Assembly: GCA_030651765.1 (NCBI GenBank)
Contig: JAUSBY010000003.1
Span: 1-64,000 of the forward strand
Direction: 5' to 3'
From: Coriobacteriia bacterium
GTDB taxonomy: Bacteria > Actinomycetota > Coriobacteriia > Anaerosomatales > Anaerosomataceae
Length of the DNA: 64,000 nucleotides
Shown: positions 1 through 64,000 of the stretch, one piece after another
Position numbering within the stretch: position 1 is the first letter of the stretch
How the letters are laid out: each line of letters starts with the position of its first letter
Translations under genes and position numbers: made by a program
The notes under the pieces: model-generated
Seen by the model: the letters and a program-made list of their open reading frames with translations, nothing else
The model's database searches: none
What the model was told of the DNA's origin: nothing

Positions 1-57
1 TGTCGCTGACGACGCAATAATGACCACCCTGTGACGATTGAAAACTGACCACCCTGT
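1..57. repeat. IS21 left terminal inverted repeat region
   Basis: It starts TGTCGCTGACGA and holds two direct copies of TGACCACCCTGT spaced 25 bp apart, with GACGATTGAAAAC between them. The same modules appear inverted at 1863-1917. Confidence 0.85.
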
Positions 58-94
58 AGGCTCCTTGTCACGGCGACGTGGCGAGGAGGGTCAG

Positions 95-1096
95 TTGATT
101 CGGCTGGAGGAATGGGTGGACATCGTCTCGATGCACAAGGCGGGCGTCTCGATCAGCGCGATCGCCCGTGAACTGGGGGTCTCCCGCAACACCGTGAAGG
201 CGACGCTTCGGCGAGACGGTCCGCCCGAGTACCACCGCCAGCACAAGCCAAGCAAGCTCGATCCGTACAAGCCCTACCTGCTCGAGCGTCTGCGCGAGTT
301 CCCGGAGCTCTCCGCCAAGCGTCTTTTCGACGAGATCTCCGCCCAGGGCTACGAGGGCAGGATCTCGATCCTCAAGGACTTCACGCGCGAGCACCGGGTC
401 CCGCGCAAGCGCACCGTCGTACGCTTCGAGACCCCTCCGGGCGAGCAGGCACAGTGCGACTATGCAGAACTCGGGACTCACGAGGTGCGCGGGGTTCCCA
501 CGAAGGTCTACGCCTTCACGATGCTCCTGGGCTTCTCGCGCTACCTCTACGTCGAGTTCTCCGACAGTTGCGCCTCAGAGGCCTTCCTCGCCGCCCATGC
601 CCGCGCCTTCGCCTACTTCGGCGGGATGCCACGTCGCGTGCTCTACGACAACGCCAAGGTCGTCGCACTCGAGCACACCCGCACGCACGTGACGTTCAAT
701 GCCGCGTTGCTCGACTTCGCGGGGCGCTTCGGCTTCCGCCCGCAGCTGTGCCGTCCCTACCGCCCCCAGACCAAAGGCAAGGTCGAGCGCACGATCGGCT
801 ACGTGAAAGACGCCTTCCTGGTGGGCCGGACCTTCACAGACATCGACGACATGAACACCCGGGTGCTCTCCTGGCTCGAGGACGAGGCCAACGTCCGCAA
901 GCACGCCACCACCGACGCGGTTCCCGCCGAGCGTCTGCCTCTTGAGGGCCTGACCCCGATCTCGGAGGCGCTGCCCTGGGTGCCGTCTCGAACGCCGGCA
1001 CCACTGACCGCCCCGAACCGTCCCGTCTTCCGCTTCGAAACCGCCCCTCGAGTCGAGGTGCGTCCGCTTTCCGTCTACGAGGAGGCCTGCCTGTGA
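95..1096 (+). CDS. istA: IS21 family transposase IstA
   Basis: DDE transposase that cuts and joins IS21 ends together with the IstB ATPase. A helix-turn-helix lies at about residues 14-40 (AGVSISAIARELGVSRNTVK), followed by an RNase H-like rve domain. The catalytic triad is visible as D122 (QCDYAE), D185 (LYDNAK) and E231 (KGKVERTI). The TTG at 95 is chosen because GGAGGG precedes it and the product then begins like other IstA proteins (MIRLEEW). A TTG at 38 would begin inside the terminal repeat. The TGA stop overlaps the istB GTG. It looks intact, with no frameshift. Confidence 0.93.
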   Translation: MIRLEEWVDIVSMHKAGVSISAIARELGVSRNTVKATLRRDGPPEYHRQHKPSKLDPYKPYLLERLREFPELSAKRLFDEISAQGYEGRISILKDFTREHRVPRKRTVVRFETPPGEQAQCDYAELGTHEVRGVPTKVYAFTMLLGFSRYLYVEFSDSCASEAFLAAHARAFAYFGGMPRRVLYDNAKVVALEHTRTHVTFNAALLDFAGRFGFRPQLCRPYRPQTKGKVERTIGYVKDAFLVGRTFTDIDDMNTRVLSWLEDEANVRKHATTDAVPAERLPLEGLTPISEALPWVPSRTPAPLTAPNRPVFRFETAPRVEVRPLSVYEEACL

Positions 1097-1863
1097 ACCT
1101 GTCAGAGGAGCGGCTCGCGCACTTCGCGGAGAAGCTGCGGCTGCCTGACGTGCCCTCCCTCGTGCCCGCGCTCGCGCAGGAGGCCGCTGAGCGCGAGTGG
1201 TCGTTTACCGACTTCGCGGAAGCATTGCTGAAGGCTCAATCAGATGCCTCCGACGCCCGGGCCTGTGACACTCTGCAGCGGCTCGCGGGCTTCCCGACGC
1301 GAAAGACGATCGAGGAGTTCGACTTCTCGTTCCAGCCATCCGTGAACAAGAAGCAGGTGACCGAGCTCGCGAGCTGCGCGTTCGTGGAGCGAGCGGAGAA
1401 CGTGATCCTGCTCGGCCCTCCGGGCGTGGGCAAGACGCACTTGGCGATCGCGCTCGGCGTCGAGGCATCGAAGAGGCGTCTGTCGGTCAAGTTCACGACC
1501 GCGGCCAGGCTCGTCGCATCACTCGCGGAGGCGCGAACCGCTGGAACGTTCTCGCGACGGCTCATGGGGTTCGTGCGCCCGAGCCTGCTGATCGTCGACG
1601 AGGTCGGCTTCCTGCCGCTCGACGCTGGTGAGGCATCGCTGCTTTTCGAGGTCGTGTGCCGTCGCTACGAACGAGGCTCGATCGTGCTCACTTCCAACAA
1701 GAGCTACGGCGAGTGGGGCGAGGTGTTCTCCGGCGACACGGTGATCGCCACCGCGATACTCGACCGGTTGCTGCACCACTCGACGACCATCCCGATCAAA
1801 GGCGAGAGCTATCGCCTCAAGGACAAGAAGAAGGCCGGCATCGTGATGGCGCCGGCCCGCTGA
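1093..1863 (+). CDS. istB: IS21 family helper ATPase IstB
   Basis: AAA+ ATPase of the DnaC/IstB family that assists IstA in target choice and strand transfer. The Walker A motif GPPGVGKT is at 108-115, and the Walker B stretch LLIVDEVGFLPL falls near residue 160. A sensor region ALTSNKSYGEW-like segment (IVLTSNKSYGEWGEVF) follows. The 256-residue length is normal. The GTG start overlaps the istA TGA, indicating translational coupling. The right inverted repeat begins directly at the stop. Confidence 0.93.
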   Translation: MNLSEERLAHFAEKLRLPDVPSLVPALAQEAAEREWSFTDFAEALLKAQSDASDARACDTLQRLAGFPTRKTIEEFDFSFQPSVNKKQVTELASCAFVERAENVILLGPPGVGKTHLAIALGVEASKRRLSVKFTTAARLVASLAEARTAGTFSRRLMGFVRPSLLIVDEVGFLPLDAGEASLLFEVVCRRYERGSIVLTSNKSYGEWGEVFSGDTVIATAILDRLLHHSTTIPIKGESYRLKDKKKAGIVMAPAR

Positions 1864-1917
1864 GGGTGGTCAATTTCAAATCGTCACAGGGTGGTCAGTT
1901 TTCAATCGTCATTGACA
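1863..1917. repeat. IS21 right terminal inverted repeat region
   Basis: Read on the minus strand it starts TGTCAATGACGATTGAAAAC and continues with two TGACCACCCT modules, matching the left end with small differences. The IS ends at 1917. Confidence 0.85.
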
Positions 1918-2148
1918 GCGCTGGGTGGAGAGCCGACCGAGCGTGTCGGCTACCGAACCGACAACGGCAACATCATCGTGGACGTCACCGGACTCGACTT
2001 CGGCGATCCGCAGGCGCTCGAGCTGCGAGTCGTGGCGCTTCCCGGTGTTGTCGAGTGCGGCATCTTCGCTCACCGGCCGGCCGATGTGCTTCTCGTCGGG
2101 ACCGCCGCGGGCGTGAGGCGGATGGAGCGGGGCCGAGGCGGGGAGTAG
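1918..2148 (+). pseudogene. rpiA: 3' fragment of ribose-5-phosphate isomerase A, cut by IS21
   Basis: The frame leaving the IS encodes the conserved C-terminal third of RpiA. Recognisable parts are the TDNGNIIVDV strand, DPQALELRVVALPGVVECG, and the ending FAHRPADVLLVGT. RpiA interconverts ribulose-5-phosphate and ribose-5-phosphate. Intact RpiA is about 220-230 residues; only about 76 codons remain here. In-frame codons upstream belong to the IS inverted repeat, so there is no native start. The missing 5' two-thirds should lie left of position 1. If it is there, the gene is a recent insertion knockout; if not, it is a remnant. Confidence 0.85.
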
Positions 2149-2237
2149 GGACCAGGAACGCGGCCATCTGGTGCCCCACCGTCGCACAGCCCCTGCTCCG
2201 GCAGTCCCGATGGCAACCGCATGCCACAACGCAAAGG

Positions 2238-2261
2238 GGGAGAGGATTCTCACCCTCTCCC
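2238..2261. terminator. Hairpin between rpiA fragment and host tRNA-Arg 3' half
   Basis: GGGAGAGG (2238-2245) pairs with CCTCTCCC (2254-2261) across an 8-nt loop. It lies downstream of both convergent genes, rpiA on plus and the tRNA on minus. No strong U-tract is seen. Confidence 0.5.
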
Positions 2262-2276
2262 ACCTGCGGCTCTCTG

Positions 2277-2325
2277 TGGTGCCCCCGGCATGATTCGAAC
2301 ATGCGACACCCGGTTTAGGAAACCG
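2277..2325 (-). pseudogene. Host tRNA-Arg(CCT), separated 3' half (with att core)
   Basis: On the minus strand this reads the anticodon loop TTCCTAA, the 3' anticodon stem, variable loop GTGTC, T arm GCATG/TTCGAAT/CATGC, acceptor strand CGGGGGC, discriminator A and encoded CCA. The sequence 5' of it (2326 upward) does not form a D arm or an acceptor strand complementary to CGGGGGC. The missing 5' half is at 14129-14169, 11.8 kb away, and pairs correctly with this half (GCCCTCG with CGGGGGC, one G-U). Joined at the core, the two give a normal 76-nt tRNA. Confidence 0.9.
2312..2325. other. Left attachment core
   Basis: GGTTTAGGAAACCG is identical to 14129-14142; the flanking bases differ on both sides (c/a before, a/g after). 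Within it, GGTTT-AGG-AAACC is a perfect inverted repeat around the anticodon complement, the usual geometry of a tyrosine recombinase core. Confidence 0.85.
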
Positions 2326-2353
2326 AGGTATAGCCGAGCGAAAGAGCAGGTCA

Positions 2354-2413
2354 GTGGCATAAAACCTGCCGAGAAGCCCGAGAATGTGGCATATCCGTGG
2401 CAGTCCCGTGGCG
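2354..2413 (+). repeat. GTGGCA repeats, candidate integrase arm sites (left end)
   Basis: GTGGCA occurs at 2354-2359, 2386-2391 and 2397-2402, with GTGGCG at 2408-2413. The last three are spaced exactly 11 bp. The same motif with the same 11-bp spacing occurs near the right core (14030, 14041). Position and phasing suit arm-type binding sites; this is inference. Confidence 0.5.
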
Positions 2414-2435
2414 CGAGAAGGTCAACGAACAGCAG

Positions 2436-2460
2436 AGGGATGGTCATTCAGACCATCCCT
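2436..2460 (-). terminator. Hairpin downstream of element tRNA-Arg
   Basis: AGGGATGGTC (2436-2445) and GACCATCCCT (2451-2460) form a perfect 10-bp stem with a 5-nt loop. It lies 17 bp beyond the 3' end of the minus-strand tRNA at 2478, so it could end that transcript. There is no clear U-tract. Confidence 0.5.
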
Positions 2461-2477
2461 ACTGAAGGTTTGTCGTT

Positions 2478-2552
2478 GGTGCCCTCGCCGGGAATCGAAC
2501 CCAGACCTAGGGATTAGGAATCCCTTGTTGTATCCGTTCAACTACGAGGGCG
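2478..2552 (-). tRNA. tRNA-Arg(CCT), intact, carried by the element
   Basis: The minus strand folds as a complete 75-nt tRNA. The acceptor is GCCCTCG/CGAGGGC and the D arm GTTG/CAAC. The anticodon stem AGGGA/TCCCT has loop TTCCTAA (anticodon CCT). The T arm is CTGGG/CCCGG with loop TTCGATT, and CCA is encoded. It reads AGG codons, as does the host tRNA that the element splits. Its anticodon stem differs from the host's (CCGGT/ACCGG), so it shares only the 7-nt loop with the 14-bp att core. It lies 30 bp downstream of the integrase gene, on the same strand. Confidence 0.95.
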
Positions 2553-2581
2553 TGCCATGGGATTCTACCTTGATTAGCCAC

Positions 2582-3796
2582 CTATAGGAATTGGTCTGAA
2601 GTGCCGTTGAGCACCGCAGCCGCTCTCGCCGCCAAGTCTGGCGAGTCTGCATCGAGTGCGGATGAGTAGACCGCAAAAGTGAACGATGGGTCGTGATGCC
2701 CGAGCCAACGACTGACGGTATGTACATCCACCTGACGACTCCGGAGGATTTGGGTTGCGTACAGATGGCGCCACTGGTGCGTTGACACCAGGAAGTTCTC
2801 CTGCGTGAGCCTGCGGTCGTAGGGCTCTACCTTCTCCTGATATGCCTGCCACACTCGCTCCAGACAGTCGTTGTACTGTCGTGTGAAGTAAGACTGACTC
2901 TCCCAGAGCCCCCATCCGCCCCCCCTTGTTGGTCTTGGGAATATGAGGTCGGGCTCGATGCCGCCCTTGTCTTCGTGGGCGTAGAGCCAGATGCGCTCGA
3001 AGACCTCTGGCGACAGTGGAATCGTCCGCTTCGCATTATCCGTCTTCAGTTTGGCGAGCGGCTTCGACTTGCTCCAGTTCCATTGTGAACTGAACGATAT
3101 AGTGCATGTGTCTGGGTCAAGGTCGCTGACGGTCAGGCCGAGCCATTCTGAGCGCCTGGCGCCTGTGTGTCGTGCCACGAACAGAAGATTGTGCCAGTAC
3201 CGACCGACCAGCCCCTCCTGTCCCTCCTTCTGCCCTTCTTGTCGCAAATGCTCCAGAATCCACGCTGCAGAATCCTTGTTCAGACTGGTCTTAACGACCG
3301 CCGTCGCCTTTCTACTGGGCAAACGCTCCGACTTTGGGAAGGGGTGGTCTGCTTCAGCAATCAGGCGATGCTTCACGGCCAGATTCATGACTTGGCGGAA
3401 TCGCTGCATCAACTTGCGTCCATAGTTGTCCGAGTACTGGGACAACTTCGGCAAGAAGTGGTCAACATCTCGGCTCGATATCCGGGCAACTGGGATTGCA
3501 CCGAAGTGCTCCGTGAGGACTTTGCACGAGTTGGAGTAGTCGCTCGCCGTCCGGCCGGAGAATCGTGGCAGATACTCCGTCTCGACGAACTCCTTGAAAG
3601 CGATGAGGGAATGCTTCGCCTTGATTTCGTCAGGGTTGGCGCCGTCGGCGAGCAACTCCTGGGCTCGCTCGATGGCCGCCTCGGCTTGGCGCCGCTGTTT
3701 GAATGTGCCGAGGCAGACTCGACCGCTACCTGGGACACTGAGACGAGCGGTGTAGGACACCTCGCCGTTGCTACCTGTGCGCCGCTCGATGGTCAC
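2582..3796 (-). CDS. int: Tyrosine recombinase/integrase (likely the element integrase)
   Basis: Site-specific recombinase of the phage integrase family, about 404 residues. It has an N-terminal arm-binding-like domain (YTARLSVPGSGRVCLGTF), a SAM-like core-binding domain, and a C-terminal catalytic domain. Catalytic residues are visible: R in HTGARRSEWLGL, H and R in HQWRHLYATQ, H in WLGHHDPSFT and the nucleophile Y in FAVYSSA. The GTG at 3796 follows AAGGGAG and is preferred; an ATG at 3826 would add 10 residues without a good ribosome site. It sits beside the left att core and the tRNA, the normal place for the enzyme that integrated the element. Confidence 0.9.
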   Translation of the reverse strand: MTIERRTGSNGEVSYTARLSVPGSGRVCLGTFKQRRQAEAAIERAQELLADGANPDEIKAKHSLIAFKEFVETEYLPRFSGRTASDYSNSCKVLTEHFGAIPVARISSRDVDHFLPKLSQYSDNYGRKLMQRFRQVMNLAVKHRLIAEADHPFPKSERLPSRKATAVVKTSLNKDSAAWILEHLRQEGQKEGQEGLVGRYWHNLLFVARHTGARRSEWLGLTVSDLDPDTCTISFSSQWNWSKSKPLAKLKTDNAKRTIPLSPEVFERIWLYAHEDKGGIEPDLIFPRPTRGGGWGLWESQSYFTRQYNDCLERVWQAYQEKVEPYDRRLTQENFLVSTHQWRHLYATQILRSRQVDVHTVSRWLGHHDPSFTFAVYSSALDADSPDLAARAAAVLNGTSDQFL

Positions 3797-3880
3797 CGTG
3801 TCTCCCTTGGCTCCGAGTAGTCCCATTGTACGGCGCTGATGACTCCGTGCAGTGCTACGGTACTCGGAGAGGCCAGGGCG

Positions 3881-6433
3881 CTATGGTAGTTCTAGTTGGG
3901 ATTCCTCACCGACACCATCGAGTTCGACATCTAACGCAGAGCGGAACTGCATGATTTGTCCTCGACGCATCCGGTCAAACAGCGGTGGGAATGATTGCGG
4001 TGTGACGAAAGTGAACTTGTACCGCACGGGAGAACCTATCTCCTCCAGGCGCTGATTGAGCGTGCGGAAGTGGCGTTGGGCATGGAGATTCTTGCCTATA
4101 TTCTCGGCGGATGGCTCTCGAACCTCGTCGTCGTCTTTGACTTCTGCAACCAAGACCACATCACCGCACCGAATCAGGAAGTCCGGAGAGAAGCGCCCTC
4201 GCTTTGGATGCGTACCTCTTCTCCATGCGTAGTCGAAGTCGAAGAAGCGCACCGCCGTATTCTTGAGCCAGCCACTGATGCATGCGGCATTCTCAGGCTT
4301 CCTCAACTCGCCGATGAACTTAGCCTCGTTGTCCGAGTCGGCGATGACAAGGTTCAGCGGGGTCTTGAAGTCGTAGGTGTTGGTGGTGAGCGACTTCTTG
4401 TAGGAGCTGAACTCCTCAGCCACTCGGTCGAAGAAGCCAAGTTGCGTTTCTTCGAGCGTCTCTCGGGTTTGTTCCGTGTAGAACAGGGTCTTCTTCGACC
4501 GGAGTTCGGACTCACCCACGGAGTCGCTCGGGCGTTCCCTGGTGTCGAGTGTTCGGAACTCTCTTTCGGTTGGAACCCAGCGAGCAGTTGCCGAGACGCC
4601 CCGCTTGAGCGGGCCGAGAGCCGCCAAGAAACGCCGCCGCATATCGTCAGTGAGGTACTCGGCGCCAGCCATGTCGAGCGAGCGGCGTATCACAGCCGCA
4701 AACCATTCGGTCGTGTACTTGGAGTGGTAGTCGGTTGGAGTGGTGTCGTCTGCGTTAGTCTCGTCTATCTCACAAACTCGGGCGTATAGGAGTCGTGCAA
4801 TGTCGGCTACTTCGTACACGGGCTGAGTTGTCGTTCCCTGGATGACCCTTCTGACATTGCCAAACACATCGACCATCTCGATTGGCACTTCACGAACGAC
4901 CAACTCCGTTGGCAGGTCGACATACCCTTTCGCAAGGAACTCGACCTCTCCGTCGTAGTGGGTCTCGTATGAAGTCTGCTCCATCTCATACTGGATATTG
5001 TGGAGTTCGAAATGGTGTGGCGAGTCAGCGACCGGGCGGCTTGTGAGCCGTTGAGTCGCCTCCAGAACCTCATCGACCAAGCGACGAATCTGGGGAGCCC
5101 ATGCCTGGTGGTTGAACACGGTCACCCACGGCTGCTCGCCCTGAGACATCGCAACTGGCAGACGAAGCCCTCGCCCGAGTACCTGTGCAATAAGGAGTTT
5201 GCTGTTGAACGCCCGCTCCTCGTGCGGAACGATGATGAACACTCGTTTGACGTCCCAGCCCTCATTTAGCATGGATACGCTGACAATCCATTCGACCTCG
5301 CTTGCGGGGTTGTCAACGGTAGTCAGCCGTGGGAGGTCGGGTGCGCCCGTATAGACCGCAAGAACGGCTTTGTTGGACTCCTCAGCCGATAGCGCATCGC
5401 TCGCAATCAGGAACTGCTTGAGTTCGGCGGCCACACGACTGCAGCTTGTGATGTCGGGTGTCACCACGATGGTCAGTGGGCGTATCGAGTAGGGTTCCAA
5501 GCGCCTACGCACGGCTTCGTGCTCCTGGCGAATCAACTGCCAACGTTCGTCCCAGCCACGGAGGCTGGGCATGTCGTCTACATACTCGATGTTCTTGATA
5601 TAACGCTCTTCAATCGCCTGTCGGAGCGAGTAGCGATAGATGACATCAGCGAAGTAATCGTTGTCCGAGTAGCAGGTGCCGGACACCCCGAGCACGAGAT
5701 TGAAACCGAAAACGGGGTCTTCGATGAACTCCCGCCACTTGCGGCGGTCTTGAGTCTGGTCGACGCTCAGGACATGGTGCGTCTCATCGTTTAGGACTGC
5801 TACCTTGTCGCCACGGTCTCTTAGGCTCTCTCGAATGGATGAGCCTACGCCTGTAAGTATCGCATGGTAGTTCTCGATGCAGATGGCTCCAGCAGTGATT
5901 GACTGCGAGCCGTCGATGACGGATGGGGTCGTGACCACCGAATCGCAGGGCATTGTCGCTGTGAGGATTCCGTTCTCGGCAAGTCGCCGGAACTTCTCAG
6001 TGAGTTCCCGCTCGATTGTGACCGACGGGCACAGCAGAAGTACGCTCTCAACAGCCCCCTCGGCGAGGAGGATGAGTGCGATTCCGTAGAGCACATAGCT
6101 CTTGCCGGTGCCTGTCGCAAGGTCAAGAGTGGCGGACAGCAGATGCGGGAAGGTGAGGCACTGCTGCATGCCCCGAATCGACCCGTAACGCTGCTCGAAG
6201 ATACCAGTGCGGTCGGCCTGGTAGTTCTCCTCAGCCAGCTGTTCAAGTGAACGGTATCGACCGCCCAGCAGGTACCTGAGGGCAGTGAAGATGGCATCCT
6301 TCTGATACTGGCGATTGCCACAAAGCGTATCGACGAACTCCGAGTACCTGTCTTCGTCCCAGACTTGTCTATCAACGCTTGCGCTGACCTTCAGCACCAA
6401 GTCCTGGTTGTGGATGATTGGCGTTTCGGGCAT
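3881..6433 (-). CDS. res: Type III restriction enzyme Res subunit
   Basis: Superfamily 2 helicase-nuclease of a Type III restriction-modification system; with Mod it translocates on DNA and cuts when two sites are inversely oriented. Walker A (ATGTGKS) is near residue 110 and the DEAD-like box DETHH near 216-220. Helicase motif VI is the VLGRGLRLP stretch. A C-terminal PD-(D/E)XK nuclease is seen as SPDFLIRCGDVVLVAEVK around 745-770. The 850-residue length fits the family. The ATG lies 2 bp after the mod stop, so the two are co-transcribed and coupled. No truncation is seen. Confidence 0.92.
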   Translation of the reverse strand: MPETPIIHNQDLVLKVSASVDRQVWDEDRYSEFVDTLCGNRQYQKDAIFTALRYLLGGRYRSLEQLAEENYQADRTGIFEQRYGSIRGMQQCLTFPHLLSATLDLATGTGKSYVLYGIALILLAEGAVESVLLLCPSVTIERELTEKFRRLAENGILTATMPCDSVVTTPSVIDGSQSITAGAICIENYHAILTGVGSSIRESLRDRGDKVAVLNDETHHVLSVDQTQDRRKWREFIEDPVFGFNLVLGVSGTCYSDNDYFADVIYRYSLRQAIEERYIKNIEYVDDMPSLRGWDERWQLIRQEHEAVRRRLEPYSIRPLTIVVTPDITSCSRVAAELKQFLIASDALSAEESNKAVLAVYTGAPDLPRLTTVDNPASEVEWIVSVSMLNEGWDVKRVFIIVPHEERAFNSKLLIAQVLGRGLRLPVAMSQGEQPWVTVFNHQAWAPQIRRLVDEVLEATQRLTSRPVADSPHHFELHNIQYEMEQTSYETHYDGEVEFLAKGYVDLPTELVVREVPIEMVDVFGNVRRVIQGTTTQPVYEVADIARLLYARVCEIDETNADDTTPTDYHSKYTTEWFAAVIRRSLDMAGAEYLTDDMRRRFLAALGPLKRGVSATARWVPTEREFRTLDTRERPSDSVGESELRSKKTLFYTEQTRETLEETQLGFFDRVAEEFSSYKKSLTTNTYDFKTPLNLVIADSDNEAKFIGELRKPENAACISGWLKNTAVRFFDFDYAWRRGTHPKRGRFSPDFLIRCGDVVLVAEVKDDDEVREPSAENIGKNLHAQRHFRTLNQRLEEIGSPVRYKFTFVTPQSFPPLFDRMRRGQIMQFRSALDVELDGVGEESQLELP

Positions 6434-6435
6434 CT

Positions 6436-8493
6436 TCAGGCACCTTCTGGGGACGAGGTTTCGAGCACATGCCGAGACTCATTGCCGTAGAGGTCAGTGA
6501 ATACGACCATGACCCGCCCCGTCTGGGAGGAGCGGGGAAGGTCGATTCGCCAATCGCTGGCGACTAGGTCAGCGGGGTAGAGCACCTTGTCCATGTCGAA
6601 CACCTCGTTGTCGTACTCGTAGTCGAGCATGACCATGGCCAAGGAGTCCCGACCGATTCCGTCAACAGGAGCTAGCCTTGAGCGGCTGCTGAACTCATCG
6701 ACCACCAACACCGAAGAACCCGAGTCGTTCGCCTCGATGGAGAACGTGACGGTTGGGGGCTCGATGAAGTCGAAGCCGACGGCATCAACGGTGGCATTGA
6801 CCTCGTCTGCTGTCTGGGGCTGTGCAATTGCGGAGAACTGCCGACGATGCAGCTCGTTTATGAAGGAGTATGGGATACGAAGTGCGTAATAGCGCACACC
6901 ATCGAACTCTAAGTAGTCTTCCTGGAACCTGAACACGTTCCTTGGAGCGACGATATACACTTGGCTACCAGCGAGTTGTCCAACGGCGGAGTGCAGGTCT
7001 CTGACGGCGTCTTCGTCAATCCTCATCTTCGGGTAGGACACATGGTTGTGAACTAGCACTGGAGAGCCATATCGAGTTCCTTGAAACACGACACCCCCAA
7101 GTCTGAACTCGCCTGCCTGGCATGAGAACAACTCCAGTGCGAAGAACAGCCAAGACTCCCAGTCCAGCGACTTCAGTTGGCTGTAATCGTATAGGCCGGC
7201 GTTGAACACCGTGAACTTCGAGGATGGACGCAGGCGCCCCTTGTTACCGATGCCCTCACGAAGGGTGAGCAAGCGCTTCTGAATCGTGTAGATAGCCAGT
7301 TTCCCGCAGTCAATGCCAATCCATCGGCGTTCTAGCTTCTCTGCCACGGCAAGAGTTGTCCCAGAACCGGCGAAGCAATCGAGAACTAAGTCTCCTGGTG
7401 TCGAAAGCCAGTTTACGATTCGAGCAAGAAGTTCCTCGTGTTTCTCGGTCGGATAGTCGGTCACCTTGCCGATGGTGCGAACATCGCCCCACATGGTACT
7501 GAGTATCTTCGACTCCTGAGGCGGGACATAGTACTGCACGACACCCGACTCGTTCAGACGAACGAAGTCCAGCTTCGTTCCCCAACTCAAGCGTTCAAGG
7601 TAGTAGTCGTCGAGTGTGCCGTTCTCTTCCTCGTCCTCCAGGTAGGCGAGGTAGTTGGCGGCGGCGGTCTTCCCTCGTGATTTCATCCATCTCCACTGGC
7701 CGGTTGTCGGCTCTTGGCCGAACAGCTCGTACCTCATCGTCTGCCTGTCGGTTCCTCGCCAGAAGGTATCCCACTTGCCGATGGTCGCCTCGGAGTGCTG
7801 ACTGCGAGCATGTGGAAGCCGTGTTCCAGTCGACTTGGAGTACAGGTAGAGCGAGTCGTCTCCGACCGTCAGTGACTCGATTTCGTCGAACTGGTTCTGC
7901 ACATTCTTGGTACCTCGACGCACCTTGATTTCGTTGCGGAAGCCGCCCGAGAACACTTCATCGAGCACGACCTTGATGTAGTGCCCCCATCTGTAGTCGA
8001 TGTGCACCAAGAGGAAGCCGTTGTCAGCAAGTAGTTCCCGGATGAGGATGATTCGCCTACGGAGAAACTCTACGAAGCGCGCGCCCTCAAGCTTGTCGGA
8101 GTAGGCGCGGGCGGAGGAACTCCCTCTGAAGTCTCTGCGAGTAGCGAATGGCGGGTCTATGTAGACCAAGCGGAACCCCTCAGTGCCGTCGGGGTTCACT
8201 AGCTTGTGCGCCCGCTTCAGGTCTAGCAGGTGTCGCATAGCCTGCAGGTTGTCACCAAAGACGAGCATGTTCGCCCAATCGTCCCACTTGGGCTCCCCGA
8301 AGGTCGACGCCGCCTGGAATGGCACGGCCAGGGTCGACGAGACGACCTCCTCCTGGCGCACCTTGCCGCCGTAGGTCAGTTCTATCTCCTGGCGAGCTGG
8401 TGGAAACAGTTCCCGTTGCCACTCTTGGGGAAGCGCCTCACCGCTGTTGAGGGCGTCGACGACTAGTCGTCGAAGTTCATCGGAATAGGGCAA
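6436..8493 (-). CDS. mod: Type III DNA methyltransferase Mod subunit
   Basis: Beta-class adenine N6 methyltransferase that recognises the target and modifies host DNA. Motif IV DPPF is at 113-116 and motif I FAGSGTT at 374-380. The stretch between them is the variable target-recognition region. This IV-before-I order is diagnostic of Type III Mod. Length is 685 residues, in family range. A TTG start at 8493 is the only in-frame choice near the conserved N-terminus. It precedes res with a 2-bp gap. The 230 bp upstream, shared with the divergent second integrase, should hold the promoters. Confidence 0.92.
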   Translation of the reverse strand: MPYSDELRRLVVDALNSGEALPQEWQRELFPPARQEIELTYGGKVRQEEVVSSTLAVPFQAASTFGEPKWDDWANMLVFGDNLQAMRHLLDLKRAHKLVNPDGTEGFRLVYIDPPFATRRDFRGSSSARAYSDKLEGARFVEFLRRRIILIRELLADNGFLLVHIDYRWGHYIKVVLDEVFSGGFRNEIKVRRGTKNVQNQFDEIESLTVGDDSLYLYSKSTGTRLPHARSQHSEATIGKWDTFWRGTDRQTMRYELFGQEPTTGQWRWMKSRGKTAAANYLAYLEDEEENGTLDDYYLERLSWGTKLDFVRLNESGVVQYYVPPQESKILSTMWGDVRTIGKVTDYPTEKHEELLARIVNWLSTPGDLVLDCFAGSGTTLAVAEKLERRWIGIDCGKLAIYTIQKRLLTLREGIGNKGRLRPSSKFTVFNAGLYDYSQLKSLDWESWLFFALELFSCQAGEFRLGGVVFQGTRYGSPVLVHNHVSYPKMRIDEDAVRDLHSAVGQLAGSQVYIVAPRNVFRFQEDYLEFDGVRYYALRIPYSFINELHRRQFSAIAQPQTADEVNATVDAVGFDFIEPPTVTFSIEANDSGSSVLVVDEFSSRSRLAPVDGIGRDSLAMVMLDYEYDNEVFDMDKVLYPADLVASDWRIDLPRSSQTGRVMVVFTDLYGNESRHVLETSSPEGA

Positions 8494-8723
8494 GCTACTT
8501 CAACCCCCCACTGGTGTCCCGCAGTGTTCCTTCTGCACCCGCTCAGGATAGCGTAGCTCACCGTGCTGACACGAACCCACTGAAGGTGCACCCTCGACAC
8601 CGGACAATTCCCTCGAAGCGCGCCAGGATAGTGATAGGCGGGAATATTGGCACATTTCCGCAGCTCACAAGCCTGCAGGTAGGGGCTGGTGCTTCTAACA
8701 AAGTGCTAACGGGAGGGCTAGAT
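8494..8723. promoter_or_regulatory. Divergent intergenic region between mod and second integrase
   Basis: 230 bp separate the minus-strand mod-res operon from the plus-strand integrase. Both promoters must lie here unless the integrase is driven by readthrough. I see no confident -35/-10 pair and no tRNA or repeat. An upstream in-frame extension of the integrase to 8514 has no family-like sequence, so I treat it as noncoding. Confidence 0.35.
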
Positions 8724-9851
8724 ATGGCGAGTGGAACGCTGGTTCGGCGGGGCGATAGCGGCGTGTACCACATGGTCTACCGAGACCCGGCGAGTGGCCG
8801 TCAGGTGTGGCGCTCCACAGGGACGAATCGGCGCCGTGAAGCCGAGCGGCAACTCGTCGAGTTGCGCCATCGTCTCGGGCTGGAAGGTGAGTCGCACCGT
8901 CCCTCACGGGACATGGAGTTCGGCCGGTTCGTGTCCGACCACTGGTTGCCCGAGCGGTGCGGCGTTCTGAAGGACAGCACGCAACGGCAGTACGCTCAGA
9001 CTGCGAAGGTCGTCGTCGCATGGCTTGGGTCGTCCACCACGGTGCGGAAGGCGCTCACGGTAGGTAGGGCTCAAGCGTATGTCGCCTACCTCGCCGAGAC
9101 TGGGCGCAAGCCGTCGACTATCCGGAACCACCTTGCGCTCATCTCGTCGATGGCCTCGTATGCGGTGCATCTCGGCTACCTCGACCGCTCTCCGATAGGG
9201 GGAGTCGCAGCGCCGAGGGTGGAGCGTCCCGAACCCGTTGCCTACACCGCCGAGGAGATGCGGCGCATCCTTGCCGCTCTTCCAAGAGGCGAGAGAGATA
9301 TCGCCATCATGCTGTTTGCACTGGGGCTGAGGCGCAGCGAGTTGAGTCCGCTGGTGACATCTGACTATGTATCCAGCACGAACATGGTCGGCGGTGCTGC
9401 TTGCGGGATGCTTCGCATCGAGCGGCGGGCGTGGAGGGGCAAGTTGGGAACGCCGAAGACTGGTGTGCGGGTGGTTCCGATAGGGGGAGTCGCAGAAGAG
9501 GTGGTGCGGCGCCGCTCGGCAGGCAAGCAGCCCGGAGACCTGCTCTTTCCAAGTGAGCGTGGCAGGCTCATCGACTGGGACAAGTGGGCGAGGACATGGT
9601 GGTTGCCGGCACTCAGAAGAGCGGGAGTGACGCCCATGGGTCTGCATGCTGCAAGGCGTACCGCAATCACTCTGACGCTCGCCTCGGGCACCCCAATACA
9701 GGTTGCGGCGAGGCGCTTCGGCGCATCAGCGAAGACCATCCTTGCCCACTACGCCTCGGTCGACCGAGAGGCGGCGGTGGCGGCTGCTACGGCGGTCGAG
9801 GATGCGATGGCGGGGGCGGGCTCCGCACTTCAGAGGTCGGGTGCGGCGTGA
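8724..9851 (+). CDS. Second tyrosine recombinase, altered catalytic box
   Basis: Phage-integrase family protein, 375 residues from the ATG at 8724, which follows GGGAGG at 8711-8716. The N-terminal AP2-like segment (YHMVYRDPASGRQVWRST) is followed by a core-binding domain (STQRQYAQTAKVVVAWL), then the catalytic domain. Arg I is in ALGLRRSEL, the beta-hairpin Lys in GTPKTGVRVVPI, H and R in HAARRTAIT, and Tyr in AHYASV. Where the family has LGHS the protein reads FGAS, so the second His is missing. It may be a less active recombinase, a site-specific variant, or a relic of a nested insertion. It is not next to either att core. Confidence 0.85.
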   Translation: MASGTLVRRGDSGVYHMVYRDPASGRQVWRSTGTNRRREAERQLVELRHRLGLEGESHRPSRDMEFGRFVSDHWLPERCGVLKDSTQRQYAQTAKVVVAWLGSSTTVRKALTVGRAQAYVAYLAETGRKPSTIRNHLALISSMASYAVHLGYLDRSPIGGVAAPRVERPEPVAYTAEEMRRILAALPRGERDIAIMLFALGLRRSELSPLVTSDYVSSTNMVGGAACGMLRIERRAWRGKLGTPKTGVRVVPIGGVAEEVVRRRSAGKQPGDLLFPSERGRLIDWDKWARTWWLPALRRAGVTPMGLHAARRTAITLTLASGTPIQVAARRFGASAKTILAHYASVDREAAVAAATAVEDAMAGAGSALQRSGAA

Positions 9852-9968
9852 CAGAGCGGTGGATGGCAGGTAGCTTCGGCGTTCTATAAGTAACTGCGAA
9901 GAAAATCTGCTGTATCCCGAACTGTAGTTCGTTGACGAACAGCCCTACCGACGGCGGAAGGAATCAGG

Positions 9969-10367
9969 ATGGCGAAGCCGTTCGCTCGAACAGCAGGCAG
10001 CGGGGTCGCCCCCAAGGCCTCCAAGCCGATGCTGTCCGAGCATGAGTTGACCGTGTTGCAGCGGCTGTCGGGCATCGAGGGCGGAATGTTCGGAAGTCTC
10101 TTGGAGGATATCGAGGCACCTGCCCGCAGGCTGCTGTGGACGCTCTTCGAGCGGGCGGTAGGAGGTTCTGAGTACGAGTGGTTGTTGCGGGACTGGGAGC
10201 CGGCGCTCATTCAGGCAGCACGGATACAACGACTATGCTGTGATGCACATTGGGGGTGGTTGCCACTGTGCATGAATGACCCGTTCGAGGGACTCACCAG
10301 TCAGGCCACACCAATGGAATGCCCACTCAGAGACTTGTGCTCTATGCCAGACGGTTTTGCCTTCTGA
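9969..10367 (+). CDS. Hypothetical protein, 132 residues
   Basis: I do not recognise this protein. The ATG is preceded by GGAAGGAATCAGG, a good ribosome site. Predicted sequence is mostly helical (SEHELTVLQRLSGIEGGMFG, RRLLWTLFERAVG), with four Cys in the C-terminal half (LCCDAHWGW, ECPLRDLC). It lies 117 bp downstream of the second integrase on the same strand. Its 3' end overlaps the convergent HTH gene by 26 bp. Overlap of two predictions lowers confidence; codon use and the ribosome site support it. Confidence 0.55.
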   Translation: MAKPFARTAGSGVAPKASKPMLSEHELTVLQRLSGIEGGMFGSLLEDIEAPARRLLWTLFERAVGGSEYEWLLRDWEPALIQAARIQRLCCDAHWGWLPLCMNDPFEGLTSQATPMECPLRDLCSMPDGFAF

Positions 10368-10560
10368 CACGCCCACGCTCTGCACCGTGCTTGATGATGG
10401 CTACCAGGTGGTCTTCAGTGAAATACGGCCGGTCGTTGAAGTCCAACGGCGTGACAATGCCAGCCCTCTCATGAGCACGGACGGTGTTGTAAGCGATACC
10501 CGACCACTCCGAGAACTCCGCGCGATTCATCATCGCTTTCGGCGGCGGCGGCCACCTCAT
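10342..10560 (-). CDS. Small MerR/excisionase-like HTH protein
   Basis: 72-residue DNA-binding protein. The segment FSEWSGIAYNTVRAHERAGIVTPLDFNDRPYFTEDHL matches the MerR-type winged helix that recombination directionality factors and small regulators share. The ATG at 10560 follows AAGGAGG with 10-nt spacing; a GTG at 10569 would overlap the ribosome site. It is probably co-directional with the two upstream minus-strand genes (10790-11868). It could be an excisionase for one of the element recombinases or an autoregulator. Confidence 0.65.
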   Translation of the reverse strand: MRWPPPPKAMMNRAEFSEWSGIAYNTVRAHERAGIVTPLDFNDRPYFTEDHLVAIIKHGAERGRVRRQNRLA

Positions 10561-10789
10561 CTCAGGCACCCTCCTTCACCATATTCATACACTCGTCGGC
10601 GTATAGCCTTCTGAGCTGCGATGTGTTGAGAATTGCCGCCACTTGCCCTCACCTGCCGTGCGTCGCTGTGTGTTGCGGCCACGCATGGTGACGACTGCCG
10701 CGCCATGTCGGGGAGCCTTTCGCACAGCAGGCGCTTCCAGGCGATTTCCGCGGTAACGCACGCGAAGACGCGAGGTTCGAATCGCGGTT

Positions 10790-11638
10790 TCATAGGGCAT
10801 CCTCGGTCAACTGCCAGCCGTGTTGGGTCGAAGCCGCGAGGGCTGTCGTCCGACCGAAACGCGAGCACGAGGGGTTGTCGCACCGCCAGTCCGTGGGCAA
10901 TCCTGAAGCGGTCTCCCAGTAGGAGGCCAGCGGCACCGCACAGACTGGACACAGCGGGAGGTACCGAACGAGGAATCGTCTTGGGTCAATGTCCCGGTGC
11001 GGGCACTCTGGGCGCAGCGGACAGCGCGGATGGCATTCCCATGCGTCGCGGTCGCACCCGCCCCCAGAAGCGACCTCACCGAGGCGGTCGTGGACGCACA
11101 CCTGACGCCCGACGGAACTTGCAGGAGCGATTCGGGCTGCGGGTGTTGGTTCGTCGGCCGGGCTATCCGCGGCGAGCGAGTCAGTCGATGAGTCTTTACC
11201 GGCAGCGGTCGGTAGTTCGATGGTGACCTCGTCCAAAGAAGGGCGGTGGACAAGGAGCCAGCCGGGCTCGATTGCCTCGGGGTCGAACCGAGGGTCAGTT
11301 GTCCCCAAGTACGCGAAGTCCCCGTCCTGGAGGGGGAATTCGAAGCCTCCCGTTGTTGGGCGCAACGAGGATGCGCTCAACGGCAGTTTGGTGACTGAGC
11401 CAATCTTCTTGTCGGGGTGAGTGAGTCGCAAGCGCGTGATTTCGAAGGTGTCGACCTGAACCGGTGCTGGCAAGTCCGAGGTACCATCGACCACCGTCTT
11501 GATGTTGTCGACGCGGGTGCGCTTGCGCTTTCCGCCTCGGCCGTATGCCAGTGCGAACCTTGCAGCCGCTCGGTATCGACACCAGGCATCGTCGACCAGG
11601 GTCTCGTAACCTTCGGGGATGTAACAGGTCACTTCCAC
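10790..11638 (-). CDS. Unknown protein with C-terminal zinc-ribbon-like cysteines
   Basis: 282 residues, family not recognised. The N-terminal part (residues 1-140) looks globular and alpha/beta. A low-complexity Ser/Asp/Pro linker spans about 140-175. The C-terminal part is rich in Cys: HDRLGEVASGGGCDRDAWECHPRCPLRPECPH, then LCPVCAVPL and WRCDNPSCSRFG, the latter two resembling a zinc ribbon (CxxC...CxxxxC). Its start overlaps the stop of the upstream HTH gene by 10 bp, so the two form an operon. It has no membrane segment or signal peptide. A nucleic-acid or phage-sensing role is only conjecture from the defence context. Confidence 0.65.
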   Translation of the reverse strand: MEVTCYIPEGYETLVDDAWCRYRAAARFALAYGRGGKRKRTRVDNIKTVVDGTSDLPAPVQVDTFEITRLRLTHPDKKIGSVTKLPLSASSLRPTTGGFEFPLQDGDFAYLGTTDPRFDPEAIEPGWLLVHRPSLDEVTIELPTAAGKDSSTDSLAADSPADEPTPAARIAPASSVGRQVCVHDRLGEVASGGGCDRDAWECHPRCPLRPECPHRDIDPRRFLVRYLPLCPVCAVPLASYWETASGLPTDWRCDNPSCSRFGRTTALAASTQHGWQLTEDAL

Positions 11639-11868
11639 GAGCGCCCCAACGAGTACGGCCGCCCGGTCTTCAGCGGGAGGAGAAACGGGTCAAGGGAGCG
11701 GCGCTCGATTAGCCAGGTGCCCTCCTCGGTTTGGCGAGCCCGCAGGCGCTGCTCGTGGAGGTACTGGCATATCCGGCGGTCGGACTTGCGCGTGAGTCGT
11801 GCCGCCTCCCGCACCGTCACAACCTGTTCCAACAATCCTTCCGAGGAATCTAAGTCCATAGCGAACAC
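11629..11868 (-). CDS. Small helix-turn-helix protein, excisionase-like
   Basis: 79 residues. The segment VTVREAARLTRKSDRRICQYLHEQRLRARQTEEGTWLI is a typical excisionase/MerR-like winged helix (helix-turn-helix plus a Trp-containing wing). It is first in a two-gene operon with the zinc-ribbon-like protein, with which it overlaps by 10 bp. It lies at the edge of a 499-bp intergenic region with palindromes, which it could bind. It may be a recombination directionality factor or a repressor. Confidence 0.65.
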   Translation of the reverse strand: MFAMDLDSSEGLLEQVVTVREAARLTRKSDRRICQYLHEQRLRARQTEEGTWLIERRSLDPFLLPLKTGRPYSLGRSWK

Positions 11869-12367
11869 CCGTTCGATTGGCCGGTCGGAGCTATTATCGG
11901 CGCTCGGGCAGTTCTCATTAGGGAAATCTGAATAGAATCGGCCAGCAGGTAACTGAAGGGCGCCCGTCCCCCCAGACCCCCCTGGGAATTGCCAGCTGGG
12001 TCTCGTTCAGGCTAGTCCAAGGAATTAGCTTCTTACTCAGTAAGCAATTCCTTTCGCATGCGCACATGCGAGGAATGCGTGGCTGGCGGCAGGTCTCACC
12101 GCTGAGAATCGGCACCAAAGAGGACAACAGGTGATGCGTGGCTCACCGATGTCCCTGCTAGGCCGACTTGCCCAGTGGTTCAGCCTCGAAATCGCTCGAT
12201 GCCCACCCTGCCCCCAATGCGGTCACTAATGGAGACCTGGCAGAAGAGAGATGTTGCGAACCGTTTGGTCGTCCGCTGGAGTCTTGCGTCAGAGGTCTCT
12301 GCGATTCGTCCATGTCGGCCATTGCGCGCATACTCGTGGGGCACGGTCGTTCAGATTGGGGGGCTTA
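11869..12367. other. 499-bp noncoding region with palindromes
   Basis: No credible gene was found on either strand. It separates the minus-strand HTH operon from the plus-strand OLD gene and so must hold divergent promoters. Two palindromes stand out: 12021-12051 (GGAATT...CTTACT-C-AGTAAG...AATTCC) and 12055-12070 (CGCATG-CGCA-CATGCG). They are 3 bp apart and could be operators, or an origin or transfer site. Confidence 0.5.
12021..12070. repeat. Two adjacent palindromes
   Basis: The first has outer arms GGAATT (12021-12026)/AATTCC (12046-12051) and an inner perfect palindrome CTTACTCAGTAAG (12032-12044). The second is CGCATG (12055-12060)/CATGCG (12065-12070) with a 4-nt loop. No U-tract follows, so a terminator is unlikely. 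Confidence 0.6.
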
Positions 12368-14020
12368 ATGCAGATAGCCAAGGTGCACATCGAGAACTTC
12401 CGCTCAATCGCCGAATGTGACATTGAGTTCACTTCACTCACTGCGATTATTGGGGCGAACAACACCGGCAAGAGCAACATTCTGCTTGCGCTCAAACGAG
12501 TCTTGGCCGGCGACTGGGTTAATGCGTCGACATTCTCAGAATCTGATGTGCGGGGACACGACCCAGACCGAGACATCGTCATCGAGGTCACCCTCGACCC
12601 GCCCCTCCAGTATCGTCGCTACAAGGAAGCATCTGCGGTTTCAATCGGATGCCTGCGATTCGCCTTCACAAGATACAAGAAGGGAGATAAGGCAGGGCAG
12701 CGCCGTATTGAGCAGATGTGCTTGTCTCCGGCTGGAAAGCAGGTGGCTGTTCCGACGAGCGCGCCCAAGAAGGGGCAGCAGCTCAAGTTCGAACCACTCT
12801 TGGGGATTCCGCCAGAAGTCAGGCAGGCGATTCCTGTGGTGTATGTCGGCGTCGACCGCTCCGTTCGAAACCAGCTGCCAGGCGCACGGAACTCCCTGCT
12901 GAGACTACTGCTCCAGGACATCGTGGAGTCGTTTGAGGGCGAGGCTTGCATAGCAGAGTCTGAGGATGCGACGGCCGCCGAAGGTGCTTCCCGCTCAGAG
13001 CGTTTCAGTGAGGCCATGACCGTTGTCATGGGGCTTCTCCGTACGGATGAGTTCAACGACCTTGAGGCGACCATCAAGGCGAAGTCGTTGGAGCAACTCG
13101 GATTCGACCCCACGGTCGATGAAGACATGCTCGACCTGTACTTCGCTCCGCTTGAACCGATGGACTTCTACAAGAACCTCGACCTGCGTGTTCGGGAGGG
13201 CGAATGTGCGGTGAGCGCCACAGAACTGGGTGGGGGAGTCCAGAACGCCATTGTCATGGCCATCCTGCAAGCCTTTGAGCAAAGGCGGAAGAAGGGCGCC
13301 GTGCTCCTGATTGAAGAGCCGGAGATGTTCCTTCATCCCCAGATGCAGCGCTCACTCTACAAGACGCTCAGAGACATCAGTAGCAGGAACCAAGTCATCT
13401 GCACGACGCACTCCCCTCACTTCATTCGGGTCGAGGAGTACCAGGAAGTCCGGCTCGTCACGAAGACCGAGGACGGCACGGCAGTGGCGGCTTCCTCGCT
13501 GGAGCGGACAACAGCCCGAGTAGAGAAACTCAGAAAGGAACTCGACCCAGAGCGCGCCGAGATGTTCTTCGCCAGCCGAGTTCTCTTCGTTGAGGGAGAC
13601 ACGGAGAAGCTGGCGCTACCCGAGTACGCCAAGCGATTGAACATCGACCTCGACCGTGCAGGCGCAACAGTCGTGGAGGTTGGTGGGAAACGGAACCTGC
13701 AAGAGATGGCGCTCATCGCCAAGTCATTCGGAATCCCTGTCGGGATTCTATTCGATTCGGATACCAAGAACTCCGACGATGAGTGTCTGAATAGGGAGTT
13801 GCTCGGACTTGGTGATGCGTCCACGCAGACTTGGGCGTGTGAGCCTGACTACGAAGCCGAGGTGAAAGCGGCGATGGGCGATTCAGAGTACGAGGCGGCG
13901 TGCAGTCGCCATCCGGGTCTTCGCAAGCCAGTGAAGGCCAGACTCATAGCCGCTGAGCCAGAGAGTGCCATCCCAGCCAAGGTCGAGCAGGCTCTTCGTT
14001 GGCTTGGTCGTTCGGACTAG
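12368..14020 (+). CDS. OLD-family ATP-dependent endonuclease
   Basis: 550-residue protein with an ABC-type ATPase joined to a TOPRIM nuclease, as in phage P2 Old and Gabija GajA. Walker A GANNTGKS is at 29-36, and Walker B LLIEEPEMFLHPQ near 313, followed by a D-loop/switch His region (TTHSPHFIR). The TOPRIM acidic motifs are VEGDTEKLALP near 407 and LFDSDTK near 460. The start at 12368 matches the family N-terminus (MQIAKVHIENFRSI) and follows GGGGGG. No UvrD-like GajB gene is adjacent, so it fits stand-alone (class 1) OLD rather than Gabija. It is the last gene before the right att core. A role in phage defence is likely. Confidence 0.88.
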   Translation: MQIAKVHIENFRSIAECDIEFTSLTAIIGANNTGKSNILLALKRVLAGDWVNASTFSESDVRGHDPDRDIVIEVTLDPPLQYRRYKEASAVSIGCLRFAFTRYKKGDKAGQRRIEQMCLSPAGKQVAVPTSAPKKGQQLKFEPLLGIPPEVRQAIPVVYVGVDRSVRNQLPGARNSLLRLLLQDIVESFEGEACIAESEDATAAEGASRSERFSEAMTVVMGLLRTDEFNDLEATIKAKSLEQLGFDPTVDEDMLDLYFAPLEPMDFYKNLDLRVREGECAVSATELGGGVQNAIVMAILQAFEQRRKKGAVLLIEEPEMFLHPQMQRSLYKTLRDISSRNQVICTTHSPHFIRVEEYQEVRLVTKTEDGTAVAASSLERTTARVEKLRKELDPERAEMFFASRVLFVEGDTEKLALPEYAKRLNIDLDRAGATVVEVGGKRNLQEMALIAKSFGIPVGILFDSDTKNSDDECLNRELLGLGDASTQTWACEPDYEAEVKAAMGDSEYEAACSRHPGLRKPVKARLIAAEPESAIPAKVEQALRWLGRSD

Positions 14021-14029
14021 CCCAAGCGC

Positions 14030-14046
14030 GTGGCAAGTTCGTGGCA
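14030..14046 (+). repeat. GTGGCA repeats, candidate integrase arm sites (right end)
   Basis: GTGGCA at 14030-14035 and 14041-14046 are 11 bp apart, both preceded by CG or TC. A related CTGGCA lies at 14103-14108. They mirror the phased repeats by the left core. Confidence 0.5.
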
Positions 14047-14128
14047 GACGGGTCTATTCAGTAGTCAAGCGAGAATAGAAAATACCTGCTAGACAGGCAT
14101 ATCTGGCAGATAGACGGAAAGCAAGAGA

Positions 14129-14142
14129 GGTTTAGGAAACCG
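14129..14142. other. Right attachment core
   Basis: Direct copy of GGTTTAGGAAACCG. On its right it continues into the host tRNA-Arg 5' half; on its left lies element DNA with no T arm or acceptor strand. Confidence 0.85.
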
Positions 14143-14169
14143 GTGCTCTATCCCCTGAGCTACGAGGGC
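14129..14169 (-). pseudogene. Host tRNA-Arg(CCT), separated 5' half (with att core)
   Basis: The minus strand from 14169 reads acceptor GCCCTCG, TA, D arm GCTC/AGGGGATA/GAGC, A26, anticodon stem CCGGT, loop TTCCTAA and ACC. It then runs into element sequence that cannot complete a tRNA. It is 41 nt long and complements the 35-nt 3' remainder at 2277-2311. Any host promoter lies to the right (above 14169), so a truncated tRNA transcript would run into the element antisense to the OLD gene. Confidence 0.9.
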
Positions 14170-14320
14170 GTAGTGCGCCGTACGGCTATCAGATGGTAGC
14201 AGAAGGAACCGCCCCAGGGTGCGCCACCCGGTGAGCACGGCGGCCGCCGTGCGCTGACGTGGCTTGGCACGTACAATGCAGCGTACTGACCGAGTCCGTC
14301 ACAGCCCAAGGGACCCCTGC

Positions 14321-15580
14321 GTGCGTATCCTGCGGAATATAGGCATCTTCCTGATCGTCGTTGTCCTCACGGCGGCGGTGACCGTGAGCGCACTCCTCTA
14401 CGGGCCTGCGCTGCTCGGAGAGACAGCTGCCGCATCGGATGCCGTCGGCGTCTGGCCCGAGGCGACGACCGAGCGCACGGTCGCCGAGCCACCACCGCGT
14501 GTCGAGCGCTTCACGATCCTGGCGGTGGGGGACCTCATGACCCACGGGCCGCAGATCACCTCGGCCAAGACGGCCGACGGCTACGACTTCACCTCGTGCT
14601 TCGCACCGGTCGCCTCCCGTGTCGCCGCGGCCGACCTGGCGATCGGGAATCTGGAGACCGCACTCGCCGGCGCCGATCGGGGCTACACGGGCTACCCGAC
14701 CTTCAACGCGCCCGACTCCTACGCGGAGGCCCTCGTCGCGGCAGGATTCGACGTTCTGACGCACGCTAACAACCACTCGCTCGACCGCGGAGCCTCGGGC
14801 CTCGTCCGGACGCGTGACGTCCTGGACCGTCTCGGCGTGCTCACGACCGGCACGGCGCGCACTGCCGAGGAGGCCGAGGAGATCCTCGTTGCGGACATCC
14901 GCGGCGTGAAGGTCGCGATCCTCGCGTATACGTACGGGATGAACGGCTTCCAGCCCCCGTCGGACAAGCCGTGGATGATCAACGTGCTCGGCGAGGCCAA
15001 GATGACGGCGGACGTCAAGCGCGCACGTGAGATCGGCGTGGACCTCGTGATCGTGAGCATCCACAACGGTGTCGAGTACCAGCGACAGCCGTCGGCGTCG
15101 CAAGAGAGCCTGGAGCGGGCGATGGTGGACGCGGGCGCCGACGTGGTCCTCGGCAGCCACCCCCACGTCATCCAGCCGATGAAGATAGTGCAAGCCGAGT
15201 ATGAGGACGGCACGCCGCGCACGGCGTTCATCATCCACTCACTCGGCAACTTCGTGTCCAACCAGCGCGAGCGGTTCCGGGACACCGGGCTGCTGCTGCG
15301 GTTCGGCTTCGAGAAGAACCTGAAGACGGGCGTCACCGAGCTCGTCTCGGTGGAGTACGTTCCGGTCTGGGTGGACGACACGGGTGTCGCGGGCAAGGAG
15401 CACCGCGTACTGCCGATCCGCGAGGTTCTCGCCGACGACGCGTATCCGGGCGTGACGGCCGCCGAGCGTGTGAAGATGCGGCAGGCATGGGACGACACGA
15501 CGACGCACCTTGGCAGCGTCGAGGCCACCTCGGCCGACTCCTCGGCGCTCGTCTTCTACGGGACGCCGCTCGCCCGCTAG
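14321..15580 (+). CDS. CapA-family metallophosphatase-like protein
   Basis: Protein of the CapA/PgsA family linked to poly-gamma-glutamate capsule synthesis. The GTG at 14321 follows AAGGGA and leads into an N-terminal membrane anchor (NIGIFLIVVVLTAAVTVSALLYG). The domain shows the metallophosphatase-like motifs AVGDLMTHG, NLETAL, THANNHSLDRG, SIHNGVEY and LGSHPHVIQPM. Most of it should face outside. No capB/capC genes are nearby, so the exact substrate is unknown. About 419 residues, normal for the family. Confidence 0.88.
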   Translation: MRILRNIGIFLIVVVLTAAVTVSALLYGPALLGETAAASDAVGVWPEATTERTVAEPPPRVERFTILAVGDLMTHGPQITSAKTADGYDFTSCFAPVASRVAAADLAIGNLETALAGADRGYTGYPTFNAPDSYAEALVAAGFDVLTHANNHSLDRGASGLVRTRDVLDRLGVLTTGTARTAEEAEEILVADIRGVKVAILAYTYGMNGFQPPSDKPWMINVLGEAKMTADVKRAREIGVDLVIVSIHNGVEYQRQPSASQESLERAMVDAGADVVLGSHPHVIQPMKIVQAEYEDGTPRTAFIIHSLGNFVSNQRERFRDTGLLLRFGFEKNLKTGVTELVSVEYVPVWVDDTGVAGKEHRVLPIREVLADDAYPGVTAAERVKMRQAWDDTTTHLGSVEATSADSSALVFYGTPLAR

Positions 15581-15584
15581 CAGA

Positions 15585-16415
15585 TCAGCTCTCCGGGTAG
15601 TGGTCCGGGTGCGCACCGAGGCGCTCGCCGCGGTCGAGCAGGTCGATCTCGCGCATCTCCTCGACCGTGAGCTTGAAGTCGAACACGTCGGCGTTCTCGG
15701 CGATGCGCTCAGGATGCACCGACTTCGGGATCGTCGTGATGCCGTGCTGCAGGATCCAGCGGATGGCGACCTGGGCGGCGGTCTTCTGGTAGCGGGCACC
15801 GATCTCGACCAGCGTCGCGAGCTCGGCGACACGGCCCCTCATGAGCGGCGCCCACGCCTGCACCACGATGTCGTGGCCCTCGCAGTACCCCAGAAGATCG
15901 TGCTGCTGGAGGAGCGGGTGGAGCTCGTACTGGTCGACGACCGGCAGGACATCAGCTGTTGCAATCAACGGCTCGAGATGGTGCCTCAGATGGTTGCATA
16001 CGCCGATCGCCCTCACGGCGCCATCGGCATGCAGGCGCTCCATCGCGCGCCACGTGTCGGGGGTCTCGGGGCGCGGCCAGTGCACCAGGTACAGGTCGAG
16101 GTAGTCGGTGCCGAGGCGCGCGAGTGACGCTTCGAATGCGGCGAGCGTCGAGTCGTACCCCTGCTCGTCGTTCCAGACCTTGCTCGCGAGGAAGATCTCG
16201 GCCCGGGGCACCCCGCTGCCGGCGATCGCGCGCCCGATGCCCGACTCGTTGTCGTAGAGCGACGCCGTGTCGATCCCGCGGTAGCCGATCTCGAGCGCGT
16301 GGGCCACCGCGTCCTCGACGTCCCCGCCCTCGGCCGACTTGTACGTGCCGAGTCCGAGCCGCGGCATCTCCACGCCGTTGGCCAGTGTGATCGTATCGTC
16401 GATCCTGTGCAGCAT
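15585..16415 (-). CDS. Aldo/keto reductase
   Basis: NADPH-dependent oxidoreductase with a TIM-barrel fold. The family tetrad is visible: D49, Y54 (GIDTASLYDNE), K79 (SKVWN) and H112 (LVHWP). The cofactor-binding end includes TTIPKSVHPERI. Length is 276 residues, close to 2,5-diketo-gluconate reductase types. The ATG follows GGGAGGTGGCGAC. It converges with the CapA-like gene (4-bp gap between stops). Substrate is unknown. Confidence 0.92.
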   Translation of the reverse strand: MLHRIDDTITLANGVEMPRLGLGTYKSAEGGDVEDAVAHALEIGYRGIDTASLYDNESGIGRAIAGSGVPRAEIFLASKVWNDEQGYDSTLAAFEASLARLGTDYLDLYLVHWPRPETPDTWRAMERLHADGAVRAIGVCNHLRHHLEPLIATADVLPVVDQYELHPLLQQHDLLGYCEGHDIVVQAWAPLMRGRVAELATLVEIGARYQKTAAQVAIRWILQHGITTIPKSVHPERIAENADVFDFKLTVEEMREIDLLDRGERLGAHPDHYPES

Positions 16416-16496
16416 GTCGCCACCTCCCGGGCATGTTCATACCCGAGCAGCCGCGCGAAGCGTTGCGGCGGGAACAAACCCGGCAGGGGGTGGTCG

Positions 16497-17126
16497 ATGA
16501 TGTATGCCGACAGGGCAGACGCGGGCAGGCATCTCGCCCGGGCGCTCGCGGGTCGGCTCGGGCCCGATGCGCTCGTGCTCGGCATCCCGCGCGGTGGTGT
16601 GGTGCTGGCCGCCGAAGTCGCCGACGCGCTCGGGCTCGAGCTCGATGTCGTGATCGTGCGCAAGATCGGCGTACCCGGCAATCCGGAGTATGCGATCGGC
16701 GCTCTCGATGAGGAAGGGCGGGTGCTCGGCGCTCGAAGCGCGCTTGCCGATGACGCCTACGTACGGCACGCGGCCGAGCAGGGCAGGAGCGAGATCGCTC
16801 GCCGGCTGGCCGAGTACCGGGGCTCGCGTCCCGCACCCGCGATCGCGGGCAGGGAGGTCGTCATCGTCGATGACGGGATCGCCACGGGCTTCACGCTGCG
16901 GGCCGCGATCGAGTCGGTCCGCAGGCGGGGAGCGTCGCGGGTGGTCGTGGCCGCGCCGGTGGCTTCGGTCCCGGCGGCATCGGACATGCGAGCGGTCGCC
17001 GACGAGGTCGTCGTGCTCGACGAGCCGGACGACTTCCGTGCGGTGGGGCAGTTCTACCGCGTGTTCGACCAGACCGGGGACGCCGAGGTCGTGCATATCC
17101 TCTCCGGCACGCGACCCCGAACGTGA
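16497..17126 (+). CDS. Phosphoribosyltransferase
   Basis: 209-residue type I phosphoribosyltransferase fold. The PRPP-binding loop is VVIVDDGIATGFT, and an upstream flexible segment reads GIPRGGVVLAAEVADALG. Related proteins are annotated as predicted phosphoribosyltransferases of unknown base specificity, sometimes fused to dienelactone hydrolase. Two tandem ATGs (16497, 16500) follow AGGGGG. It is divergent from the aldo/keto reductase, and a strong bidirectional hairpin follows its stop. Confidence 0.9.
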   Translation: MMYADRADAGRHLARALAGRLGPDALVLGIPRGGVVLAAEVADALGLELDVVIVRKIGVPGNPEYAIGALDEEGRVLGARSALADDAYVRHAAEQGRSEIARRLAEYRGSRPAPAIAGREVVIVDDGIATGFTLRAAIESVRRRGASRVVVAAPVASVPAASDMRAVADEVVVLDEPDDFRAVGQFYRVFDQTGDAEVVHILSGTRPRT

Positions 17127-17152
17127 CGAGACCCGCCGGTGGGCGGGTCTCG
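17127..17152. terminator. Bidirectional terminator hairpin
   Basis: CGAGACCCGCC (17127-17137) and GGCGGGTCTCG (17142-17152) form a perfect 11-bp stem with loop GGTG, between two convergent genes. There is no long U-tract. Confidence 0.75.
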
Positions 17153-17177
17153 TGAGCGATGCTATCCGGCCCGCGCC

Positions 17178-19070
17178 CTACGGTTCCTCGGGCAGCTTGC
17201 CCACCTCGATCTCGACGGTGTCGCCACGGCTGGCCGACGCGCCCGGGATCGGGAACTGGTTGACGACGATGCCGTCATCCGGACTGTCGACGTAGACCAC
17301 CTTTGCCACGAGGCCGGCGGCTTCGATCGCCGACTTGGCTTCGGCTTCGGTCTTTCCGCGCACGTCGGGCACGAGGATGACCTCGGGGCCCTTGGAGACC
17401 TCTATCGTCACCGTGCTACCCGCCTCGACCAGGACATCGGCGTCGGGCTTCTGCGAGACGACCGAACCCTTGATCACCGAGGCGTGATAGACCTCGTTGA
17501 CCTTGACCGCGAGTCCGGCGGCCTTGATGTCGGCGGTGGCGTCGGCCTGCGGCTTGCCGACCACGTTAGGCACCTTGACCTGCGCGACGCCTTCCGAGAC
17601 GTAGAGGATCACGCGCGTGCCCTTGGGGACCTGGGCGCCGGTCGCGGGCTCGGTACGGATCACGTCACCCTTCGGGACGTCTGCGTTGTTCTCGCGGATC
17701 GTCTTGTTGTAGTCCAGGCCGGAGTCCTCCGACCGAAGGATGTCAATCGCCTCGCCCTCGGCCATCGTGGTGAAGTCGGGGACCTCGACTTGCGCGATGC
17801 CGAGGCTGATCACGACGCTGACCGCCGTACCCTTTTCGACCTTGCTGCCCGCAGTGGGATCCTGGCGGATGATGAGTCCGATCTCGACGGCGTCGTCGTT
17901 CTCGGTACCGAGTTCACCGATGACGAGCCCGGCTGCACTGAGCTCGGCGATCGCCTGTTCTTCAGTGAGTCCGGTGAGCGTCGGCACGACCACGCCGCTG
18001 TTGCCGATGAGTCCCATCGTGTATGCGCCGGCGATACCGAGCGCGATGATCAGCGCGCCGATGGCGACCCACATCCATGGATTCGTGCGGCGCTCCGGAA
18101 TCGACCGCACGGGAAGCGGTGTCTCCGCGCGGGGGGTGGACGTGCGATCGACGGCCGGCAGCACGCTCGTCTGGCCGATGTCCGCCACGCCACCGTACGC
18201 ACCGCCGATGGCGGGCTCGCCACTGATCACGCGCTTCAGGTCGTCTCGCATCTCGGCAGCCGAGGTGTAGCGCTGGCCCGGGTCTTTGCGCATCGCCCGC
18301 AAGATGACCGCCTCGAGTCCGGGCGGGATCGAGCCACGGACCTGCCGGGGCGGCGTCGCCTCATCGTTGACCTGCATGAGCGCGGTGGCCACAGGGGTGT
18401 CGCCGTCGAACGGCACGCGCCCGGTCACCAGCTCGTAGAGGGTGACGCCGAGCGAGTACAGGTCTGAAGACGGCGTGAGGGTTCGTCCCTGGGCCTGTTC
18501 GGGGCTGATGTACTGCGCGGTTCCGAGCACGGAACCCGTCTGGGTCATCGTGGTATTGCCTGCCCTGGCGATGCCGAAGTCCATGACCTTGATCGCGCCG
18601 TCGGGCGTGAGCACGATGTTGTGCGGCTTGATGTCCCGGTGGATGATGTCGTACCCATGGGCCACGCCCAGCGCCGCGCACACCTGCGCCGCGTACTCGG
18701 CGGCCTTGAGCGGGTCGAGCGGTCCACGCTCGGTGATGAGTGATTTGAGGTCGCGTCCGTTCACGTACTCCATGACGATGTAGTACGTCTCCCCGTCACG
18801 GCCCCAGTCGTAGATGTTCACGATGTTGGGATGCGAGAGGTTCGCCGCGGCCTGAGCCTCCTGGCGGAAGCGTGCGACGAAGTTGGGGTCTGCGGCATAG
18901 CGCGCGTGCAGCACCTTGACGGCGACCGTCCGGCCGAGGACTTCGTCCACGGACTTATAGACGTCGGCCATCCCGCCTGTGCCGATCTTCTCGGTGGCGC
19001 GGTACCTGCGCCCGAAAACGAGGTCTTCCACCAGTTGCCTACCCTCTCTCACCTGCGACGATACGCTCAC
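17178..19070 (-). CDS. pknB: Ser/Thr protein kinase with four PASTA domains (PknB/StkP type)
   Basis: Membrane kinase that senses peptidoglycan fragments and controls growth and division. The kinase domain (about 22-285) has the glycine loop IGTGGMADVY, K52, catalytic HRDIKPHN (144-151) and DFG (164-166). One membrane helix lies at about 332-354. Four extracellular PASTA repeats follow at about 358-424, 427-494, 497-562 and 565-625. Length is 630 residues, typical. It is the last gene of the fhaA-fhaB-pstP-rodA/pbpA-pknB cluster, the same order as in mycobacteria except that pknA is absent here. Confidence 0.95.
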   Translation of the reverse strand: MSVSSQVREGRQLVEDLVFGRRYRATEKIGTGGMADVYKSVDEVLGRTVAVKVLHARYAADPNFVARFRQEAQAAANLSHPNIVNIYDWGRDGETYYIVMEYVNGRDLKSLITERGPLDPLKAAEYAAQVCAALGVAHGYDIIHRDIKPHNIVLTPDGAIKVMDFGIARAGNTTMTQTGSVLGTAQYISPEQAQGRTLTPSSDLYSLGVTLYELVTGRVPFDGDTPVATALMQVNDEATPPRQVRGSIPPGLEAVILRAMRKDPGQRYTSAAEMRDDLKRVISGEPAIGGAYGGVADIGQTSVLPAVDRTSTPRAETPLPVRSIPERRTNPWMWVAIGALIIALGIAGAYTMGLIGNSGVVVPTLTGLTEEQAIAELSAAGLVIGELGTENDDAVEIGLIIRQDPTAGSKVEKGTAVSVVISLGIAQVEVPDFTTMAEGEAIDILRSEDSGLDYNKTIRENNADVPKGDVIRTEPATGAQVPKGTRVILYVSEGVAQVKVPNVVGKPQADATADIKAAGLAVKVNEVYHASVIKGSVVSQKPDADVLVEAGSTVTIEVSKGPEVILVPDVRGKTEAEAKSAIEAAGLVAKVVYVDSPDDGIVVNQFPIPGASASRGDTVEIEVGKLPEEP

Positions 19071-19122
19071 GCGCCCATCTATTCTACCGTATAGCCGCCT
19101 GCTTCGCTCTCAGCGTCGCGGG

Positions 19123-21864
19123 TCACTTCGTCACGCTGAGTGCAGTCTCGAGCACGCCCCGTGCCGCCGGCGCGGCTACGCTCCCGCCGACGCCCGCATT
19201 CTCCAAGACGATGGCCACCGCGACGCGCGGATTCTCGGCTGGTGCGAACGCGATGAACCAGGCGTGCGTCCCGACGCTCTTGCCGACCTCGGCGGTGCCC
19301 GTCTTGCCGGCGACGCTGATGCCGGGTAGCGCGGCACGCGACCCTGAGCCGCTCGCCACGACGGTGGTCATGAGATCCGTCACCGTTGCGGCGGTCGCCG
19401 GGTCCAACGCCGACTTCCACGGCCGCGGAGTCGTCTCGCTGAGGATGCGCCCCGCCCGGTCGCTGACCGCGTCTATGAGGTGCGGGCGCATGGCGACGCC
19501 GTCGTTGCCGATCGCGGCCGCGATGAGCGCCATCTGCAGCGGGGTCACCTGCGGCCCAGGCGGACTCTCGTGCTCTCCGACGGGCTGGCCCACACCGGCC
19601 CATGCGGTCTCCCACACCGTCATCTCGCGTGGGTCGGGCATGAGCGAAGCGATCGTCGGCACCTCGAGCGGCGGTACGGCGTTCAGGCCGAATGCCTCGG
19701 ATGTCGCCACCAGCCGGTCGGCGCCGAGGTCGGCGGCGAGTTGTCCGAACACGGTGTTGATCGAACTCGCGGTCGCCTTGCGCAGATCGACATCACCGTA
19801 CGAGCTACCGCCGTAGTTGGTCACCGGCGCGCCACCGATATCGATGCTCGCCGGTCCGGCGTAGCGCGTGCCCTCGGTTGCCACCTGGGACGCCAGAGCG
19901 GATGCGAGTGTGACGACCTTGAACGTCGAGCCCGGCGGATAGAGGCTCGTGGTCGCGCGGTTCACGAGCGGGGCGGGTCCTCCGGTGGCCGAGAGCGACG
20001 CCCAGTCGGCATCCAGCCGGTCGGGCTCGTAGGCCGGGGAGGACGCGAGCGCGAGCACTGCCCCCGTGCGCGGGTCGAGTACGACGCAGGCGCCCCGGTT
20101 GGTGCCGAGTGCGGCCTCCGCCGCGGCCTGGATGCGCGTATCGATCGTGAGACGTACGTCGTTGCCGGGTACGGGTATGCCGGCGGCGGCCTCGATCATG
20201 TCGCTTATCGTGGCGAAGTCGCTCTTGCCGGCAAGAGCGTCGTTCATCGCCGCCTCGACGCCCGACCGCCCGTACTGGGCGCTGTAGTAGCCGAGTACGT
20301 GCGCGGCGCGCGTCCCGTGCGGGTAGCCGCGCCGGAACAGCGCTCCCTCGCGCACCGACTCGGCCAGCACGATACCGTCTGCCGAGATGATGGCGCCGCG
20401 CTCCTGGCGCATCTCGGCGGCGAGCCCGCGCGAGTTGGCCGGCTGCGCGGCCAGGCTCTTGGCTGCGATCGCCTGCACGTAGGTCAGGTTGACGGTGAGC
20501 GCCACCATGAGCGCTACGACCAGGGCACCCACCCGCACGAGCCGCCTGGTCAGCGCGAGACGGCCGAGCAGTCCGCCGCCACCGCTCACGACCACTTCGG
20601 TGTCGTTGCCGGTCCCGGTGTCGCCCGCGCGCATGAGCAAGCCGAGGAGGATGAAGTTCGAGAGGATCGAGCTGCCGCCGTAACTCACGAACGGGAGCGT
20701 GATGCCGGTGAGCGGGATGAGCCGCGTCACGCCTCCGATGATGACGAACGCCTGCAGGCCGAAGGTGGCCACAAGGCCGACCGCCACGAGTGCCGAGACA
20801 TCGGAACGCGAGCGTGCGCCGGTGGCCAGGCCCCGGAGGCAGAAGGCGAGGAACGCGATGATGAGCGCCGCGCCGCCGAGCAGCCCGAGTTCCTCGGCTA
20901 TGGCGGTGAAGATGAAGTCGGTCTCCACGAACGGGATGCGCCCCGGCAGCCCCTTGCCGATGCCCACGCCGATCACGCGTCCTGCCGCGAGCGCGAACAG
21001 CGACTGCGCCAGCTGGTAGCCGCGGCCGGTGGCGTCGGCAAACGGGTCGAGCCAGATCTCCACGCGCTGCTGCACGTGGGCGAACATCATGTAGGCGGCA
21101 GTCGCGCCAGCACCGAACAGGCCGAGTCCGGCGACGACGTACGTGGCGCGTCCCGTGGCCGTGTAGATCATCACGAGGAACACGCCGAAGAACAGCAGGC
21201 TCGAGCCGAGGTCCTTCTCGGCGACGAGGATCACGAGCGACAACGCCCACATGAACAGCAGCGGCCCGAGGTGTTTGGCCGGCGGGAGCCATACACCCAG
21301 GACACGGCGTGTGGAGACCGAGAGGACTTCGCGCTTCTCGGCCAGGTATGCGGCGAGGAAGATGACGATGAGGATCTTGGCGATCTCGGCCGGCTGGAAC
21401 GACATGCCGGCGAACCTGAGCCACAGCTTTGCGCCGTTGACCTCGACACCGATGATCGCGGGCAGGATGAGCAGCACGATGCCGACGAGTGCGATGGTGT
21501 ACTTATAGCGGGCCAGTCGTTCGAGCGACGGCACCGCGGCCAGCGTCGCGACGAGCGCGGCGACCCCGGCGAGCACCCAGAGGATCTGGCTCGCGGCGAG
21601 TTCCGCGTCCAGCCGCGTGATGAAGGCCAGACCGATCCCCGACAGCAGGAACGCGATCGGGAGAAGCGCGGGATCGGCTCCCCGGGCGAGGAAGCGCGCC
21701 GCGACGTGGGCGCCGATAAACGAGCCGAGCAGGCCGAGCGGGACGATGATGTCCGGCCAGTCGACGGTGCCGCCGTGAGCTCCGTGTACAAGGACGAACA
21801 GAAGGACCACCGCGGGCGCCGCGGCGAGCAGCAAGAGGAGTTCGGTGTCCCGTCGGCTCCGCAT
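19123..21864 (-). CDS. RodA/FtsW (SEDS) glycosyltransferase fused to class B penicillin-binding protein
   Basis: One 913-residue chain joins two enzymes that are normally separate. Residues 1-415 are a ten-helix SEDS protein with the key acidic segment EKDLGSS (D218) and PFVSYGGSS (391-399). A linker of about 425-440 leads to a further membrane helix (445-463), then a PBP2-type transpeptidase. Its motifs are S646-T-F-K649, S701-I-N703 and K854-T-G856. Together they would polymerise glycan and cross-link it in the periplasm-side wall zone. In most actinobacteria rodA and pbpA are adjacent genes at this locus. There is no stop or frameshift between the halves. The gene starts 7 bp after pstP ends. 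Confidence 0.95.
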   Translation of the reverse strand: MRSRRDTELLLLLAAAPAVVLLFVLVHGAHGGTVDWPDIIVPLGLLGSFIGAHVAARFLARGADPALLPIAFLLSGIGLAFITRLDAELAASQILWVLAGVAALVATLAAVPSLERLARYKYTIALVGIVLLILPAIIGVEVNGAKLWLRFAGMSFQPAEIAKILIVIFLAAYLAEKREVLSVSTRRVLGVWLPPAKHLGPLLFMWALSLVILVAEKDLGSSLLFFGVFLVMIYTATGRATYVVAGLGLFGAGATAAYMMFAHVQQRVEIWLDPFADATGRGYQLAQSLFALAAGRVIGVGIGKGLPGRIPFVETDFIFTAIAEELGLLGGAALIIAFLAFCLRGLATGARSRSDVSALVAVGLVATFGLQAFVIIGGVTRLIPLTGITLPFVSYGGSSILSNFILLGLLMRAGDTGTGNDTEVVVSGGGGLLGRLALTRRLVRVGALVVALMVALTVNLTYVQAIAAKSLAAQPANSRGLAAEMRQERGAIISADGIVLAESVREGALFRRGYPHGTRAAHVLGYYSAQYGRSGVEAAMNDALAGKSDFATISDMIEAAAGIPVPGNDVRLTIDTRIQAAAEAALGTNRGACVVLDPRTGAVLALASSPAYEPDRLDADWASLSATGGPAPLVNRATTSLYPPGSTFKVVTLASALASQVATEGTRYAGPASIDIGGAPVTNYGGSSYGDVDLRKATASSINTVFGQLAADLGADRLVATSEAFGLNAVPPLEVPTIASLMPDPREMTVWETAWAGVGQPVGEHESPPGPQVTPLQMALIAAAIGNDGVAMRPHLIDAVSDRAGRILSETTPRPWKSALDPATAATVTDLMTTVVASGSGSRAALPGISVAGKTGTAEVGKSVGTHAWFIAFAPAENPRVAVAIVLENAGVGGSVAAPAARGVLETALSVTK

Positions 21865-21871
21865 CGCGGTC

Positions 21872-22957
21872 TTAAGGTGCCGGGGCGGTCGTGGTCTCCG
21901 CCGAGGCCTGGTCGCGGTACTGCCGGACGAGCTCGCGCGCGGCGGCGATGCCGTCCACGCGGATACCGCCGTTCAGGCGGGTGGCCGTGATGGGATCGAG
22001 CGCGCTCACCGGGATGGTCGTGACCTCGGAACGCCAGTTGAGGCTGATGCCGGCGAACTCGCCCGGCACGCCTTCGTAGACCACGACCACGCCGTCCTCG
22101 CCGACGACGTAAGCCTGCGAGCGTGCGTACGAATCGGCCGACCATGCTGCCCCCGCGATGACCGCGAGGAGCGCGAGGAGCCACAGCAGGCGCAGCCCCC
22201 ATCGGGGTCCGCCCGCAGACCGTGCTGCACGCGTGGGCTTCACCTTGCCGATGTCCGCGACGACCACGGTCACGTTGTCGTGCCCCCCCGCGTCGAGCGC
22301 GGCGTCGATCAGCTGGTCGACGGCGGTGGCCGGCGTAGCTGCCGCCGCGAGGATGCGTTCTATGTCTTCATCCCGGACGAGACCGGTCAGGCCGTCGGTT
22401 GCGAGCAGCAGCCGGTCGCCGGATGCCGCCTCGACCTCGAAGGTGTCGGCGAGTGTGTCCGGGTCGGAGCCGAGCGCGCGTGTGATCACGCTGCGGTTCG
22501 GGTGATTCCGGGCCTCCTCGGCGCTCAGGCGGCCCTGCCGCACGAGATCGGCGACCATCGAGTGGTCCTGGGTCAGCTGCTCGAGCGCGCCGAGATGCAA
22601 CAGGTACGCGCGGCTGTCACCGACGTGCGCGACGGCGATGCGCGTGCCGTCGACCATCGCGGCCGTCAGCGTCGTACCCATGCCGCTGCGGCCACGTCCG
22701 GACGCGGCGGCGTCTATGACGGCGGCATTCGCCCTGCGGATGGAACGGCCGAGGGCCTTGGCGTCTGCCTGGCGGGGCGCCGTGTCGAGCAGGGTGTCGA
22801 TCGCCAGTGAGCTCGCGATCTCGCCCGCCTGATGACCGCCGAGGCCGTCGGCGACCGCGTAGAGCGGCGGTGCGAGCAGATAGGCATCCTCGTTGCCCGG
22901 GCGCACCATGCCCACGTGGCTGTCTCCCGCGAACGATGCGTCGTTGCGCGCGCTCAC
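21872..22957 (-). CDS. pstP: PP2C-type Ser/Thr phosphatase (PstP/Stp)
   Basis: Removes phosphate from PknB, Fha and cell-wall proteins. PP2C metal motifs are visible: GMVRPGNEDAYL, VADGLGGHQAGE, VGDSRAYLL, LLLATDGLTGLV and GGHDNVTVVV. A membrane helix (WGLRLLWLLALLAVIAGAAW) follows the catalytic domain, with a short extracellular tail that resembles the mycobacterial PstP arrangement. Its ATG overlaps the fhaB TGA (ATGA). Length is 361 residues. Confidence 0.95.
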   Translation of the reverse strand: MSARNDASFAGDSHVGMVRPGNEDAYLLAPPLYAVADGLGGHQAGEIASSLAIDTLLDTAPRQADAKALGRSIRRANAAVIDAAASGRGRSGMGTTLTAAMVDGTRIAVAHVGDSRAYLLHLGALEQLTQDHSMVADLVRQGRLSAEEARNHPNRSVITRALGSDPDTLADTFEVEAASGDRLLLATDGLTGLVRDEDIERILAAAATPATAVDQLIDAALDAGGHDNVTVVVADIGKVKPTRAARSAGGPRWGLRLLWLLALLAVIAGAAWSADSYARSQAYVVGEDGVVVVYEGVPGEFAGISLNWRSEVTTIPVSALDPITATRLNGGIRVDGIAAARELVRQYRDQASAETTTAPAP

Positions 22958-23370
22958 GGCCTCACCACCTCGAGGCGGTTCTGGCCCAGATCGATGACGT
23001 CACCGGCGGCGATCGGCAGCGGGCGGGTCGCCGGCTGCCCGTTGACGAGGGTGCCGTTGGTGGAGCCGAGATCCTCGAGCATGAGCCCGCTCTCGCTCGG
23101 CACGATGCGGGCATGCGTGCCCGAGACGAAGTCGTCGGCGATCACGAGATCGGCGTCGGGGGACCGGCCGATGATGACCGGACCGGTGAGCGGTATCGAG
23201 ACACCGGTGATCTCGCGGGGTCCTTTGGTGACGCGCAGCACGAGACTCTTGCGCTCGCGCCCCGCGCGGCTGCCGATCATGCCGATGCCGGTCTTGACCG
23301 CCGCGAACAGGAAGAAGTAGAGCAGCGCGATGAGCACGATCCGGCCGAAGAGTAGCGCGACGTCGATCAT
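22954..23370 (-). CDS. fhaB: FHA-domain membrane protein FhaB (FipA-binding type)
   Basis: 138 residues with an N-terminal membrane helix (VALLFGRIVLIALLYFFLFAAV) and a cytoplasmic FHA domain. Phospho-threonine-binding signatures are ITGVSIPLTGPVIIGRSPDADLVI and the segment from VSGTHARI to DLGSTNGTLVNG. It links kinase signals to the SEDS-PBP machinery encoded just downstream. It lies 3 bp from fhaA and overlaps pstP by 4 bp. Confidence 0.93.
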   Translation of the reverse strand: MIDVALLFGRIVLIALLYFFLFAAVKTGIGMIGSRAGRERKSLVLRVTKGPREITGVSIPLTGPVIIGRSPDADLVIADDFVSGTHARIVPSESGLMLEDLGSTNGTLVNGQPATRPLPIAAGDVIDLGQNRLEVVRP

Positions 23371-23373
23371 CGC

Positions 23374-24087
23374 TCACCGTCCCGGTTCGTGGTACGTGAG
23401 CCGGGTCAGCCCGATCTCGATGACGTCTCCGTTGCGCAGACGCGCCCGCTCGACCGGCTGACCGTTCACGTGCGTGCCGTTGGTGGAGCCGAGGTCGGTG
23501 ATGGCCCAGCCGTCGTCGAGCGGGATGAACGCCGCGTGGCGGCGCGACACGTTCGCGTCGGGCAGGCAGATCTGGCACTCGGCAAGCCTACCGACGACCA
23601 CCTCGTCGCCGCGTAGGGCGATATCGTGCTCGAAGTCGCTCACGGTGACCGTCGCGATGTCGGAGCCCGGGGCCGGCGTTGCGGCCGGCGACGGTGCGGG
23701 GCCGGACCGCTCGGCGGGGGGCTCGGCCAGCACGGCGCTCACGCGGAAGCGACCGAGCCGAAGATCGTCGTGTGTCGTGAAGGTCACCGACGGCCTGGCG
23801 GCGAGCAGGTAGCCTCGCTCACGGGCGTGGTCGATCAGATACGTGGCGAGCTCACCGCCGAGGAGCGGCTTGAAGGAGCCGAGCTTCTCGTTGTCCTCCT
23901 CCGACAGAGCGATCGTGTACGCGGTCGGCGCGTAGACCACGCCCACGCCGAGGGCCCGACCGTCGTCGGCTGCACGGGCGATCGCACGGGCGAGTTCGAC
24001 CGGTTGGACGGGAGAGCGGAAGGCGCCGGCGAACAGGCCCTCGACCCCGGCGGCGATGCGATCTTCGAAGTTGGAGAGGATGCCCAT
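23374..24087 (-). CDS. fhaA: FHA-domain protein FhaA with N-terminal DUF3662
   Basis: 237 residues. The start MGILSNFEDRIAAGVEGLF is the conserved FhaA N-terminus, so the ATG at 24087 is preferred to upstream codons. The DUF3662 domain occupies about residues 1-125. A Pro/Ala linker follows, then a C-terminal FHA domain (DEVVVGRLAECQICLPDANVSRRHA, DLGSTNGTHVNG). In actinobacteria FhaA binds phosphorylated partners such as MviN and PBPs at growth sites. It is the first clear gene of the cluster after the polytopic kinase. Confidence 0.93.
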   Translation of the reverse strand: MGILSNFEDRIAAGVEGLFAGAFRSPVQPVELARAIARAADDGRALGVGVVYAPTAYTIALSEEDNEKLGSFKPLLGGELATYLIDHARERGYLLAARPSVTFTTHDDLRLGRFRVSAVLAEPPAERSGPAPSPAATPAPGSDIATVTVSDFEHDIALRGDEVVVGRLAECQICLPDANVSRRHAAFIPLDDGWAITDLGSTNGTHVNGQPVERARLRNGDVIEIGLTRLTYHEPGR

Positions 24088-24213
24088 GTGCCTCAGCGGG
24101 ATAGGGGACACACTCAGACACCACATCATACCAGGGGGCACCGCCCTCCGAGCCGCCGGGCGGCTGTCGTAAGCGGGCCGTTGACGTTCGCGGCCGCACG
24201 CGTGTGGCGGGAT

Positions 24214-25923
24214 CTACTCTGCGTCTGTGCGCAGCGGGGGGCCGAGGGCGACCGCGACGAGCGCGGCCGCAGTGCCGATGGCGACGTCGGGAGCCCAGGC
24301 CGCCAGCCCGAACCCGGAACCGGGAAGTGCGGCCCACAGCGCGTAGCCCGCTGCGAGCATGGCCGCGCCTGCGAGGACTCCCGCCGCAGCCGCGAGCCGC
24401 GTCTGGCGGGCGGCGAGAAGGGCGCAGGTGGCTCCCGCCGCGGCCCACACTATCGGTACGGCGAGCATCGCCGGATCGAAGCCGCCGATGGGTGCCACCG
24501 TCCAGAAGCCCTCGGCAGACCACGGAAAGATGAACATCTGCACGGGCGTGCGCAGCAACGGGGCCACGCCGCCGGTCGCCGTTGAGGCCCCGAGGAGGAG
24601 TACCGCCGAGGCGGCCGAAGCGATGGCTGCCGGTATCGGCCGGAACGCGAGTCCCGACAGCAGCGCCGCGCCGGGAGCCGCGCGTACGATCGCGAGAACG
24701 GGCGCGGCGAGCGGCACGAAGGCGTCCCCCCGCCCGAGTCTGCCGCGCACGACCCAGAATCCAGCGGCCGCAACGCCGGTGAGCAGACCGGGCAGCCAGC
24801 CACCGAACCGCGCGACGCCCGCCACGAGCCCCCCGAGTCCGAGCGCGAGTCCGAGTCCGGGTGCGAGCGCGCCCGCGAGAGCGACCATGAGTGTGACCCC
24901 GAGCTGTGGAGCGAGGGGAAGCACGAACGCCCGCGTTCCGGCCCAGGCGAGCCACCCGCAGCCGAGCGCCGCTCCAAGCCGGGTGAGCGCACCGGCGTGC
25001 GGCGCGAGGCGATCCCACAGGCCGCCGGCATCGTACTCGTCGGGCAGGTCGTCGTCGCCGACGAACTCACCGACGAACTCGGCGAGTGACCTCCTGCCGG
25101 ACTCGGCATCGCCGAGGTAGGGAAGGATCGCCTCCGCGAACCCGGCCACCGAAGCGTACCGGTCCCGCGGATCGGGCTCGAGCGCGGTGAGCAGCGCGTG
25201 GTCGAGCGCGGTTACGAGCGCCGGCTCGAACTCGGAAGGAGCTGGCACCTCGGCGACCTCGATTCTGAACAGCGAGCCCTCGGTGGTGTCGGAGTCGAAC
25301 GGGTTGGCATCGGTGAGCAGTTCGTAGACGAGCACCGCAAACGCCCAGACATCGGTACGCTCGTCGAGGGCAGCGCCGCGGATCTGCTCGGGGGGCATGT
25401 AGCCGATGGTGCCCGAGGTGCCGTGGGCAAGTCCGGCGGCGTCGGTGAGCGCCGAGATGCCGAAGTCGGCGACCTTCACGCGGCCTGTCCGCGTGGCGAG
25501 TACGTTTCCCGGCTTGAGATCGAGGTGTAGCACGCCGTTGTCGTGCGCGTAGCCCACCGCCGCCGCGACCGCCTCGACGACGGCGGCCACCTCATCGGGG
25601 TCGAGCGGGGAACGCGTCTCGTCGAGGACGTCTGCCAGGGAAGAGCCGTCCACATCCTCCATCACGATGTAGGCGTACTCGCCGTCGGTGTCCCACTCGT
25701 GGACCGTGACGATGTTGGGGTGGTTGAGCAGCGCGGCGGTCCGTGCCTCGGCAAGCCCCGCGCGCGGCACCGGTCGGCCTGCCGTGTCGGTCGGCAGGGG
25801 GATCTGCTTGATGGCCACTCTGCGGGTCATCTTGCTGTCGAACGCGAGCACGACCGAGCCATGACCGCCCGCGCCGAGTTCGGCGAGCGGGCGATAGCGG
25901 TCCAGGATGAGCTGCTCGTCCAC
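24214..25923 (-). CDS. Ser/Thr protein kinase with polytopic membrane C-terminus
   Basis: 569 residues from the GTG at 25923, which follows GCAGGAG. The kinase domain spans about 1-265, with glycine loop LGAGGHGSV, VAIKQI, catalytic loop HLDLKPGN and DFG (KVADFGIS). The usual HRD arginine is a leucine here (HLD), which suggests activation-loop phosphorylation is not needed (non-RD type). Residues about 310-565 hold many hydrophobic segments rich in Ala, Gly and Leu, without PASTA repeats. It is upstream of fhaA with a 126-bp gap, so it may be co-regulated with the envelope cluster. Its ligand is unknown. Confidence 0.88.
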   Translation of the reverse strand: MDEQLILDRYRPLAELGAGGHGSVVLAFDSKMTRRVAIKQIPLPTDTAGRPVPRAGLAEARTAALLNHPNIVTVHEWDTDGEYAYIVMEDVDGSSLADVLDETRSPLDPDEVAAVVEAVAAAVGYAHDNGVLHLDLKPGNVLATRTGRVKVADFGISALTDAAGLAHGTSGTIGYMPPEQIRGAALDERTDVWAFAVLVYELLTDANPFDSDTTEGSLFRIEVAEVPAPSEFEPALVTALDHALLTALEPDPRDRYASVAGFAEAILPYLGDAESGRRSLAEFVGEFVGDDDLPDEYDAGGLWDRLAPHAGALTRLGAALGCGWLAWAGTRAFVLPLAPQLGVTLMVALAGALAPGLGLALGLGGLVAGVARFGGWLPGLLTGVAAAGFWVVRGRLGRGDAFVPLAAPVLAIVRAAPGAALLSGLAFRPIPAAIASAASAVLLLGASTATGGVAPLLRTPVQMFIFPWSAEGFWTVAPIGGFDPAMLAVPIVWAAAGATCALLAARQTRLAAAAGVLAGAAMLAAGYALWAALPGSGFGLAAWAPDVAIGTAAALVAVALGPPLRTDAE

Positions 25924-26024
25924 GGTGCTCCTGCGGTTGCGGCTGGTGCGATTGTACGTCACGCTCGGCCGTACCGGCCGGTGTTCGCGTCCGGGCCGGG
26001 TCAGGACCTTCGGGGAGGAGCGCA

Positions 26025-26234
26025 GTGGCTTACACGTACAAGGTCGTCCCGTTCGCCGTGGTGCCCCCGCAGCGCAGCACGCGCATGGAGAATCTAGCCA
26101 CGGCAGCGGCCGAGATGGAGCGCCTCGTCAACCAGTGGGCGGCCTCGGGTTGGGAGTTCATGGGTGTCCAGCAAGTCCAGCTCGCGGACTTCGCCACGCA
26201 CTACGATGTGCTCGTCTTCCGGGCTGACGCATAG
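26025..26234 (+). CDS. Small DUF4177-like protein
   Basis: 69 residues, cytoplasmic. The GTG start follows GGGGAGGAG. Sequence YTYKVVPFAV at the start and NQWAASGWEFMGVQQVQ in the middle resemble the DUF4177 fold, which has conserved WE residues. No function is known. It stands alone between the divergent kinase and the convergent FKBP gene. Confidence 0.65.
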   Translation: MAYTYKVVPFAVVPPQRSTRMENLATAAAEMERLVNQWAASGWEFMGVQQVQLADFATHYDVLVFRADA

Positions 26235-26291
26235 CGACCCCGCGTTGCCGCAGGGCCGCTTCGGTGTTGTGTCGTTCGCGCCGAGCCGTGT

Positions 26292-26723
26292 CTAGCTACC
26301 GACGATCTCCACGAGTTCGAGTGCGAAGGTCAGATCCTCGCCGGCGAGCGGGTGATTGAAGTCGAGCAGCACGGTGTCGTCCGCCACCTCGATGATGGTC
26401 GCGTTGACCTGCTGCCCTTCGGGGCTCACCATCTGCACCATCATGCCCGGCTCCGGCACCTGGGCGGCGCCGAACGCCTCGCGCGGGACGGGCTGGCGGG
26501 CGCGCTCGTCGCGCTCACCGTACGCCTCGGCTGCGGGGATGGTGACGGTCACCGAGCCGCCGACCTCGAGGTCGGCGACGGCCGTCTCGAACCCGGGAAT
26601 GACGTTGCCCTCGCCCACGGTGAACGAGATCGGCTCACGCCCTGCGCTGCTGTCGAACTCGGAACCGTCAGCCAGCGTGCCTGTGTAGTGCACGCGGACG
26701 GTGTTTCCTGACTGTGGTTTCAC
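26292..26723 (-). CDS. FKBP-type peptidyl-prolyl isomerase, SlyD-like
   Basis: 143 residues. It catalyses cis-trans isomerisation of prolyl bonds and acts as a chaperone. FKBP core motifs flank an insert-in-flap domain: VRVHYTGTLADGSEFDSS and FTVGEGNVIPGFE, then the insert region (QPVPREAFGAAQVPEPGMM), then LDFNHPLAGEDLTFALELVEI. There is no His-rich tail like E. coli SlyD. The GTG at 26723 follows AGGAG; the upstream ATG at 26765 has no ribosome site. Confidence 0.92.
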   Translation of the reverse strand: MKPQSGNTVRVHYTGTLADGSEFDSSAGREPISFTVGEGNVIPGFETAVADLEVGGSVTVTIPAAEAYGERDERARQPVPREAFGAAQVPEPGMMVQMVSPEGQQVNATIIEVADDTVLLDFNHPLAGEDLTFALELVEIVGS

Positions 26724-26839
26724 GGGGATTCTCCTGTCTGAACTGTGGAACGGTACGCGGCCCACTGTACCGCACCGCGCGCCCGTCGGCCTATTCCACC
26801 TGCGCGCACCCCTGTGCTACCCTGTCTTTCGCACGTCAC

Positions 26840-26925
26840 GCGGGTGTGGCGGAATGGCAGACGCGCATGGTTCAGGTCCATGTGGGGGCAACCCCGTGAA
26901 GGTTCAACTCCTTTCACCCGCACCA
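26840..26925 (+). tRNA. tRNA-Leu(CAG)
   Basis: 86-nt class II tRNA. The acceptor is GCGGGTG/CACCCGC, the anticodon stem CATGG/CCATG with loop TTCAGGT (anticodon CAG), the long variable arm GGGGGCAACCCC, and CCA is encoded. Confidence 0.95.
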
Positions 26926-26936
26926 CAGACTCAAGC

Positions 26937-26968
26937 GGCGGCTTCCTCCCGATGCGGATGGAGCCGCC
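26937..26968 (+). terminator. Terminator after tRNA-Leu
   Basis: GGCGGCT (26937-26943) pairs with AGCCGCC (26962-26968), followed by TTCTTC. Confidence 0.7.
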
Positions 26969-27090
26969 TTCTTCGTGCAGCGGGGGAGTCGGGCCCCTTC
27001 CATCGGTCTCCTCGCTCCACCGGGGCCGTTCGTTGTGTTTCGGCGCGCGGCATCGCACAATCGGAGTCGGATGCGACGGAAGGGACATGC

Positions 27091-27630
27091 GTGCTTCGAC
27101 GAGTCGTCTATGCGGTGCTGGTGATAGTGCTCTTCACGCTGCCCGTGGCGTGCGACGATGCCGATCTCGACACGGTGGACGAGTCCCTGGAGTCTTCCGC
27201 CGACGAGATCGCGGTGCCTCAACCGGTCGATCCGTCGGTGCTGCTCACTCCCGCCGACGTCGAGCGGGTCACGGGATTGACCGCGCTATCGGTCGTCCCG
27301 TACGACCCCGCCGTGGGCGCAGGAGGGGACGTCAACATCGCCGACGAGACAGGGCAGCTGGTCGCCATGCTCATCGTCGAGGGTCCCGAGCAGTGGGGTG
27401 CGTGGCTCACCGACGGCTTCACGGTGCGTGAGCCGGTGTCGCCTCCTGTCGGCGATGAGTCCTTCATCGGCCCGAGTCCTGACGTCAACGAGGCCGTCTA
27501 CATCTTCGGTTTTCTCAAGGACGACACCGCGATCGTGATCGACACGTTCTTCGATCCGGGCGGCAACGGGACGATCCTGAGCACCGAGGATCTGCGTGCG
27601 CTTGCCGAGGTCGTGGAAGGCCGGCTCTAG
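27091..27630 (+). CDS. Hypothetical lipoprotein
   Basis: 179 residues. The GTG at 27091 follows GGAAGGGAC. A lipoprotein signal (VVYAVLVIVLFTLPVACDD) with lipobox LPVAC predicts anchoring outside the membrane. The mature domain has a DVERVTGL segment and looks like a small alpha/beta ligand-binding fold, family not recognised. A DUF2177-type membrane protein gene follows 25 bp later, so the two may be co-transcribed. Confidence 0.75.
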   Translation: MLRRVVYAVLVIVLFTLPVACDDADLDTVDESLESSADEIAVPQPVDPSVLLTPADVERVTGLTALSVVPYDPAVGAGGDVNIADETGQLVAMLIVEGPEQWGAWLTDGFTVREPVSPPVGDESFIGPSPDVNEAVYIFGFLKDDTAIVIDTFFDPGGNGTILSTEDLRALAEVVEGRL

Positions 27631-27655
27631 CTATCAGACTCGGTTGGAGGTCCTC

Positions 27656-28063
27656 GTGATCGGCATCAAGTGGCTGTGGCTCTACCTGATCTCGTTCGCC
27701 GCGTTCCTTGCGATTGACGCCGTGTGGCTCTTCACGATGTCCGGGCGGTTTTACAAGGCTCAACTCGGTGACCTCATGCGCGATCAGCCGAACCTGCCCG
27801 TGGCACTGCTGTTCTACGTCGTCTACGTCGCAGGCGTGCTCGTGCTCGCGGTCATGCCCGGTGTCGAGGCGGGCTCGGTGCTCAAGGCCGCGGCCTACGG
27901 TGCGCTTCTCGGCTTCGTGGCATACGGCACGTATGACATCACGAACCTCTCGACGGTGCGCGACTGGCCGGTGATCGTCACGGTCGTGGATCTCGTGTGG
28001 GGAAGTGTCCTTACGGCTACGGTCGCCACGGTCGGCTACTACGCGGCCAGGTGGCTGGGTTAG
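27656..28063 (+). CDS. DUF2177-family integral membrane protein
   Basis: 135 residues with four predicted membrane helices. Conserved family motifs are WLYLISFAAFLAIDAVWL at the start and YGTYDITNLSTVRDWP. The function is unknown. The GTG start follows GGTTGGAGG. Confidence 0.85.
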   Translation: MIGIKWLWLYLISFAAFLAIDAVWLFTMSGRFYKAQLGDLMRDQPNLPVALLFYVVYVAGVLVLAVMPGVEAGSVLKAAAYGALLGFVAYGTYDITNLSTVRDWPVIVTVVDLVWGSVLTATVATVGYYAARWLG

Positions 28064-28170
28064 TATCGACTGCGGCGCGCATCCTTGGAGGTATGCGCCC
28101 GGGCGCGTCGTACACTCTAATCATGGACCGTGTCTCGGTTTGTACGCATTCCCGATAGGACGTGTAACAC

Positions 28171-29505
28171 ATGCTCTCTGAACGCATCGTCACCGGTGCG
28201 CTGCGCATTCTTAATCGGCGCTACCTCGGGCAGAAGCCCGTGGAGCTGTCGGGTCTCCCGGATCCGACGCCCGGTAAGCGGTACACGCTCTACCTTCATG
28301 TGCCGTTCTGCGAGCGCCTCTGTCCGTACTGCTCGTTCAACCGTTTCCTGTACGGCGAGGAGCGGGCTCGCCGCTACTTCCGCGCGCTTCGGCAGGAGTT
28401 GAGGTCGGCTGCGGGAAACGGGTTCGACTTCGCCACGCTCTACATCGGCGGAGGCACCCCGACCATCCTGCTCGACGAGCTGTGCGAGACCATCGACCTC
28501 GCGCGCTCGCTCTTTCCCGGGATCGGTGAGGTCTCGGCCGAGACGAGCCCCAATCACATCACCGATGCGACCATCGAAGCGCTCAAGGACCGCGTGGACC
28601 GATTCAGTGTCGGCGTTCAGAGCTTCGATGACACGCTGCTCCAGCAGATGGCCCGCTACGACAAGTACGGCTGCGGCCAGCAGGTCTTCGAGCAGGTGCA
28701 GAAGGCGGCTGGTCAGTTTCACTCGCTCAATGTAGATATGATCTTCAACTTCCCGAGCCAGAACCGCGCGATGCTCGAGCGCGACATCGAGCTCGTGAAG
28801 CAGACCGGCGCCAACCAGACGACCTTCTATCCGCTCATGGCGTCGCCCAAGAACCGCCGCGAGCTCGCCCGCACGATCGGCGCGATCGACTTCGCACGCG
28901 AAGCGGAGTACTACCGGGTCGTCAGCGAGGGCCTGACGCCCGACTTCGAGCCCGCCTCCGCGTGGACGTTCTCCCAGGACAAGGGTGGCATGATCGACGA
29001 GTACATCGTGGACTACGACGAGTACGTCGGTCTGGGTTCGGGTGCGTTGTCGTTCATCGGCGGCAGGATCTATAACAACACCTTCTCGCTCGAGGACTAT
29101 GAGACGCGGATAGCCGAGGGCCGTTCTCCGGTCGTCCAGATGGGCAGACAGTACGGCCGGAAGGCGCGGATGCGTTACCGGTTCGTGACAGACCTGTTCG
29201 GCCTACGGCTCGACAAGGAGCGTTTCGCCCGTGACTTCGGTGTCCCGGTCGAGCGTGGACTCGCACTCGAACTGGCGTTCATGCGCCTCGCTGGCGGCAT
29301 CGCGACAGACACCCCTACCGAGATCACGCTCACGGTGACCGGCCGCTACCTGTTGCTCGTGATGATGCGCGAGACCCTCGCGTCCTCGAACGACCACCGT
29401 GACCACCAGCGTGAGTTGCTGCCGGCGCATGAGAAGGTGCTGCTCTCGGACGCCGAGATAGTGCCGTGCCCGCCTTCTCGCGAAAAGTGCCTGGCCGCAA
29501 GCTAG
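28171..29505 (+). CDS. Radical SAM protein of the HemN/HemW coproporphyrinogen oxidase-like family
   Basis: 444 residues. The 4Fe-4S radical SAM motif CERLCPYC lies in YLHVPFCERLCPYCSF, followed by the glycine-rich SAM motif IGGGTPT and a HemN-like C-terminal domain. True HemN makes protoporphyrinogen, HemW inserts heme, and ChuW/HutW opens heme; the sequence alone does not decide. Adjacency to the heme O synthase gene (13-bp gap) supports a heme role. The ATG at 28171 is chosen by conserved N-terminus, with only a weak GGA upstream. Confidence 0.8.
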   Translation: MLSERIVTGALRILNRRYLGQKPVELSGLPDPTPGKRYTLYLHVPFCERLCPYCSFNRFLYGEERARRYFRALRQELRSAAGNGFDFATLYIGGGTPTILLDELCETIDLARSLFPGIGEVSAETSPNHITDATIEALKDRVDRFSVGVQSFDDTLLQQMARYDKYGCGQQVFEQVQKAAGQFHSLNVDMIFNFPSQNRAMLERDIELVKQTGANQTTFYPLMASPKNRRELARTIGAIDFAREAEYYRVVSEGLTPDFEPASAWTFSQDKGGMIDEYIVDYDEYVGLGSGALSFIGGRIYNNTFSLEDYETRIAEGRSPVVQMGRQYGRKARMRYRFVTDLFGLRLDKERFARDFGVPVERGLALELAFMRLAGGIATDTPTEITLTVTGRYLLLVMMRETLASSNDHRDHQRELLPAHEKVLLSDAEIVPCPPSREKCLAAS

Positions 29506-29518
29506 GGCCGGGGGCGCC

Positions 29519-30427
29519 GTGGACGATCTGATGACCCCGACCGTACGCGAAGAGCCGGTGCGGATGCGCCGTTCACCTGTCGCTGCGTACTTCGAGCTCA
29601 CCAAGCCGAAACAGACCGCGCTTCTCATGACCACGGCCGCCGGCGCCTACCTCATGGCGGCGACCGGTGGGGTATCGTGGGCGATTTTCGTGCCCGCCAT
29701 GCTGGCGATGTGCGCAGCCATTTCGGGCTCGACGGCGCTCAACATGGTGTTCGACCGCGACATCGACGCCCGGATGTCGCGGACGGCCGCGCGCCCGATC
29801 CCTGCCGGGGAGATCGCCCCGGCGACTGCGCTGGTGTTCGGAATCGCGCTCTCGGCGATCGGCGTAGCCGTCGCATGGGTGCTCGACCCGCTCTACGGGT
29901 TGATCGTTCTCGTCGGCCTCGCGTTCGACGTGGTCGTCTACACGATGTGGCTGAAGCGCAAGACGCCCGCATCGATCCTCATCGGTGGCATCTCCGGCGG
30001 CATGCCGGCGCTTGCGGGCCGTGCGCTCGCGGTAGGCGCGCTCGATGCCGTGGGGTTCCTGTTGGCCGCCGGGGTCGTGCTGTGGATCCCGGCCCACATC
30101 CTCACGCTGTCCACACGTCACGCGGCCGAGTACGAGTCGGCGGGGATCCCGGTCTGGCCGAGCATCTACGGCGCTGACCGCACGCGGCGTCTTGTCGCGG
30201 TCGCGACACTCGGTGCGGTCGTCGTCCTCGTGCTTGCCGGCATCCTCCAGCAGATCACGCCGCTTGCCTTGTTCGGTCTCGCCTGTGCAGGGACGCTGAT
30301 GACAGGGTTCGCCTTCTGGACGGTCGTCGCTCCCTCGGAGCGAAAGAACTGGGTCCTGTTCAAGGCCGCGTCGGCGTACATGCTGTTCGCCTTCGTCTGC
30401 CTGACGGCGGGTTCCGTCTTTCGCTAG
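29519..30427 (+). CDS. ctaB: Protoheme IX farnesyltransferase (heme O synthase)
   Basis: UbiA-family membrane prenyltransferase that adds farnesyl to heme B, giving heme O for heme-copper oxidases. The first Asp-rich motif is N75-M-V-F-D-R-D-I-D83, continuing ARMSRTAARPIP. The second region is YTMWLKRKTPASILIGGISGGMP. About nine membrane helices, 302 residues. It starts at GTG 29519 or ATG 29531. It is probably in an operon with the upstream radical SAM gene. No oxidase subunits are in the window. Confidence 0.93.
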   Translation: MDDLMTPTVREEPVRMRRSPVAAYFELTKPKQTALLMTTAAGAYLMAATGGVSWAIFVPAMLAMCAAISGSTALNMVFDRDIDARMSRTAARPIPAGEIAPATALVFGIALSAIGVAVAWVLDPLYGLIVLVGLAFDVVVYTMWLKRKTPASILIGGISGGMPALAGRALAVGALDAVGFLLAAGVVLWIPAHILTLSTRHAAEYESAGIPVWPSIYGADRTRRLVAVATLGAVVVLVLAGILQQITPLALFGLACAGTLMTGFAFWTVVAPSERKNWVLFKAASAYMLFAFVCLTAGSVFR

Positions 30428-30513
30428 GTGGCCGCCCCGCTCGCGCGGGTGGGCCTCAGTTTGCTTAAGCGGTTGGCGCACGTCATGATAGAACCTCGGC
30501 AGGAGGTGCGGTC

Positions 30514-30876
30514 ATGCCCGAACTAAGCGAGCCCTACGGTTTCGACGACGAGTTCACGACCGAACATGCGCATCTGATGCTGGACTTCTACGGCAAGACG
30601 TTGGTCGCTCAGGGGTTCGAAGCGCGGGCCTATCCCGATGTCGACGAGCACATCGGGGCGAACCGTCTTCAGACACCCAAGTTCGACACCCTGAACCACG
30701 CGCTGTGGATGTGTGCCATGACCAGGGAGTTCCTGCGGCAGGGCCGACTTGCCAAGGCGTACCGCTGGATCGGGACGATCCAGGGCATCCTCCTCGTGAA
30801 CGGCGTGTTCAGCATCTCCGAGCTTAAAGGGCACAACCGGATCGCGCTACCTCCGGTGAATCCCCGGGGTCGCTAG
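30514..30876 (+). CDS. Hypothetical cytoplasmic protein, 120 residues
   Basis: Not recognised. The ATG follows GGCAGGAGG. It is mostly helical, with a LNHALWMCAMTREFLRQGRLAKAYRWIGTIQG segment that suggests a small helical bundle. There is no signal or membrane segment. It is followed 34 bp later by a small Cys-containing protein on the same strand. Confidence 0.7.
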   Translation: MPELSEPYGFDDEFTTEHAHLMLDFYGKTLVAQGFEARAYPDVDEHIGANRLQTPKFDTLNHALWMCAMTREFLRQGRLAKAYRWIGTIQGILLVNGVFSISELKGHNRIALPPVNPRGR

Positions 30877-30910
30877 TGCCGGCGGGGCCGAGGAGAGGGA
30901 CAGGCGACGC

Positions 30911-31129
30911 GTGGAACGCGACGGATTCACACCCATACGCGGCAAGTGCTACTACTGGCGCGAGAAGCTGATGGACGAGGATCGGTTCGATCGTCACCTG
31001 AAGAAGGACGAGTGGCGCGTCGAGTGCACCTGCTTCGTCGAGGGAAACATGTGGCGCTACACCGTGGCGACCGTGCCGTCAAACTGCTCCCTGCACCGCC
31101 ACTGCCGGTACTACATCAGTACGGGATAG
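30911..31129 (+). CDS. Small hypothetical protein with five cysteines
   Basis: 72 residues from GTG 30911 (GAGGAGAGGG upstream at a slightly long spacing). Cys are at GKCYYW, ECTCFVE, SNCSLHRHCRYY; together with two His this could bind a metal. Family not recognised. It ends before a bidirectional hairpin. Confidence 0.6.
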   Translation: MERDGFTPIRGKCYYWREKLMDEDRFDRHLKKDEWRVECTCFVEGNMWRYTVATVPSNCSLHRHCRYYISTG

Positions 31130-31176
31130 CTCTCGGGTGGACCCCCAGAGTCGGTAGCTCCGGCGCGAAACGAACA

Positions 31177-31205
31177 GCGGCCCCCCGAGATTTCCGAGGG
31201 GCCGC
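31177..31205. terminator. Bidirectional hairpin between convergent small genes
   Basis: GCGGCCCC (31177-31184) pairs with GGGGCCGC (31198-31205) across a 13-nt loop that can pair further. Confidence 0.65.
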
Positions 31206-31266
31206 CTCCGGAGCCAGCCGTGTGCCGTTGCGAGTGCGCGCCATCTGTGGCCGGCGTATCCGCAGA

Positions 31267-31437
31267 TCAGAAGCGTCCGGTCAGTCCGGCTGGCAGACCG
31301 GCGCCGTGAACGATACGAACCCGGTATCCACTGCCGTTGCATGCGTTGCAGGAACGCCACTTGCTGGCGTCCGGCTGGTGCTCGCTAGCGAGTACCTTGT
31401 TGCCCTTACAGACCGGGCAGGTCTCTTTGCGTACCAT
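31267..31437 (-). CDS. DnaJ-type zinc-finger microprotein, 56 residues
   Basis: A short minus-strand gene with an excellent ribosome site (AAGGAGG, 8 nt before the ATG at 31437). The product has CPVCKGNKV (residues 7-15) and CNACNGSGY (30-38), paired CxxCxG motifs as in the DnaJ/TRAP zinc-finger repeat. It should bind one zinc ion. No other domain is present. It may be a stand-alone chaperone-type or RNA-binding zinc finger. It converges with the Cys-containing gene ending at 31129. Confidence 0.8.
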   Translation of the reverse strand: MVRKETCPVCKGNKVLASEHQPDASKWRSCNACNGSGYRVRIVHGAGLPAGLTGRF

Positions 31438-31683
31438 CGCAGCAACCTCCTTGAGTAGCCACGACGTGTCTTAAGCAATCTTCATTCCAATGTGGGAGTT
31501 CGTCCACAGATGAGCGAACCGAGGGCGCACGTTCACGTTGCGGGGAGTCCGGTAGGGCTCCTGTGTGTCGGCACGGTAACGGCTCGGGGGCAGCAGGCTT
31601 TCGGTTCCTTGTTGCATGGCGCGAAGGGTGCGATACCTCTTGTAGATGCATACGCCCGCTCATGACAGGTGGTAGGAAACGGA

Positions 31684-32016
31684 ATGCTTGCACTTCGCTC
31701 GAACATCCAGGTACAGCGGGCCGAGGCAGCACTTGCGCCACGCGTCGCTCACGTCGAGCATGTCATCAAGCCGCACGTGAGACGGACGGTGTTGACGCTC
31801 GGAATCGCGTATCCGCTCGCGATGTTGCCGCAGTTGTACAACGTGTGGGTGTTGCAGCGGACTGCGGGTCTGAGCGAACTCACGTACAGCGCGGGTCTGG
31901 TCATGGCACTCGCGTGGACGGTCTACGGGCTGGTCAACCGCGACAAGGCGATCTTCGGGCTGAACATGCTGTGGATCGGCGTGCACACGACGATGATCGT
32001 GGGACTGCTGCGGTAG
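31684..32016 (+). CDS. PQ-loop/SemiSWEET-like membrane protein
   Basis: About 110 residues with three helices. The PQ-loop signature YPLAMLPQLYNVW is in helix 1, followed by TAGLSELTYSAGLVMALAWTVYGLVNRD and a third helix ending at the C-terminus. SemiSWEETs work as dimers that move sugars; this one has a longer N-terminal extension (about 30 residues before helix 1). The ATG at 31684 follows GGTAGGAAACGG. Confidence 0.8.
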   Translation: MLALRSNIQVQRAEAALAPRVAHVEHVIKPHVRRTVLTLGIAYPLAMLPQLYNVWVLQRTAGLSELTYSAGLVMALAWTVYGLVNRDKAIFGLNMLWIGVHTTMIVGLLR

Positions 32017-32045
32017 CACCGCCGCCCGCGCGCTCCGGAAACATG

Positions 32046-32077
32046 ACGGCCGCCCGACTCGACAGTCGGGCGGCCGT
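32046..32077. terminator. Perfect bidirectional terminator
   Basis: ACGGCCGCCCGACT (32046-32059) and its complement (32064-32077) form a 14-bp stem with loop CGAC between convergent genes; TTGATG follows. Confidence 0.85.
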
Positions 32078-32100
32078 TGATGTGAGCCGGGTGCGCTTTG

Positions 32101-33372
32101 CTACATCGCTTCCTTGCTCGTCTCCTCGATCGCCTTGTCGATCTGCTTGCGGAGTACGTCAGGCAGGCCGGGGATGTCGATGCTCACAAAGCCGCGCGTG
32201 ATCATCGAAACCGCTTCGTCTTTCGGCAAACCGCGCGTCATGAGGTAGTAGATCTCCTCGGCGGCGATGGGGGAGATGGCCGCCTCGTGGCTGAGTTCCG
32301 CGCCCGGTGCTCCCTCACTTGCGAGGTCGGGGATGGCCCACTGCGTCGACTCGGCTGACTGCACGATGCCGCGGCAGTCCAGGTGCGCCTTGCAGGTGTT
32401 GGTGCGGCCGATGAGCCGGCCGCGCGAGTAGACCGTCGAGCGGTCCATCGAGACCGTGCGCGCCACGGCCTCACTGCGGGTGTTCTCGCCGATGAGTTGC
32501 GTCTCGCTTCCGAGGTCGATCACAGAGTCCTTGAGACCGTAGACGATCGAGTTGAAGACGGCGGTGGAGCGATCGCCGACGAGTTTGGCCACCGGGAACG
32601 CCTGGATCGACTTCACGGGCTTCAAGAGCACGTAGTTGTTGATGTAGATGCCGTCTTCCTCGACCACGATGCCCGTGCGTGGGCGGACGCTGAAGTCCTC
32701 GGCCCAGTTGTGCACCATCGTGAACGTCAGCTTGGCGCCACGGCCGACGTAGAACTCGGAGATGCCGGCGTGCAGCCCTTCCTTGACGTCGGTGTGGATG
32801 TTGCAGCCGGTGATGACGTTGGCCTCGGCGCCATCCTCCACGATGATGACGTTGTGGACGTTCTGGCTCACGTCGGATTCGGACACGAACAGGCAGGCCT
32901 GGATGGGCTTCTCGACCTTGCGGCCCGCCTTGATCCGGATGAAGTAGCCCTCGGTCTGGTGGAGCGCCACGATGGCGGTGTACTTGTCCTTGCCAGGGTC
33001 CACCGCGCGCCACCAGTACTTCTCGAGCATCTCCTCGCCGTAGAGCTTGAGCGCCTCCTCGGTGCTCATGATCTCGATGGCGTCGTCGAAGGCCTTCTGC
33101 ACGCGCTCGTAGATGGGCGTGCGGTCCATCTGGAAGTAGCTCGCGCTCCTCTCGGTCTCGTCGGCGGTGAAGCCGGAGAGCAGCACGGTCTCCTTGACCT
33201 GACGCTCGAGTGAGTCGAGCGAGGCGATCGTGTCTGCCTCGGAGACCGTCCGGAAGCGCGTGATGTCGATGTCGGGGCCGAGTGCGGCGGGCCTGTCGGC
33301 AGCCGCTTCGGCGGCGGCACGGATCTCGGCGAGGCGCGCCTCGGCGCCGGGGCTCAGGCTAACGTCTGACAT
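32101..33372 (-). CDS. sufB: SufB/SufD-family Fe-S assembly scaffold (single SufBD protein)
   Basis: 423 residues; partner of SufC in building Fe-S clusters. It has the right-handed beta-helix core of SufBD with the segment from GRTNTCKAHLDCRGIV on, then SHEAAISPIAAEEIYYLMTRGLPKDEA and a C-terminal helical part. The Glu/Cys pattern around KAHLDCRG could serve as cluster site. The ATG at 33372 lies within the end of sufC (19-bp overlap), so they are coupled. No sufS, sufU, sufE or second sufD is beside it, the arrangement called the minimal SUF (SmsC-SmsB) system. Confidence 0.9.
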   Translation of the reverse strand: MSDVSLSPGAEARLAEIRAAAEAAADRPAALGPDIDITRFRTVSEADTIASLDSLERQVKETVLLSGFTADETERSASYFQMDRTPIYERVQKAFDDAIEIMSTEEALKLYGEEMLEKYWWRAVDPGKDKYTAIVALHQTEGYFIRIKAGRKVEKPIQACLFVSESDVSQNVHNVIIVEDGAEANVITGCNIHTDVKEGLHAGISEFYVGRGAKLTFTMVHNWAEDFSVRPRTGIVVEEDGIYINNYVLLKPVKSIQAFPVAKLVGDRSTAVFNSIVYGLKDSVIDLGSETQLIGENTRSEAVARTVSMDRSTVYSRGRLIGRTNTCKAHLDCRGIVQSAESTQWAIPDLASEGAPGAELSHEAAISPIAAEEIYYLMTRGLPKDEAVSMITRGFVSIDIPGLPDVLRKQIDKAIEETSKEAM

Positions 33373-34127
33373 AGCGCACACTCCACACATTTGTCGTAGC
33401 CGTGGCTTGAGATCTCCTCGATCAGGTCGAGGGGATTGCCCTTGCACGCGAGCCGTCCGTTGTACAGCACATGGCCAACGTCGGCGTTCACGAACTCCAG
33501 GATGTGACCGGTGTGGGTGATGATGAGGCCCGCACGGCGACGCTCCGAGATGCGCTCCTCCCCCTTGAGCAGGGAGTTCATGGCGCCACCGACGACCGCG
33601 ATGTTGTCGAGGTCCACACCGCTCTCCGGCTCGTCAAAAAGCGCCAGGTCCGGCATCTGCGCGAGGAGCTGGGCCATCTCGGAACGCTTGGCCTCACCGC
33701 CGGAGAAGCCCATGTTCACGTCGCGGTCGAGCATGTGCCCGAGGCTCAGCGTCTCGTCGAGGTCGGCCACGGTGTCCGGGGTCAGTTCGCTTCTCGCCGC
33801 GACCTCGAGCATCTGGCGAAGCTTCACGCCTCGAACCGCCGGCGGGCGCTGGAAGGCGATGCCGATGCCGAGTTGCGCACGCTCGTCGATCTCGAGTCCG
33901 GCGAGATCGACCCCCTTGAAGACGATGCGGCCGTGCGTCACACGGTAGCCGGGGATGCCGACGATCGTGTTGAGCAGCGTGGACTTGCCGCCACCGTTCG
34001 GGCCGAGGAGTACGTGCGTCTCGCCCTCTTCGATGGTCAGGTCGACGCCGCGCAAGATGTCGCGTTCGCCGACGGAGACGTGCAGGTCTTCGATCCGGAG
34101 AAGTGGTGCTGCCTGCTCTGAGGACAT
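33354..34127 (-). CDS. sufC: Fe-S assembly ATPase SufC
   Basis: 257-residue ABC ATPase that drives SufB. Walker A is GPNGGGKS, the ABC signature reads MGFSGGEAKR, and Walker B is LALFDEPESGVDLDN, a SufC hallmark. The last residues contain C247-V-E-C250-A-L-C253, a CxxCxxC tail not usual for SufC. The ATG follows GAGGTGAGCC. It forms a two-gene operon with sufB. Confidence 0.93.
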   Translation of the reverse strand: MSSEQAAPLLRIEDLHVSVGERDILRGVDLTIEEGETHVLLGPNGGGKSTLLNTIVGIPGYRVTHGRIVFKGVDLAGLEIDERAQLGIGIAFQRPPAVRGVKLRQMLEVAARSELTPDTVADLDETLSLGHMLDRDVNMGFSGGEAKRSEMAQLLAQMPDLALFDEPESGVDLDNIAVVGGAMNSLLKGEERISERRRAGLIITHTGHILEFVNADVGHVLYNGRLACKGNPLDLIEEISSHGYDKCVECALCQTLA

Positions 34128-34241
34128 GGCTCACCTCGTCGATCGTGGGCGTGTGCCCGGTCGGTGCCTCGATCGCGCCTCGGCGCGCGGAACCACTGTA
34201 GCAGGCGCGGGAGCGTCGGCCCACCTGACCCCGGCCAGCTC

Positions 34242-36467
34242 CTATTCGAGCAGACGCATCGCGGCGTTCTCGAATGACGCGGGGAGCGCATCGTCCTCTC
34301 CGACGAGCCACAGGTCGGTGATCTGGTCTGCGTGACGACCGATGTATGCCAGCGCGGGGGCGGACGCGTCTGCGGGATCGACGAGAAGCACCGGGGCCCG
34401 GGCGCGGCCCCCGAGCGGTCCTGCCGTCAGCGCGTCGGGGAAGTCGCGGCCCGTGGCGACGAGTGCGCGGCCCGGGAGCAGTCCGCGGTCGAGGGCGTAC
34501 TCGGCAAGCAGTGCGGCGGTCTCGTAGCGGTCCGCGCCGCCGATGCGGGTCGGCGACGGCGCCACGCTCTCGACAGACGGTCCGACCGCCTCGGTCTGGC
34601 CGACGATGATCGTCTGTGCGATGCCGTACTCGGCCAGCACTGCTACAGACGCCGCTGGCAGCCGGTCGCCGTCGGCCAGCACGATGGGCCAGTCGTTGGC
34701 GGCTGCCAGTGCTCCGGCTGCCACGGCATCGGGCCACACGCGTCCGCTCACCACGACCGCAGTCGTTATCGTGCGCGTGCGGTCGCGTGCCCGCCGCGCG
34801 ATGGCGAGTGCGGTGGCGTAGCGGTCGACGCCGCCGAGTCGCTCGACCGATGTCACGCCGGGCACCCTCGAAAGCGCGGTGGCGACGCGGCCGGTGAGCG
34901 CCCGTTCGCCTCCGAGAACGAACACGGTTCGTGCGCCGAGTCGTGTGATCTCGGCCGAGACCGCTGCTGGCAGCGCGTCGGTGGGTGTGAGCAGCACCGG
35001 GCCGTTGACCGCGGCTGCGAGCTGCGCGCCCGCAAGCGCGTCGGGAAAGTCGCTGTCGGTGGCTACGATGACCGCTCGCGAGCCGGCGGGAAACGAGGTC
35101 CGGGAGACTTGTATGGCCGTTGCCCGGCGGTCGGGTCCTGCCAGCCGCGCGGTGACCGCGGGCGTGTCGCGAGCGACGAGCCCATCCTCGCCCCACAGGA
35201 ACAGACGGTGGAACGCGGCGCTCTCATCGTCGGTCCAGTCGGTGAACATGAGGCGCGCCGCGGACGACCCGCCGCTCACGAGCACGGGGTCCGAGTACAG
35301 GACGCCGCTCTCGACCGGGGAGATCCGTCCGGCGCGCGCCCACGTCCCCCCGTCATCGGCCGAGGTCCAGCGCTCGATGCGGCCACCGCGTCCGCGGTAG
35401 TCGCCGTCGACCGAGTCCCGGGCATCGCTGTCGCCCGTCACGACGAAGGCCTCGAGCGTGCCGTCCGGTTGTGGATCGAGCGCGGCCGCGTCGAAGTAGT
35501 GGTCGGTGGTGGTGATCGTCCCGCCGCGCCACCCGGCGTCGTCTCGCCGCAAGAATCGCCACTCGTAGGCGCCCGGGCCGCTTCCGCTACCGAGCAGGTA
35601 GATGACGCAGGGGGCGCCGTCGCGGTCTGCCTTGACCGACATCTCGTTCACGAACCGGGCGCCGGAATCCACCAGCAGGCAGCGCGCGTCGGCCTGCGCC
35701 CGCGTGATCGGCAGGGTGAGGGCACTGCCGCTGGCGCCGCGCCATACGCCGTCGGTCCCGCGCGATGCGTAGTAGAGATTGCGGCGCACGAACTCGCGCC
35801 CGGCGCTCTGAAGGTCGAGGTCGAACCAGGTGAACACCGCGTGCAGCGTGCCGTTCCCGGCCATTCGGAAGTCGGCGTACCAACCGGTCGCGGAGTCGGC
35901 GGCGAGCACGCGGACCGGTGCGCCGAAGGTCGCCGCGCCGTCCGCCGAAGCCGTGAACGCCCAGTTCCCACCGCTGTCACGGTAGTAGAGCTCAAGGTCG
36001 CCGTCGGGCATCCGCACCGCCTGCGGGTAGGTGCCTGCGGGCAACGAGGCGGCCGACTCCCACGCGGAGTCCGGCGCACTGCGTACCTGGCGCGCGTGGA
36101 GCATCGGCGTCCAGTGCGAGCCGAAGAAGGCGTGTACGCGCCCGGCGGGGTCGAGGTACAGCGACGGCGCTCCGTGCGCGTCGAGGCGCAGTGGGTTCGT
36201 GCCGATGCGCCGGGGTCCGTGCCACGCATCCGAGCCCTCGTCGTACGCGGCGACGTACGGGTCGAAGCCGGGTCCCTGATAGCCGAGGTAGGTGACGCTG
36301 CCCACGCGGAGCGCCGCAGGGTGGATCGCCATCTCGGAGAGGATCGCCTCCTGCGCGCCATCGCGCGCGAAGTAGCCGACGACCGCCGCAGAGGCAGGCG
36401 ACGCGCCGAGGAGCGTCGCTGCGAGAACGGTGATCACGGCCCGGGCGATATGGCGCGAGGTGTGCAT
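34242..36467 (-). CDS. Secreted protein with three cell-wall-binding-2 repeats
   Basis: 741 residues. The N-terminal signal peptide (ARAVITVLAATLLGASPASA) ends before AVVGY. Residues about 28-430 form a repeat-rich beta region resembling a sialidase/BNR propeller (FGSHWTPMLHAR, DGGTWARAGR). Three Pfam CW_binding_2 repeats follow, starting near RLAGPDRRATAIQVS, RLGGVDRYATALAIA and RIGGADRYETAALLA, each with a V-x-x-D-x-x-FPDALAG-like core. These repeats bind anionic wall polymers in clostridia and coriobacteria. The ATG at 36467 is chosen by the signal peptide; its ribosome site is poor. The substrate of the propeller is unknown. Confidence 0.85.
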   Translation of the reverse strand: MHTSRHIARAVITVLAATLLGASPASAAVVGYFARDGAQEAILSEMAIHPAALRVGSVTYLGYQGPGFDPYVAAYDEGSDAWHGPRRIGTNPLRLDAHGAPSLYLDPAGRVHAFFGSHWTPMLHARQVRSAPDSAWESAASLPAGTYPQAVRMPDGDLELYYRDSGGNWAFTASADGAATFGAPVRVLAADSATGWYADFRMAGNGTLHAVFTWFDLDLQSAGREFVRRNLYYASRGTDGVWRGASGSALTLPITRAQADARCLLVDSGARFVNEMSVKADRDGAPCVIYLLGSGSGPGAYEWRFLRRDDAGWRGGTITTTDHYFDAAALDPQPDGTLEAFVVTGDSDARDSVDGDYRGRGGRIERWTSADDGGTWARAGRISPVESGVLYSDPVLVSGGSSAARLMFTDWTDDESAAFHRLFLWGEDGLVARDTPAVTARLAGPDRRATAIQVSRTSFPAGSRAVIVATDSDFPDALAGAQLAAAVNGPVLLTPTDALPAAVSAEITRLGARTVFVLGGERALTGRVATALSRVPGVTSVERLGGVDRYATALAIARRARDRTRTITTAVVVSGRVWPDAVAAGALAAANDWPIVLADGDRLPAASVAVLAEYGIAQTIIVGQTEAVGPSVESVAPSPTRIGGADRYETAALLAEYALDRGLLPGRALVATGRDFPDALTAGPLGGRARAPVLLVDPADASAPALAYIGRHADQITDLWLVGEDDALPASFENAAMRLLE

Positions 36468-36527
36468 ACTCCGTACTATCGGCCGGAGGTGCGTCGGGGT
36501 AGAGCAACGAAGACGGAGGGCGGTGTG

Positions 36528-37340
36528 ATGGGGGCGCAGGCGGGTGACTTCGTGCGGCGCGTGTGGGAGCACTACGACGCGCACGCACGCGACGACCTCC
36601 CCTGGCGCCTGGCCGCCGATCCCTACCGCGTGCTGATCTCCGAGGTGATGCTCCAGCAGACGCAGGTCTCGCGCGTGCTGCCCAAGTACGCCGAGTTCCT
36701 GGAGGCGTTTCCCGACATCCGCTCGCTTGCGGACGCGCCGCTCGCCGACGTGCTGCGCGTGTGGCAGGGCCTGGGCTACAACCGACGCGCGCTCGCGCTC
36801 AAGCGCGCGGCCGAGACGATCGTGGCCGAGCACGGCGGCCGGGTCCCCGATACGCTCGAAGGGCTCACGGCGCTTCCCGGGATCGGCCACGCGACCGCGG
36901 CGCAGATCTCAAGCTTCGCCTTCGGCGTCGGCGTGCCGTTCATCGAGACCAACGTGCGCAGTGTCTACCTGCACGAGTTCTTTGGCGATGCCGAGGGCGT
37001 ACCGGACTCGGCGATCCTCCCGCTGGTTGCGGCCACGCTTGACCACGAGCGCCCGCGCGAGTGGTTCTGGGCGCTCATGGACTACGGTACGCATCTCAAG
37101 GCGACGCTGCCCAACCCGTCTCGTCGCAGCAGGCACCACGTGCGGCAGGGGCGTTTCGAGGGGTCGGACCGTCAGCTCCGGGGCCGCCTGCTCGCGGTTC
37201 TCACCGAGCGGCCGGGACGTACCGCCGACGAGCTTGCTGCCTCGGCCGGGTTCGAGCCCGCCCGGGTGGTGGCCGCGCTCGCCGCCCTTCAGTCGGAGGG
37301 GTTCGTCTCCTCCGCCGGAGGGCGTTGGCGCATCGGCTGA
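36528..37340 (+). CDS. MutY-like A/G-specific adenine glycosylase without Fe-S cluster
   Basis: 270 residues. The HhH-GPD core carries the MutY-type ISEVMLQQTQV (catalytic-type E39) and hairpin LPGIGHATAAQI. Where MutY has the essential Asp, this protein has Glu (FIETNVRSV, E140). The four cluster cysteines are absent: the region after MDYGTHLKATLPNPSRRS has none. A C-terminal winged-helix-like segment (LLAVLTERPGRTADELAASAGF) replaces the MutT-like domain. Excision of A opposite 8-oxoG is likely but unproved. The ATG follows GGAGG with 8-nt spacing. Confidence 0.82.
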   Translation: MGAQAGDFVRRVWEHYDAHARDDLPWRLAADPYRVLISEVMLQQTQVSRVLPKYAEFLEAFPDIRSLADAPLADVLRVWQGLGYNRRALALKRAAETIVAEHGGRVPDTLEGLTALPGIGHATAAQISSFAFGVGVPFIETNVRSVYLHEFFGDAEGVPDSAILPLVAATLDHERPREWFWALMDYGTHLKATLPNPSRRSRHHVRQGRFEGSDRQLRGRLLAVLTERPGRTADELAASAGFEPARVVAALAALQSEGFVSSAGGRWRIG

Positions 37341-38506
37341 ACGCCGGTCGTGCGGGCGGCGTCGGCTTCAAGGATCCGGGCCGCCGCGTCGGTGGCCAGT
37401 CCGTGCTCGGCGCTGATGCGCGCGACGTCGTCGCTCTCGGCCCTGAGCGCGCGCGTACCGTCGGGCATGCGGGCCACCTTGAACCGCGCAGTGCCGAGCG
37501 AGGTGGCGATCCCGGTCACGTCACGTTCGACGAGCCTGCGGTCGGCGGGTGTGATGCGCACGCCGAGCGTGCCCGTCTCGGCGATCATGCGCTCGGCCAG
37601 CCGCGGGGCGTCACTCTCGGTGGCGAGCACCGAGAGCATCGTCGCGGCCCGGCCCTTCTTCATGACGATGGGCGTCTGCCACACGTCGAGGGCACCCGCA
37701 CCGAGGAGCCGCGCCGCGGCGGTGGAAAGCTCCTCGGGTGTGAGGTGGTCGAGGTTCGTGTCGAGCACCGCAACCCGATCGTGGCCGTCGGGTACAGAGA
37801 GCGGTTCGCCGACGATCAGGCGCGAGATGTTGGGCACGCCGAGGTCGCGAGTCCCGCAGCCGACGCCCGAGCGGCGTACGGTCATGGGCGGGATCGTCCC
37901 GTAGCCGTCGGCGAACGCGGCCAGGAGCGCGGCGCCGGTCGGCGTGGTCAGCTCGCCCGGGACGGCCCCCGGCACCACGGGCACGCCCTCGAGGAGGCGC
38001 GCGGTGGCCGGCGCGGGGACGGGCAGCTCGCCGTGCTCGGTCATCACGGTGCCGCTTCCGACCGCCACCGGTGAGGCCACGAGGCGCTCGATCCGCAGGT
38101 CGCTCAGCGCGAGTGCGACGCCGAGGACATCGGCGAGCGTGTCGGCGGCGCCGATCTCGTGGAAGTGGACGTCGTCGATGTCCACCCCGTGGACGTCGGC
38201 CTCCGCACGTGCGAGCGCCTCGAGCGCGCGGAGCGCTCCGTCGCGCACCGGCCTGTTGAGCGCCTCCGCCTCAAGCAACGCGCGCAGTTCCCGCCAGTGC
38301 CGCCGTGGCGCACCGGGTTCGGTCACGATCAGGCCGAAGCCGGTCACGCCGTGCGAGCGGCGCCGGTGCCAGGTCACGTCGATACCGTCCAGGCCGAGGG
38401 CGGCGAGTGCGGCGGTAAGACGCCCGGGATTGAACCCGGCGCCGATCAGCGCGCCGAGCAACTTGTCGCCGGAGACTCCGGTCGAGCAGTCGAGGTACGC
38501 GATCAC
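37289..38506 (-). CDS. larC: Nickel pincer cofactor metallochelatase LarC
   Basis: 405 residues. LarC inserts nickel into pyridinium-3,5-bisthiocarboxylate mononucleotide, using CTP. N-terminal CSTGVSGDKLLGALIGAG and the HEIGAADTLADVLG segment (with VHFHE) are LarC hallmarks. Many older databases call it DUF111 and split it in two by programmed frameshift; here it is one frame. It overlaps larB by 4 bp (ATGA). Its 3' end runs 52 bp into the convergent glycosylase gene. LarA and LarE are not in the window. Confidence 0.93.
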   Translation of the reverse strand: MIAYLDCSTGVSGDKLLGALIGAGFNPGRLTAALAALGLDGIDVTWHRRRSHGVTGFGLIVTEPGAPRRHWRELRALLEAEALNRPVRDGALRALEALARAEADVHGVDIDDVHFHEIGAADTLADVLGVALALSDLRIERLVASPVAVGSGTVMTEHGELPVPAPATARLLEGVPVVPGAVPGELTTPTGAALLAAFADGYGTIPPMTVRRSGVGCGTRDLGVPNISRLIVGEPLSVPDGHDRVAVLDTNLDHLTPEELSTAAARLLGAGALDVWQTPIVMKKGRAATMLSVLATESDAPRLAERMIAETGTLGVRITPADRRLVERDVTGIATSLGTARFKVARMPDGTRALRAESDDVARISAEHGLATDAAARILEADAARTTGVQPMRQRPPAEETNPSD

Positions 38507-39300
38507 GTGCCGGCCGCCTCCTCCGGGTCCGCGTGCTCGTCACAGGACCCGGCCGCGCGCTGGTTGATGCGGCTTGCGAGCGCCGCCGCGCCGAAGCCGT
38601 TGTCGATGTTGACCACACCCATGCCTGAAGCGCACGAGTTGAGCATGCCGAGCAGTGCCGCGATGCCGCCGAGACTCGCGCCGTACCCTACCGAGGTGGG
38701 CACGGCGACCACCGGACACGAGACGAGCCCGGTGACGAGCGAAGGGAGCGCCCCTTCCATGCCGGCGATCGCGACGATGACGTTGGCGTCGCGGAGCACG
38801 TCGGCGTGGGCGAGGAGCCGGTGCACGCCAGCCACGCCCACGTCGTACAGGCGCGTGACGCGGTTGCCCATGACCTCGGCCGAGATGGCGGCTTCCTCGG
38901 CTACCGCGTGGTCGGCTGTACCGCCGGTGGCTATCACGATGTGTCCGACGGCAGGGCGCTTCTCGCGCCGGTCCACTACGATGAGCTGCGGCTTCTCGAA
39001 GTAGCGCGCGTCGAAGGCGACCTGGGCCACCGACTGGAAGTGCGCGGCCGTGGCCCGCGTGCCGAGGAACACGTCGCCGTGCTCGAGCATCTCGCGCGCG
39101 ATCGAGCGGACCTGCGCGGGTGACTTGCCCTCGCAGAAGACCACCTCGGCGAATCCGCAGCGCAATGCACGGTGATGATCGACTTTCGCCTCGCCGAGGT
39201 CGGCGAAGGGCAGGTCGGTCAGGCGCGCCTCGGCTTCATCGGTGCTCACGCTGCCATCAGCGACCGAGCCGAGCAGCCGACGAAGGGCATCGGGGTCCAT
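38503..39300 (-). CDS. larB: Pyridinium-3,5-biscarboxylic acid mononucleotide synthase LarB
   Basis: 265 residues. LarB carboxylates and hydrolyses nicotinic acid adenine dinucleotide, the first step of nickel-pincer cofactor synthesis. The PurE-like domain shows IVIATGGTADHAVAEEAAI, AGMEGALPSLVTGLVSCPVVAVPTSVGYG and MLNSCASGMGVVNIDNGFGAA. The ATG at 39300 follows AGGAGGATTC. It starts the larB-larC operon. Confidence 0.94.
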   Translation of the reverse strand: MDPDALRRLLGSVADGSVSTDEAEARLTDLPFADLGEAKVDHHRALRCGFAEVVFCEGKSPAQVRSIAREMLEHGDVFLGTRATAAHFQSVAQVAFDARYFEKPQLIVVDRREKRPAVGHIVIATGGTADHAVAEEAAISAEVMGNRVTRLYDVGVAGVHRLLAHADVLRDANVIVAIAGMEGALPSLVTGLVSCPVVAVPTSVGYGASLGGIAALLGMLNSCASGMGVVNIDNGFGAAALASRINQRAAGSCDEHADPEEAAGT

Positions 39301-39389
39301 GAATCCTCCTCGTCACGTGAGCCGTCGCGGGGGCGTCGGCCGGACAAACGTCTCTCGAAGGTTATACACTGTTCAGACACGGCGCGAGG

Positions 39390-40967
39390 GTGGGCAGGCA
39401 CGTGCGGCTCTTCACACGCATACATCAGATCGATCGGCGGGTGCGCTGGGGGCTCATCGGCCGCACCGGGGCCGCAGCCTACCTGGTGGTGCTGTACTTC
39501 GCCTGGGCCAGAGTCAATCCCGGGTTTGGCAGCACGTTCGGGCTTGGCGCCATGCTGTACGTGGTTTCCACGATCGTGATCGCTGTTCTCGCATTCCGTT
39601 CGGATCGGGTCTCGTTCGACACGCTCGTGCTGGTGGTCGCTGTCTCGGATGCGATCTGCCTCGGGTTGCTCACGGCAGCCACCGGGCACCTGGAGGATCC
39701 GTTCTACGCATGGTATGTGGCCGACGCCGCAGTGTTCGCCGTCATCTCACGGCGGCGCGAGACTTGGTTGTTGCCCGGGCTTCTCGTCGTGTCGTATCTC
39801 GCCGCTCACCTGCTTGGTCATCGGGTGGAGACGGCGATCCTGTACGTGTTCCTGCTGTTCAAGGTCGGCAGCATGCTGCTGATCGGTAGTGTCGTGGCGA
39901 CTGCTCTTGGCAGCCAGGAGCAGCGGCGCGCCGAGCTCGAGTCGCACCAAGACGAGGTACTCGAGTTGTACGCCCGGCTCGAGCAGAGCGTGGCCGAGCT
40001 GCGCGCCGTGACCGAGGTCACCGAGATCATCCACTCGACGCTCGATATCGAGACCGTGGGACCACGGCTGCTGGACATCCTGCACAAAGTGCTCAAGATC
40101 CCCGCGTCGTGCATCTACGTCATCGACAAGACCAAGCAGGAGATGGTCTTCTCGGCCAGCAGGGGCGTTCCGGCAACGAGCATGCGCGGGCTCTCGGGTA
40201 TGGAGATCTCCGGCGCGATGCCCGTCGCGACGGACTCCGACGTGGCGTTCGGGTGCATCGAGCTTATCGACCACGCCGAGACGCTCGTCGTCTTCTGCGC
40301 CGATGCCGAGGTGATCGATCGTCTGTCGCGTGACGACCGGATCGTGTTGCAGACGGTGGCGTCCGAGCTCGTGGTGGCCGTTGAGAACTCCCGCCTGTAC
40401 AAACTCACCAAGCGGCTGGCCATCACCGACGAGCTCACGGATCTCTTCAACTACCGCTACCTGCAGCAGCGCCTCGATGAGGAGATCGGCCGGGCCGACC
40501 GGTACGGCAAGCGGCTGTCGTTCCTCATGCTGGACATCGACAACTTCAAGCGCGTGAACGACACCTACGGACACCGGGTGGGTGACGGTGTGCTCGCCGA
40601 GATCGGCCACGTGCTCAAGACGACCGTTCGCGAGGTCGATGTGGTGGCCCGGTATGGCGGCGAGGAGTTCTCGGTCGTCCTTCCCGAGACCGACGCGTCG
40701 GGCGCGTTCATAGTGGCCGAGAAGATTCGCGAGGCGATCAGCCTCACCCGCTTCCGGGACGAGAATGGCGAGCGCGAGATCCACGTGACCGTGAGCATCG
40801 GACTGGCAAGCTATCCGGTGCACGCGCACGACAAGGAGAGCCTGCTCCGGGCAGCCGACGACGCCGTCTATCGCGCCAAGGCAACGGGCAAGAATCGCGT
40901 TCGGGCACCCAAGCTGAGGCTCAGCCGCGTGCCGGCCGAAGAGACATCCGAGAGGATCCCCGAATGA
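39390..40967 (+). CDS. Diguanylate cyclase with membrane, GAF and GGDEF domains
   Basis: 525 residues. About six N-terminal membrane helices (to ~175) are followed by a coiled coil (RRAELESHQDEVLELYARLEQSVAEL), a GAF-like domain (~215-345) and a GGDEF domain. The active site GGEEF is at 423-427, and an inhibitory I-site RxxD (REVD) lies five residues before it. It should therefore make cyclic di-GMP from GTP with product inhibition. The stop overlaps the prephenate dehydratase ATG by 4 bp. A TATACA element with an upstream spacer lies near 39362. Confidence 0.92.
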   Translation: MGRHVRLFTRIHQIDRRVRWGLIGRTGAAAYLVVLYFAWARVNPGFGSTFGLGAMLYVVSTIVIAVLAFRSDRVSFDTLVLVVAVSDAICLGLLTAATGHLEDPFYAWYVADAAVFAVISRRRETWLLPGLLVVSYLAAHLLGHRVETAILYVFLLFKVGSMLLIGSVVATALGSQEQRRAELESHQDEVLELYARLEQSVAELRAVTEVTEIIHSTLDIETVGPRLLDILHKVLKIPASCIYVIDKTKQEMVFSASRGVPATSMRGLSGMEISGAMPVATDSDVAFGCIELIDHAETLVVFCADAEVIDRLSRDDRIVLQTVASELVVAVENSRLYKLTKRLAITDELTDLFNYRYLQQRLDEEIGRADRYGKRLSFLMLDIDNFKRVNDTYGHRVGDGVLAEIGHVLKTTVREVDVVARYGGEEFSVVLPETDASGAFIVAEKIREAISLTRFRDENGEREIHVTVSIGLASYPVHAHDKESLLRAADDAVYRAKATGKNRVRAPKLRLSRVPAEETSERIPE

Positions 40968-41785
40968 CGAAGATCGCCTTCCTTGGCCCCGTCGGCACGC
41001 ACACCGAGGAGGCGCTGCTCTCACTCGAGCTGACCGACGTCACCCCGGTGCCGTTCCCGTCGATCGAAGACGTGTTCACCGCAGTCGAGCGCGGCAAGAC
41101 CGCACTCGGCATCGTGCCGATCGAGAACTCGATCGAAGGCTCCGTGAACGCCACACTCGACGGGCTGTCGGCGGGCGGTGATCTGACCATCCAGCGAGAG
41201 GTCGTGCGGGACATCCACCATGCGCTCGTGGCCGCGCCCGGCGTGGACCGCCATGAGATCACGGGCATCGTGAGCCATCCGCAGGCCTCGGCGCAGTGCC
41301 GCAAGTGGCTGTCGATGGAGCTGCCGGGCAAGCCCGTGGTGGCGGCCAACTCGACGGCTGAAGCCGTGCAGCGCGCGGTGGCCGAGCCGGGTCTCGGTGC
41401 GATCGGCACGCGACTGGCGGCCGAGCTTCACGGCGCCGAGGTCATCGAGGACGCTATCGAGGACTACGGCGGCAATCAGACGCGCTTCGTGGTGATCGGC
41501 CGGGGCATCCAGCCCAAGACGGGTCACGACAAGACGTCGCTCGCGCTGTTCATCCACGAGAGCAAGCCGGGTGCGCTGCTCATGATCCTCTCCGAGTTCG
41601 CGTACGGGCAGATCAACCTCACCAAGATCCAGAGCCGGCCCACCAAGCGGCAGCTCGGTGACTACATGTTCTTCGTGGACTGCGAGGGGCACGTCACCGA
41701 CCCGCACGTGGCACTCGCGCTCGACTGCCTCCGGCTCAAGCTTCGCGAGGTACGGGTACTCGGCAGCTACCCGAAGGCGCGGTAG
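40964..41785 (+). CDS. pheA: Prephenate dehydratase
   Basis: 273 residues. It converts prephenate to phenylpyruvate in phenylalanine synthesis. Catalytic-domain motifs are FLGPVGTHTEEALL, GIVPIENSIEGSVNATLDGL and NQTRFVVIG (the TRF motif). The C-terminal ACT domain (LFIHESKPGALLMILSEFA, KIQSRPTKRQLGDYMFFVD) should bind phenylalanine as feedback inhibitor. No chorismate mutase domain is attached. It is translationally coupled to the upstream cyclase gene by an ATGA overlap. Confidence 0.95.
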   Translation: MTKIAFLGPVGTHTEEALLSLELTDVTPVPFPSIEDVFTAVERGKTALGIVPIENSIEGSVNATLDGLSAGGDLTIQREVVRDIHHALVAAPGVDRHEITGIVSHPQASAQCRKWLSMELPGKPVVAANSTAEAVQRAVAEPGLGAIGTRLAAELHGAEVIEDAIEDYGGNQTRFVVIGRGIQPKTGHDKTSLALFIHESKPGALLMILSEFAYGQINLTKIQSRPTKRQLGDYMFFVDCEGHVTDPHVALALDCLRLKLREVRVLGSYPKAR

Positions 41786-41791
41786 GTCTCC

Positions 41792-42523
41792 ATGCCCCGC
41801 TACACCGTCGACCTGCACAACCATACACCGCTCATCCCGAGCGACTACCGAGGCGATCCGGCCACCACGCTGCGCCAGATCGTCGAGCGCGCGCTCGACG
41901 CCGGGATTGACGTGTGGGGCATCGCGGACCACTTCAGCGTGGACTACGGTCCGCTCGTGGTGGACGCCGCCGAGGAGGTCTTTGCCGAGACCGGCCGCCG
42001 GCTGCTCGTCATCCCCGGTGCCGAGATCCGCGTGCGGCACGAGGGCGAGGAGACGCACCTGGTCTGCCTCTTCCCGCCCGACCGGGTCGACGTCCGCTTC
42101 CGCGTGCTGCTCGGCGTGCTCGGCCTGACCTCGCCGGTGGCCCCACTCGCCGAGTTGCCGCACTTCCACGTCGAGCGCGATCCGCTCGACGTCGCGCGCA
42201 TCGTGGATGCCATCGGCGGCACGTGCCACATCGGGCATGTGGACCGTAGTTTCGGTGACTACTGCTTCATCGAGTCCGAGCTCGTCCATCACCTTGCCGA
42301 GTGCGAGCACGTCTCGGCCATCGAGCTCATCGACCACACGTGCCGTCATCGCTTCCGCGACGGGCTGGCCATCGCGCACATCTCCTCGTCGGACTCGCAC
42401 TCACTCGGCGAGATCGGCCGCCGCACGGCCACACTCGAGATGCCCGAGCTGTCGTTCGAGGGCCTCAAGGCGGCGTTTCGCACGGCGCGCGCGCGGGCCA
42501 GGGCCGAGGCCGGCGCCTGCTAG
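41792..42523 (+). CDS. PHP-domain metal-dependent hydrolase
   Basis: 243 residues. PHP motifs are VDLHNHTPL, GIADHFSV, IPGAEIRV and SSSDSHSLGEIGRR, giving the His/Asp set for two or three metal ions. The family includes histidinol phosphatase and nucleotide 3',5'-phosphatases; the substrate is not clear. It follows pheA by 6 bp. Its stop overlaps the convergent ApgM-like gene by 4 bp. Confidence 0.88.
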   Translation: MPRYTVDLHNHTPLIPSDYRGDPATTLRQIVERALDAGIDVWGIADHFSVDYGPLVVDAAEEVFAETGRRLLVIPGAEIRVRHEGEETHLVCLFPPDRVDVRFRVLLGVLGLTSPVAPLAELPHFHVERDPLDVARIVDAIGGTCHIGHVDRSFGDYCFIESELVHHLAECEHVSAIELIDHTCRHRFRDGLAIAHISSSDSHSLGEIGRRTATLEMPELSFEGLKAAFRTARARARAEAGAC

Positions 42524-43824
42524 TCGCGCACCTTGAGCGGCCGCAGGCTCTCGGGCCGCGGCATGCCGAGCGCGACGTGTCCCGTCATCCGGTCGGCCAG
42601 GAACGCCGAGCGGTCGGCGGCGTCGAGTGCGAGGGGTAGCACGTCGGTGCCGCGAAGCGTGCCGAGCGAGCCGGACGCGCACGCGCTCTCGCCGTACGCC
42701 GTCACGGTGTCGGCGCCAGTCACACCGCCTGCGATCAGCAGCGGCACCGCGCCGCCGCCGTGGTAGAGCGGTCCTGCCGAGGGTGTCTGGTGGTCCGGGC
42801 ACACCGCCACCACGAGCTCGCCGCGCTCGACGAGCGGCACCAGCGGTGCGAGTGCGCGGTCCACCGCCGCGATGACCGCCGCCTTGCGCGCCGGGTCCTT
42901 GCGGTGGCCCGCCATGTCGGGCCGCTTCGTGTGGAGGTGGACGAAGTCGTAACCCTCGGCGAGCAGCTCCAGCGTTGCCGCGACGCGCACGGCCACGTCC
43001 GCCTCGGCATCCCGCTCGGTGCCGAGCTCGCGGTGATCGAGCCCCACCGCGGCGGCCAGCCCCGCGTACAGCGGTCCCGCGCCGAGGGAGACCCCGCGCA
43101 GGCCGAACCGCGCCGCAAACGGTGTGACCTGCACCGCCTCGCCCGCCCACTTGACGAGCATCGTGCCGAGCGGACGGCCCGCAAGCGCCGTGCGTGAGTG
43201 GCGTATCCACGCGTTGAGCACGCCTGCTGTGCGCGCGGCGGCCGACGGGTCAGGCGCCTCTTCGAGCGGCAGCACCTCGAGGACGTGCGTATCGGCATGC
43301 AGCGGGTCGGCGTCGCTCACGAAGTGTGAAAGCGGGCGCCCATCGGCGGGCGTCAGGAACAGCAGCCCCTGGAGCGCACCGGTGTGGACGAAGCGCACAC
43401 GTACGCCGTCGATCTCGGTGTCGAGCGCCGCGTCGGCCAGGTACGGCGCGTCGCCAGTGCGCGGGTCCGGGCGCTCGTCGATCCACATCGCGCCGTTGCG
43501 TTCGCTCACCCACGCGAGGTTGGCGCGCAGCACCACCTCACCGGCGGCCGGCGTGAAGCCCTCGCCGAGAGCCTCGAGCAGACCGCGGCCGGGGAAGTCG
43601 CGCTTGCTGTAGCCGAAGAGCGCGAAGTGCGCTTGGTGCGAACTCGGCGCAAGGCCCGGGCCGAGTGGGTAGAGCAGCCCGCACCGGCCGAGTGCGGCAA
43701 GCGCGTCGAGGTTGGGGGTGTCGGCGGCCTCGATCGGCGTGCGTCCGTCGAGTGAGGCATGAGGCCGGTCGCCGGCGCCGTCGGGCACCACGAGGACGAT
43801 GGGGCGACGCTCGCTCCCGTTCAC
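42520..43824 (-). CDS. ApgM-like cofactor-independent phosphoglycerate mutase
   Basis: 434 residues of the alkaline phosphatase superfamily. Family motifs are VVPDGAGDRP, ADTPNLDALAALGRCGLLYP, FVHLHTKRPDMAGHRKDP and VAVCPDHQTPS. The nucleophile region of archaeal-type ApgM usually reads GSD; here it reads APSSHQAHFALFGY, so the catalytic Ser is kept but the next metal-type Asp is His. It may still be a 2,3-BPG-independent mutase or a divergent phosphatase. GTG start after GGGAGGAGCAGC. Confidence 0.8.
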   Translation of the reverse strand: MNGSERRPIVLVVPDGAGDRPHASLDGRTPIEAADTPNLDALAALGRCGLLYPLGPGLAPSSHQAHFALFGYSKRDFPGRGLLEALGEGFTPAAGEVVLRANLAWVSERNGAMWIDERPDPRTGDAPYLADAALDTEIDGVRVRFVHTGALQGLLFLTPADGRPLSHFVSDADPLHADTHVLEVLPLEEAPDPSAAARTAGVLNAWIRHSRTALAGRPLGTMLVKWAGEAVQVTPFAARFGLRGVSLGAGPLYAGLAAAVGLDHRELGTERDAEADVAVRVAATLELLAEGYDFVHLHTKRPDMAGHRKDPARKAAVIAAVDRALAPLVPLVERGELVVAVCPDHQTPSAGPLYHGGGAVPLLIAGGVTGADTVTAYGESACASGSLGTLRGTDVLPLALDAADRSAFLADRMTGHVALGMPRPESLRPLKVRD

Positions 43825-43904
43825 GCTGCTCCTCCCGGCTGCGCGACGCGGCTACTGCGGCTAGTATGTCACAGGGTACCGGCGGGGGATGGAAGGGGCT
43901 GGGC

Positions 43905-44693
43905 ATGACCGAGCGCTCGGCAGACGAACTCAACGACCTTTCGCGCGAGCGGTTTGGCCCGCGCGCCGACGGCTACCGCGCAAGCGCGCTCCACGCCGCA
44001 GGACCCGACCTCGAGCTGCTCGTTGAGCTGGCGGCTGCGGGACCCGGCGTGCGCGTGCTCGATGTCGCTACCGGCGGCGGACACGTCGCGCTCGCGCTCG
44101 CGCGAACCGGCGCGGACGTGACCGCGTGCGACCTCACGCCCGAGATGCTCGATGCGGCAGGACTGTTGCTCGCCGAGCACGGCTGTCAGGCCGCCTTCGT
44201 GGTGGCCGAGGCCTCGGCGCTCCCGTTCCCCGACGAGAGCTTCGACGTTGTCACGTGCCGGATCGCGGCGCACCACTTCCCCGACGCGCAAGCATTCTTC
44301 GACGAGGTCGCGCGCGTGCTCGTACCCGGCGGGCGGCTCGGCTTCCAGGATCAGATCCTACCGCCGCAGCCGACCTCGGCCGTGCTCGTGGATGCCTTCG
44401 AGCGGATGCGCGACCCGAGCCATCACCAGGCATTCTCGGTAGACGGCTGGGCGACACTCATCGAGCGCGCGGGACTCGAGGTCGAGTGCTCCGAGCTCAT
44501 CGACAAGCGTCACGAGTTTGCCGTGTGGACGGCACGCCAGGACTGCGACGACGCGTGCGTGGAGCGCCTGCACGAGCTCATGACCGATGCGCCCGGTGGC
44601 ATGCGCGAGTGGCTCGAGCCCGAGTACGACGGCCCTGCGCTCGTGGCGTTTCGCAACCGGCATATCGTCGTGCTCGCCCGCAAGCCTGAGTAG
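43905..44693 (+). CDS. SAM-dependent methyltransferase (Methyltransf_11)
   Basis: 262 residues. Class I motifs are VLDVATGGGHVALAL (motif I), ACDLTPEMLDAA (acidic loop), ALPFPDESFDVVTCRIAAHHFPD and LVPGGRLGFQD. It resembles UbiE/arsenite and small-molecule methyltransferases; the substrate is unknown. The ATG at 43905 follows GGAAGGGG. It is divergent from the ApgM-like gene. Confidence 0.9.
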   Translation: MTERSADELNDLSRERFGPRADGYRASALHAAGPDLELLVELAAAGPGVRVLDVATGGGHVALALARTGADVTACDLTPEMLDAAGLLLAEHGCQAAFVVAEASALPFPDESFDVVTCRIAAHHFPDAQAFFDEVARVLVPGGRLGFQDQILPPQPTSAVLVDAFERMRDPSHHQAFSVDGWATLIERAGLEVECSELIDKRHEFAVWTARQDCDDACVERLHELMTDAPGGMREWLEPEYDGPALVAFRNRHIVVLARKPE

Positions 44694-44751
44694 GGGACGC
44701 GTCGCCTGCGGGGAATGAACCACCTCAGGCGACGGAAGGCGGGTACCCACG

Positions 44752-45417
44752 GTGCGCGCGCGAACCCTGCTTGCAGTGGCGGCACTCCTCGTTGCGGCAT
44801 CCGGCTGCGCGGCGCCTGCCGTGGAGACTCCCGACGTCACCCGCCTCGAGGGCGTCGAGGTACGCGAGTACGAGGGCGAGCGGCTCGACTCGCTCACGGA
44901 CTTCCGCGAGAACTCGATCAAGGGGCCGCAGGACATCGACCGCGACACCTATCGGCTCACCGTCGGCGGACTCGTGGACGATCCCGCCGAGTACACGTAC
45001 TCGGAGGTGGCGAGCGGCTTCCCGGCGTTTCGGAAGGTCGTGCAGCTCGACTGCGTTGAGGGTTGGAGCGCCACGATCCTCTGGGAGGGCGTTCTCGTGC
45101 GCGACATCCTCGATGAGTCGGGCGTACAGGCCGAGGCCCGAAGCGTGGTCTTCTCGGCGGTCGACGGCTATACGACGTCGTTCCCCGTCTCCTACTTCTA
45201 CGATCGCGACATCTTGCTCGCGTACACCATGAACGACGTGACGATCCCGCCGATCCGCGGCTTTCCTTTCCAGCTGATCGCCGAGGACAAGTGGGGCTAC
45301 AAGTGGTGCAAGTGGGTCACCGGCATAGAGCTCGTAGAGGATGCCGACCCCGGTGGCTACTGGGAGGACCGCGGCTACTCCAACACGGGGGACCGCGACG
45401 AGTCTTTCTTCAACTAA
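44752..45417 (+). CDS. Molybdopterin-dependent (sulfite oxidase-like) lipoprotein
   Basis: 221 residues with the oxidoreductase molybdopterin-binding domain. The Mo-ligand cysteine is in VQLDCVEGWSATILWEGV, followed by PPIRGFPFQLIAEDKWGYKWCKWVTGIEL. The N-terminus is a lipoprotein signal ending AASGCAAP. There is no twin-arginine motif, although molybdoenzymes are usually folded before Tat export. It may bind another cofactor, or be exported by Sec as an apo or non-Mo protein. GTG start. Confidence 0.85.
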   Translation: MRARTLLAVAALLVAASGCAAPAVETPDVTRLEGVEVREYEGERLDSLTDFRENSIKGPQDIDRDTYRLTVGGLVDDPAEYTYSEVASGFPAFRKVVQLDCVEGWSATILWEGVLVRDILDESGVQAEARSVVFSAVDGYTTSFPVSYFYDRDILLAYTMNDVTIPPIRGFPFQLIAEDKWGYKWCKWVTGIELVEDADPGGYWEDRGYSNTGDRDESFFN

Positions 45418-45426
45418 GGAGAAGCC

Positions 45427-45462
45427 GTGATCAAAGAGTTCAGGGAGTTTGCCACCGCCTGA
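45427..45462 (+). pseudogene. Truncated mscL start (12 codons)
   Basis: GTG ATC AAA GAG TTC AGG GAG TTT GCC then a stop encodes the first residues of the large-conductance mechanosensitive channel (MscL typically starts with KEFKEFA after the initiator). It has the ribosome site AAGGAG. The frame ends at TGA after 11 codons and the rest of mscL is missing, replaced by the mazEF module. Confidence 0.5.
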
Positions 45463-45466
45463 GGTC

Positions 45467-45496
45467 TTGCACCGCCTATCCTCCCGTGGCTATACT
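45467..45496 (+). promoter_or_regulatory. Promoter of mazEF
   Basis: TTGCAC (45467-45472) and TATACT (45491-45496) with an 18-bp spacer, 27 bp before the mazE ATG. Confidence 0.6.
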
Positions 45497-45523
45497 TCGG
45501 CTATCCGTTGGAGGGTGGTCGTG

Positions 45524-45772
45524 ATGATCACGAAGGTCCAGAAGTGGGGCAACAGCCAGGGTCTCCGGCTCAGTAGGGAACTGCTCTCTGACGCCGACAT
45601 CGAGGTCGGCGACCCCGTGGACGTGACAGTGCGTGACGGCGTTCTCGTCGTGACACCGGTTCGTCGTGTCAGAGGCCGGCTTGACCTCGGGCAGCTCGTC
45701 AGGGAGATCCCCGCGGACTACACGCCCGGTGAGTTCGATTGGGGTCCTCCGACCGGCGAAGAGGTCTGGTAG
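45524..45772 (+). CDS. mazE: MazE-type antitoxin
   Basis: 82 residues. The AbrB/MazE swapped-hairpin DNA-binding fold is seen in KVQKWGNSQGLRLSRELLSDADIEVGDPVDV. A C-terminal acidic tail (EFDWGPPTGEEVW) should wrap and block the toxin. The ATG follows GGAGG. Its stop touches the mazF ATG. It is expected to repress the promoter at 45467 with the toxin. Confidence 0.92.
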   Translation: MITKVQKWGNSQGLRLSRELLSDADIEVGDPVDVTVRDGVLVVTPVRRVRGRLDLGQLVREIPADYTPGEFDWGPPTGEEVW

Positions 45773-46108
45773 ATGGCGGCCTACATCCCGCAGAAGGGGG
45801 ACTTCGTCGCCCTCACATTCGATCCACAGTCCGGACACGAGCAGCGTGGTCGTCGTCCTGCCCTGGTGATCAGCAACGGCCTGTTCAACAAGCACACCGG
45901 ACTCTGCATCGCATGCCCGATCACCAACACACACCACAGCTATCCCTTCCATGTCGCGATTCCCGAAGGTCAGAAGGTGACCGGCGTGGTCATGGTTGAG
46001 CAGGTGAAGTCCATCGACTTCCGATCTCGGGACGTGAAGCGCCTCGCAAGCGCGCCGGAAGCCGTTCTGGAGGAAGTCCTGTCGATACTTGACGCATGCA
46101 TCTACTGA
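45773..46108 (+). CDS. mazF: MazF/PemK-type endoribonuclease toxin
   Basis: 111 residues. The PemK-like barrel shows GDFVALTFDPQSGHEQRGRRPALVISN, CPITNTHHSYPFHV and VMVEQVKSIDFRSR. Such toxins cut mRNA at short sequences and stop growth when the antitoxin is lost. It lacks its own gap from mazE (start right after the antitoxin stop), so the pair is coupled. The length is normal. Confidence 0.93.
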   Translation: MAAYIPQKGDFVALTFDPQSGHEQRGRRPALVISNGLFNKHTGLCIACPITNTHHSYPFHVAIPEGQKVTGVVMVEQVKSIDFRSRDVKRLASAPEAVLEEVLSILDACIY

Positions 46109-46116
46109 GCTGAGCG

Positions 46117-46869
46117 CTAACCCGGGTGTCGAGCAGAAAGCACGCCCCGCACGACGCCCACGAAGTCCGTGGCCGGCCCGCCGTCGCGCTCGGCCCGCCA
46201 CGCGTCGATAACCGCGCGGCCGATGGGCTCGAAGTACTCGGCCAGGTATCGGGCGTAGCCGTCTTCGTCGTAGCGCACCGTGCCGTCGAAGTTGACGTAG
46301 TTGCCCGATAGTTGGCAGCCGAGATGTCCGATGCGCTCGTTCCAGTTCTCGCCCGCCAGCGCCTCGATCTCCTCGCCTGTAGCGGACCGAACGGGCTGCA
46401 GGAGCGTGATCCCGGCATGCGCGAGGATCCGGATCGCGGCGTCGATGCTCCCGGATGTCTGCGAGAGCTTCACCCGGCCGTCATGTGTGTCGCGCTCGCC
46501 GGCGATGACGGGCGCGTTGTCGTGCGACCAGGCCAAGGGGACGCGCAGCAGGTGCAGGTACAGGTGGCACGCGAGGCATGGCGAGCTCACGCCAAACCGG
46601 CGCTGGAGCTCAGCGGCGGGCCGCGCGTTCATCGCCGACCACAGCGCAGGATCCGACAGTGCGACCGGCTCGCGAACCTCGGCGACGCCGGCCAGTTGCT
46701 GTCCGAGGGCGCTCACCGCGCGCTTAGGTGCGTCGCGGTCGCCGATCTCGGTGCCCATGAACGCGATCGTGGGGACGAGCTCCCGGAAGCCGTACTCGTT
46801 CACGGCTGCAACCGCGGCAGCTATGCTGTCGCGGCCGGCGATCTCGACGATGGCTACACGTGAAGTCAT
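46117..46869 (-). CDS. PP-loop ATP-pyrophosphatase-like protein
   Basis: 250 residues, function unknown. The N-terminal EIAGRDSIAAAVAA resembles a degenerate PP-loop (SGGxDS in the family). The motif SSPCLACHLYLHLLRVPLA and the later LLQPVRSATGEEIEAL resemble the Cys pair and P-loop-family ending seen in tRNA-thiolation and lysidine enzymes. It could be a sulfur or adenylation enzyme. It converges with mazF with an 8-bp gap. Confidence 0.55.
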   Translation of the reverse strand: MTSRVAIVEIAGRDSIAAAVAAVNEYGFRELVPTIAFMGTEIGDRDAPKRAVSALGQQLAGVAEVREPVALSDPALWSAMNARPAAELQRRFGVSSPCLACHLYLHLLRVPLAWSHDNAPVIAGERDTHDGRVKLSQTSGSIDAAIRILAHAGITLLQPVRSATGEEIEALAGENWNERIGHLGCQLSGNYVNFDGTVRYDEDGYARYLAEYFEPIGRAVIDAWRAERDGGPATDFVGVVRGVLSARHPG

Positions 46870-46923
46870 ACGGGGAGTGTACCCGAGTACTCTGACGAGG
46901 CCGTCAGCACCTGAGAGCCGGTG

Positions 46924-47442
46924 CTACTGCCTCGTACCGACGATGTCCCAGGTGGCGGTGTACAGGTGGCCGTCGATGTCCGAGTCGATCGAGCCGGTCA
47001 TCCCCCCGGCGAACGTGCTGGAGTCGAGGCTGGTGGGCTTGGCGCTCACCATGATCGTGCTCGTCCACGCGTGGCCGTCCTCGTCGGTGAAGGTGGCCGA
47101 GGACTCGTAGCCCCAGCCGCTGTCCGCCTCGGGATGTAGAGTGCCCGAGTACTCGTGCCGGTCGGTGATGAGCACCATCGTGTCCCCGCTGACAACGCAC
47201 TCCCAGGTGGCGCCGGGCTGATCGGCCGCCGGGGTCATGGCGGCATCGTCGATACCCGTGAGCTCGGTCGTGACCGACCACGTCCCGGTAAGGAAGGAGA
47301 AGTCAGGCTCCTCCTCGGGTTCCACCGTCGCGGCCGGTTCCGGCGTCACATCGACCGGCTCGTCGGACTCCGTCGCGGCACACGCCGACAGGCCGAGCGC
47401 CAGCACGAGCACGATGGTGAGGGCTTGGACGGTTCTGGGCAT
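46924..47442 (-). CDS. Hypothetical lipoprotein
   Basis: 172 residues. The ATG at 47442 follows GGAGGTGG. The signal peptide ends in lipobox LSACAA. An acidic Pro/Glu linker (about residues 28-48) leads to a beta-rich domain (FLTGTWSVTTELTG) typical of small extracellular lipocalin-like proteins. Family not recognised. Confidence 0.75.
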   Translation of the reverse strand: MPRTVQALTIVLVLALGLSACAATESDEPVDVTPEPAATVEPEEEPDFSFLTGTWSVTTELTGIDDAAMTPAADQPGATWECVVSGDTMVLITDRHEYSGTLHPEADSGWGYESSATFTDEDGHAWTSTIMVSAKPTSLDSSTFAGGMTGSIDSDIDGHLYTATWDIVGTRQ

Positions 47443-47572
47443 GCGGACCACCTCCAAGGTGGTGTGTACCCACAGGCGCGAGGGCGGGGAAGGGCGGCTG
47501 CGCCAAATCCGCCCTGCACTGTCGCCGTTTCAGGCGCATACTCGGGGTAGACCAATTCTGGAGGTGTGTGCC

Positions 47573-48154
47573 ATGGATGGAGAGGCGATCCTTGCGGTCA
47601 TTGAAGCTCGCGGACCCGCCCAACTGAGCGATCTCGTCGGCTTCTTGAGGGATGAAGGTGTGGACGCCACCAGCGCCGAGATCACCGCGGCGCTGCGCAA
47701 ACTGGAGACGCAGGGGAAGGTCGCGCACACGCCGCGCGACAACTGGCGGCTCGCGGGCGAACTGGCGCGCGAGAAGTCGGCGGCCCGCCGACTGGCAGCC
47801 AAGGTGGCGCCGGCAGGGCTCCGAACCCGTGCGCTCATCTACTGCCCGGAGATCCTCCGGGACTCACCGCGACTGACGCGCAACACCGTGCTCCACCTGG
47901 TGGCGTACGAGAACGGCGGGTTCAGGCTGCGCGACTACGCGGACGGTCATCGCGTGGAGGTCAAGGAGGTCGCGGGTATCACCAAGACCGTCTTCCTCCA
48001 GAACCAGTACACCTGGGCGGAGTTCGAGTTTGACGCCGAGGAAGCGTCCACGCCGCTCACCGACAACGAGTTCTGGGAGCGTCGGATCGCCGCGTCCAAC
48101 AAGGCGCACGCCAAGCTGCTTGCCGAGGGCAAGGCTGTCATCGAGGCAGGGTAG
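47573..48154 (+). CDS. Hypothetical protein with N-terminal winged helix
   Basis: 193 residues. The first 65 residues look like a winged helix (AQLSDLVGFLRDEGVDATSAEITAALRKLETQGKVAHT), as in DNA-binding regulators. The rest is an uncharacterised alpha/beta part. The ATG follows TGGAGGTGTG. It is divergent from the lipoprotein gene. A perfect 15-bp inverted repeat lies just after its stop. Confidence 0.7.
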   Translation: MDGEAILAVIEARGPAQLSDLVGFLRDEGVDATSAEITAALRKLETQGKVAHTPRDNWRLAGELAREKSAARRLAAKVAPAGLRTRALIYCPEILRDSPRLTRNTVLHLVAYENGGFRLRDYADGHRVEVKEVAGITKTVFLQNQYTWAEFEFDAEEASTPLTDNEFWERRIAASNKAHAKLLAEGKAVIEAG

Positions 48155-48177
48155 CCGGGTTCGTCATACTCCAAGAC

Positions 48178-48216
48178 CTACTCGGAAGTCCTTGCGCTGT
48201 GAGGACTTCCGAGTAG
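48178..48216. repeat. Perfect 15-bp inverted repeat upstream of AlbA_2 gene
   Basis: CTACTCGGAAGTCCT (48178-48192) and AGGACTTCCGAGTAG (48202-48216) around a 9-nt loop. It ends 10 bp before the ATG at 48227, where no ribosome site is visible. It may be a terminator for the upstream gene, an operator, or an mRNA element controlling the AlbA_2 gene. Confidence 0.8.
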
Positions 48217-48226
48217 TATTCAGAGT

Positions 48227-49609
48227 ATGAAGCTCGAATCCCTCAAGTCACGACCGGAGAGCAAGACGCTCGAGTTCAAGCGTGACGCGTCCTCGGCCAT
48301 GCCCATACTTCGCACGGTGTGCGCCTTTGCCAACACCGCTGGCGGCACGCTGCTCATCGGTATCGAGGACCGCTCAGGGGCGATCGTCGGTGTCGCCGAT
48401 CCGCTGGATGCCGAGGAGCGCCTTGCCAGCATCATCGCTGACGGCATCACGCCCCGGCTCCTGCCGGAGGTCGAGGTCGTCCCGTGGCGAGACACCCAGG
48501 TTCTCGCGCTCCAGGTCCACCTCGGCCCGTCGCGTCCCTACCATCTCACGTCACTCGGTCAGGCCGACGGCGTGTACGTGCGCCTCGGCTCCACGAACCG
48601 GCGAGCAGACACAGCGCTCATCGCCGAGCTGGGCCGCTCGGCACGCGGCGAGGGCTTCGATGAGCAGCCCGAGCCGGACCTGGGACGAGACGCGCTGGAC
48701 TTCGAGGCCGTGCAGAGTGCCTTTGGGGGCGGCCGAACGATTCGTCACGCCGACCTCAAGACGCTGCGTCTCACCACACTCGTGCAGGGGCGTGAGGTCC
48801 CCACAGTCGGGGGCATGTTGCTGTTCGGGCGCGACCGACTCGGTCGATACCCTGATGCATGGATCCAGGCGGGTCGTTTCAAGGGCACGACCAAGGCCAC
48901 GATCGTCGACTCAGCGGACATCGTCGCGTGCCCTGTCGAGGCTATAGACCAGGCACTGGCCTTCGTGATGCGAAATACGGCACACGCGTACGAGATCGAG
49001 CGACCGCGGCGTATCGACGTACCGGAGTACCCACCCGTGGCCGTGGGCGAGGCGGTGATCAACGCCGTGGTGCACGCCGACTACTCGCAACAAGGCGCAC
49101 CCATCCGCATCGCCATCTACGACGATCGGCTCGAGGTCGAGAACCCCGGGATGCTTGTGCCCGGGCTGACGATCGCCGACGTGCTCGGCGGCGTGTCCAA
49201 GCTCAGAAACCGGGTGATCGGGCGTGTGTTCCGCGAACTCGGCCTGATCGAGCAATGGGGGAGCGGCATCACGCGGATGTATGAGGCGTGTCGCGCCGCC
49301 GGAATGGCCGATCCTGTGCTCGAGGAGGTCGGAATGCGCTTCCGGGTCACGCTACTTCCGGAGCGCACGCGCGAGCCCGACATCGACGAGGTGGATGCCG
49401 CCACCCTTGGCGCGATCCGGGCCTCGGGCGGACTCACCACGAGCGAGATCGCTGCGGCTATCGGCCGGACACCGCGGGCGACGCGGACGCGTCTGCAGCG
49501 TCTCGTGGAGCGTGGTCTTGTGGTCGAGATCGGCAGCGGTCCCAACGACCCGCATCGCCGCTATCACGTGGCAGAGGATCCGGGCCGCTACGGGCGAGGA
49601 CGCCTCTAG
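48227..49609 (+). CDS. AlbA_2/Schlafen-domain transcriptional regulator
   Basis: 460 residues, the type often called RecG-like helicase or HTH regulator with AlbA_2. The N-terminal AlbA_2 domain has ESKTLEFKRD and CAFANTAGGTLLIGIED. The middle GHKL-ATPase-like part (HATPase_c_4) shows YPPVAVGEAVINAVVHADYSQQGAPIRI and RNRVIGRVFRELGLIEQWGSGITRM. A C-terminal winged helix spans about 395-450. It probably acts as a ligand- or stress-responsive regulator or a defence effector. Its stop overlaps alkA by 4 bp (convergent). Confidence 0.9.
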   Translation: MKLESLKSRPESKTLEFKRDASSAMPILRTVCAFANTAGGTLLIGIEDRSGAIVGVADPLDAEERLASIIADGITPRLLPEVEVVPWRDTQVLALQVHLGPSRPYHLTSLGQADGVYVRLGSTNRRADTALIAELGRSARGEGFDEQPEPDLGRDALDFEAVQSAFGGGRTIRHADLKTLRLTTLVQGREVPTVGGMLLFGRDRLGRYPDAWIQAGRFKGTTKATIVDSADIVACPVEAIDQALAFVMRNTAHAYEIERPRRIDVPEYPPVAVGEAVINAVVHADYSQQGAPIRIAIYDDRLEVENPGMLVPGLTIADVLGGVSKLRNRVIGRVFRELGLIEQWGSGITRMYEACRAAGMADPVLEEVGMRFRVTLLPERTREPDIDEVDAATLGAIRASGGLTTSEIAAAIGRTPRATRTRLQRLVERGLVVEIGSGPNDPHRRYHVAEDPGRYGRGRL

Positions 49610-50274
49610 CTTCCGCCGAGCTGTCCGGCGCCCATATCCGTCCGCGCCTCGGCACGTCTGAGCGCCAGTCCCTCCCACAGGTACAGGGACGCCGTGGTGC
49701 GATACGGCTGCCATGCCTCGCCGATGGCGGCCACGGCTTCGCGGCTGGCACCGCCGTCGATGCCGTACAGCCAGCCGACCGTCGCGCGCAGCGCTCCGTC
49801 GTCGACCGCAAGTACGTCAGGCCTGCCGAGCGAGAAGATGAGGAACATCTCGGCGGTCCACCGACCGATGCCTTTGACCGCGAGAAGCTCCTCGATGACG
49901 TCCTCGTCGGGCAGAGTCGCCACCCGGGCGAGGTCCAGGGAGCCGCTGTTGATGTGCCTGGCCAGGTCGCGCAGGAACGACGCCTTGCTGCGTGAGAGAC
50001 CGGCGCCTCTGAGCAGTGTCTCGTCGGCCGAAAGGATCACCTGTGGTGACGGATCGCCGCCGAGGGCGGTCACGAGCCGCCGCCAGATCGTGGTCGCGGC
50101 CTTGTCGGAGAGCTGCTGACTGACGATTGCGCGAGCGAGCGACGCGTAGTAGTCAGCCTCGAGCGGCTGCTCGATCGGACCCACGCGCTCGATGAGGCTG
50201 CCGAGTGTCGGGTCGGCGGCGGACAGATGCCGGATCTCGGGCGAGGTGGGCGTGTAGAGGAGGACATCGGGCAT
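49606..50274 (-). CDS. alkA: DNA-3-methyladenine glycosylase II
   Basis: 222 residues, HhH-GPD fold. It removes alkylated bases from DNA. Motifs are IVSQQLSDKAATTIWRRL, the hairpin LLAVKGIGRWTAEMFLIFSLG and the catalytic Asp in RPDVLAVDDGALRA. It lacks the N-terminal beta domain of E. coli AlkA, like many short bacterial forms. Confidence 0.92.
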   Translation of the reverse strand: MPDVLLYTPTSPEIRHLSAADPTLGSLIERVGPIEQPLEADYYASLARAIVSQQLSDKAATTIWRRLVTALGGDPSPQVILSADETLLRGAGLSRSKASFLRDLARHINSGSLDLARVATLPDEDVIEELLAVKGIGRWTAEMFLIFSLGRPDVLAVDDGALRATVGWLYGIDGGASREAVAAIGEAWQPYRTTASLYLWEGLALRRAEARTDMGAGQLGGS

Positions 50275-50330
50275 GTGCCGATTGTAGCGCGTCCGGCAGG
50301 TAGCCTATGCTGGACGAGGGAGGTGCGCCG

Positions 50331-50921
50331 ATGAGCGAGCCAGCAGTATCGGACCGTGCGGTCGAGTGGGAGTATCGCGTCCCGCTCATCACGAGTCGCT
50401 TCATGCTCTGGGATTTTGCGCGAGTCATCGTGCTCTCGGTGCTCATCATGTACGTGCTCGTGGCACTGACCGGCCTGCTGGTCGAGGGGGAGTTGGTCAT
50501 CCTGCCCCCGCAGGTGTTCCTGATCACCACGGGGATCCTCGTTGGGCTGCTGCTGATCGTCGTGCTGCTCATGGGCAACGGCTTCTCGCAGACGTTCACG
50601 GTGGATCCCGCAGGTGGAGTTCGGTACGCGTCCGGCTCGCGCGAGCAGAAGTGGAACCGTGCGGCCGTCATCCTCGGCGCCCTGCGCGGGAGTCCCACTA
50701 CTACCGGTGCCGGGCTGCTCGGCGTCATGCGCGAGAAGGGTGGCTGGACGTGGCGGCAGCTGCACGCCGCCCGCTACTTCCCACGCCAGCGCGTGATCTC
50801 GCTCCGCAACTCGTGGCGCACCGTCATCCGCCTGCACTGCACGCCCGAGAACTACGAGCAGGTCCGCGCGCTCGTGGCGGCCGGCATCGCCCGCGGCGCC
50901 GGGCAACGGGCGGCCGCGTAA
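50331..50921 (+). CDS. Hypothetical membrane protein
   Basis: 196 residues. Two membrane helices (IVLSVLIMYVLVALTGLLV and VFLITTGILVGLLLIVVLLMG) are followed by a cytoplasmic domain with no recognised family. The ATG follows GAGGGAGG. It is divergent from alkA and 78 bp upstream of serS. Confidence 0.75.
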   Translation: MSEPAVSDRAVEWEYRVPLITSRFMLWDFARVIVLSVLIMYVLVALTGLLVEGELVILPPQVFLITTGILVGLLLIVVLLMGNGFSQTFTVDPAGGVRYASGSREQKWNRAAVILGALRGSPTTTGAGLLGVMREKGGWTWRQLHAARYFPRQRVISLRNSWRTVIRLHCTPENYEQVRALVAAGIARGAGQRAAA

Positions 50922-52283
<1,362 letters not shown>

Positions 52284-52312
52284 GGAGCATCGGAGCGACG
52301 AAGGGAGCGGCT

Positions 52313-52930
52313 ATGAAGCGCAGAGTGCTCACGATCGCGGTCATGCTGCTTGCCGCGCTGCTGCTCGTCGCGTGCGGCAACGGCGGGTCGGAGACCGCCG
52401 AACCCACATCCACGCCCGAACCGTCGCCGGCTCCCTCGGCGACCGAGGGTTACGACCCCATCGCGATCGACGGTCAGGCTGAGGCGAGTGCGCTTGCGGC
52501 CGTGCCGGCAGCCGCCGAATCGCAGCGCGAGGCCGTTGGCGCACCGTGGCCCGATGTCACGGGGATCGAGCCGGTGCTTACCGCCTACCTCTTGCGTGCC
52601 GAGTTAGACGGGCAGGTCACGATGTTCGAGGTGCGCGCCGACGGGATCGCGCACAGCCTGTATGCGTACCAGAAGGCGTTCGACAGCGGCTCGCTCATAT
52701 GGACTCCCGTCGACACGGCTACAGGACCGACCGCAGTACCTCAAAGCGCCGCCGAGAAGTCGGCCGCCGAGGCGGTCCGTGCCGCGATGGCTGATGCGTT
52801 CGAGGGTCAGCCTTTCGAGGTCGCCATGGTCGGGTACCGCTTCTCGTACATCAAGGGCGGTCTGCTGCTGATGAACGTCAGCGTCGATCCGGACGGTGGC
52901 GCCATAAGTGTCGAGACGTTCGGCGGCTGA
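52313..52930 (+). CDS. Hypothetical lipoprotein
   Basis: 205 residues. Signal peptide with lipobox LLVACGN, then a Thr/Pro/Ser-rich linker (STPEPSPAPSATEG), then an uncharacterised domain (VLTAYLLRAELDGQVTMFEVRADG). It is 29 bp after serS; AAGGGAG precedes the ATG. Confidence 0.75.
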   Translation: MKRRVLTIAVMLLAALLLVACGNGGSETAEPTSTPEPSPAPSATEGYDPIAIDGQAEASALAAVPAAAESQREAVGAPWPDVTGIEPVLTAYLLRAELDGQVTMFEVRADGIAHSLYAYQKAFDSGSLIWTPVDTATGPTAVPQSAAEKSAAEAVRAAMADAFEGQPFEVAMVGYRFSYIKGGLLLMNVSVDPDGGAISVETFGG

Positions 52931-52940
52931 GCCCGACCGG

Positions 52941-53417
52941 CTATGCGCGCCCTCCAGGCACGGGCGTGCCATTTGCGATCCGTTGCGCCACAGTCTGAAG
53001 GCTCAACCGAAGGGGCTCGTCCGACACCACCTGGGCGAGCGTGATCGTGTCCAGGTGGGCCCAGATGATCTGGTCGAGGTGTGTCCACATCTCATGTACG
53101 CCGCAGTACTCCGAGCGGGAGCACGACTCCGGATCGCGGGAGCACTGCGCCACGGAGAACTCCGGTTCGCTTGCCCTGACGACCCGGCCGATGGTGATCG
53201 CACTCGCCGGCTCGGCGAGCGATAACAGATGTCCCCGGTAGCCCTCGGCCTTCACGAGCCCGGCGTCGACGAGGAACGGCACGAGTGAGATGCCGAAGTT
53301 CTCGGGGACGTCCGCGACCTCGCACAGGTCGCGTGCCGAGAGCGTGGCGCCAGCCGGCAGCTGCGCCAGTTCGTACATCAGCCGGACCGCGAAGTCCGTG
53401 CGTCGTGTGATAGCCAA
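52941..53417 (-). CDS. Rrf2-family regulator with three Fe-S-type cysteines
   Basis: 158 residues from TTG 53417, which follows GGGAG. The winged helix MAITRRTDFAVRLMYELAQL and SARDLCEVADVPENFGISLVPFL are typical of Rrf2 proteins (IscR, NsrR, RsrR). Three cysteines follow in AQCSRDPESCSRSEYCGV (spacing x6 and x5), the place of the cluster in this family. It may sense NO, iron or redox state. It is divergent from zwf-gnd across 273 bp and could regulate it. Confidence 0.9.
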   Translation of the reverse strand: MAITRRTDFAVRLMYELAQLPAGATLSARDLCEVADVPENFGISLVPFLVDAGLVKAEGYRGHLLSLAEPASAITIGRVVRASEPEFSVAQCSRDPESCSRSEYCGVHEMWTHLDQIIWAHLDTITLAQVVSDEPLRLSLQTVAQRIANGTPVPGGRA

Positions 53418-53690
53418 TGAATCTCCCGGATCGTGCGATCGTGCAGTACATCGAGCCGCTATGGCTTCGCGTGTCATTCGGCGCCGAGCGTACGTCCCCT
53501 GCTCCGCAGCGCGCGCTCCCGACAGGCGGCGGGTATAGCAGTGTGAGCGGCGTCACAGAGTATCAGTCAAGCGGAAGAAGAGCGCAACGGCAGCTGACCG
53601 TCCACGCCGCACGTTGCGGTGCCGGGAGGTGTCGGGACAGGTGCAGGGGGCATACTAGGAGTTGACCGGCACGTCCGAGGAAGGAACTTC

Positions 53691-56042
53691 GTGCAGACAC
53701 CGACCGTACTCACCGTCTTCGGCACCACTGGCGACCTCATGACCCGCAAGGTCATCCCGTCGCTTGCCTACCTGTACGTGAACGGGCGTCTGCCCGAGCG
53801 TCTTCGCGTGGTCGGCTGGGGCCGCCGCGGCTGGGACGACGGACGACTTCGCGAGCACATCTCGGCCATCCTCGGCGCGTACCAGGGACCCCAACCAGAA
53901 GCCGGCGCCCCGCGCGAGGCGTTCCTGGAGATGTTCGGATACCACGATGGCACGTTCGACGACGCGGACGCCTACCGTGCGCTCGCCGACGGGATCGGCC
54001 GGTGCGATGCCGAGTGGGGCGTGTGCTCGAACAAGCTCTTCTACCTCGCGGTACCGCCCGAGCGGTACCGCACGATCCTCGAGAACCTCGCCGGGTCCGG
54101 TCTCACGCGCGGGTGCAGCGACGAGACCGGCTTCACCCGCGTGCTCGTCGAGAAGCCCTTCGGCTCGGATGCCACCAGTGCGCAGGAGCTCGATACCTTC
54201 CTCGGCTCGCTGTTTGCCGAGGAGCAGATCTACCGCATCGACCACTACCTGGCCAAGGAGATGCTGCAGGGCATCATGTCGTTCCGCTTTGCAAATGCGC
54301 TCTTCGAGCCGTCGTGGAGCGCGCGGCACGTCGAGCGCATCGACATCCGGCTGTGGGAGTCGATCGGCGTGGAGAAGCGCGGCGCCTTTTATGACGGCGT
54401 TGGTGCGCTCCGTGATGTGGGCCAGAACCACCTGCTGCAGATGCTTGCGCTCGTGACGATGGAGCAGCCAGCGGATCTCTCAGCCGAGGCGATCCGAGCC
54501 GCCCGGTTGGCGCTCATCGAGGCGCTCGCCCCGCTCACGCCGGCCGAGGTGGCGGCGCGCACGTTCAGGGCGCAGTACGACGGCTACTGCCAGATCGACG
54601 GCGTGGCGCCCGACTCGGGCATCGAAACGTACTTCCGGCTCGAGACCACGCTTGCCGGCAAACGCTGGGGTGGCGTGCCGGTGATGATGGAGTCGGGCAA
54701 GCGGATGGGCCCCGCGCGCAAGGAGATCGCGGTGCGGTTCAAGCGTGCCGAGCCGTGCCTGTGCGGCGTGGAGGGCTCGTTTGAGAACGTGGTGACCTTC
54801 AGCCTCGAGCCCGAGGAGACGATCAGGATACACTTCTGGGCCAAGCGCCCCGGCTTTGATGCCGGCCTCGAGCCGCGCGAGTTCACGTTCTTCCTGTACG
54901 AGCACACCGAGAAGCTGCAGTACGTCGAGGAGTACGCCAAGCTCCTACTCGACGCGATCGACGGCGACCAGACGCTCTTCGTCTCCACCGGTGAGGTCGC
55001 CGCGATGTGGCGGTTCATCGACCCGATATGCAGCGCGTGGGCCGACGGAGCGGTACCACTCGAGCACTGCAGCCCGGACTCGGCGGAGGTCACCGAGGCA
55101 GCTGCCGCGGCGATCGCGTCGCGCGCCGCCGGCGCGGCTCGCCCCGAGATCGCGGTCGTCGGCCTCGGCAAGATGGGTGCCGCGCTTGCGCGCAACCTGC
55201 TTGATCACCGCTGGCGCGTGGTGGGCTACAACCGCACGACTTCAGTGGCCGAGGCGATGGAAGCCGAGGGGCTCGAGGTCGCGCGGACGCTTGCCGAGGT
55301 GGTCGGGGCGCTCGCGCCGCCGCGGGTGGTGTGGCTGATGGTGCCCGCGGGTGCGGCGACCGACGCCATGCTGTTCGGCGAGGGCGGCCTTGCCGAGATG
55401 CTCGAGTCCGGCGACACCGTCATCGACGGCGGCAACTCGCTGTGGCGAGACACGCTTGAACGCGCGCCTCGGCTCGCCTCGGCCGGGCTGCACTTCCTGG
55501 ACGTGGGCACCTCGGGAGGGCCCGGCGGGGCGCGGCACGGCGCGTGCCTCATGATCGGCGGGCAGCGCGATGACTTCGAGCGGCTCACGCGCTTGTGGCA
55601 GGACATCACGGTCCCGGGAGGGTTTGCGTTTTTCGACGGGCACGGCGCCGGGCACTTCGTGAAGATGGTTCACAACGGCATCGAGTACGGCATGATGCAG
55701 GCCATCGCCGAGGGTTTCACCGTACTACGCGCCTCGGAGTTCGGCATCGATCTGGCGCGCGCGGCCGAGATCTACAACCGTGGCAGTGTGATCGAGTCAC
55801 GGCTGGTCGGCTGGCTTGGCGAGGGTTTCGAGGTGTTTGGCGAATCGCTCGAGGGTGTCTCCGGTTCCGTCGGTCACACCGGCGAGGGGGCGTGGACCGT
55901 CGAGACCGCGGAGGCACTCGGCGTGGAGCATCGCGTCATCCGCGACGCGCTTGCATTCCGGCTCGAGTCAGAGGATGCGCCGAGCTACACGGGGCAGCTG
56001 CTGCAGGCGATGCGCAACCGATTCGGGGGGCATGCGCTGTAG
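53691..56042 (+). CDS. Glucose-6-phosphate dehydrogenase / 6-phosphogluconate dehydrogenase fusion
   Basis: 783 residues joining two oxidative pentose-phosphate enzymes. Residues about 5-455 are Zwf: nucleotide motif GTTGDLMTRK (11-20), LVEKPFG and the active-site RIDHYLAKE (182-190). A 25-residue linker follows. Residues 486-783 are a short Gnd (decarboxylating 6-phosphogluconate dehydrogenase): GLGKMG (491-496), NRT (NADP-type Arg), GTSGGPGGARHG and catalytic K657/N661 (HFVKMVHNG). The chain should take glucose-6-phosphate to ribulose-5-phosphate apart from the lactonase step. GTG start after GAGGAAGGAAC. No frameshift is seen. Confidence 0.93.
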   Translation: MQTPTVLTVFGTTGDLMTRKVIPSLAYLYVNGRLPERLRVVGWGRRGWDDGRLREHISAILGAYQGPQPEAGAPREAFLEMFGYHDGTFDDADAYRALADGIGRCDAEWGVCSNKLFYLAVPPERYRTILENLAGSGLTRGCSDETGFTRVLVEKPFGSDATSAQELDTFLGSLFAEEQIYRIDHYLAKEMLQGIMSFRFANALFEPSWSARHVERIDIRLWESIGVEKRGAFYDGVGALRDVGQNHLLQMLALVTMEQPADLSAEAIRAARLALIEALAPLTPAEVAARTFRAQYDGYCQIDGVAPDSGIETYFRLETTLAGKRWGGVPVMMESGKRMGPARKEIAVRFKRAEPCLCGVEGSFENVVTFSLEPEETIRIHFWAKRPGFDAGLEPREFTFFLYEHTEKLQYVEEYAKLLLDAIDGDQTLFVSTGEVAAMWRFIDPICSAWADGAVPLEHCSPDSAEVTEAAAAAIASRAAGAARPEIAVVGLGKMGAALARNLLDHRWRVVGYNRTTSVAEAMEAEGLEVARTLAEVVGALAPPRVVWLMVPAGAATDAMLFGEGGLAEMLESGDTVIDGGNSLWRDTLERAPRLASAGLHFLDVGTSGGPGGARHGACLMIGGQRDDFERLTRLWQDITVPGGFAFFDGHGAGHFVKMVHNGIEYGMMQAIAEGFTVLRASEFGIDLARAAEIYNRGSVIESRLVGWLGEGFEVFGESLEGVSGSVGHTGEGAWTVETAEALGVEHRVIRDALAFRLESEDAPSYTGQLLQAMRNRFGGHAL

Positions 56043-56071
56043 CGGGTGTGCGGGACGACAGGTGAGGCCGC

Positions 56072-57805
56072 CTACTTCGTGACCTCGGCCTTGTGCGCCT
56101 CGAAGCGCCCGCCGCTTCCCGCTGCGAACTCCTCGTACGACGGGATCTCGTAGACGCGCAGGCGGTTGTCGAGGAAGTCGCTGAAGATGAGCAGCTTTCC
56201 GTCATCGGAGACATCGAGCGCGGTCGGCTGGTTGCCGGCGATCAGTGCGTCGAGCGGGCGGCCGTTGCTCGTGTCGAAGACCAGGATCGAGCCCCACTCG
56301 GGTCCCGGGATGTAGTACGACTTGGGGTTGTTCTCGCCCCGACAGCTCACAAAGAGCATCTTGCCGTCGGGCGTGAGGTCGATCGTGTTGGGCTTCTCGT
56401 CGGTGTCCACGAACTTCGTGGTGGTGCCGGCGGCCATGTCGTGCACCCAGATGAGATCGTCGGCCATGTCCGAGATGAACAGGCGGCCGGTCGCCTCGTC
56501 GGCCACGATGTGCCGAAGCGCGCCACCCCCGGTGAACAGCGCGGTGACGGCGCCGGTGGCCAGATCGATCCGTTCGAGGTGCCCGCTGTCGAAGCCCGCG
56601 ACGTAGAGGGACTTCCCGTCGTCGGTGGCGTACATGCCGCGCGGCGTGTTGGAGACGCGGACGCGCGAGACGAGCTCCCCGGTGGCAAGGCCGATGATCG
56701 AGACGTCGTCGCCGGACCAGTTGCTGGCGTAGAGCGTGCCCTCATCGGGCGAGAGCTCGACCCACTTGGTCCACGCGCTCTTGGTGTCGAACTCACGCAC
56801 GACTTTGCGTGTGGCCACGTCGATCTCAAAGCACTTGGCGGTCTCCATCTGGCTGGTGTAGGCGAGCGTCCCGGCCTTGTTGAAGATGACCTCCACCGCG
56901 CCGTGCTCGCCGATGTCCACCCCGCCGAGCAGCTCGCCGGTGCGGGGGCTGAAGATCTGGATGGACGGCGGGCCGTTCAGGATGCTCGTCCACGCCTCGC
57001 TGCCGTCGTGGGTGACCGAGACGCCCTTGGGCGCGCCGAGCGTGGTGATGGTGCCGAGGCCGTGCAGGATCTGGCCCTCGGGATCGAGGTAGTACTCGAG
57101 TGCGAGCGGGGTGTCCAGGAACAGCTCGCGCGAAAACGTGTTGAAGCCGCTCATCGTGATCGCGAGTGTGACCGGGCCGGCTGCCACCTGCTGCTCGAAG
57201 GGTGTGGTGCCCGAGAGCATCTGGCCGTCGGCGAGGGTCATCGTGCACGCTGCGCCCTCGGGATGGGTGATGACCGAGACCGCTTGTGGCAGCGCCGCGA
57301 GCGTGTAGTCGAGCTTGGTCTTTCGCCCGCGCTTGAGCTCGGCGGCCACGGTGACTGGGTCGAATCCGGCGCGCTCGCAGACGACCGTGTACGTGCCAGG
57401 CTCCAGATCCTCGATCTCGAGCGTGCCGGTACCCACCACCGAGCCGTCGAAGAGGATCATCGCGTCCGCGGGCGTGACGGTGATGAGCGCTGAGGCAGGC
57501 CGCGTGAGCACGAAGATCGCGATGCCTACCGCTGCGAGCATGACGACGACGAGGATCGCGAGCGCTCGTGCGCGGCCGCCGGTGCGCCTCGGGTCGCGGC
57601 CGGGCCTGCGTCCGTGCGCCTTGCCTGTCACATACTGCGGCCGAGGCGTGCCGCGTGATGCGCCTCCGGAGCCCCGGCTCGCCATGCGACCGGGTTCGAC
57701 GACAGGCGGACGCGCGCGCCTGGTCTTCTTCGCGCTGTGACGGTCAGATCTCCGGTAGCCGTACTCGTCCATCGTCTCGTGATCTCGCTTCATTCGGCCG
57801 CACAT
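56072..57805 (-). CDS. Membrane-anchored PEGA-domain and beta-propeller protein
   Basis: 577 residues. A basic, low-complexity N-terminus (RRARPPVVEPGRMASRGSGG) is followed by one membrane helix at about 82-105. PEGA-type domains come next (ALITVTPADAMILFDGSVVGTG...). A seven-blade YVTN/YncE-like propeller fills the rest (AWTSILNGPPSIQIFSPRTGELL, LYASNWSGDDVSIIGLATGEL, LYVAGFDSGHLERIDLATGAV). It should be displayed outside the cell and bind or scaffold something unknown. An alternative ATG at 57793 is possible. Confidence 0.82.
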   Translation of the reverse strand: MCGRMKRDHETMDEYGYRRSDRHSAKKTRRARPPVVEPGRMASRGSGGASRGTPRPQYVTGKAHGRRPGRDPRRTGGRARALAILVVVMLAAVGIAIFVLTRPASALITVTPADAMILFDGSVVGTGTLEIEDLEPGTYTVVCERAGFDPVTVAAELKRGRKTKLDYTLAALPQAVSVITHPEGAACTMTLADGQMLSGTTPFEQQVAAGPVTLAITMSGFNTFSRELFLDTPLALEYYLDPEGQILHGLGTITTLGAPKGVSVTHDGSEAWTSILNGPPSIQIFSPRTGELLGGVDIGEHGAVEVIFNKAGTLAYTSQMETAKCFEIDVATRKVVREFDTKSAWTKWVELSPDEGTLYASNWSGDDVSIIGLATGELVSRVRVSNTPRGMYATDDGKSLYVAGFDSGHLERIDLATGAVTALFTGGGALRHIVADEATGRLFISDMADDLIWVHDMAAGTTTKFVDTDEKPNTIDLTPDGKMLFVSCRGENNPKSYYIPGPEWGSILVFDTSNGRPLDALIAGNQPTALDVSDDGKLLIFSDFLDNRLRVYEIPSYEEFAAGSGGRFEAHKAEVTK

Positions 57806-57853
57806 ACCGTACCATGCCGAACGCGCGACTCCGCGGGCCTTCGCGTGCGCGGC

Positions 57854-58342
57854 TCAGGTGCCGATTCCGAGTGCCCACTCGACGATCGCGATTGCTTCGT
57901 CGGGCGTTGCCGCGTCAAGCAGCCGTCCGCTGCCTGTTGCGCGCATCGCGGGCCCCGGATCCCAGCCGAGCACGATGACCGTCTTGCCAGCGACAAGCGC
58001 CAGCGCCACCTCGGAAAGCGTGCCGGCGCCGCCCGGCAGCGCGATCACCACGTCGCTCGAAAGGACGTTGACGACGTTGCGGGCGTTGCCCATCCCGGTG
58101 CGGATCGCCACGTCCAGGTGCTCGCTTGCTTCCGAGCCGTCGGCATCCGGTAGCACGCCGATGACCAGCCCGCCCACTTCGCGTGCGCCGCGTGAGGCGG
58201 CGTCCATCACGCCGGCGGCCCGGCCACCGGTGAGCAACACCCAGCCGCGTCCGGCGATCATAGCCCCGAGCCTGTGTGCCAACGAGAAGGCGGCCCCATC
58301 GAGGGGCCGCCCGGATCCCATCACGCCAATGACGGTGCGCAT
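57854..58342 (-). CDS. LOG-family (TIGR00725) Rossmann protein
   Basis: About 162 residues from ATG 58342. The LOG/DprA-like fold shows VIGVMGSGRPLDG, LLTGGRAAGVMDAASRGAREVGG and the nucleotide motif VIALPGGAGTLSEVALAL. Relatives are cytokinin riboside-monophosphate phosphoribohydrolases; this shorter group is not well characterised and lacks the usual PGGxGTxxE arginine pairing on view. It is separate from the propeller gene by about 50 bp. Confidence 0.82.
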   Translation of the reverse strand: MRTVIGVMGSGRPLDGAAFSLAHRLGAMIAGRGWVLLTGGRAAGVMDAASRGAREVGGLVIGVLPDADGSEASEHLDVAIRTGMGNARNVVNVLSSDVVIALPGGAGTLSEVALALVAGKTVIVLGWDPGPAMRATGSGRLLDAATPDEAIAIVEWALGIGT

Positions 58343-58366
58343 GCACGTCACCCCCTCGGCGTCATG

Positions 58367-59086
58367 TTACTTGAGTTCGAAGACCACGGTCACGTTTGCG
58401 CTCACGTCGAGCTGGCCGGGTTCGATCGCGATCGAGGAGTCGGCCGCCTCGGCGCGTCCGAGCTCTCCGTAGTAGATCGGCGGCACGGTCACGCCCGCCT
58501 CGCTCACGCTGATGATCTCGCCGAGCGTCTTGCCGGCGGCTTTGGCCATGGTCTCTGCACGCCTGCGCGCATCGGCGATCGCATCGTCGATCGCAGCGTC
58601 CTCGGCGCCGTCCCGGTTGTCGAGGGTGAAGTTCGGCCCGCCGATGTCGGTCGCTCCGGCGCCACTCGCGGCGCCGATGACGTCACCGATCTTGTCCAGG
58701 TCGCGAATCTTCACGCGGACCTGCACGTTGGCGCGGTAGCCGGTCACCGTGGGCGCCTTGCCCTCGCTGCCCGAGTACTCGGGATACACGCTCACGTTGG
58801 CGGTCTGGATGTCGTCGGCGGGGATGCCGGCGTCCTTGATGGCGGATGCGATCGCGTCGGCCGACTCGCCCGCCGTGTCGAGGGCTGCCTTGGCCTCGGG
58901 CTCGAGGACGGTGACGCCAAAGTACATCTCGGCCGTGTCCGGGGCCGCCAGTGACGTACCCGTGCCCGATGAGGTGACGGTGTTGAGCGGCACCGCGCCT
59001 TCAGCGGTGACGATCTTGGTGGTGCAGCCGGTTGCCGCCAGCAGTCCGGCGACCACGATGGCGACGACGATCAAGCGCCGGTCCAT
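58367..59086 (-). CDS. SIMPL-domain (DUF541) lipoprotein
   Basis: 239 residues. Lipoprotein signal with lipobox AATGC. The SIMPL domain has SSGTGTSLAAPDTAEMYFGV, IQTANVSVYPEY and ARRRAETMAKAAGKTLGEI, as in BP26/OMP28-like periplasmic proteins. Its role is unknown, possibly in oxidative stress. The ATG follows AAGGAGG. Confidence 0.88.
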   Translation of the reverse strand: MDRRLIVVAIVVAGLLAATGCTTKIVTAEGAVPLNTVTSSGTGTSLAAPDTAEMYFGVTVLEPEAKAALDTAGESADAIASAIKDAGIPADDIQTANVSVYPEYSGSEGKAPTVTGYRANVQVRVKIRDLDKIGDVIGAASGAGATDIGGPNFTLDNRDGAEDAAIDDAIADARRRAETMAKAAGKTLGEIISVSEAGVTVPPIYYGELGRAEAADSSIAIEPGQLDVSANVTVVFELK

Positions 59087-59156
59087 GACCCCTCCTTGCG
59101 TCTTGTGGCGCGCGATGGCGCCCGTCATGCGGGTGTGCATATACCCTCAGACGACA

Positions 59157-59190
59157 AGAAGACCCCGCCGGTTTCCCGGCGAGGTCTTCT
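59157..59190. terminator. Hairpin downstream of tRNA-Arg(ACG)
   Basis: AGAAGACC (59157-59164) pairs with GGTCTTCT (59183-59190), with inner CGCCGG/CCGGCG. It lies just past the 3' end of the minus-strand tRNA. Confidence 0.7.
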
Positions 59191-59201
59191 GATCATCCGT
59201 G

Positions 59202-59278
59202 TGGCGCGCCCTGCAGGATTCGAACCTGCGACCTTCTGATTCGTAGTCAGACGCTCTATCCAGCTGAGCTAAGGGCGC
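59202..59278 (-). tRNA. tRNA-Arg(ACG)
   Basis: 77 nt. The acceptor is GCGCCCT/AGGGCGC, the anticodon stem TCTGA/TCAGA with loop CTACGAA (anticodon ACG, read as ICG after A-to-I editing), T loop TTCGAAT, and CCA is encoded. Confidence 0.95.
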
Positions 59279-59330
59279 ATTGCGCGCGCGGGGCTTTCGT
59301 ATCCTGCCCTCTCACACGCGAGATGTCAAA

Positions 59331-59424
59331 TGGCGGAGAGTGAGGGATTCGAACCCTCGAAGGAGTAATTAACCCCTTACTCGCTTAGCAGGCGAGCGCC
59401 TTCAGCCGACTCGGCCAACTCTCC
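59331..59424 (-). tRNA. tRNA-Ser(GCT)
   Basis: 94-nt class II tRNA. The acceptor is GGAGAGT/ACTCTCC, anticodon stem CTCGC/GCGAG with loop CTGCTAA (anticodon GCT), a long variable arm AGTAAGGGGTTAATTACTCCTT, and CCA is encoded. Confidence 0.95.
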
Positions 59425-59586
59425 GCGTGGAGTGACGCGGAAGCGATTATACACGGGAGCCACGTTCGCGGCGACAGCTTGAGCGTGCGCGCGCCCTGGT
59501 GGGTGCCAACCGCCGCCCCTTCGGGAACAATCCGGGGTGTCGTCACGGAGCGGCGGATGTCCGCCGCGCATCGATTGGGGGATCCG

Positions 59587-60069
59587 ATGTCTCGCTACGT
59601 GAACACCTTCAAGACGCCGCTCGGGCCGGAGCAGGCGCGGCAGACCGCAACTCAGTACCTGCAGGGTGAGGGATTCAAGTATATGGATGAGCGCGGCGAG
59701 ATGGTCTGGCGCAAGGGGGTGGGGGCGCTCGCCAATCCGCAGTTCATCATGTGCGAGGTGTCCGACGACGGCACCGTGCGCATCGAGTCGTGGACCGCAG
59801 GCGTCTCGCTCATACCGGGAGTCTACGGCGGTGAGCTCGATCCCACCCAGGGCGCTTTCGGGTTCGCCGTCAAGGCGGCGCTGAAGCCGCGCATCCGCGA
59901 ACTGGAGAGCCGACTCGGCGGGACGACGGGTGCGGCAGGCACGGCCGCTGCCGCATGGTATCCGGACCCGACCGGGAGGCACGAGATGCGGTACTGGGAC
60001 GGAGCGAAGTGGACCGCCGACGTCGCCGACGGCGGTACCGCCGCGACCGACCCCGAAGGCGTCTCGTGA
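59587..60069 (+). CDS. DUF2510-containing small protein
   Basis: 160 residues from ATG 59587, preceded by GGGGGATCCG. The N-terminal part ([11 protein letters not shown] start) is unrecognised. The C-terminus has the DUF2510 signature [22 protein letters not shown], common in actinobacterial membrane-associated proteins; here no membrane helix follows. Its stop overlaps the start region of tdh. Confidence 0.82.
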
Positions 60070-61124
60070 CGCGCCCGTCGGCCATGAGGGCCATCGTGAA
60101 GGCCGCGCCGGGGCCGGGCGTGTCACTCGTGGAGGTGCCGGTCCCGCGCATCGGCCCGGGGGATCTGCTCATCCGCATCGAGAAGGTCGCCATCTGCGGC
60201 ACCGACGTGCACATCTACGAGTGGAACCCGTGGGCGCGACACACCATCCGGCCGCCGCAGATCCTCGGGCACGAGTTCGTGGGCCACATCGCCGAGATCG
60301 GCGAGGGCGTGAGTGGCTTCACCGTGGGCGAGCGCGTCTCGGGCGAGGGCCACATCGTGTGCGGCGTGTGCCGCTCGTGTCGCGCCGGCCGGCGCCATCT
60401 GTGCACGAACACGATCGGCGTCGGCGTCAATCGTGACGGCTGCTTCGCCGAGTACCTGGCGATCCCGGCCACGAACGCGTGGCACATCGCCGACTGCATC
60501 CCGTCGCGCATCGCAGCCATCTTCGACCCCTACGGCAACGCGACACACGCCACCCTGAGCTTCGATCTCGTCGGCGAGGACGTGCTCATCACCGGCGCCG
60601 GTCCGATCGGCATCATCTCGGTGGCGATCGCGAAGCACGTGGGCGCGCGAAACGTCGTCATCAGCGACGTCAACGACTACCGTCTCGCGCTCGCCACGCG
60701 CATGGGGGCGACGCGCACGGTGAACGTGACGCGGGAGTCGATCGCCGATGCGATGGCCGAGTTGGGGATGGTGGGCTTCGACGTGGGCCTCGAGATGAGC
60801 GGCAACGGCGAGGCGTTCGAGACGATGCTCGAGAGCATGTACCACGGCGGCAGGATCGCACTCCTCGGCATCGCGCCGGGACCGGTGAAGATCGATTGGG
60901 ACGAGGTGGTCTTCCGCGGCCTGACCATCAAGGGTATCTACGGCCGCGAGATCTGGGAGACCTGGTACAAGATGCAGACCATGCTTCAGAGTGGCCTCGA
61001 TATCTCGCCGGTCATCACGCACGAGCTGCCGTTCGAGGAGTACGAGACTGGCTTCGCCGCGATGATCGCGGGCGAGAGCGGCAAGGTGGTGCTCGAGATC
61101 GGGCCGGGGGCTGGCGGCGCGTGA
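60066..61124 (+). CDS. tdh: L-threonine 3-dehydrogenase
   Basis: Zinc-dependent medium-chain dehydrogenase that oxidises threonine to 2-amino-3-ketobutyrate with NAD. Catalytic-zinc residues are in [12 protein letters not shown] and [14 protein letters not shown]; structural-zinc cysteines in [15 protein letters not shown]. The Rossmann motif is [20 protein letters not shown]. The GTG at 60066 overlaps the previous TGA and follows GAAGG; the ATG at 60084 matches the family N-terminus, so either is possible. It is 13 bp from kbl, which takes its product. Confidence 0.94.
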
Positions 61125-61137
61125 GAGGAGACGCACG

Positions 61138-62343
61138 ATGCTGGGAGACATGCGCGAGACGCTCCGGGCCGAGATCGCGGCCCTGCATGCGGCAAGCCTC
61201 TACAAGACCGAGCGGGTGATCGTTTCCCCGCAGGGGTCCGACATCCGCGTTGCCGTACCGGGCGCCGACGAGCCTCTCGCGGTCGTGAACTTCTGCGCCA
61301 ACAACTACCTCGGGCTCGCCAGCGATACCAGGGTCGTCGATGCAGCCGCGGCCGCACTCGAGCGCTGGGGGTACGGGACGTCGTCGGTGCGGTTCATCTG
61401 CGGCACCTTCGCCGTGCACAAGGAGCTCGAGTACCGCATGAGTGAGTTCCTCGGCACCGAAGACACGATCCTGTTCTCGTCGTGCTTCGACGCCAACGGC
61501 GGGTTCTTCGAGCCGTTCTTCGGCTCCGAGGACGCGATCGTGGCTGACGCGCTCAACCACGCCTCGGTCATCGACGGCGTGCGCCTCACGAAGGCGAAGC
61601 GCCTCATCTACGCGCACTCGGACATGGACGATCTGCGCGCCAAGCTCGAGGAGGGACGAGACGCGCGGTTCCGCGTGATCGCCACCGACGGTGTGTTCTC
61701 GATGGACGGCGACATCGCGGACCTGGCCGCCATCTGCGACCTTGCCGACGAGTACGGCGCGCTCGTCATGGTGGACGACAGCCACGCTACCGGGTTCGTG
61801 GGGCCTACCGGCCGCGGCACGCCCGAACTCCGCGGCGTGACCGGCCGAGTGGACGTGATAACGACCACCTTCGGCAAGGCGCTCGGCGGGGCGTCGGGCG
61901 GGTGTGTGAGCGGGCGCGCCGAGATCGTGGAGTGGCTGCGTCAGAAGAGCCGCCCGTACCTGTTCTCCAACACGCTCGCACCGGTGGTAGCGGCCACGAC
62001 GGTGGCCGTGCTCGGCCTGCTCGCCGAGACCACCGAGCTGCGCGACCGGCTCGAGGCGAGTACGCGCACCTTCCGCGCGCGCATGACCGAGGCCGGCTTC
62101 GACATCCGCCCCGGCGAGCACCCGATCGTGCCGGTGATGCTCTACGACGAAGCGCTCGCGCACACGATGGCCGACGCGTTGCTCGATGAGGGCATCTACG
62201 TGATCGGCTTCAGCTATCCGGTCGTGCCGAAGGGCGCCGCGCGCATCCGCGTTCAGATCTCGGCGGCGCACACCGACGAGCAGCTTGCGCGAGCGGTCGA
62301 CGCGTTCGTGAGCGTGGGGAGGCGGATGGGCGTCATCGGGTAG
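61138..62343 (+). CDS. kbl: 2-amino-3-ketobutyrate CoA ligase
   Basis: 401 residues, PLP enzyme of the alpha-oxoamine synthase family. It cleaves 2-amino-3-ketobutyrate with CoA to glycine and acetyl-CoA. Motifs are [23 protein letters not shown] and the PLP lysine in [14 protein letters not shown]. The ATG follows GAGGAGA. Operon with tdh. Its stop overlaps the convergent ABC gene by 11 bp. Confidence 0.95.
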
Positions 62344-62998
62344 CGCGGCCGTCGATCAGCGTGAGCGATTCGTCGGCGTGTGCCGCCATGCGGGGGTCAT
62401 GCGTGACCATGAGGCAGGTCATCGCGCGCTCGTGCACCTGTGCTTTGAGGAGCTCGACCACCTGCAGTCCGCGCTCGGTGTCCAGACTCGAGGTCGGCTC
62501 GTCAACGAGCATGATCTCCGGAGCGTTCATCAGCGCCCGTGCGATCGCCACGCGCTGGCGCTCTCCGCCCGACAGCAGGGAGGGCTTGTGGGCGGCGCGG
62601 GCGGTGAGGCCGAAGTCGGCAAGCAGCGTGTCGGCGAGTTCGCGATGCGTACGCGTCACCCGGCCGGAGAGGTGCGGTACGAGCAGCAGGTTCTCCATCG
62701 CGGTGAGGTATGGCACGAGGTGGTGGTCCTGGAACACGAGACCGACCTTCTCGCGACGGAATCTCGCGGCCTGCGAGGCGGTTCGAAGGTGCACTGCGTG
62801 GCCGCCTATCACGATCTCGCCCGAGGTGGGCCCGAGCAGCCCGGCGATGATCGAGACCAGTGTGGTCTTGCCCGAGCCCGACGGGCCGAGGATCGCGAGC
62901 AGCTTCCCTTTGCCGAGCGTGAAGGAGACGTTGTCGAGCGCCGTGACCCGGGTGCGCCCCTCGCCGTACGACTTGGTGATGTTTCTAACCTCGAGCAT
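62333..62998 (-). CDS. ABC transporter ATP-binding protein (LolD/MacB type)
   Basis: 221 residues. Walker [10 protein letters not shown]-loop FQDHH, signature LSGGERQR, Walker [11 protein letters not shown]. It pairs with the FtsX-type permease encoded just upstream; the permease TGA overlaps this ATG. Such systems export lipoproteins, peptides or act in wall processing; the substrate is unknown. Confidence 0.93.
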
Positions 62999-64000
62999 CA
63001 CGGCTCCGTCCGGCCGAGCGCCGTTGCCGGATCGATCCTGAGGATGCTGCGCAGCGAGAAGAGGCTGCCGAGATAGGCGGTGCCGAATATCGCGAGCACG
63101 CTGGTGGCCCAGCGAACCGGGTCGGGGTCGAAGGCCATCATCGGGGGCATTCCCGCGCCGGCCGCGATCGCAAGTGCGGTTCCGAACACCGTCGCGACGG
63201 TCACCAGGATGGTGATCTGGATGATGAGCTCGCGGTAGAGGTGAGCGTTCGAGGCGCCGATGGCTTTGACGGCGGCCACCTGGCTCGTCTTGTGAAGTGT
63301 GGTGATGTAGAAGAACACGCCGACGAGCAGGGCGCCGATCACGATCGAGACCACCTGGATCCCGCCCACGGCCAGGATCATCTCGGGCATTCCGTTGCCG
63401 GCTCTGGCGGAGTCGGCAGGTGTGGCAAGGGCGTACGAACCATCGAACTCGCGCTCGACGTCGGCGATGGAGACGCCGTCTTCGAGCTCGATCGCGGCGA
63501 TCGAGGCGCTGCCAGCGAACTCACGCGCCATCCGTGCGCCGGCCTCGGCATCGGCTCCGCCCTCGTCCTCGACGCGGCCGAGGACCGAGGCGACGTGCAG
63601 ATCCTCCCAGGTGGAGAGGCTCACGAACAGCGCGGGCACCATGACGTAGCGGCGGTCCTCCGTGAACCCGACTACGGTGAGCTCGGCGTTCACGGGAGTG
63701 AGCGTGAGCGTGTCACCCAGTTCGACGCCCTGAAGCTTCGCGGTCACGTCGACCACCGCTTCTCCCGGACCCGGTTCGCCCGTGCCTTCGACGATCGGCA
63801 GCTGGTCGAACCTGTCGCCCAGACCCAGGATGCGGACGTCGAAGGGCTCCTCGGCAGATCCCACGGTGGCGAAGGTGTGCCCAACGCCGTAGACGCTCAT
63901 GACGCCCGGGGTGGCAGCGATCACCTTCAGGTCGTTCGCGGTCAGGATGCTTCGTTCGAGCGTGGGGTAGGTGTCCCGCTGGAAGACGAGCGCGTCGGCG
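62998..64000 (-). CDS. ABC transporter permease, FtsX/MacB type (partial, runs off the right edge)
   Basis: At least 334 codons are in the window; the frame stays open to 64000 (TANDLKVIAATPG is in frame upstream of the first GTG). The C-terminal FtsX domain has three helices (AVGGIQVVSIVIGALLVGVFFYI, LIIQITILVTVATVFGTALAI, and the last, SVLAIFGTAYLGSLFSLRSI), with the motif VAAVKAIGASNAHLYREL between. The external MacB-like domain lies before it. The N-terminal helix should be beyond the window. Confidence 0.9.
   Translation of the reverse strand, partial: ADALVFQRDTYPTLERSILTANDLKVIAATPGVMSVYGVGHTFATVGSAEEPFDVRILGLGDRFDQLPIVEGTGEPGPGEAVVDVTAKLQGVELGDTLTLTPVNAELTVVGFTEDRRYVMVPALFVSLSTWEDLHVASVLGRVEDEGGADAEAGARMAREFAGSASIAAIELEDGVSIADVEREFDGSYALATPADSARAGNGMPEMILAVGGIQVVSIVIGALLVGVFFYITTLHKTSQVAAVKAIGASNAHLYRELIIQITILVTVATVFGTALAIAAGAGMPPMMAFDPDPVRWATSVLAIFGTAYLGSLFSLRSILRIDPATALGRTEP

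Follow-up and report, generated by a model that had tools for sequence, protein, structure and literature searches.

An Island Inserted into a Host tRNA-Arg(CCT) Gene Carries a Complete tRNA-Arg(CCT) That Probably Replaces It

Classical tRNA-gene islands (Islander, PMC4383910) use a tyrosine integrase, attach in the anticodon loop and rebuild the target tRNA from a matching half. The closest system to the locus described here is tRNA-dependent lysogeny, which was proven by experiment in 2024 for actinobacteriophages, with the experiments in mycobacteriophages (Guerrero-Bustamante and Hatfull, PMC10865867). The phages concerned are Fionnbharth, LeBron, Mollymur and Gaia, and the targets are Lys-TTT, Ile2-CAT and Leu-CAA; the phage tRNA was shown to be required for viable integration. 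In Sinorhizobium meliloti, prophages and islands were reported in which the host tRNA gene is inactivated by an insert carrying a foreign-type isoacceptor tRNA gene (PMC11476347). Tycheposons (PMC10872708) are likewise bordered by a tRNA and carry a tyrosine recombinase, which is a resemblance only, as the part of that source used here gave no evidence of their splitting and replacing a tRNA.

The present locus lies in a window of 64,000 nucleotides, i.e., the start of a contig (G000:C4:1-64000) in an assembly of 2.26 Mb that is 97.4% complete. An island of ~11.8 kb, with a G+C content of 59.0% vs. 68.0% for the remainder of the window to its right, interrupts the host tRNA-Arg(CCT) gene at the anticodon loop. 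The features of the locus are as follows.

2277..2325, reverse strand: attL, 3′ half of the host tRNA-Arg(CCT) (positions 28-76), 100% identical to the intact tRNA of the congener G001
2312..2325, no strand assigned: 14-bp core, copy 1 (anticodon loop and part of the stem)
2326..2476, no strand assigned: left arm of the attachment site, from core to tRNA, with ACCTGC and inverted GCAGGT (motif also beside both relatives' cores)
2436..2460, reverse strand: 10-bp hairpin just 3′ of the island tRNA (fold z-score −4.4)
2477..2551, reverse strand: complete tRNA-Arg(CCT), the proposed replacement, with encoded CCA and all stems paired (ARAGORN and Rfam)
2562..2567, reverse strand: TAGAAT, a putative −10-like hexamer 5′ of the island tRNA (TAAAAT in relatives)
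2582..3826, reverse strand: tyrosine integrase, 414 aa (Pfam PF00589, PHROG 1, alignment)
3881..6433, reverse strand: type III restriction subunit (ResIII)
6436..8493, reverse strand: N6/N4 DNA methyltransferase of the type III system
8514..9851, forward strand: second tyrosine recombinase
12251..14020, forward strand: OLD-family ATPase with TOPRIM nuclease (Old/GajA-like)
14129..14142, no strand assigned: 14-bp core, copy 2
14129..14169, reverse strand: attR, 5′ half of the host tRNA-Arg(CCT) (positions 1-41), 100% identical to the tRNA of G001

The two host halves overlap by the 14-bp core (read on the tRNA strand as CGGTTTCCTAAACC), which occurs in the window at the two junctions only, with 0.00 matches expected from shuffles. 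Where a classical restoring island regenerates an intact target at one junction, the attL and attR sequences here rebuild the host tRNA at neither. ARAGORN also called a "tRNA-Arg(CCT)" at 2277-2347, which was rejected as it consists of the host 3′ half joined to unrelated island sequence without a proper 5′ half. The empty site is found in G001, the sole other genome of the genus compared, which possesses a joined 76-nt tRNA-Arg(CCT) that is 100% identical to the host halves. The right flank of the window (14357-21399) matches G001 at 94.5% identity over 7 kb, and the left flank (1918-2115), by translation the 3′ part of rpiA, matches at 82%. The intact tRNA and the matching flanks together indicate that the split halves arose by insertion. 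In G001, an extra ~2.7 kb with a long surface-protein-like gene lies between the tRNA and the right flank.

The island tRNA scores 66.8 bits in Rfam, vs. a gathering score of 29. A sequence-only reading of the window had recognised this complete tRNA and its 30-bp distance from the integrase; the distance, measured to the integrase stop codon, was confirmed, but ARAGORN and Rfam place the tRNA at 2477-2551 rather than the 2478-2552 of that reading. The changed anticodon stem it described (AGGGA/TCCCT vs. CCGGT/ACCGG in the host tRNA) and the lack of the 14-bp core were also borne out, but the 7-nt loop TTCCTAA, on which it laid no stress, is identical to that of the host. The hairpin at 2436-2460, at which no T run was found, is a probable terminator or processing hairpin. 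A consensus scan of the window found no full promoter, i.e., no clear −35/−10 pair, for the island tRNA.

Rfam detection of tRNAs, with anticodons assigned by ARAGORN, gave 45 tRNAs in the assembly, all with an anticodon; those for arginine are ACG, CCG and TCT plus the CCT of the island. No second complete CCT tRNA is present among the 45, in an assembly whose 97.4% completeness means that a second copy could be missing. A search pattern for the CCT anticodon loop joined to the T arm, with loop pairs assessed within the order, gave two hits in this assembly among the matches listed, namely the island tRNA and the 3′ half of the split host gene. In a census of 51 near-complete genomes from the order, the canonical CCT tRNA is intact in 43. 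The window genome, G041 and G050 retain halves of the canonical tRNA only, and the other five genomes are G064, G032, G089, G099 and G113. No CCT tRNA was found in G089, G099 or G113 among the matches listed. G064 has a divergent complete CCT tRNA, which was rejected as an example of replacement since no integrase adjoins it. A 13.8-kb contig of that genome (G064:C2, L149) has 14 ARAGORN tRNA calls and is possibly a phage tRNA array. In G032 (97% complete), the canonical tRNA-Arg(CCT) consists of positions 1-48 only (L144:1099-1146), with no further CCT tRNA among the matches listed for this genome. This truncated gene adjoins a surface-protein gene like that of G001.

The relatives of the integrase were sought in 398 genomes of the class, and an alignment search was also run on 396 genomes of the phylum; the assemblies are MAGs. 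The nearest integrases, at 33-34% identity, belong to two other genera, i.e., G041 (HGW-Actinobacteria-7) and G050 (UBA2184). The alignment search returned these two only, with none in the 396 phylum genomes at E <= 1e-25 besides the window's own, and single-protein searches of genome contigs, viral contigs, phages and plasmids with the integrase gave no match. The catalytic residues R224, H350-x-x-R353, H377 and Y387 are kept in all three aligned integrases. The sequence-only reading had suggested a search for integrases beside tRNA-Arg(CCT) with split halves, and both nearest integrases independently have the layout of the window: integrase, complete tRNA-Arg(CCT), hairpin, short spacer and split host 3′ half. 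The layout is thus known from three examples. The 3′ halves in G041 and G050 start at TTCCTAA, and the matching 5′ halves, which end within the same 7-nt loop, lie 27 and 32 kb away at the far ends of the islands. The anticodon-loop pattern found no second complete CCT tRNA in G041 (100% complete) or G050 among the matches listed.

The three island tRNAs share 63-70% identity among themselves and 62-72% with their own hosts' tRNAs, in contrast to 91-92% among the three host tRNAs. Nevertheless, their stems are fully paired, they score 64-71 bits and CCA is encoded. Their anticodon stems are AGGGA (window), ATCGC and CGGAC vs. CCGGT, CAGGT and CAGGT in the respective hosts, and the loop, TTCCTAA in the window, is CTCCTAA in G041 and G050. 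The GGA (A20-type) in the D loop and C35, as read from the sequences of the replacement tRNAs, are tRNA identity elements. A strong hairpin directly 3′ of each island tRNA differs in sequence in all three. Either TAGAAT or TAAAAT lies upstream, together with a string, TAAAATCACCAGAGTTC, common to G041 and G050.

It is very probable that the integrative island has split the host tRNA-Arg(CCT) and that its own tRNA of the same isotype takes over AGG decoding. This agrees with the sequence-only reading, which had proposed an integrate-and-replace strategy, and is supported by the sole complete CCT tRNA of the assembly and by the two islands of the same layout. AGG is a codon in use here, at ~5.7 per 1000 codons of the host region by a rough count. 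The tyrosine integrase would act on a short core in attP and on the host gene's anticodon loop, recombining the two and cutting the gene into halves that neither junction would repair. With just the loop and a few stem bases common to attP and attB, the host tRNA would be destroyed. The complete tRNA has a body of its own and is located next to the integrase, immediately outside the attachment site; it would then take over AGG and would have to be transcribed, charged and functionally complementing. An integrase of the lambda type would exchange strands within the loop and recognise the stems as core sites, which fits the conserved catalytic residues, the inverted-repeat stem around the 7-bp loop and the flanking ACCTGC. 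ACCTGC motifs flank the cores on both sides, and judged by sequence, the ACCTGC/GCAGGT motifs at 2326-2476 are probable arm-type integrase sites. The changed anticodon stem plausibly protects the island tRNA from the integrase, as the stems of all three island tRNAs differ from those of their hosts; however, foreign origin alone would also account for the change.

The cargo differs among the islands, with no cargo common to the three in the sequences compared; one protein pair of equal length from the window and G041 was considered as shared cargo and rejected. Restriction-modification genes are present in all three, type III in the window and G041 and type II in G050. Besides the tRNA-linked integrase, one more recombinase gene of this kind is found in each of G041 (L126:8723-9934) and G050 (L127:10321-11487). 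The integrases are the sole phage-type matches among the ORFs scanned in the window island. The proteins tested from the G041 and G050 islands include no clear structural gene, with one weak secondary terminase-small match on an excisionase-like protein. By the proteins tested, these islands are not temperate phages.

Three other explanations of the locus were weighed. The tRNA could be ordinary cargo, serving as codon help for the AT-richer island genes or as a spare resistant to tRNA-cleaving defences, with the isotype match being coincidental. By rough counts, AGG and AGA are more frequent in island genes (10.4 and 8.4 per 1000) than in the host region (~5.7 and 1.5 per 1000), which favours such a role, as does the OLD-family gene of the island; the PARIS-type systems, which are related to the OLD family, act via tRNA cleavage. 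However, in all three islands the position next to the integrase is occupied by a tRNA of this one isotype, even though the cargo varies, and CCT is both the sole tRNA carried and the sole gene split, making a cargo role very unlikely. A false joining of unrelated sequences during assembly, to which the start of the contig inside a multi-copy IS21 element might point, is extremely improbable, as both junctions lie within the contig, the flanks match G001 and two independent assemblies (G041 and G050) have the same layout.

Another explanation is that the host CCT tRNA is dispensable and that the island tRNA is vestigial or of little consequence for fitness. The tRNA-Arg(TCT), which is present here, might read AGG by wobble, and G032 seems to be without an intact CCT gene, having the truncated one alone, suggesting that loss of the CCT tRNA may be tolerable. 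Yet the three island tRNAs, strongly diverged as they are, have kept full pairing, CCA and hairpins, and the canonical tRNA is retained near-universally in the order, so that this explanation as a whole is very unlikely.

Replacement of the host tRNA by the island tRNA links this locus to tRNA-dependent lysogeny (PMC10865867) through the tyrosine integrase, an attB in a tRNA gene, two junctions that do not rebuild the tRNA, an element tRNA that matches the target in isotype but not in body, and a short core (8-17 bp in the phages, 14 bp in the anticodon arm for the window island). The integrate-and-replace mechanism is thus not new, having been published as tRNA-dependent lysogeny. In contrast to those temperate phages, the elements here are restriction-carrying islands with no recognised phage structural genes in the proteins tested and an Arg-CCT target; their core is centred on the anticodon loop, and the tRNA lies between the integrase and the attachment site in all three. 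They are also known from sequence alone, whereas the phages were proven by experiment. The S. meliloti cases (PMC11476347) likewise combine a split host tRNA with an isoacceptor in the insert, and some are called genomic islands, but they concern tRNA-Leu(UAG) and Thr(GGU) in alphaproteobacteria, and the islands there are associated with same-type prophages. The replacing islands share the tyrosine integrase and the attachment in the anticodon loop with classical tRNA-gene islands (PMC4383910), but not the rebuilding of the target.

As far as the literature was searched, replacing islands with Arg-CCT, and restoring and replacing islands at one site, look new. The 2024 phage mechanism would thereby be extended to restriction-carrying islands, the Arg-CCT isotype and an actinobacterial order that has received little study; the three examples come from three genera. 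This suggests that foreign tRNAs enter core genomes via integrase-linked replacement. Such islands would probably escape programs that detect islands by matching an intact tRNA to a fragment of that same tRNA. More tentatively, the integrase, the replacement tRNA and attP may constitute a portable module that non-phage defence islands of the order share, in which the tRNA body is exchangeable while its place and isotype are kept and the diverged stem is invisible to the integrase. If so, the host would depend on the island for AGG decoding unless the island excises precisely.

The origin of the replacement tRNAs was sought among viruses and in the class. An IMG/VR search with the anticodon arms identified no source: the matches are partial tRNA matches at 79-92%, and that to the window's own island tRNA covers a 3′ half only. 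In a viral contig (L152:1863-1912), a tRNA-Arg(CCT) 3′ half has the AGGGA/TCCCT anticodon arm of the window's island tRNA and follows CTACCTGC, which also precedes the attachment sites of the relatives. Across the 398 genomes of the class, the best match to the window tRNA is 78%, so that no relative carrying the 2477-2551 tRNA at a chromosomal site was found; nor, as noted, is there another intact CCT tRNA among the 45, and these were the two findings that the sequence-only reading had set against its own proposal. MT835493 and the Bacteroides phage Versailles match the island tRNA, each with a complete tRNA-Arg(CCT) beside an integrase, a layout resembling ordinary tRNA-adjacent integration.

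In both G041 and G050, a second 5′ half marks a neighbouring classical restoring island, whose own integrase precedes that half. The replacing island was apparently inserted into a tRNA restored by the earlier island. The restoring and replacing islands thus stand in tandem at one tRNA-Arg(CCT) (L125-L128), and their coexistence at one tRNA makes a direct comparison of the two strategies possible. Restoring islands are also found at tRNA-Arg(CCT) in the relatives G115 and G081. Many genomes of the order have an intact tRNA-Arg(CCT) copy together with displaced 5′ or 3′ halves, and this tRNA is an integration hotspot across the order (L138, L139, L142, L143 and others).

At the left end of the window, an IS21 element occupies 1-1917, with istA at 38-1096 and istB at 1093-1863. 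Its end directly abuts the 3′ part of rpiA, so that rpiA may be interrupted by the element. Contigs C10, C11 and C12 carry copies of the IS21 ends at their termini, and contig C4, i.e., that of the window, starts inside this multi-copy element.
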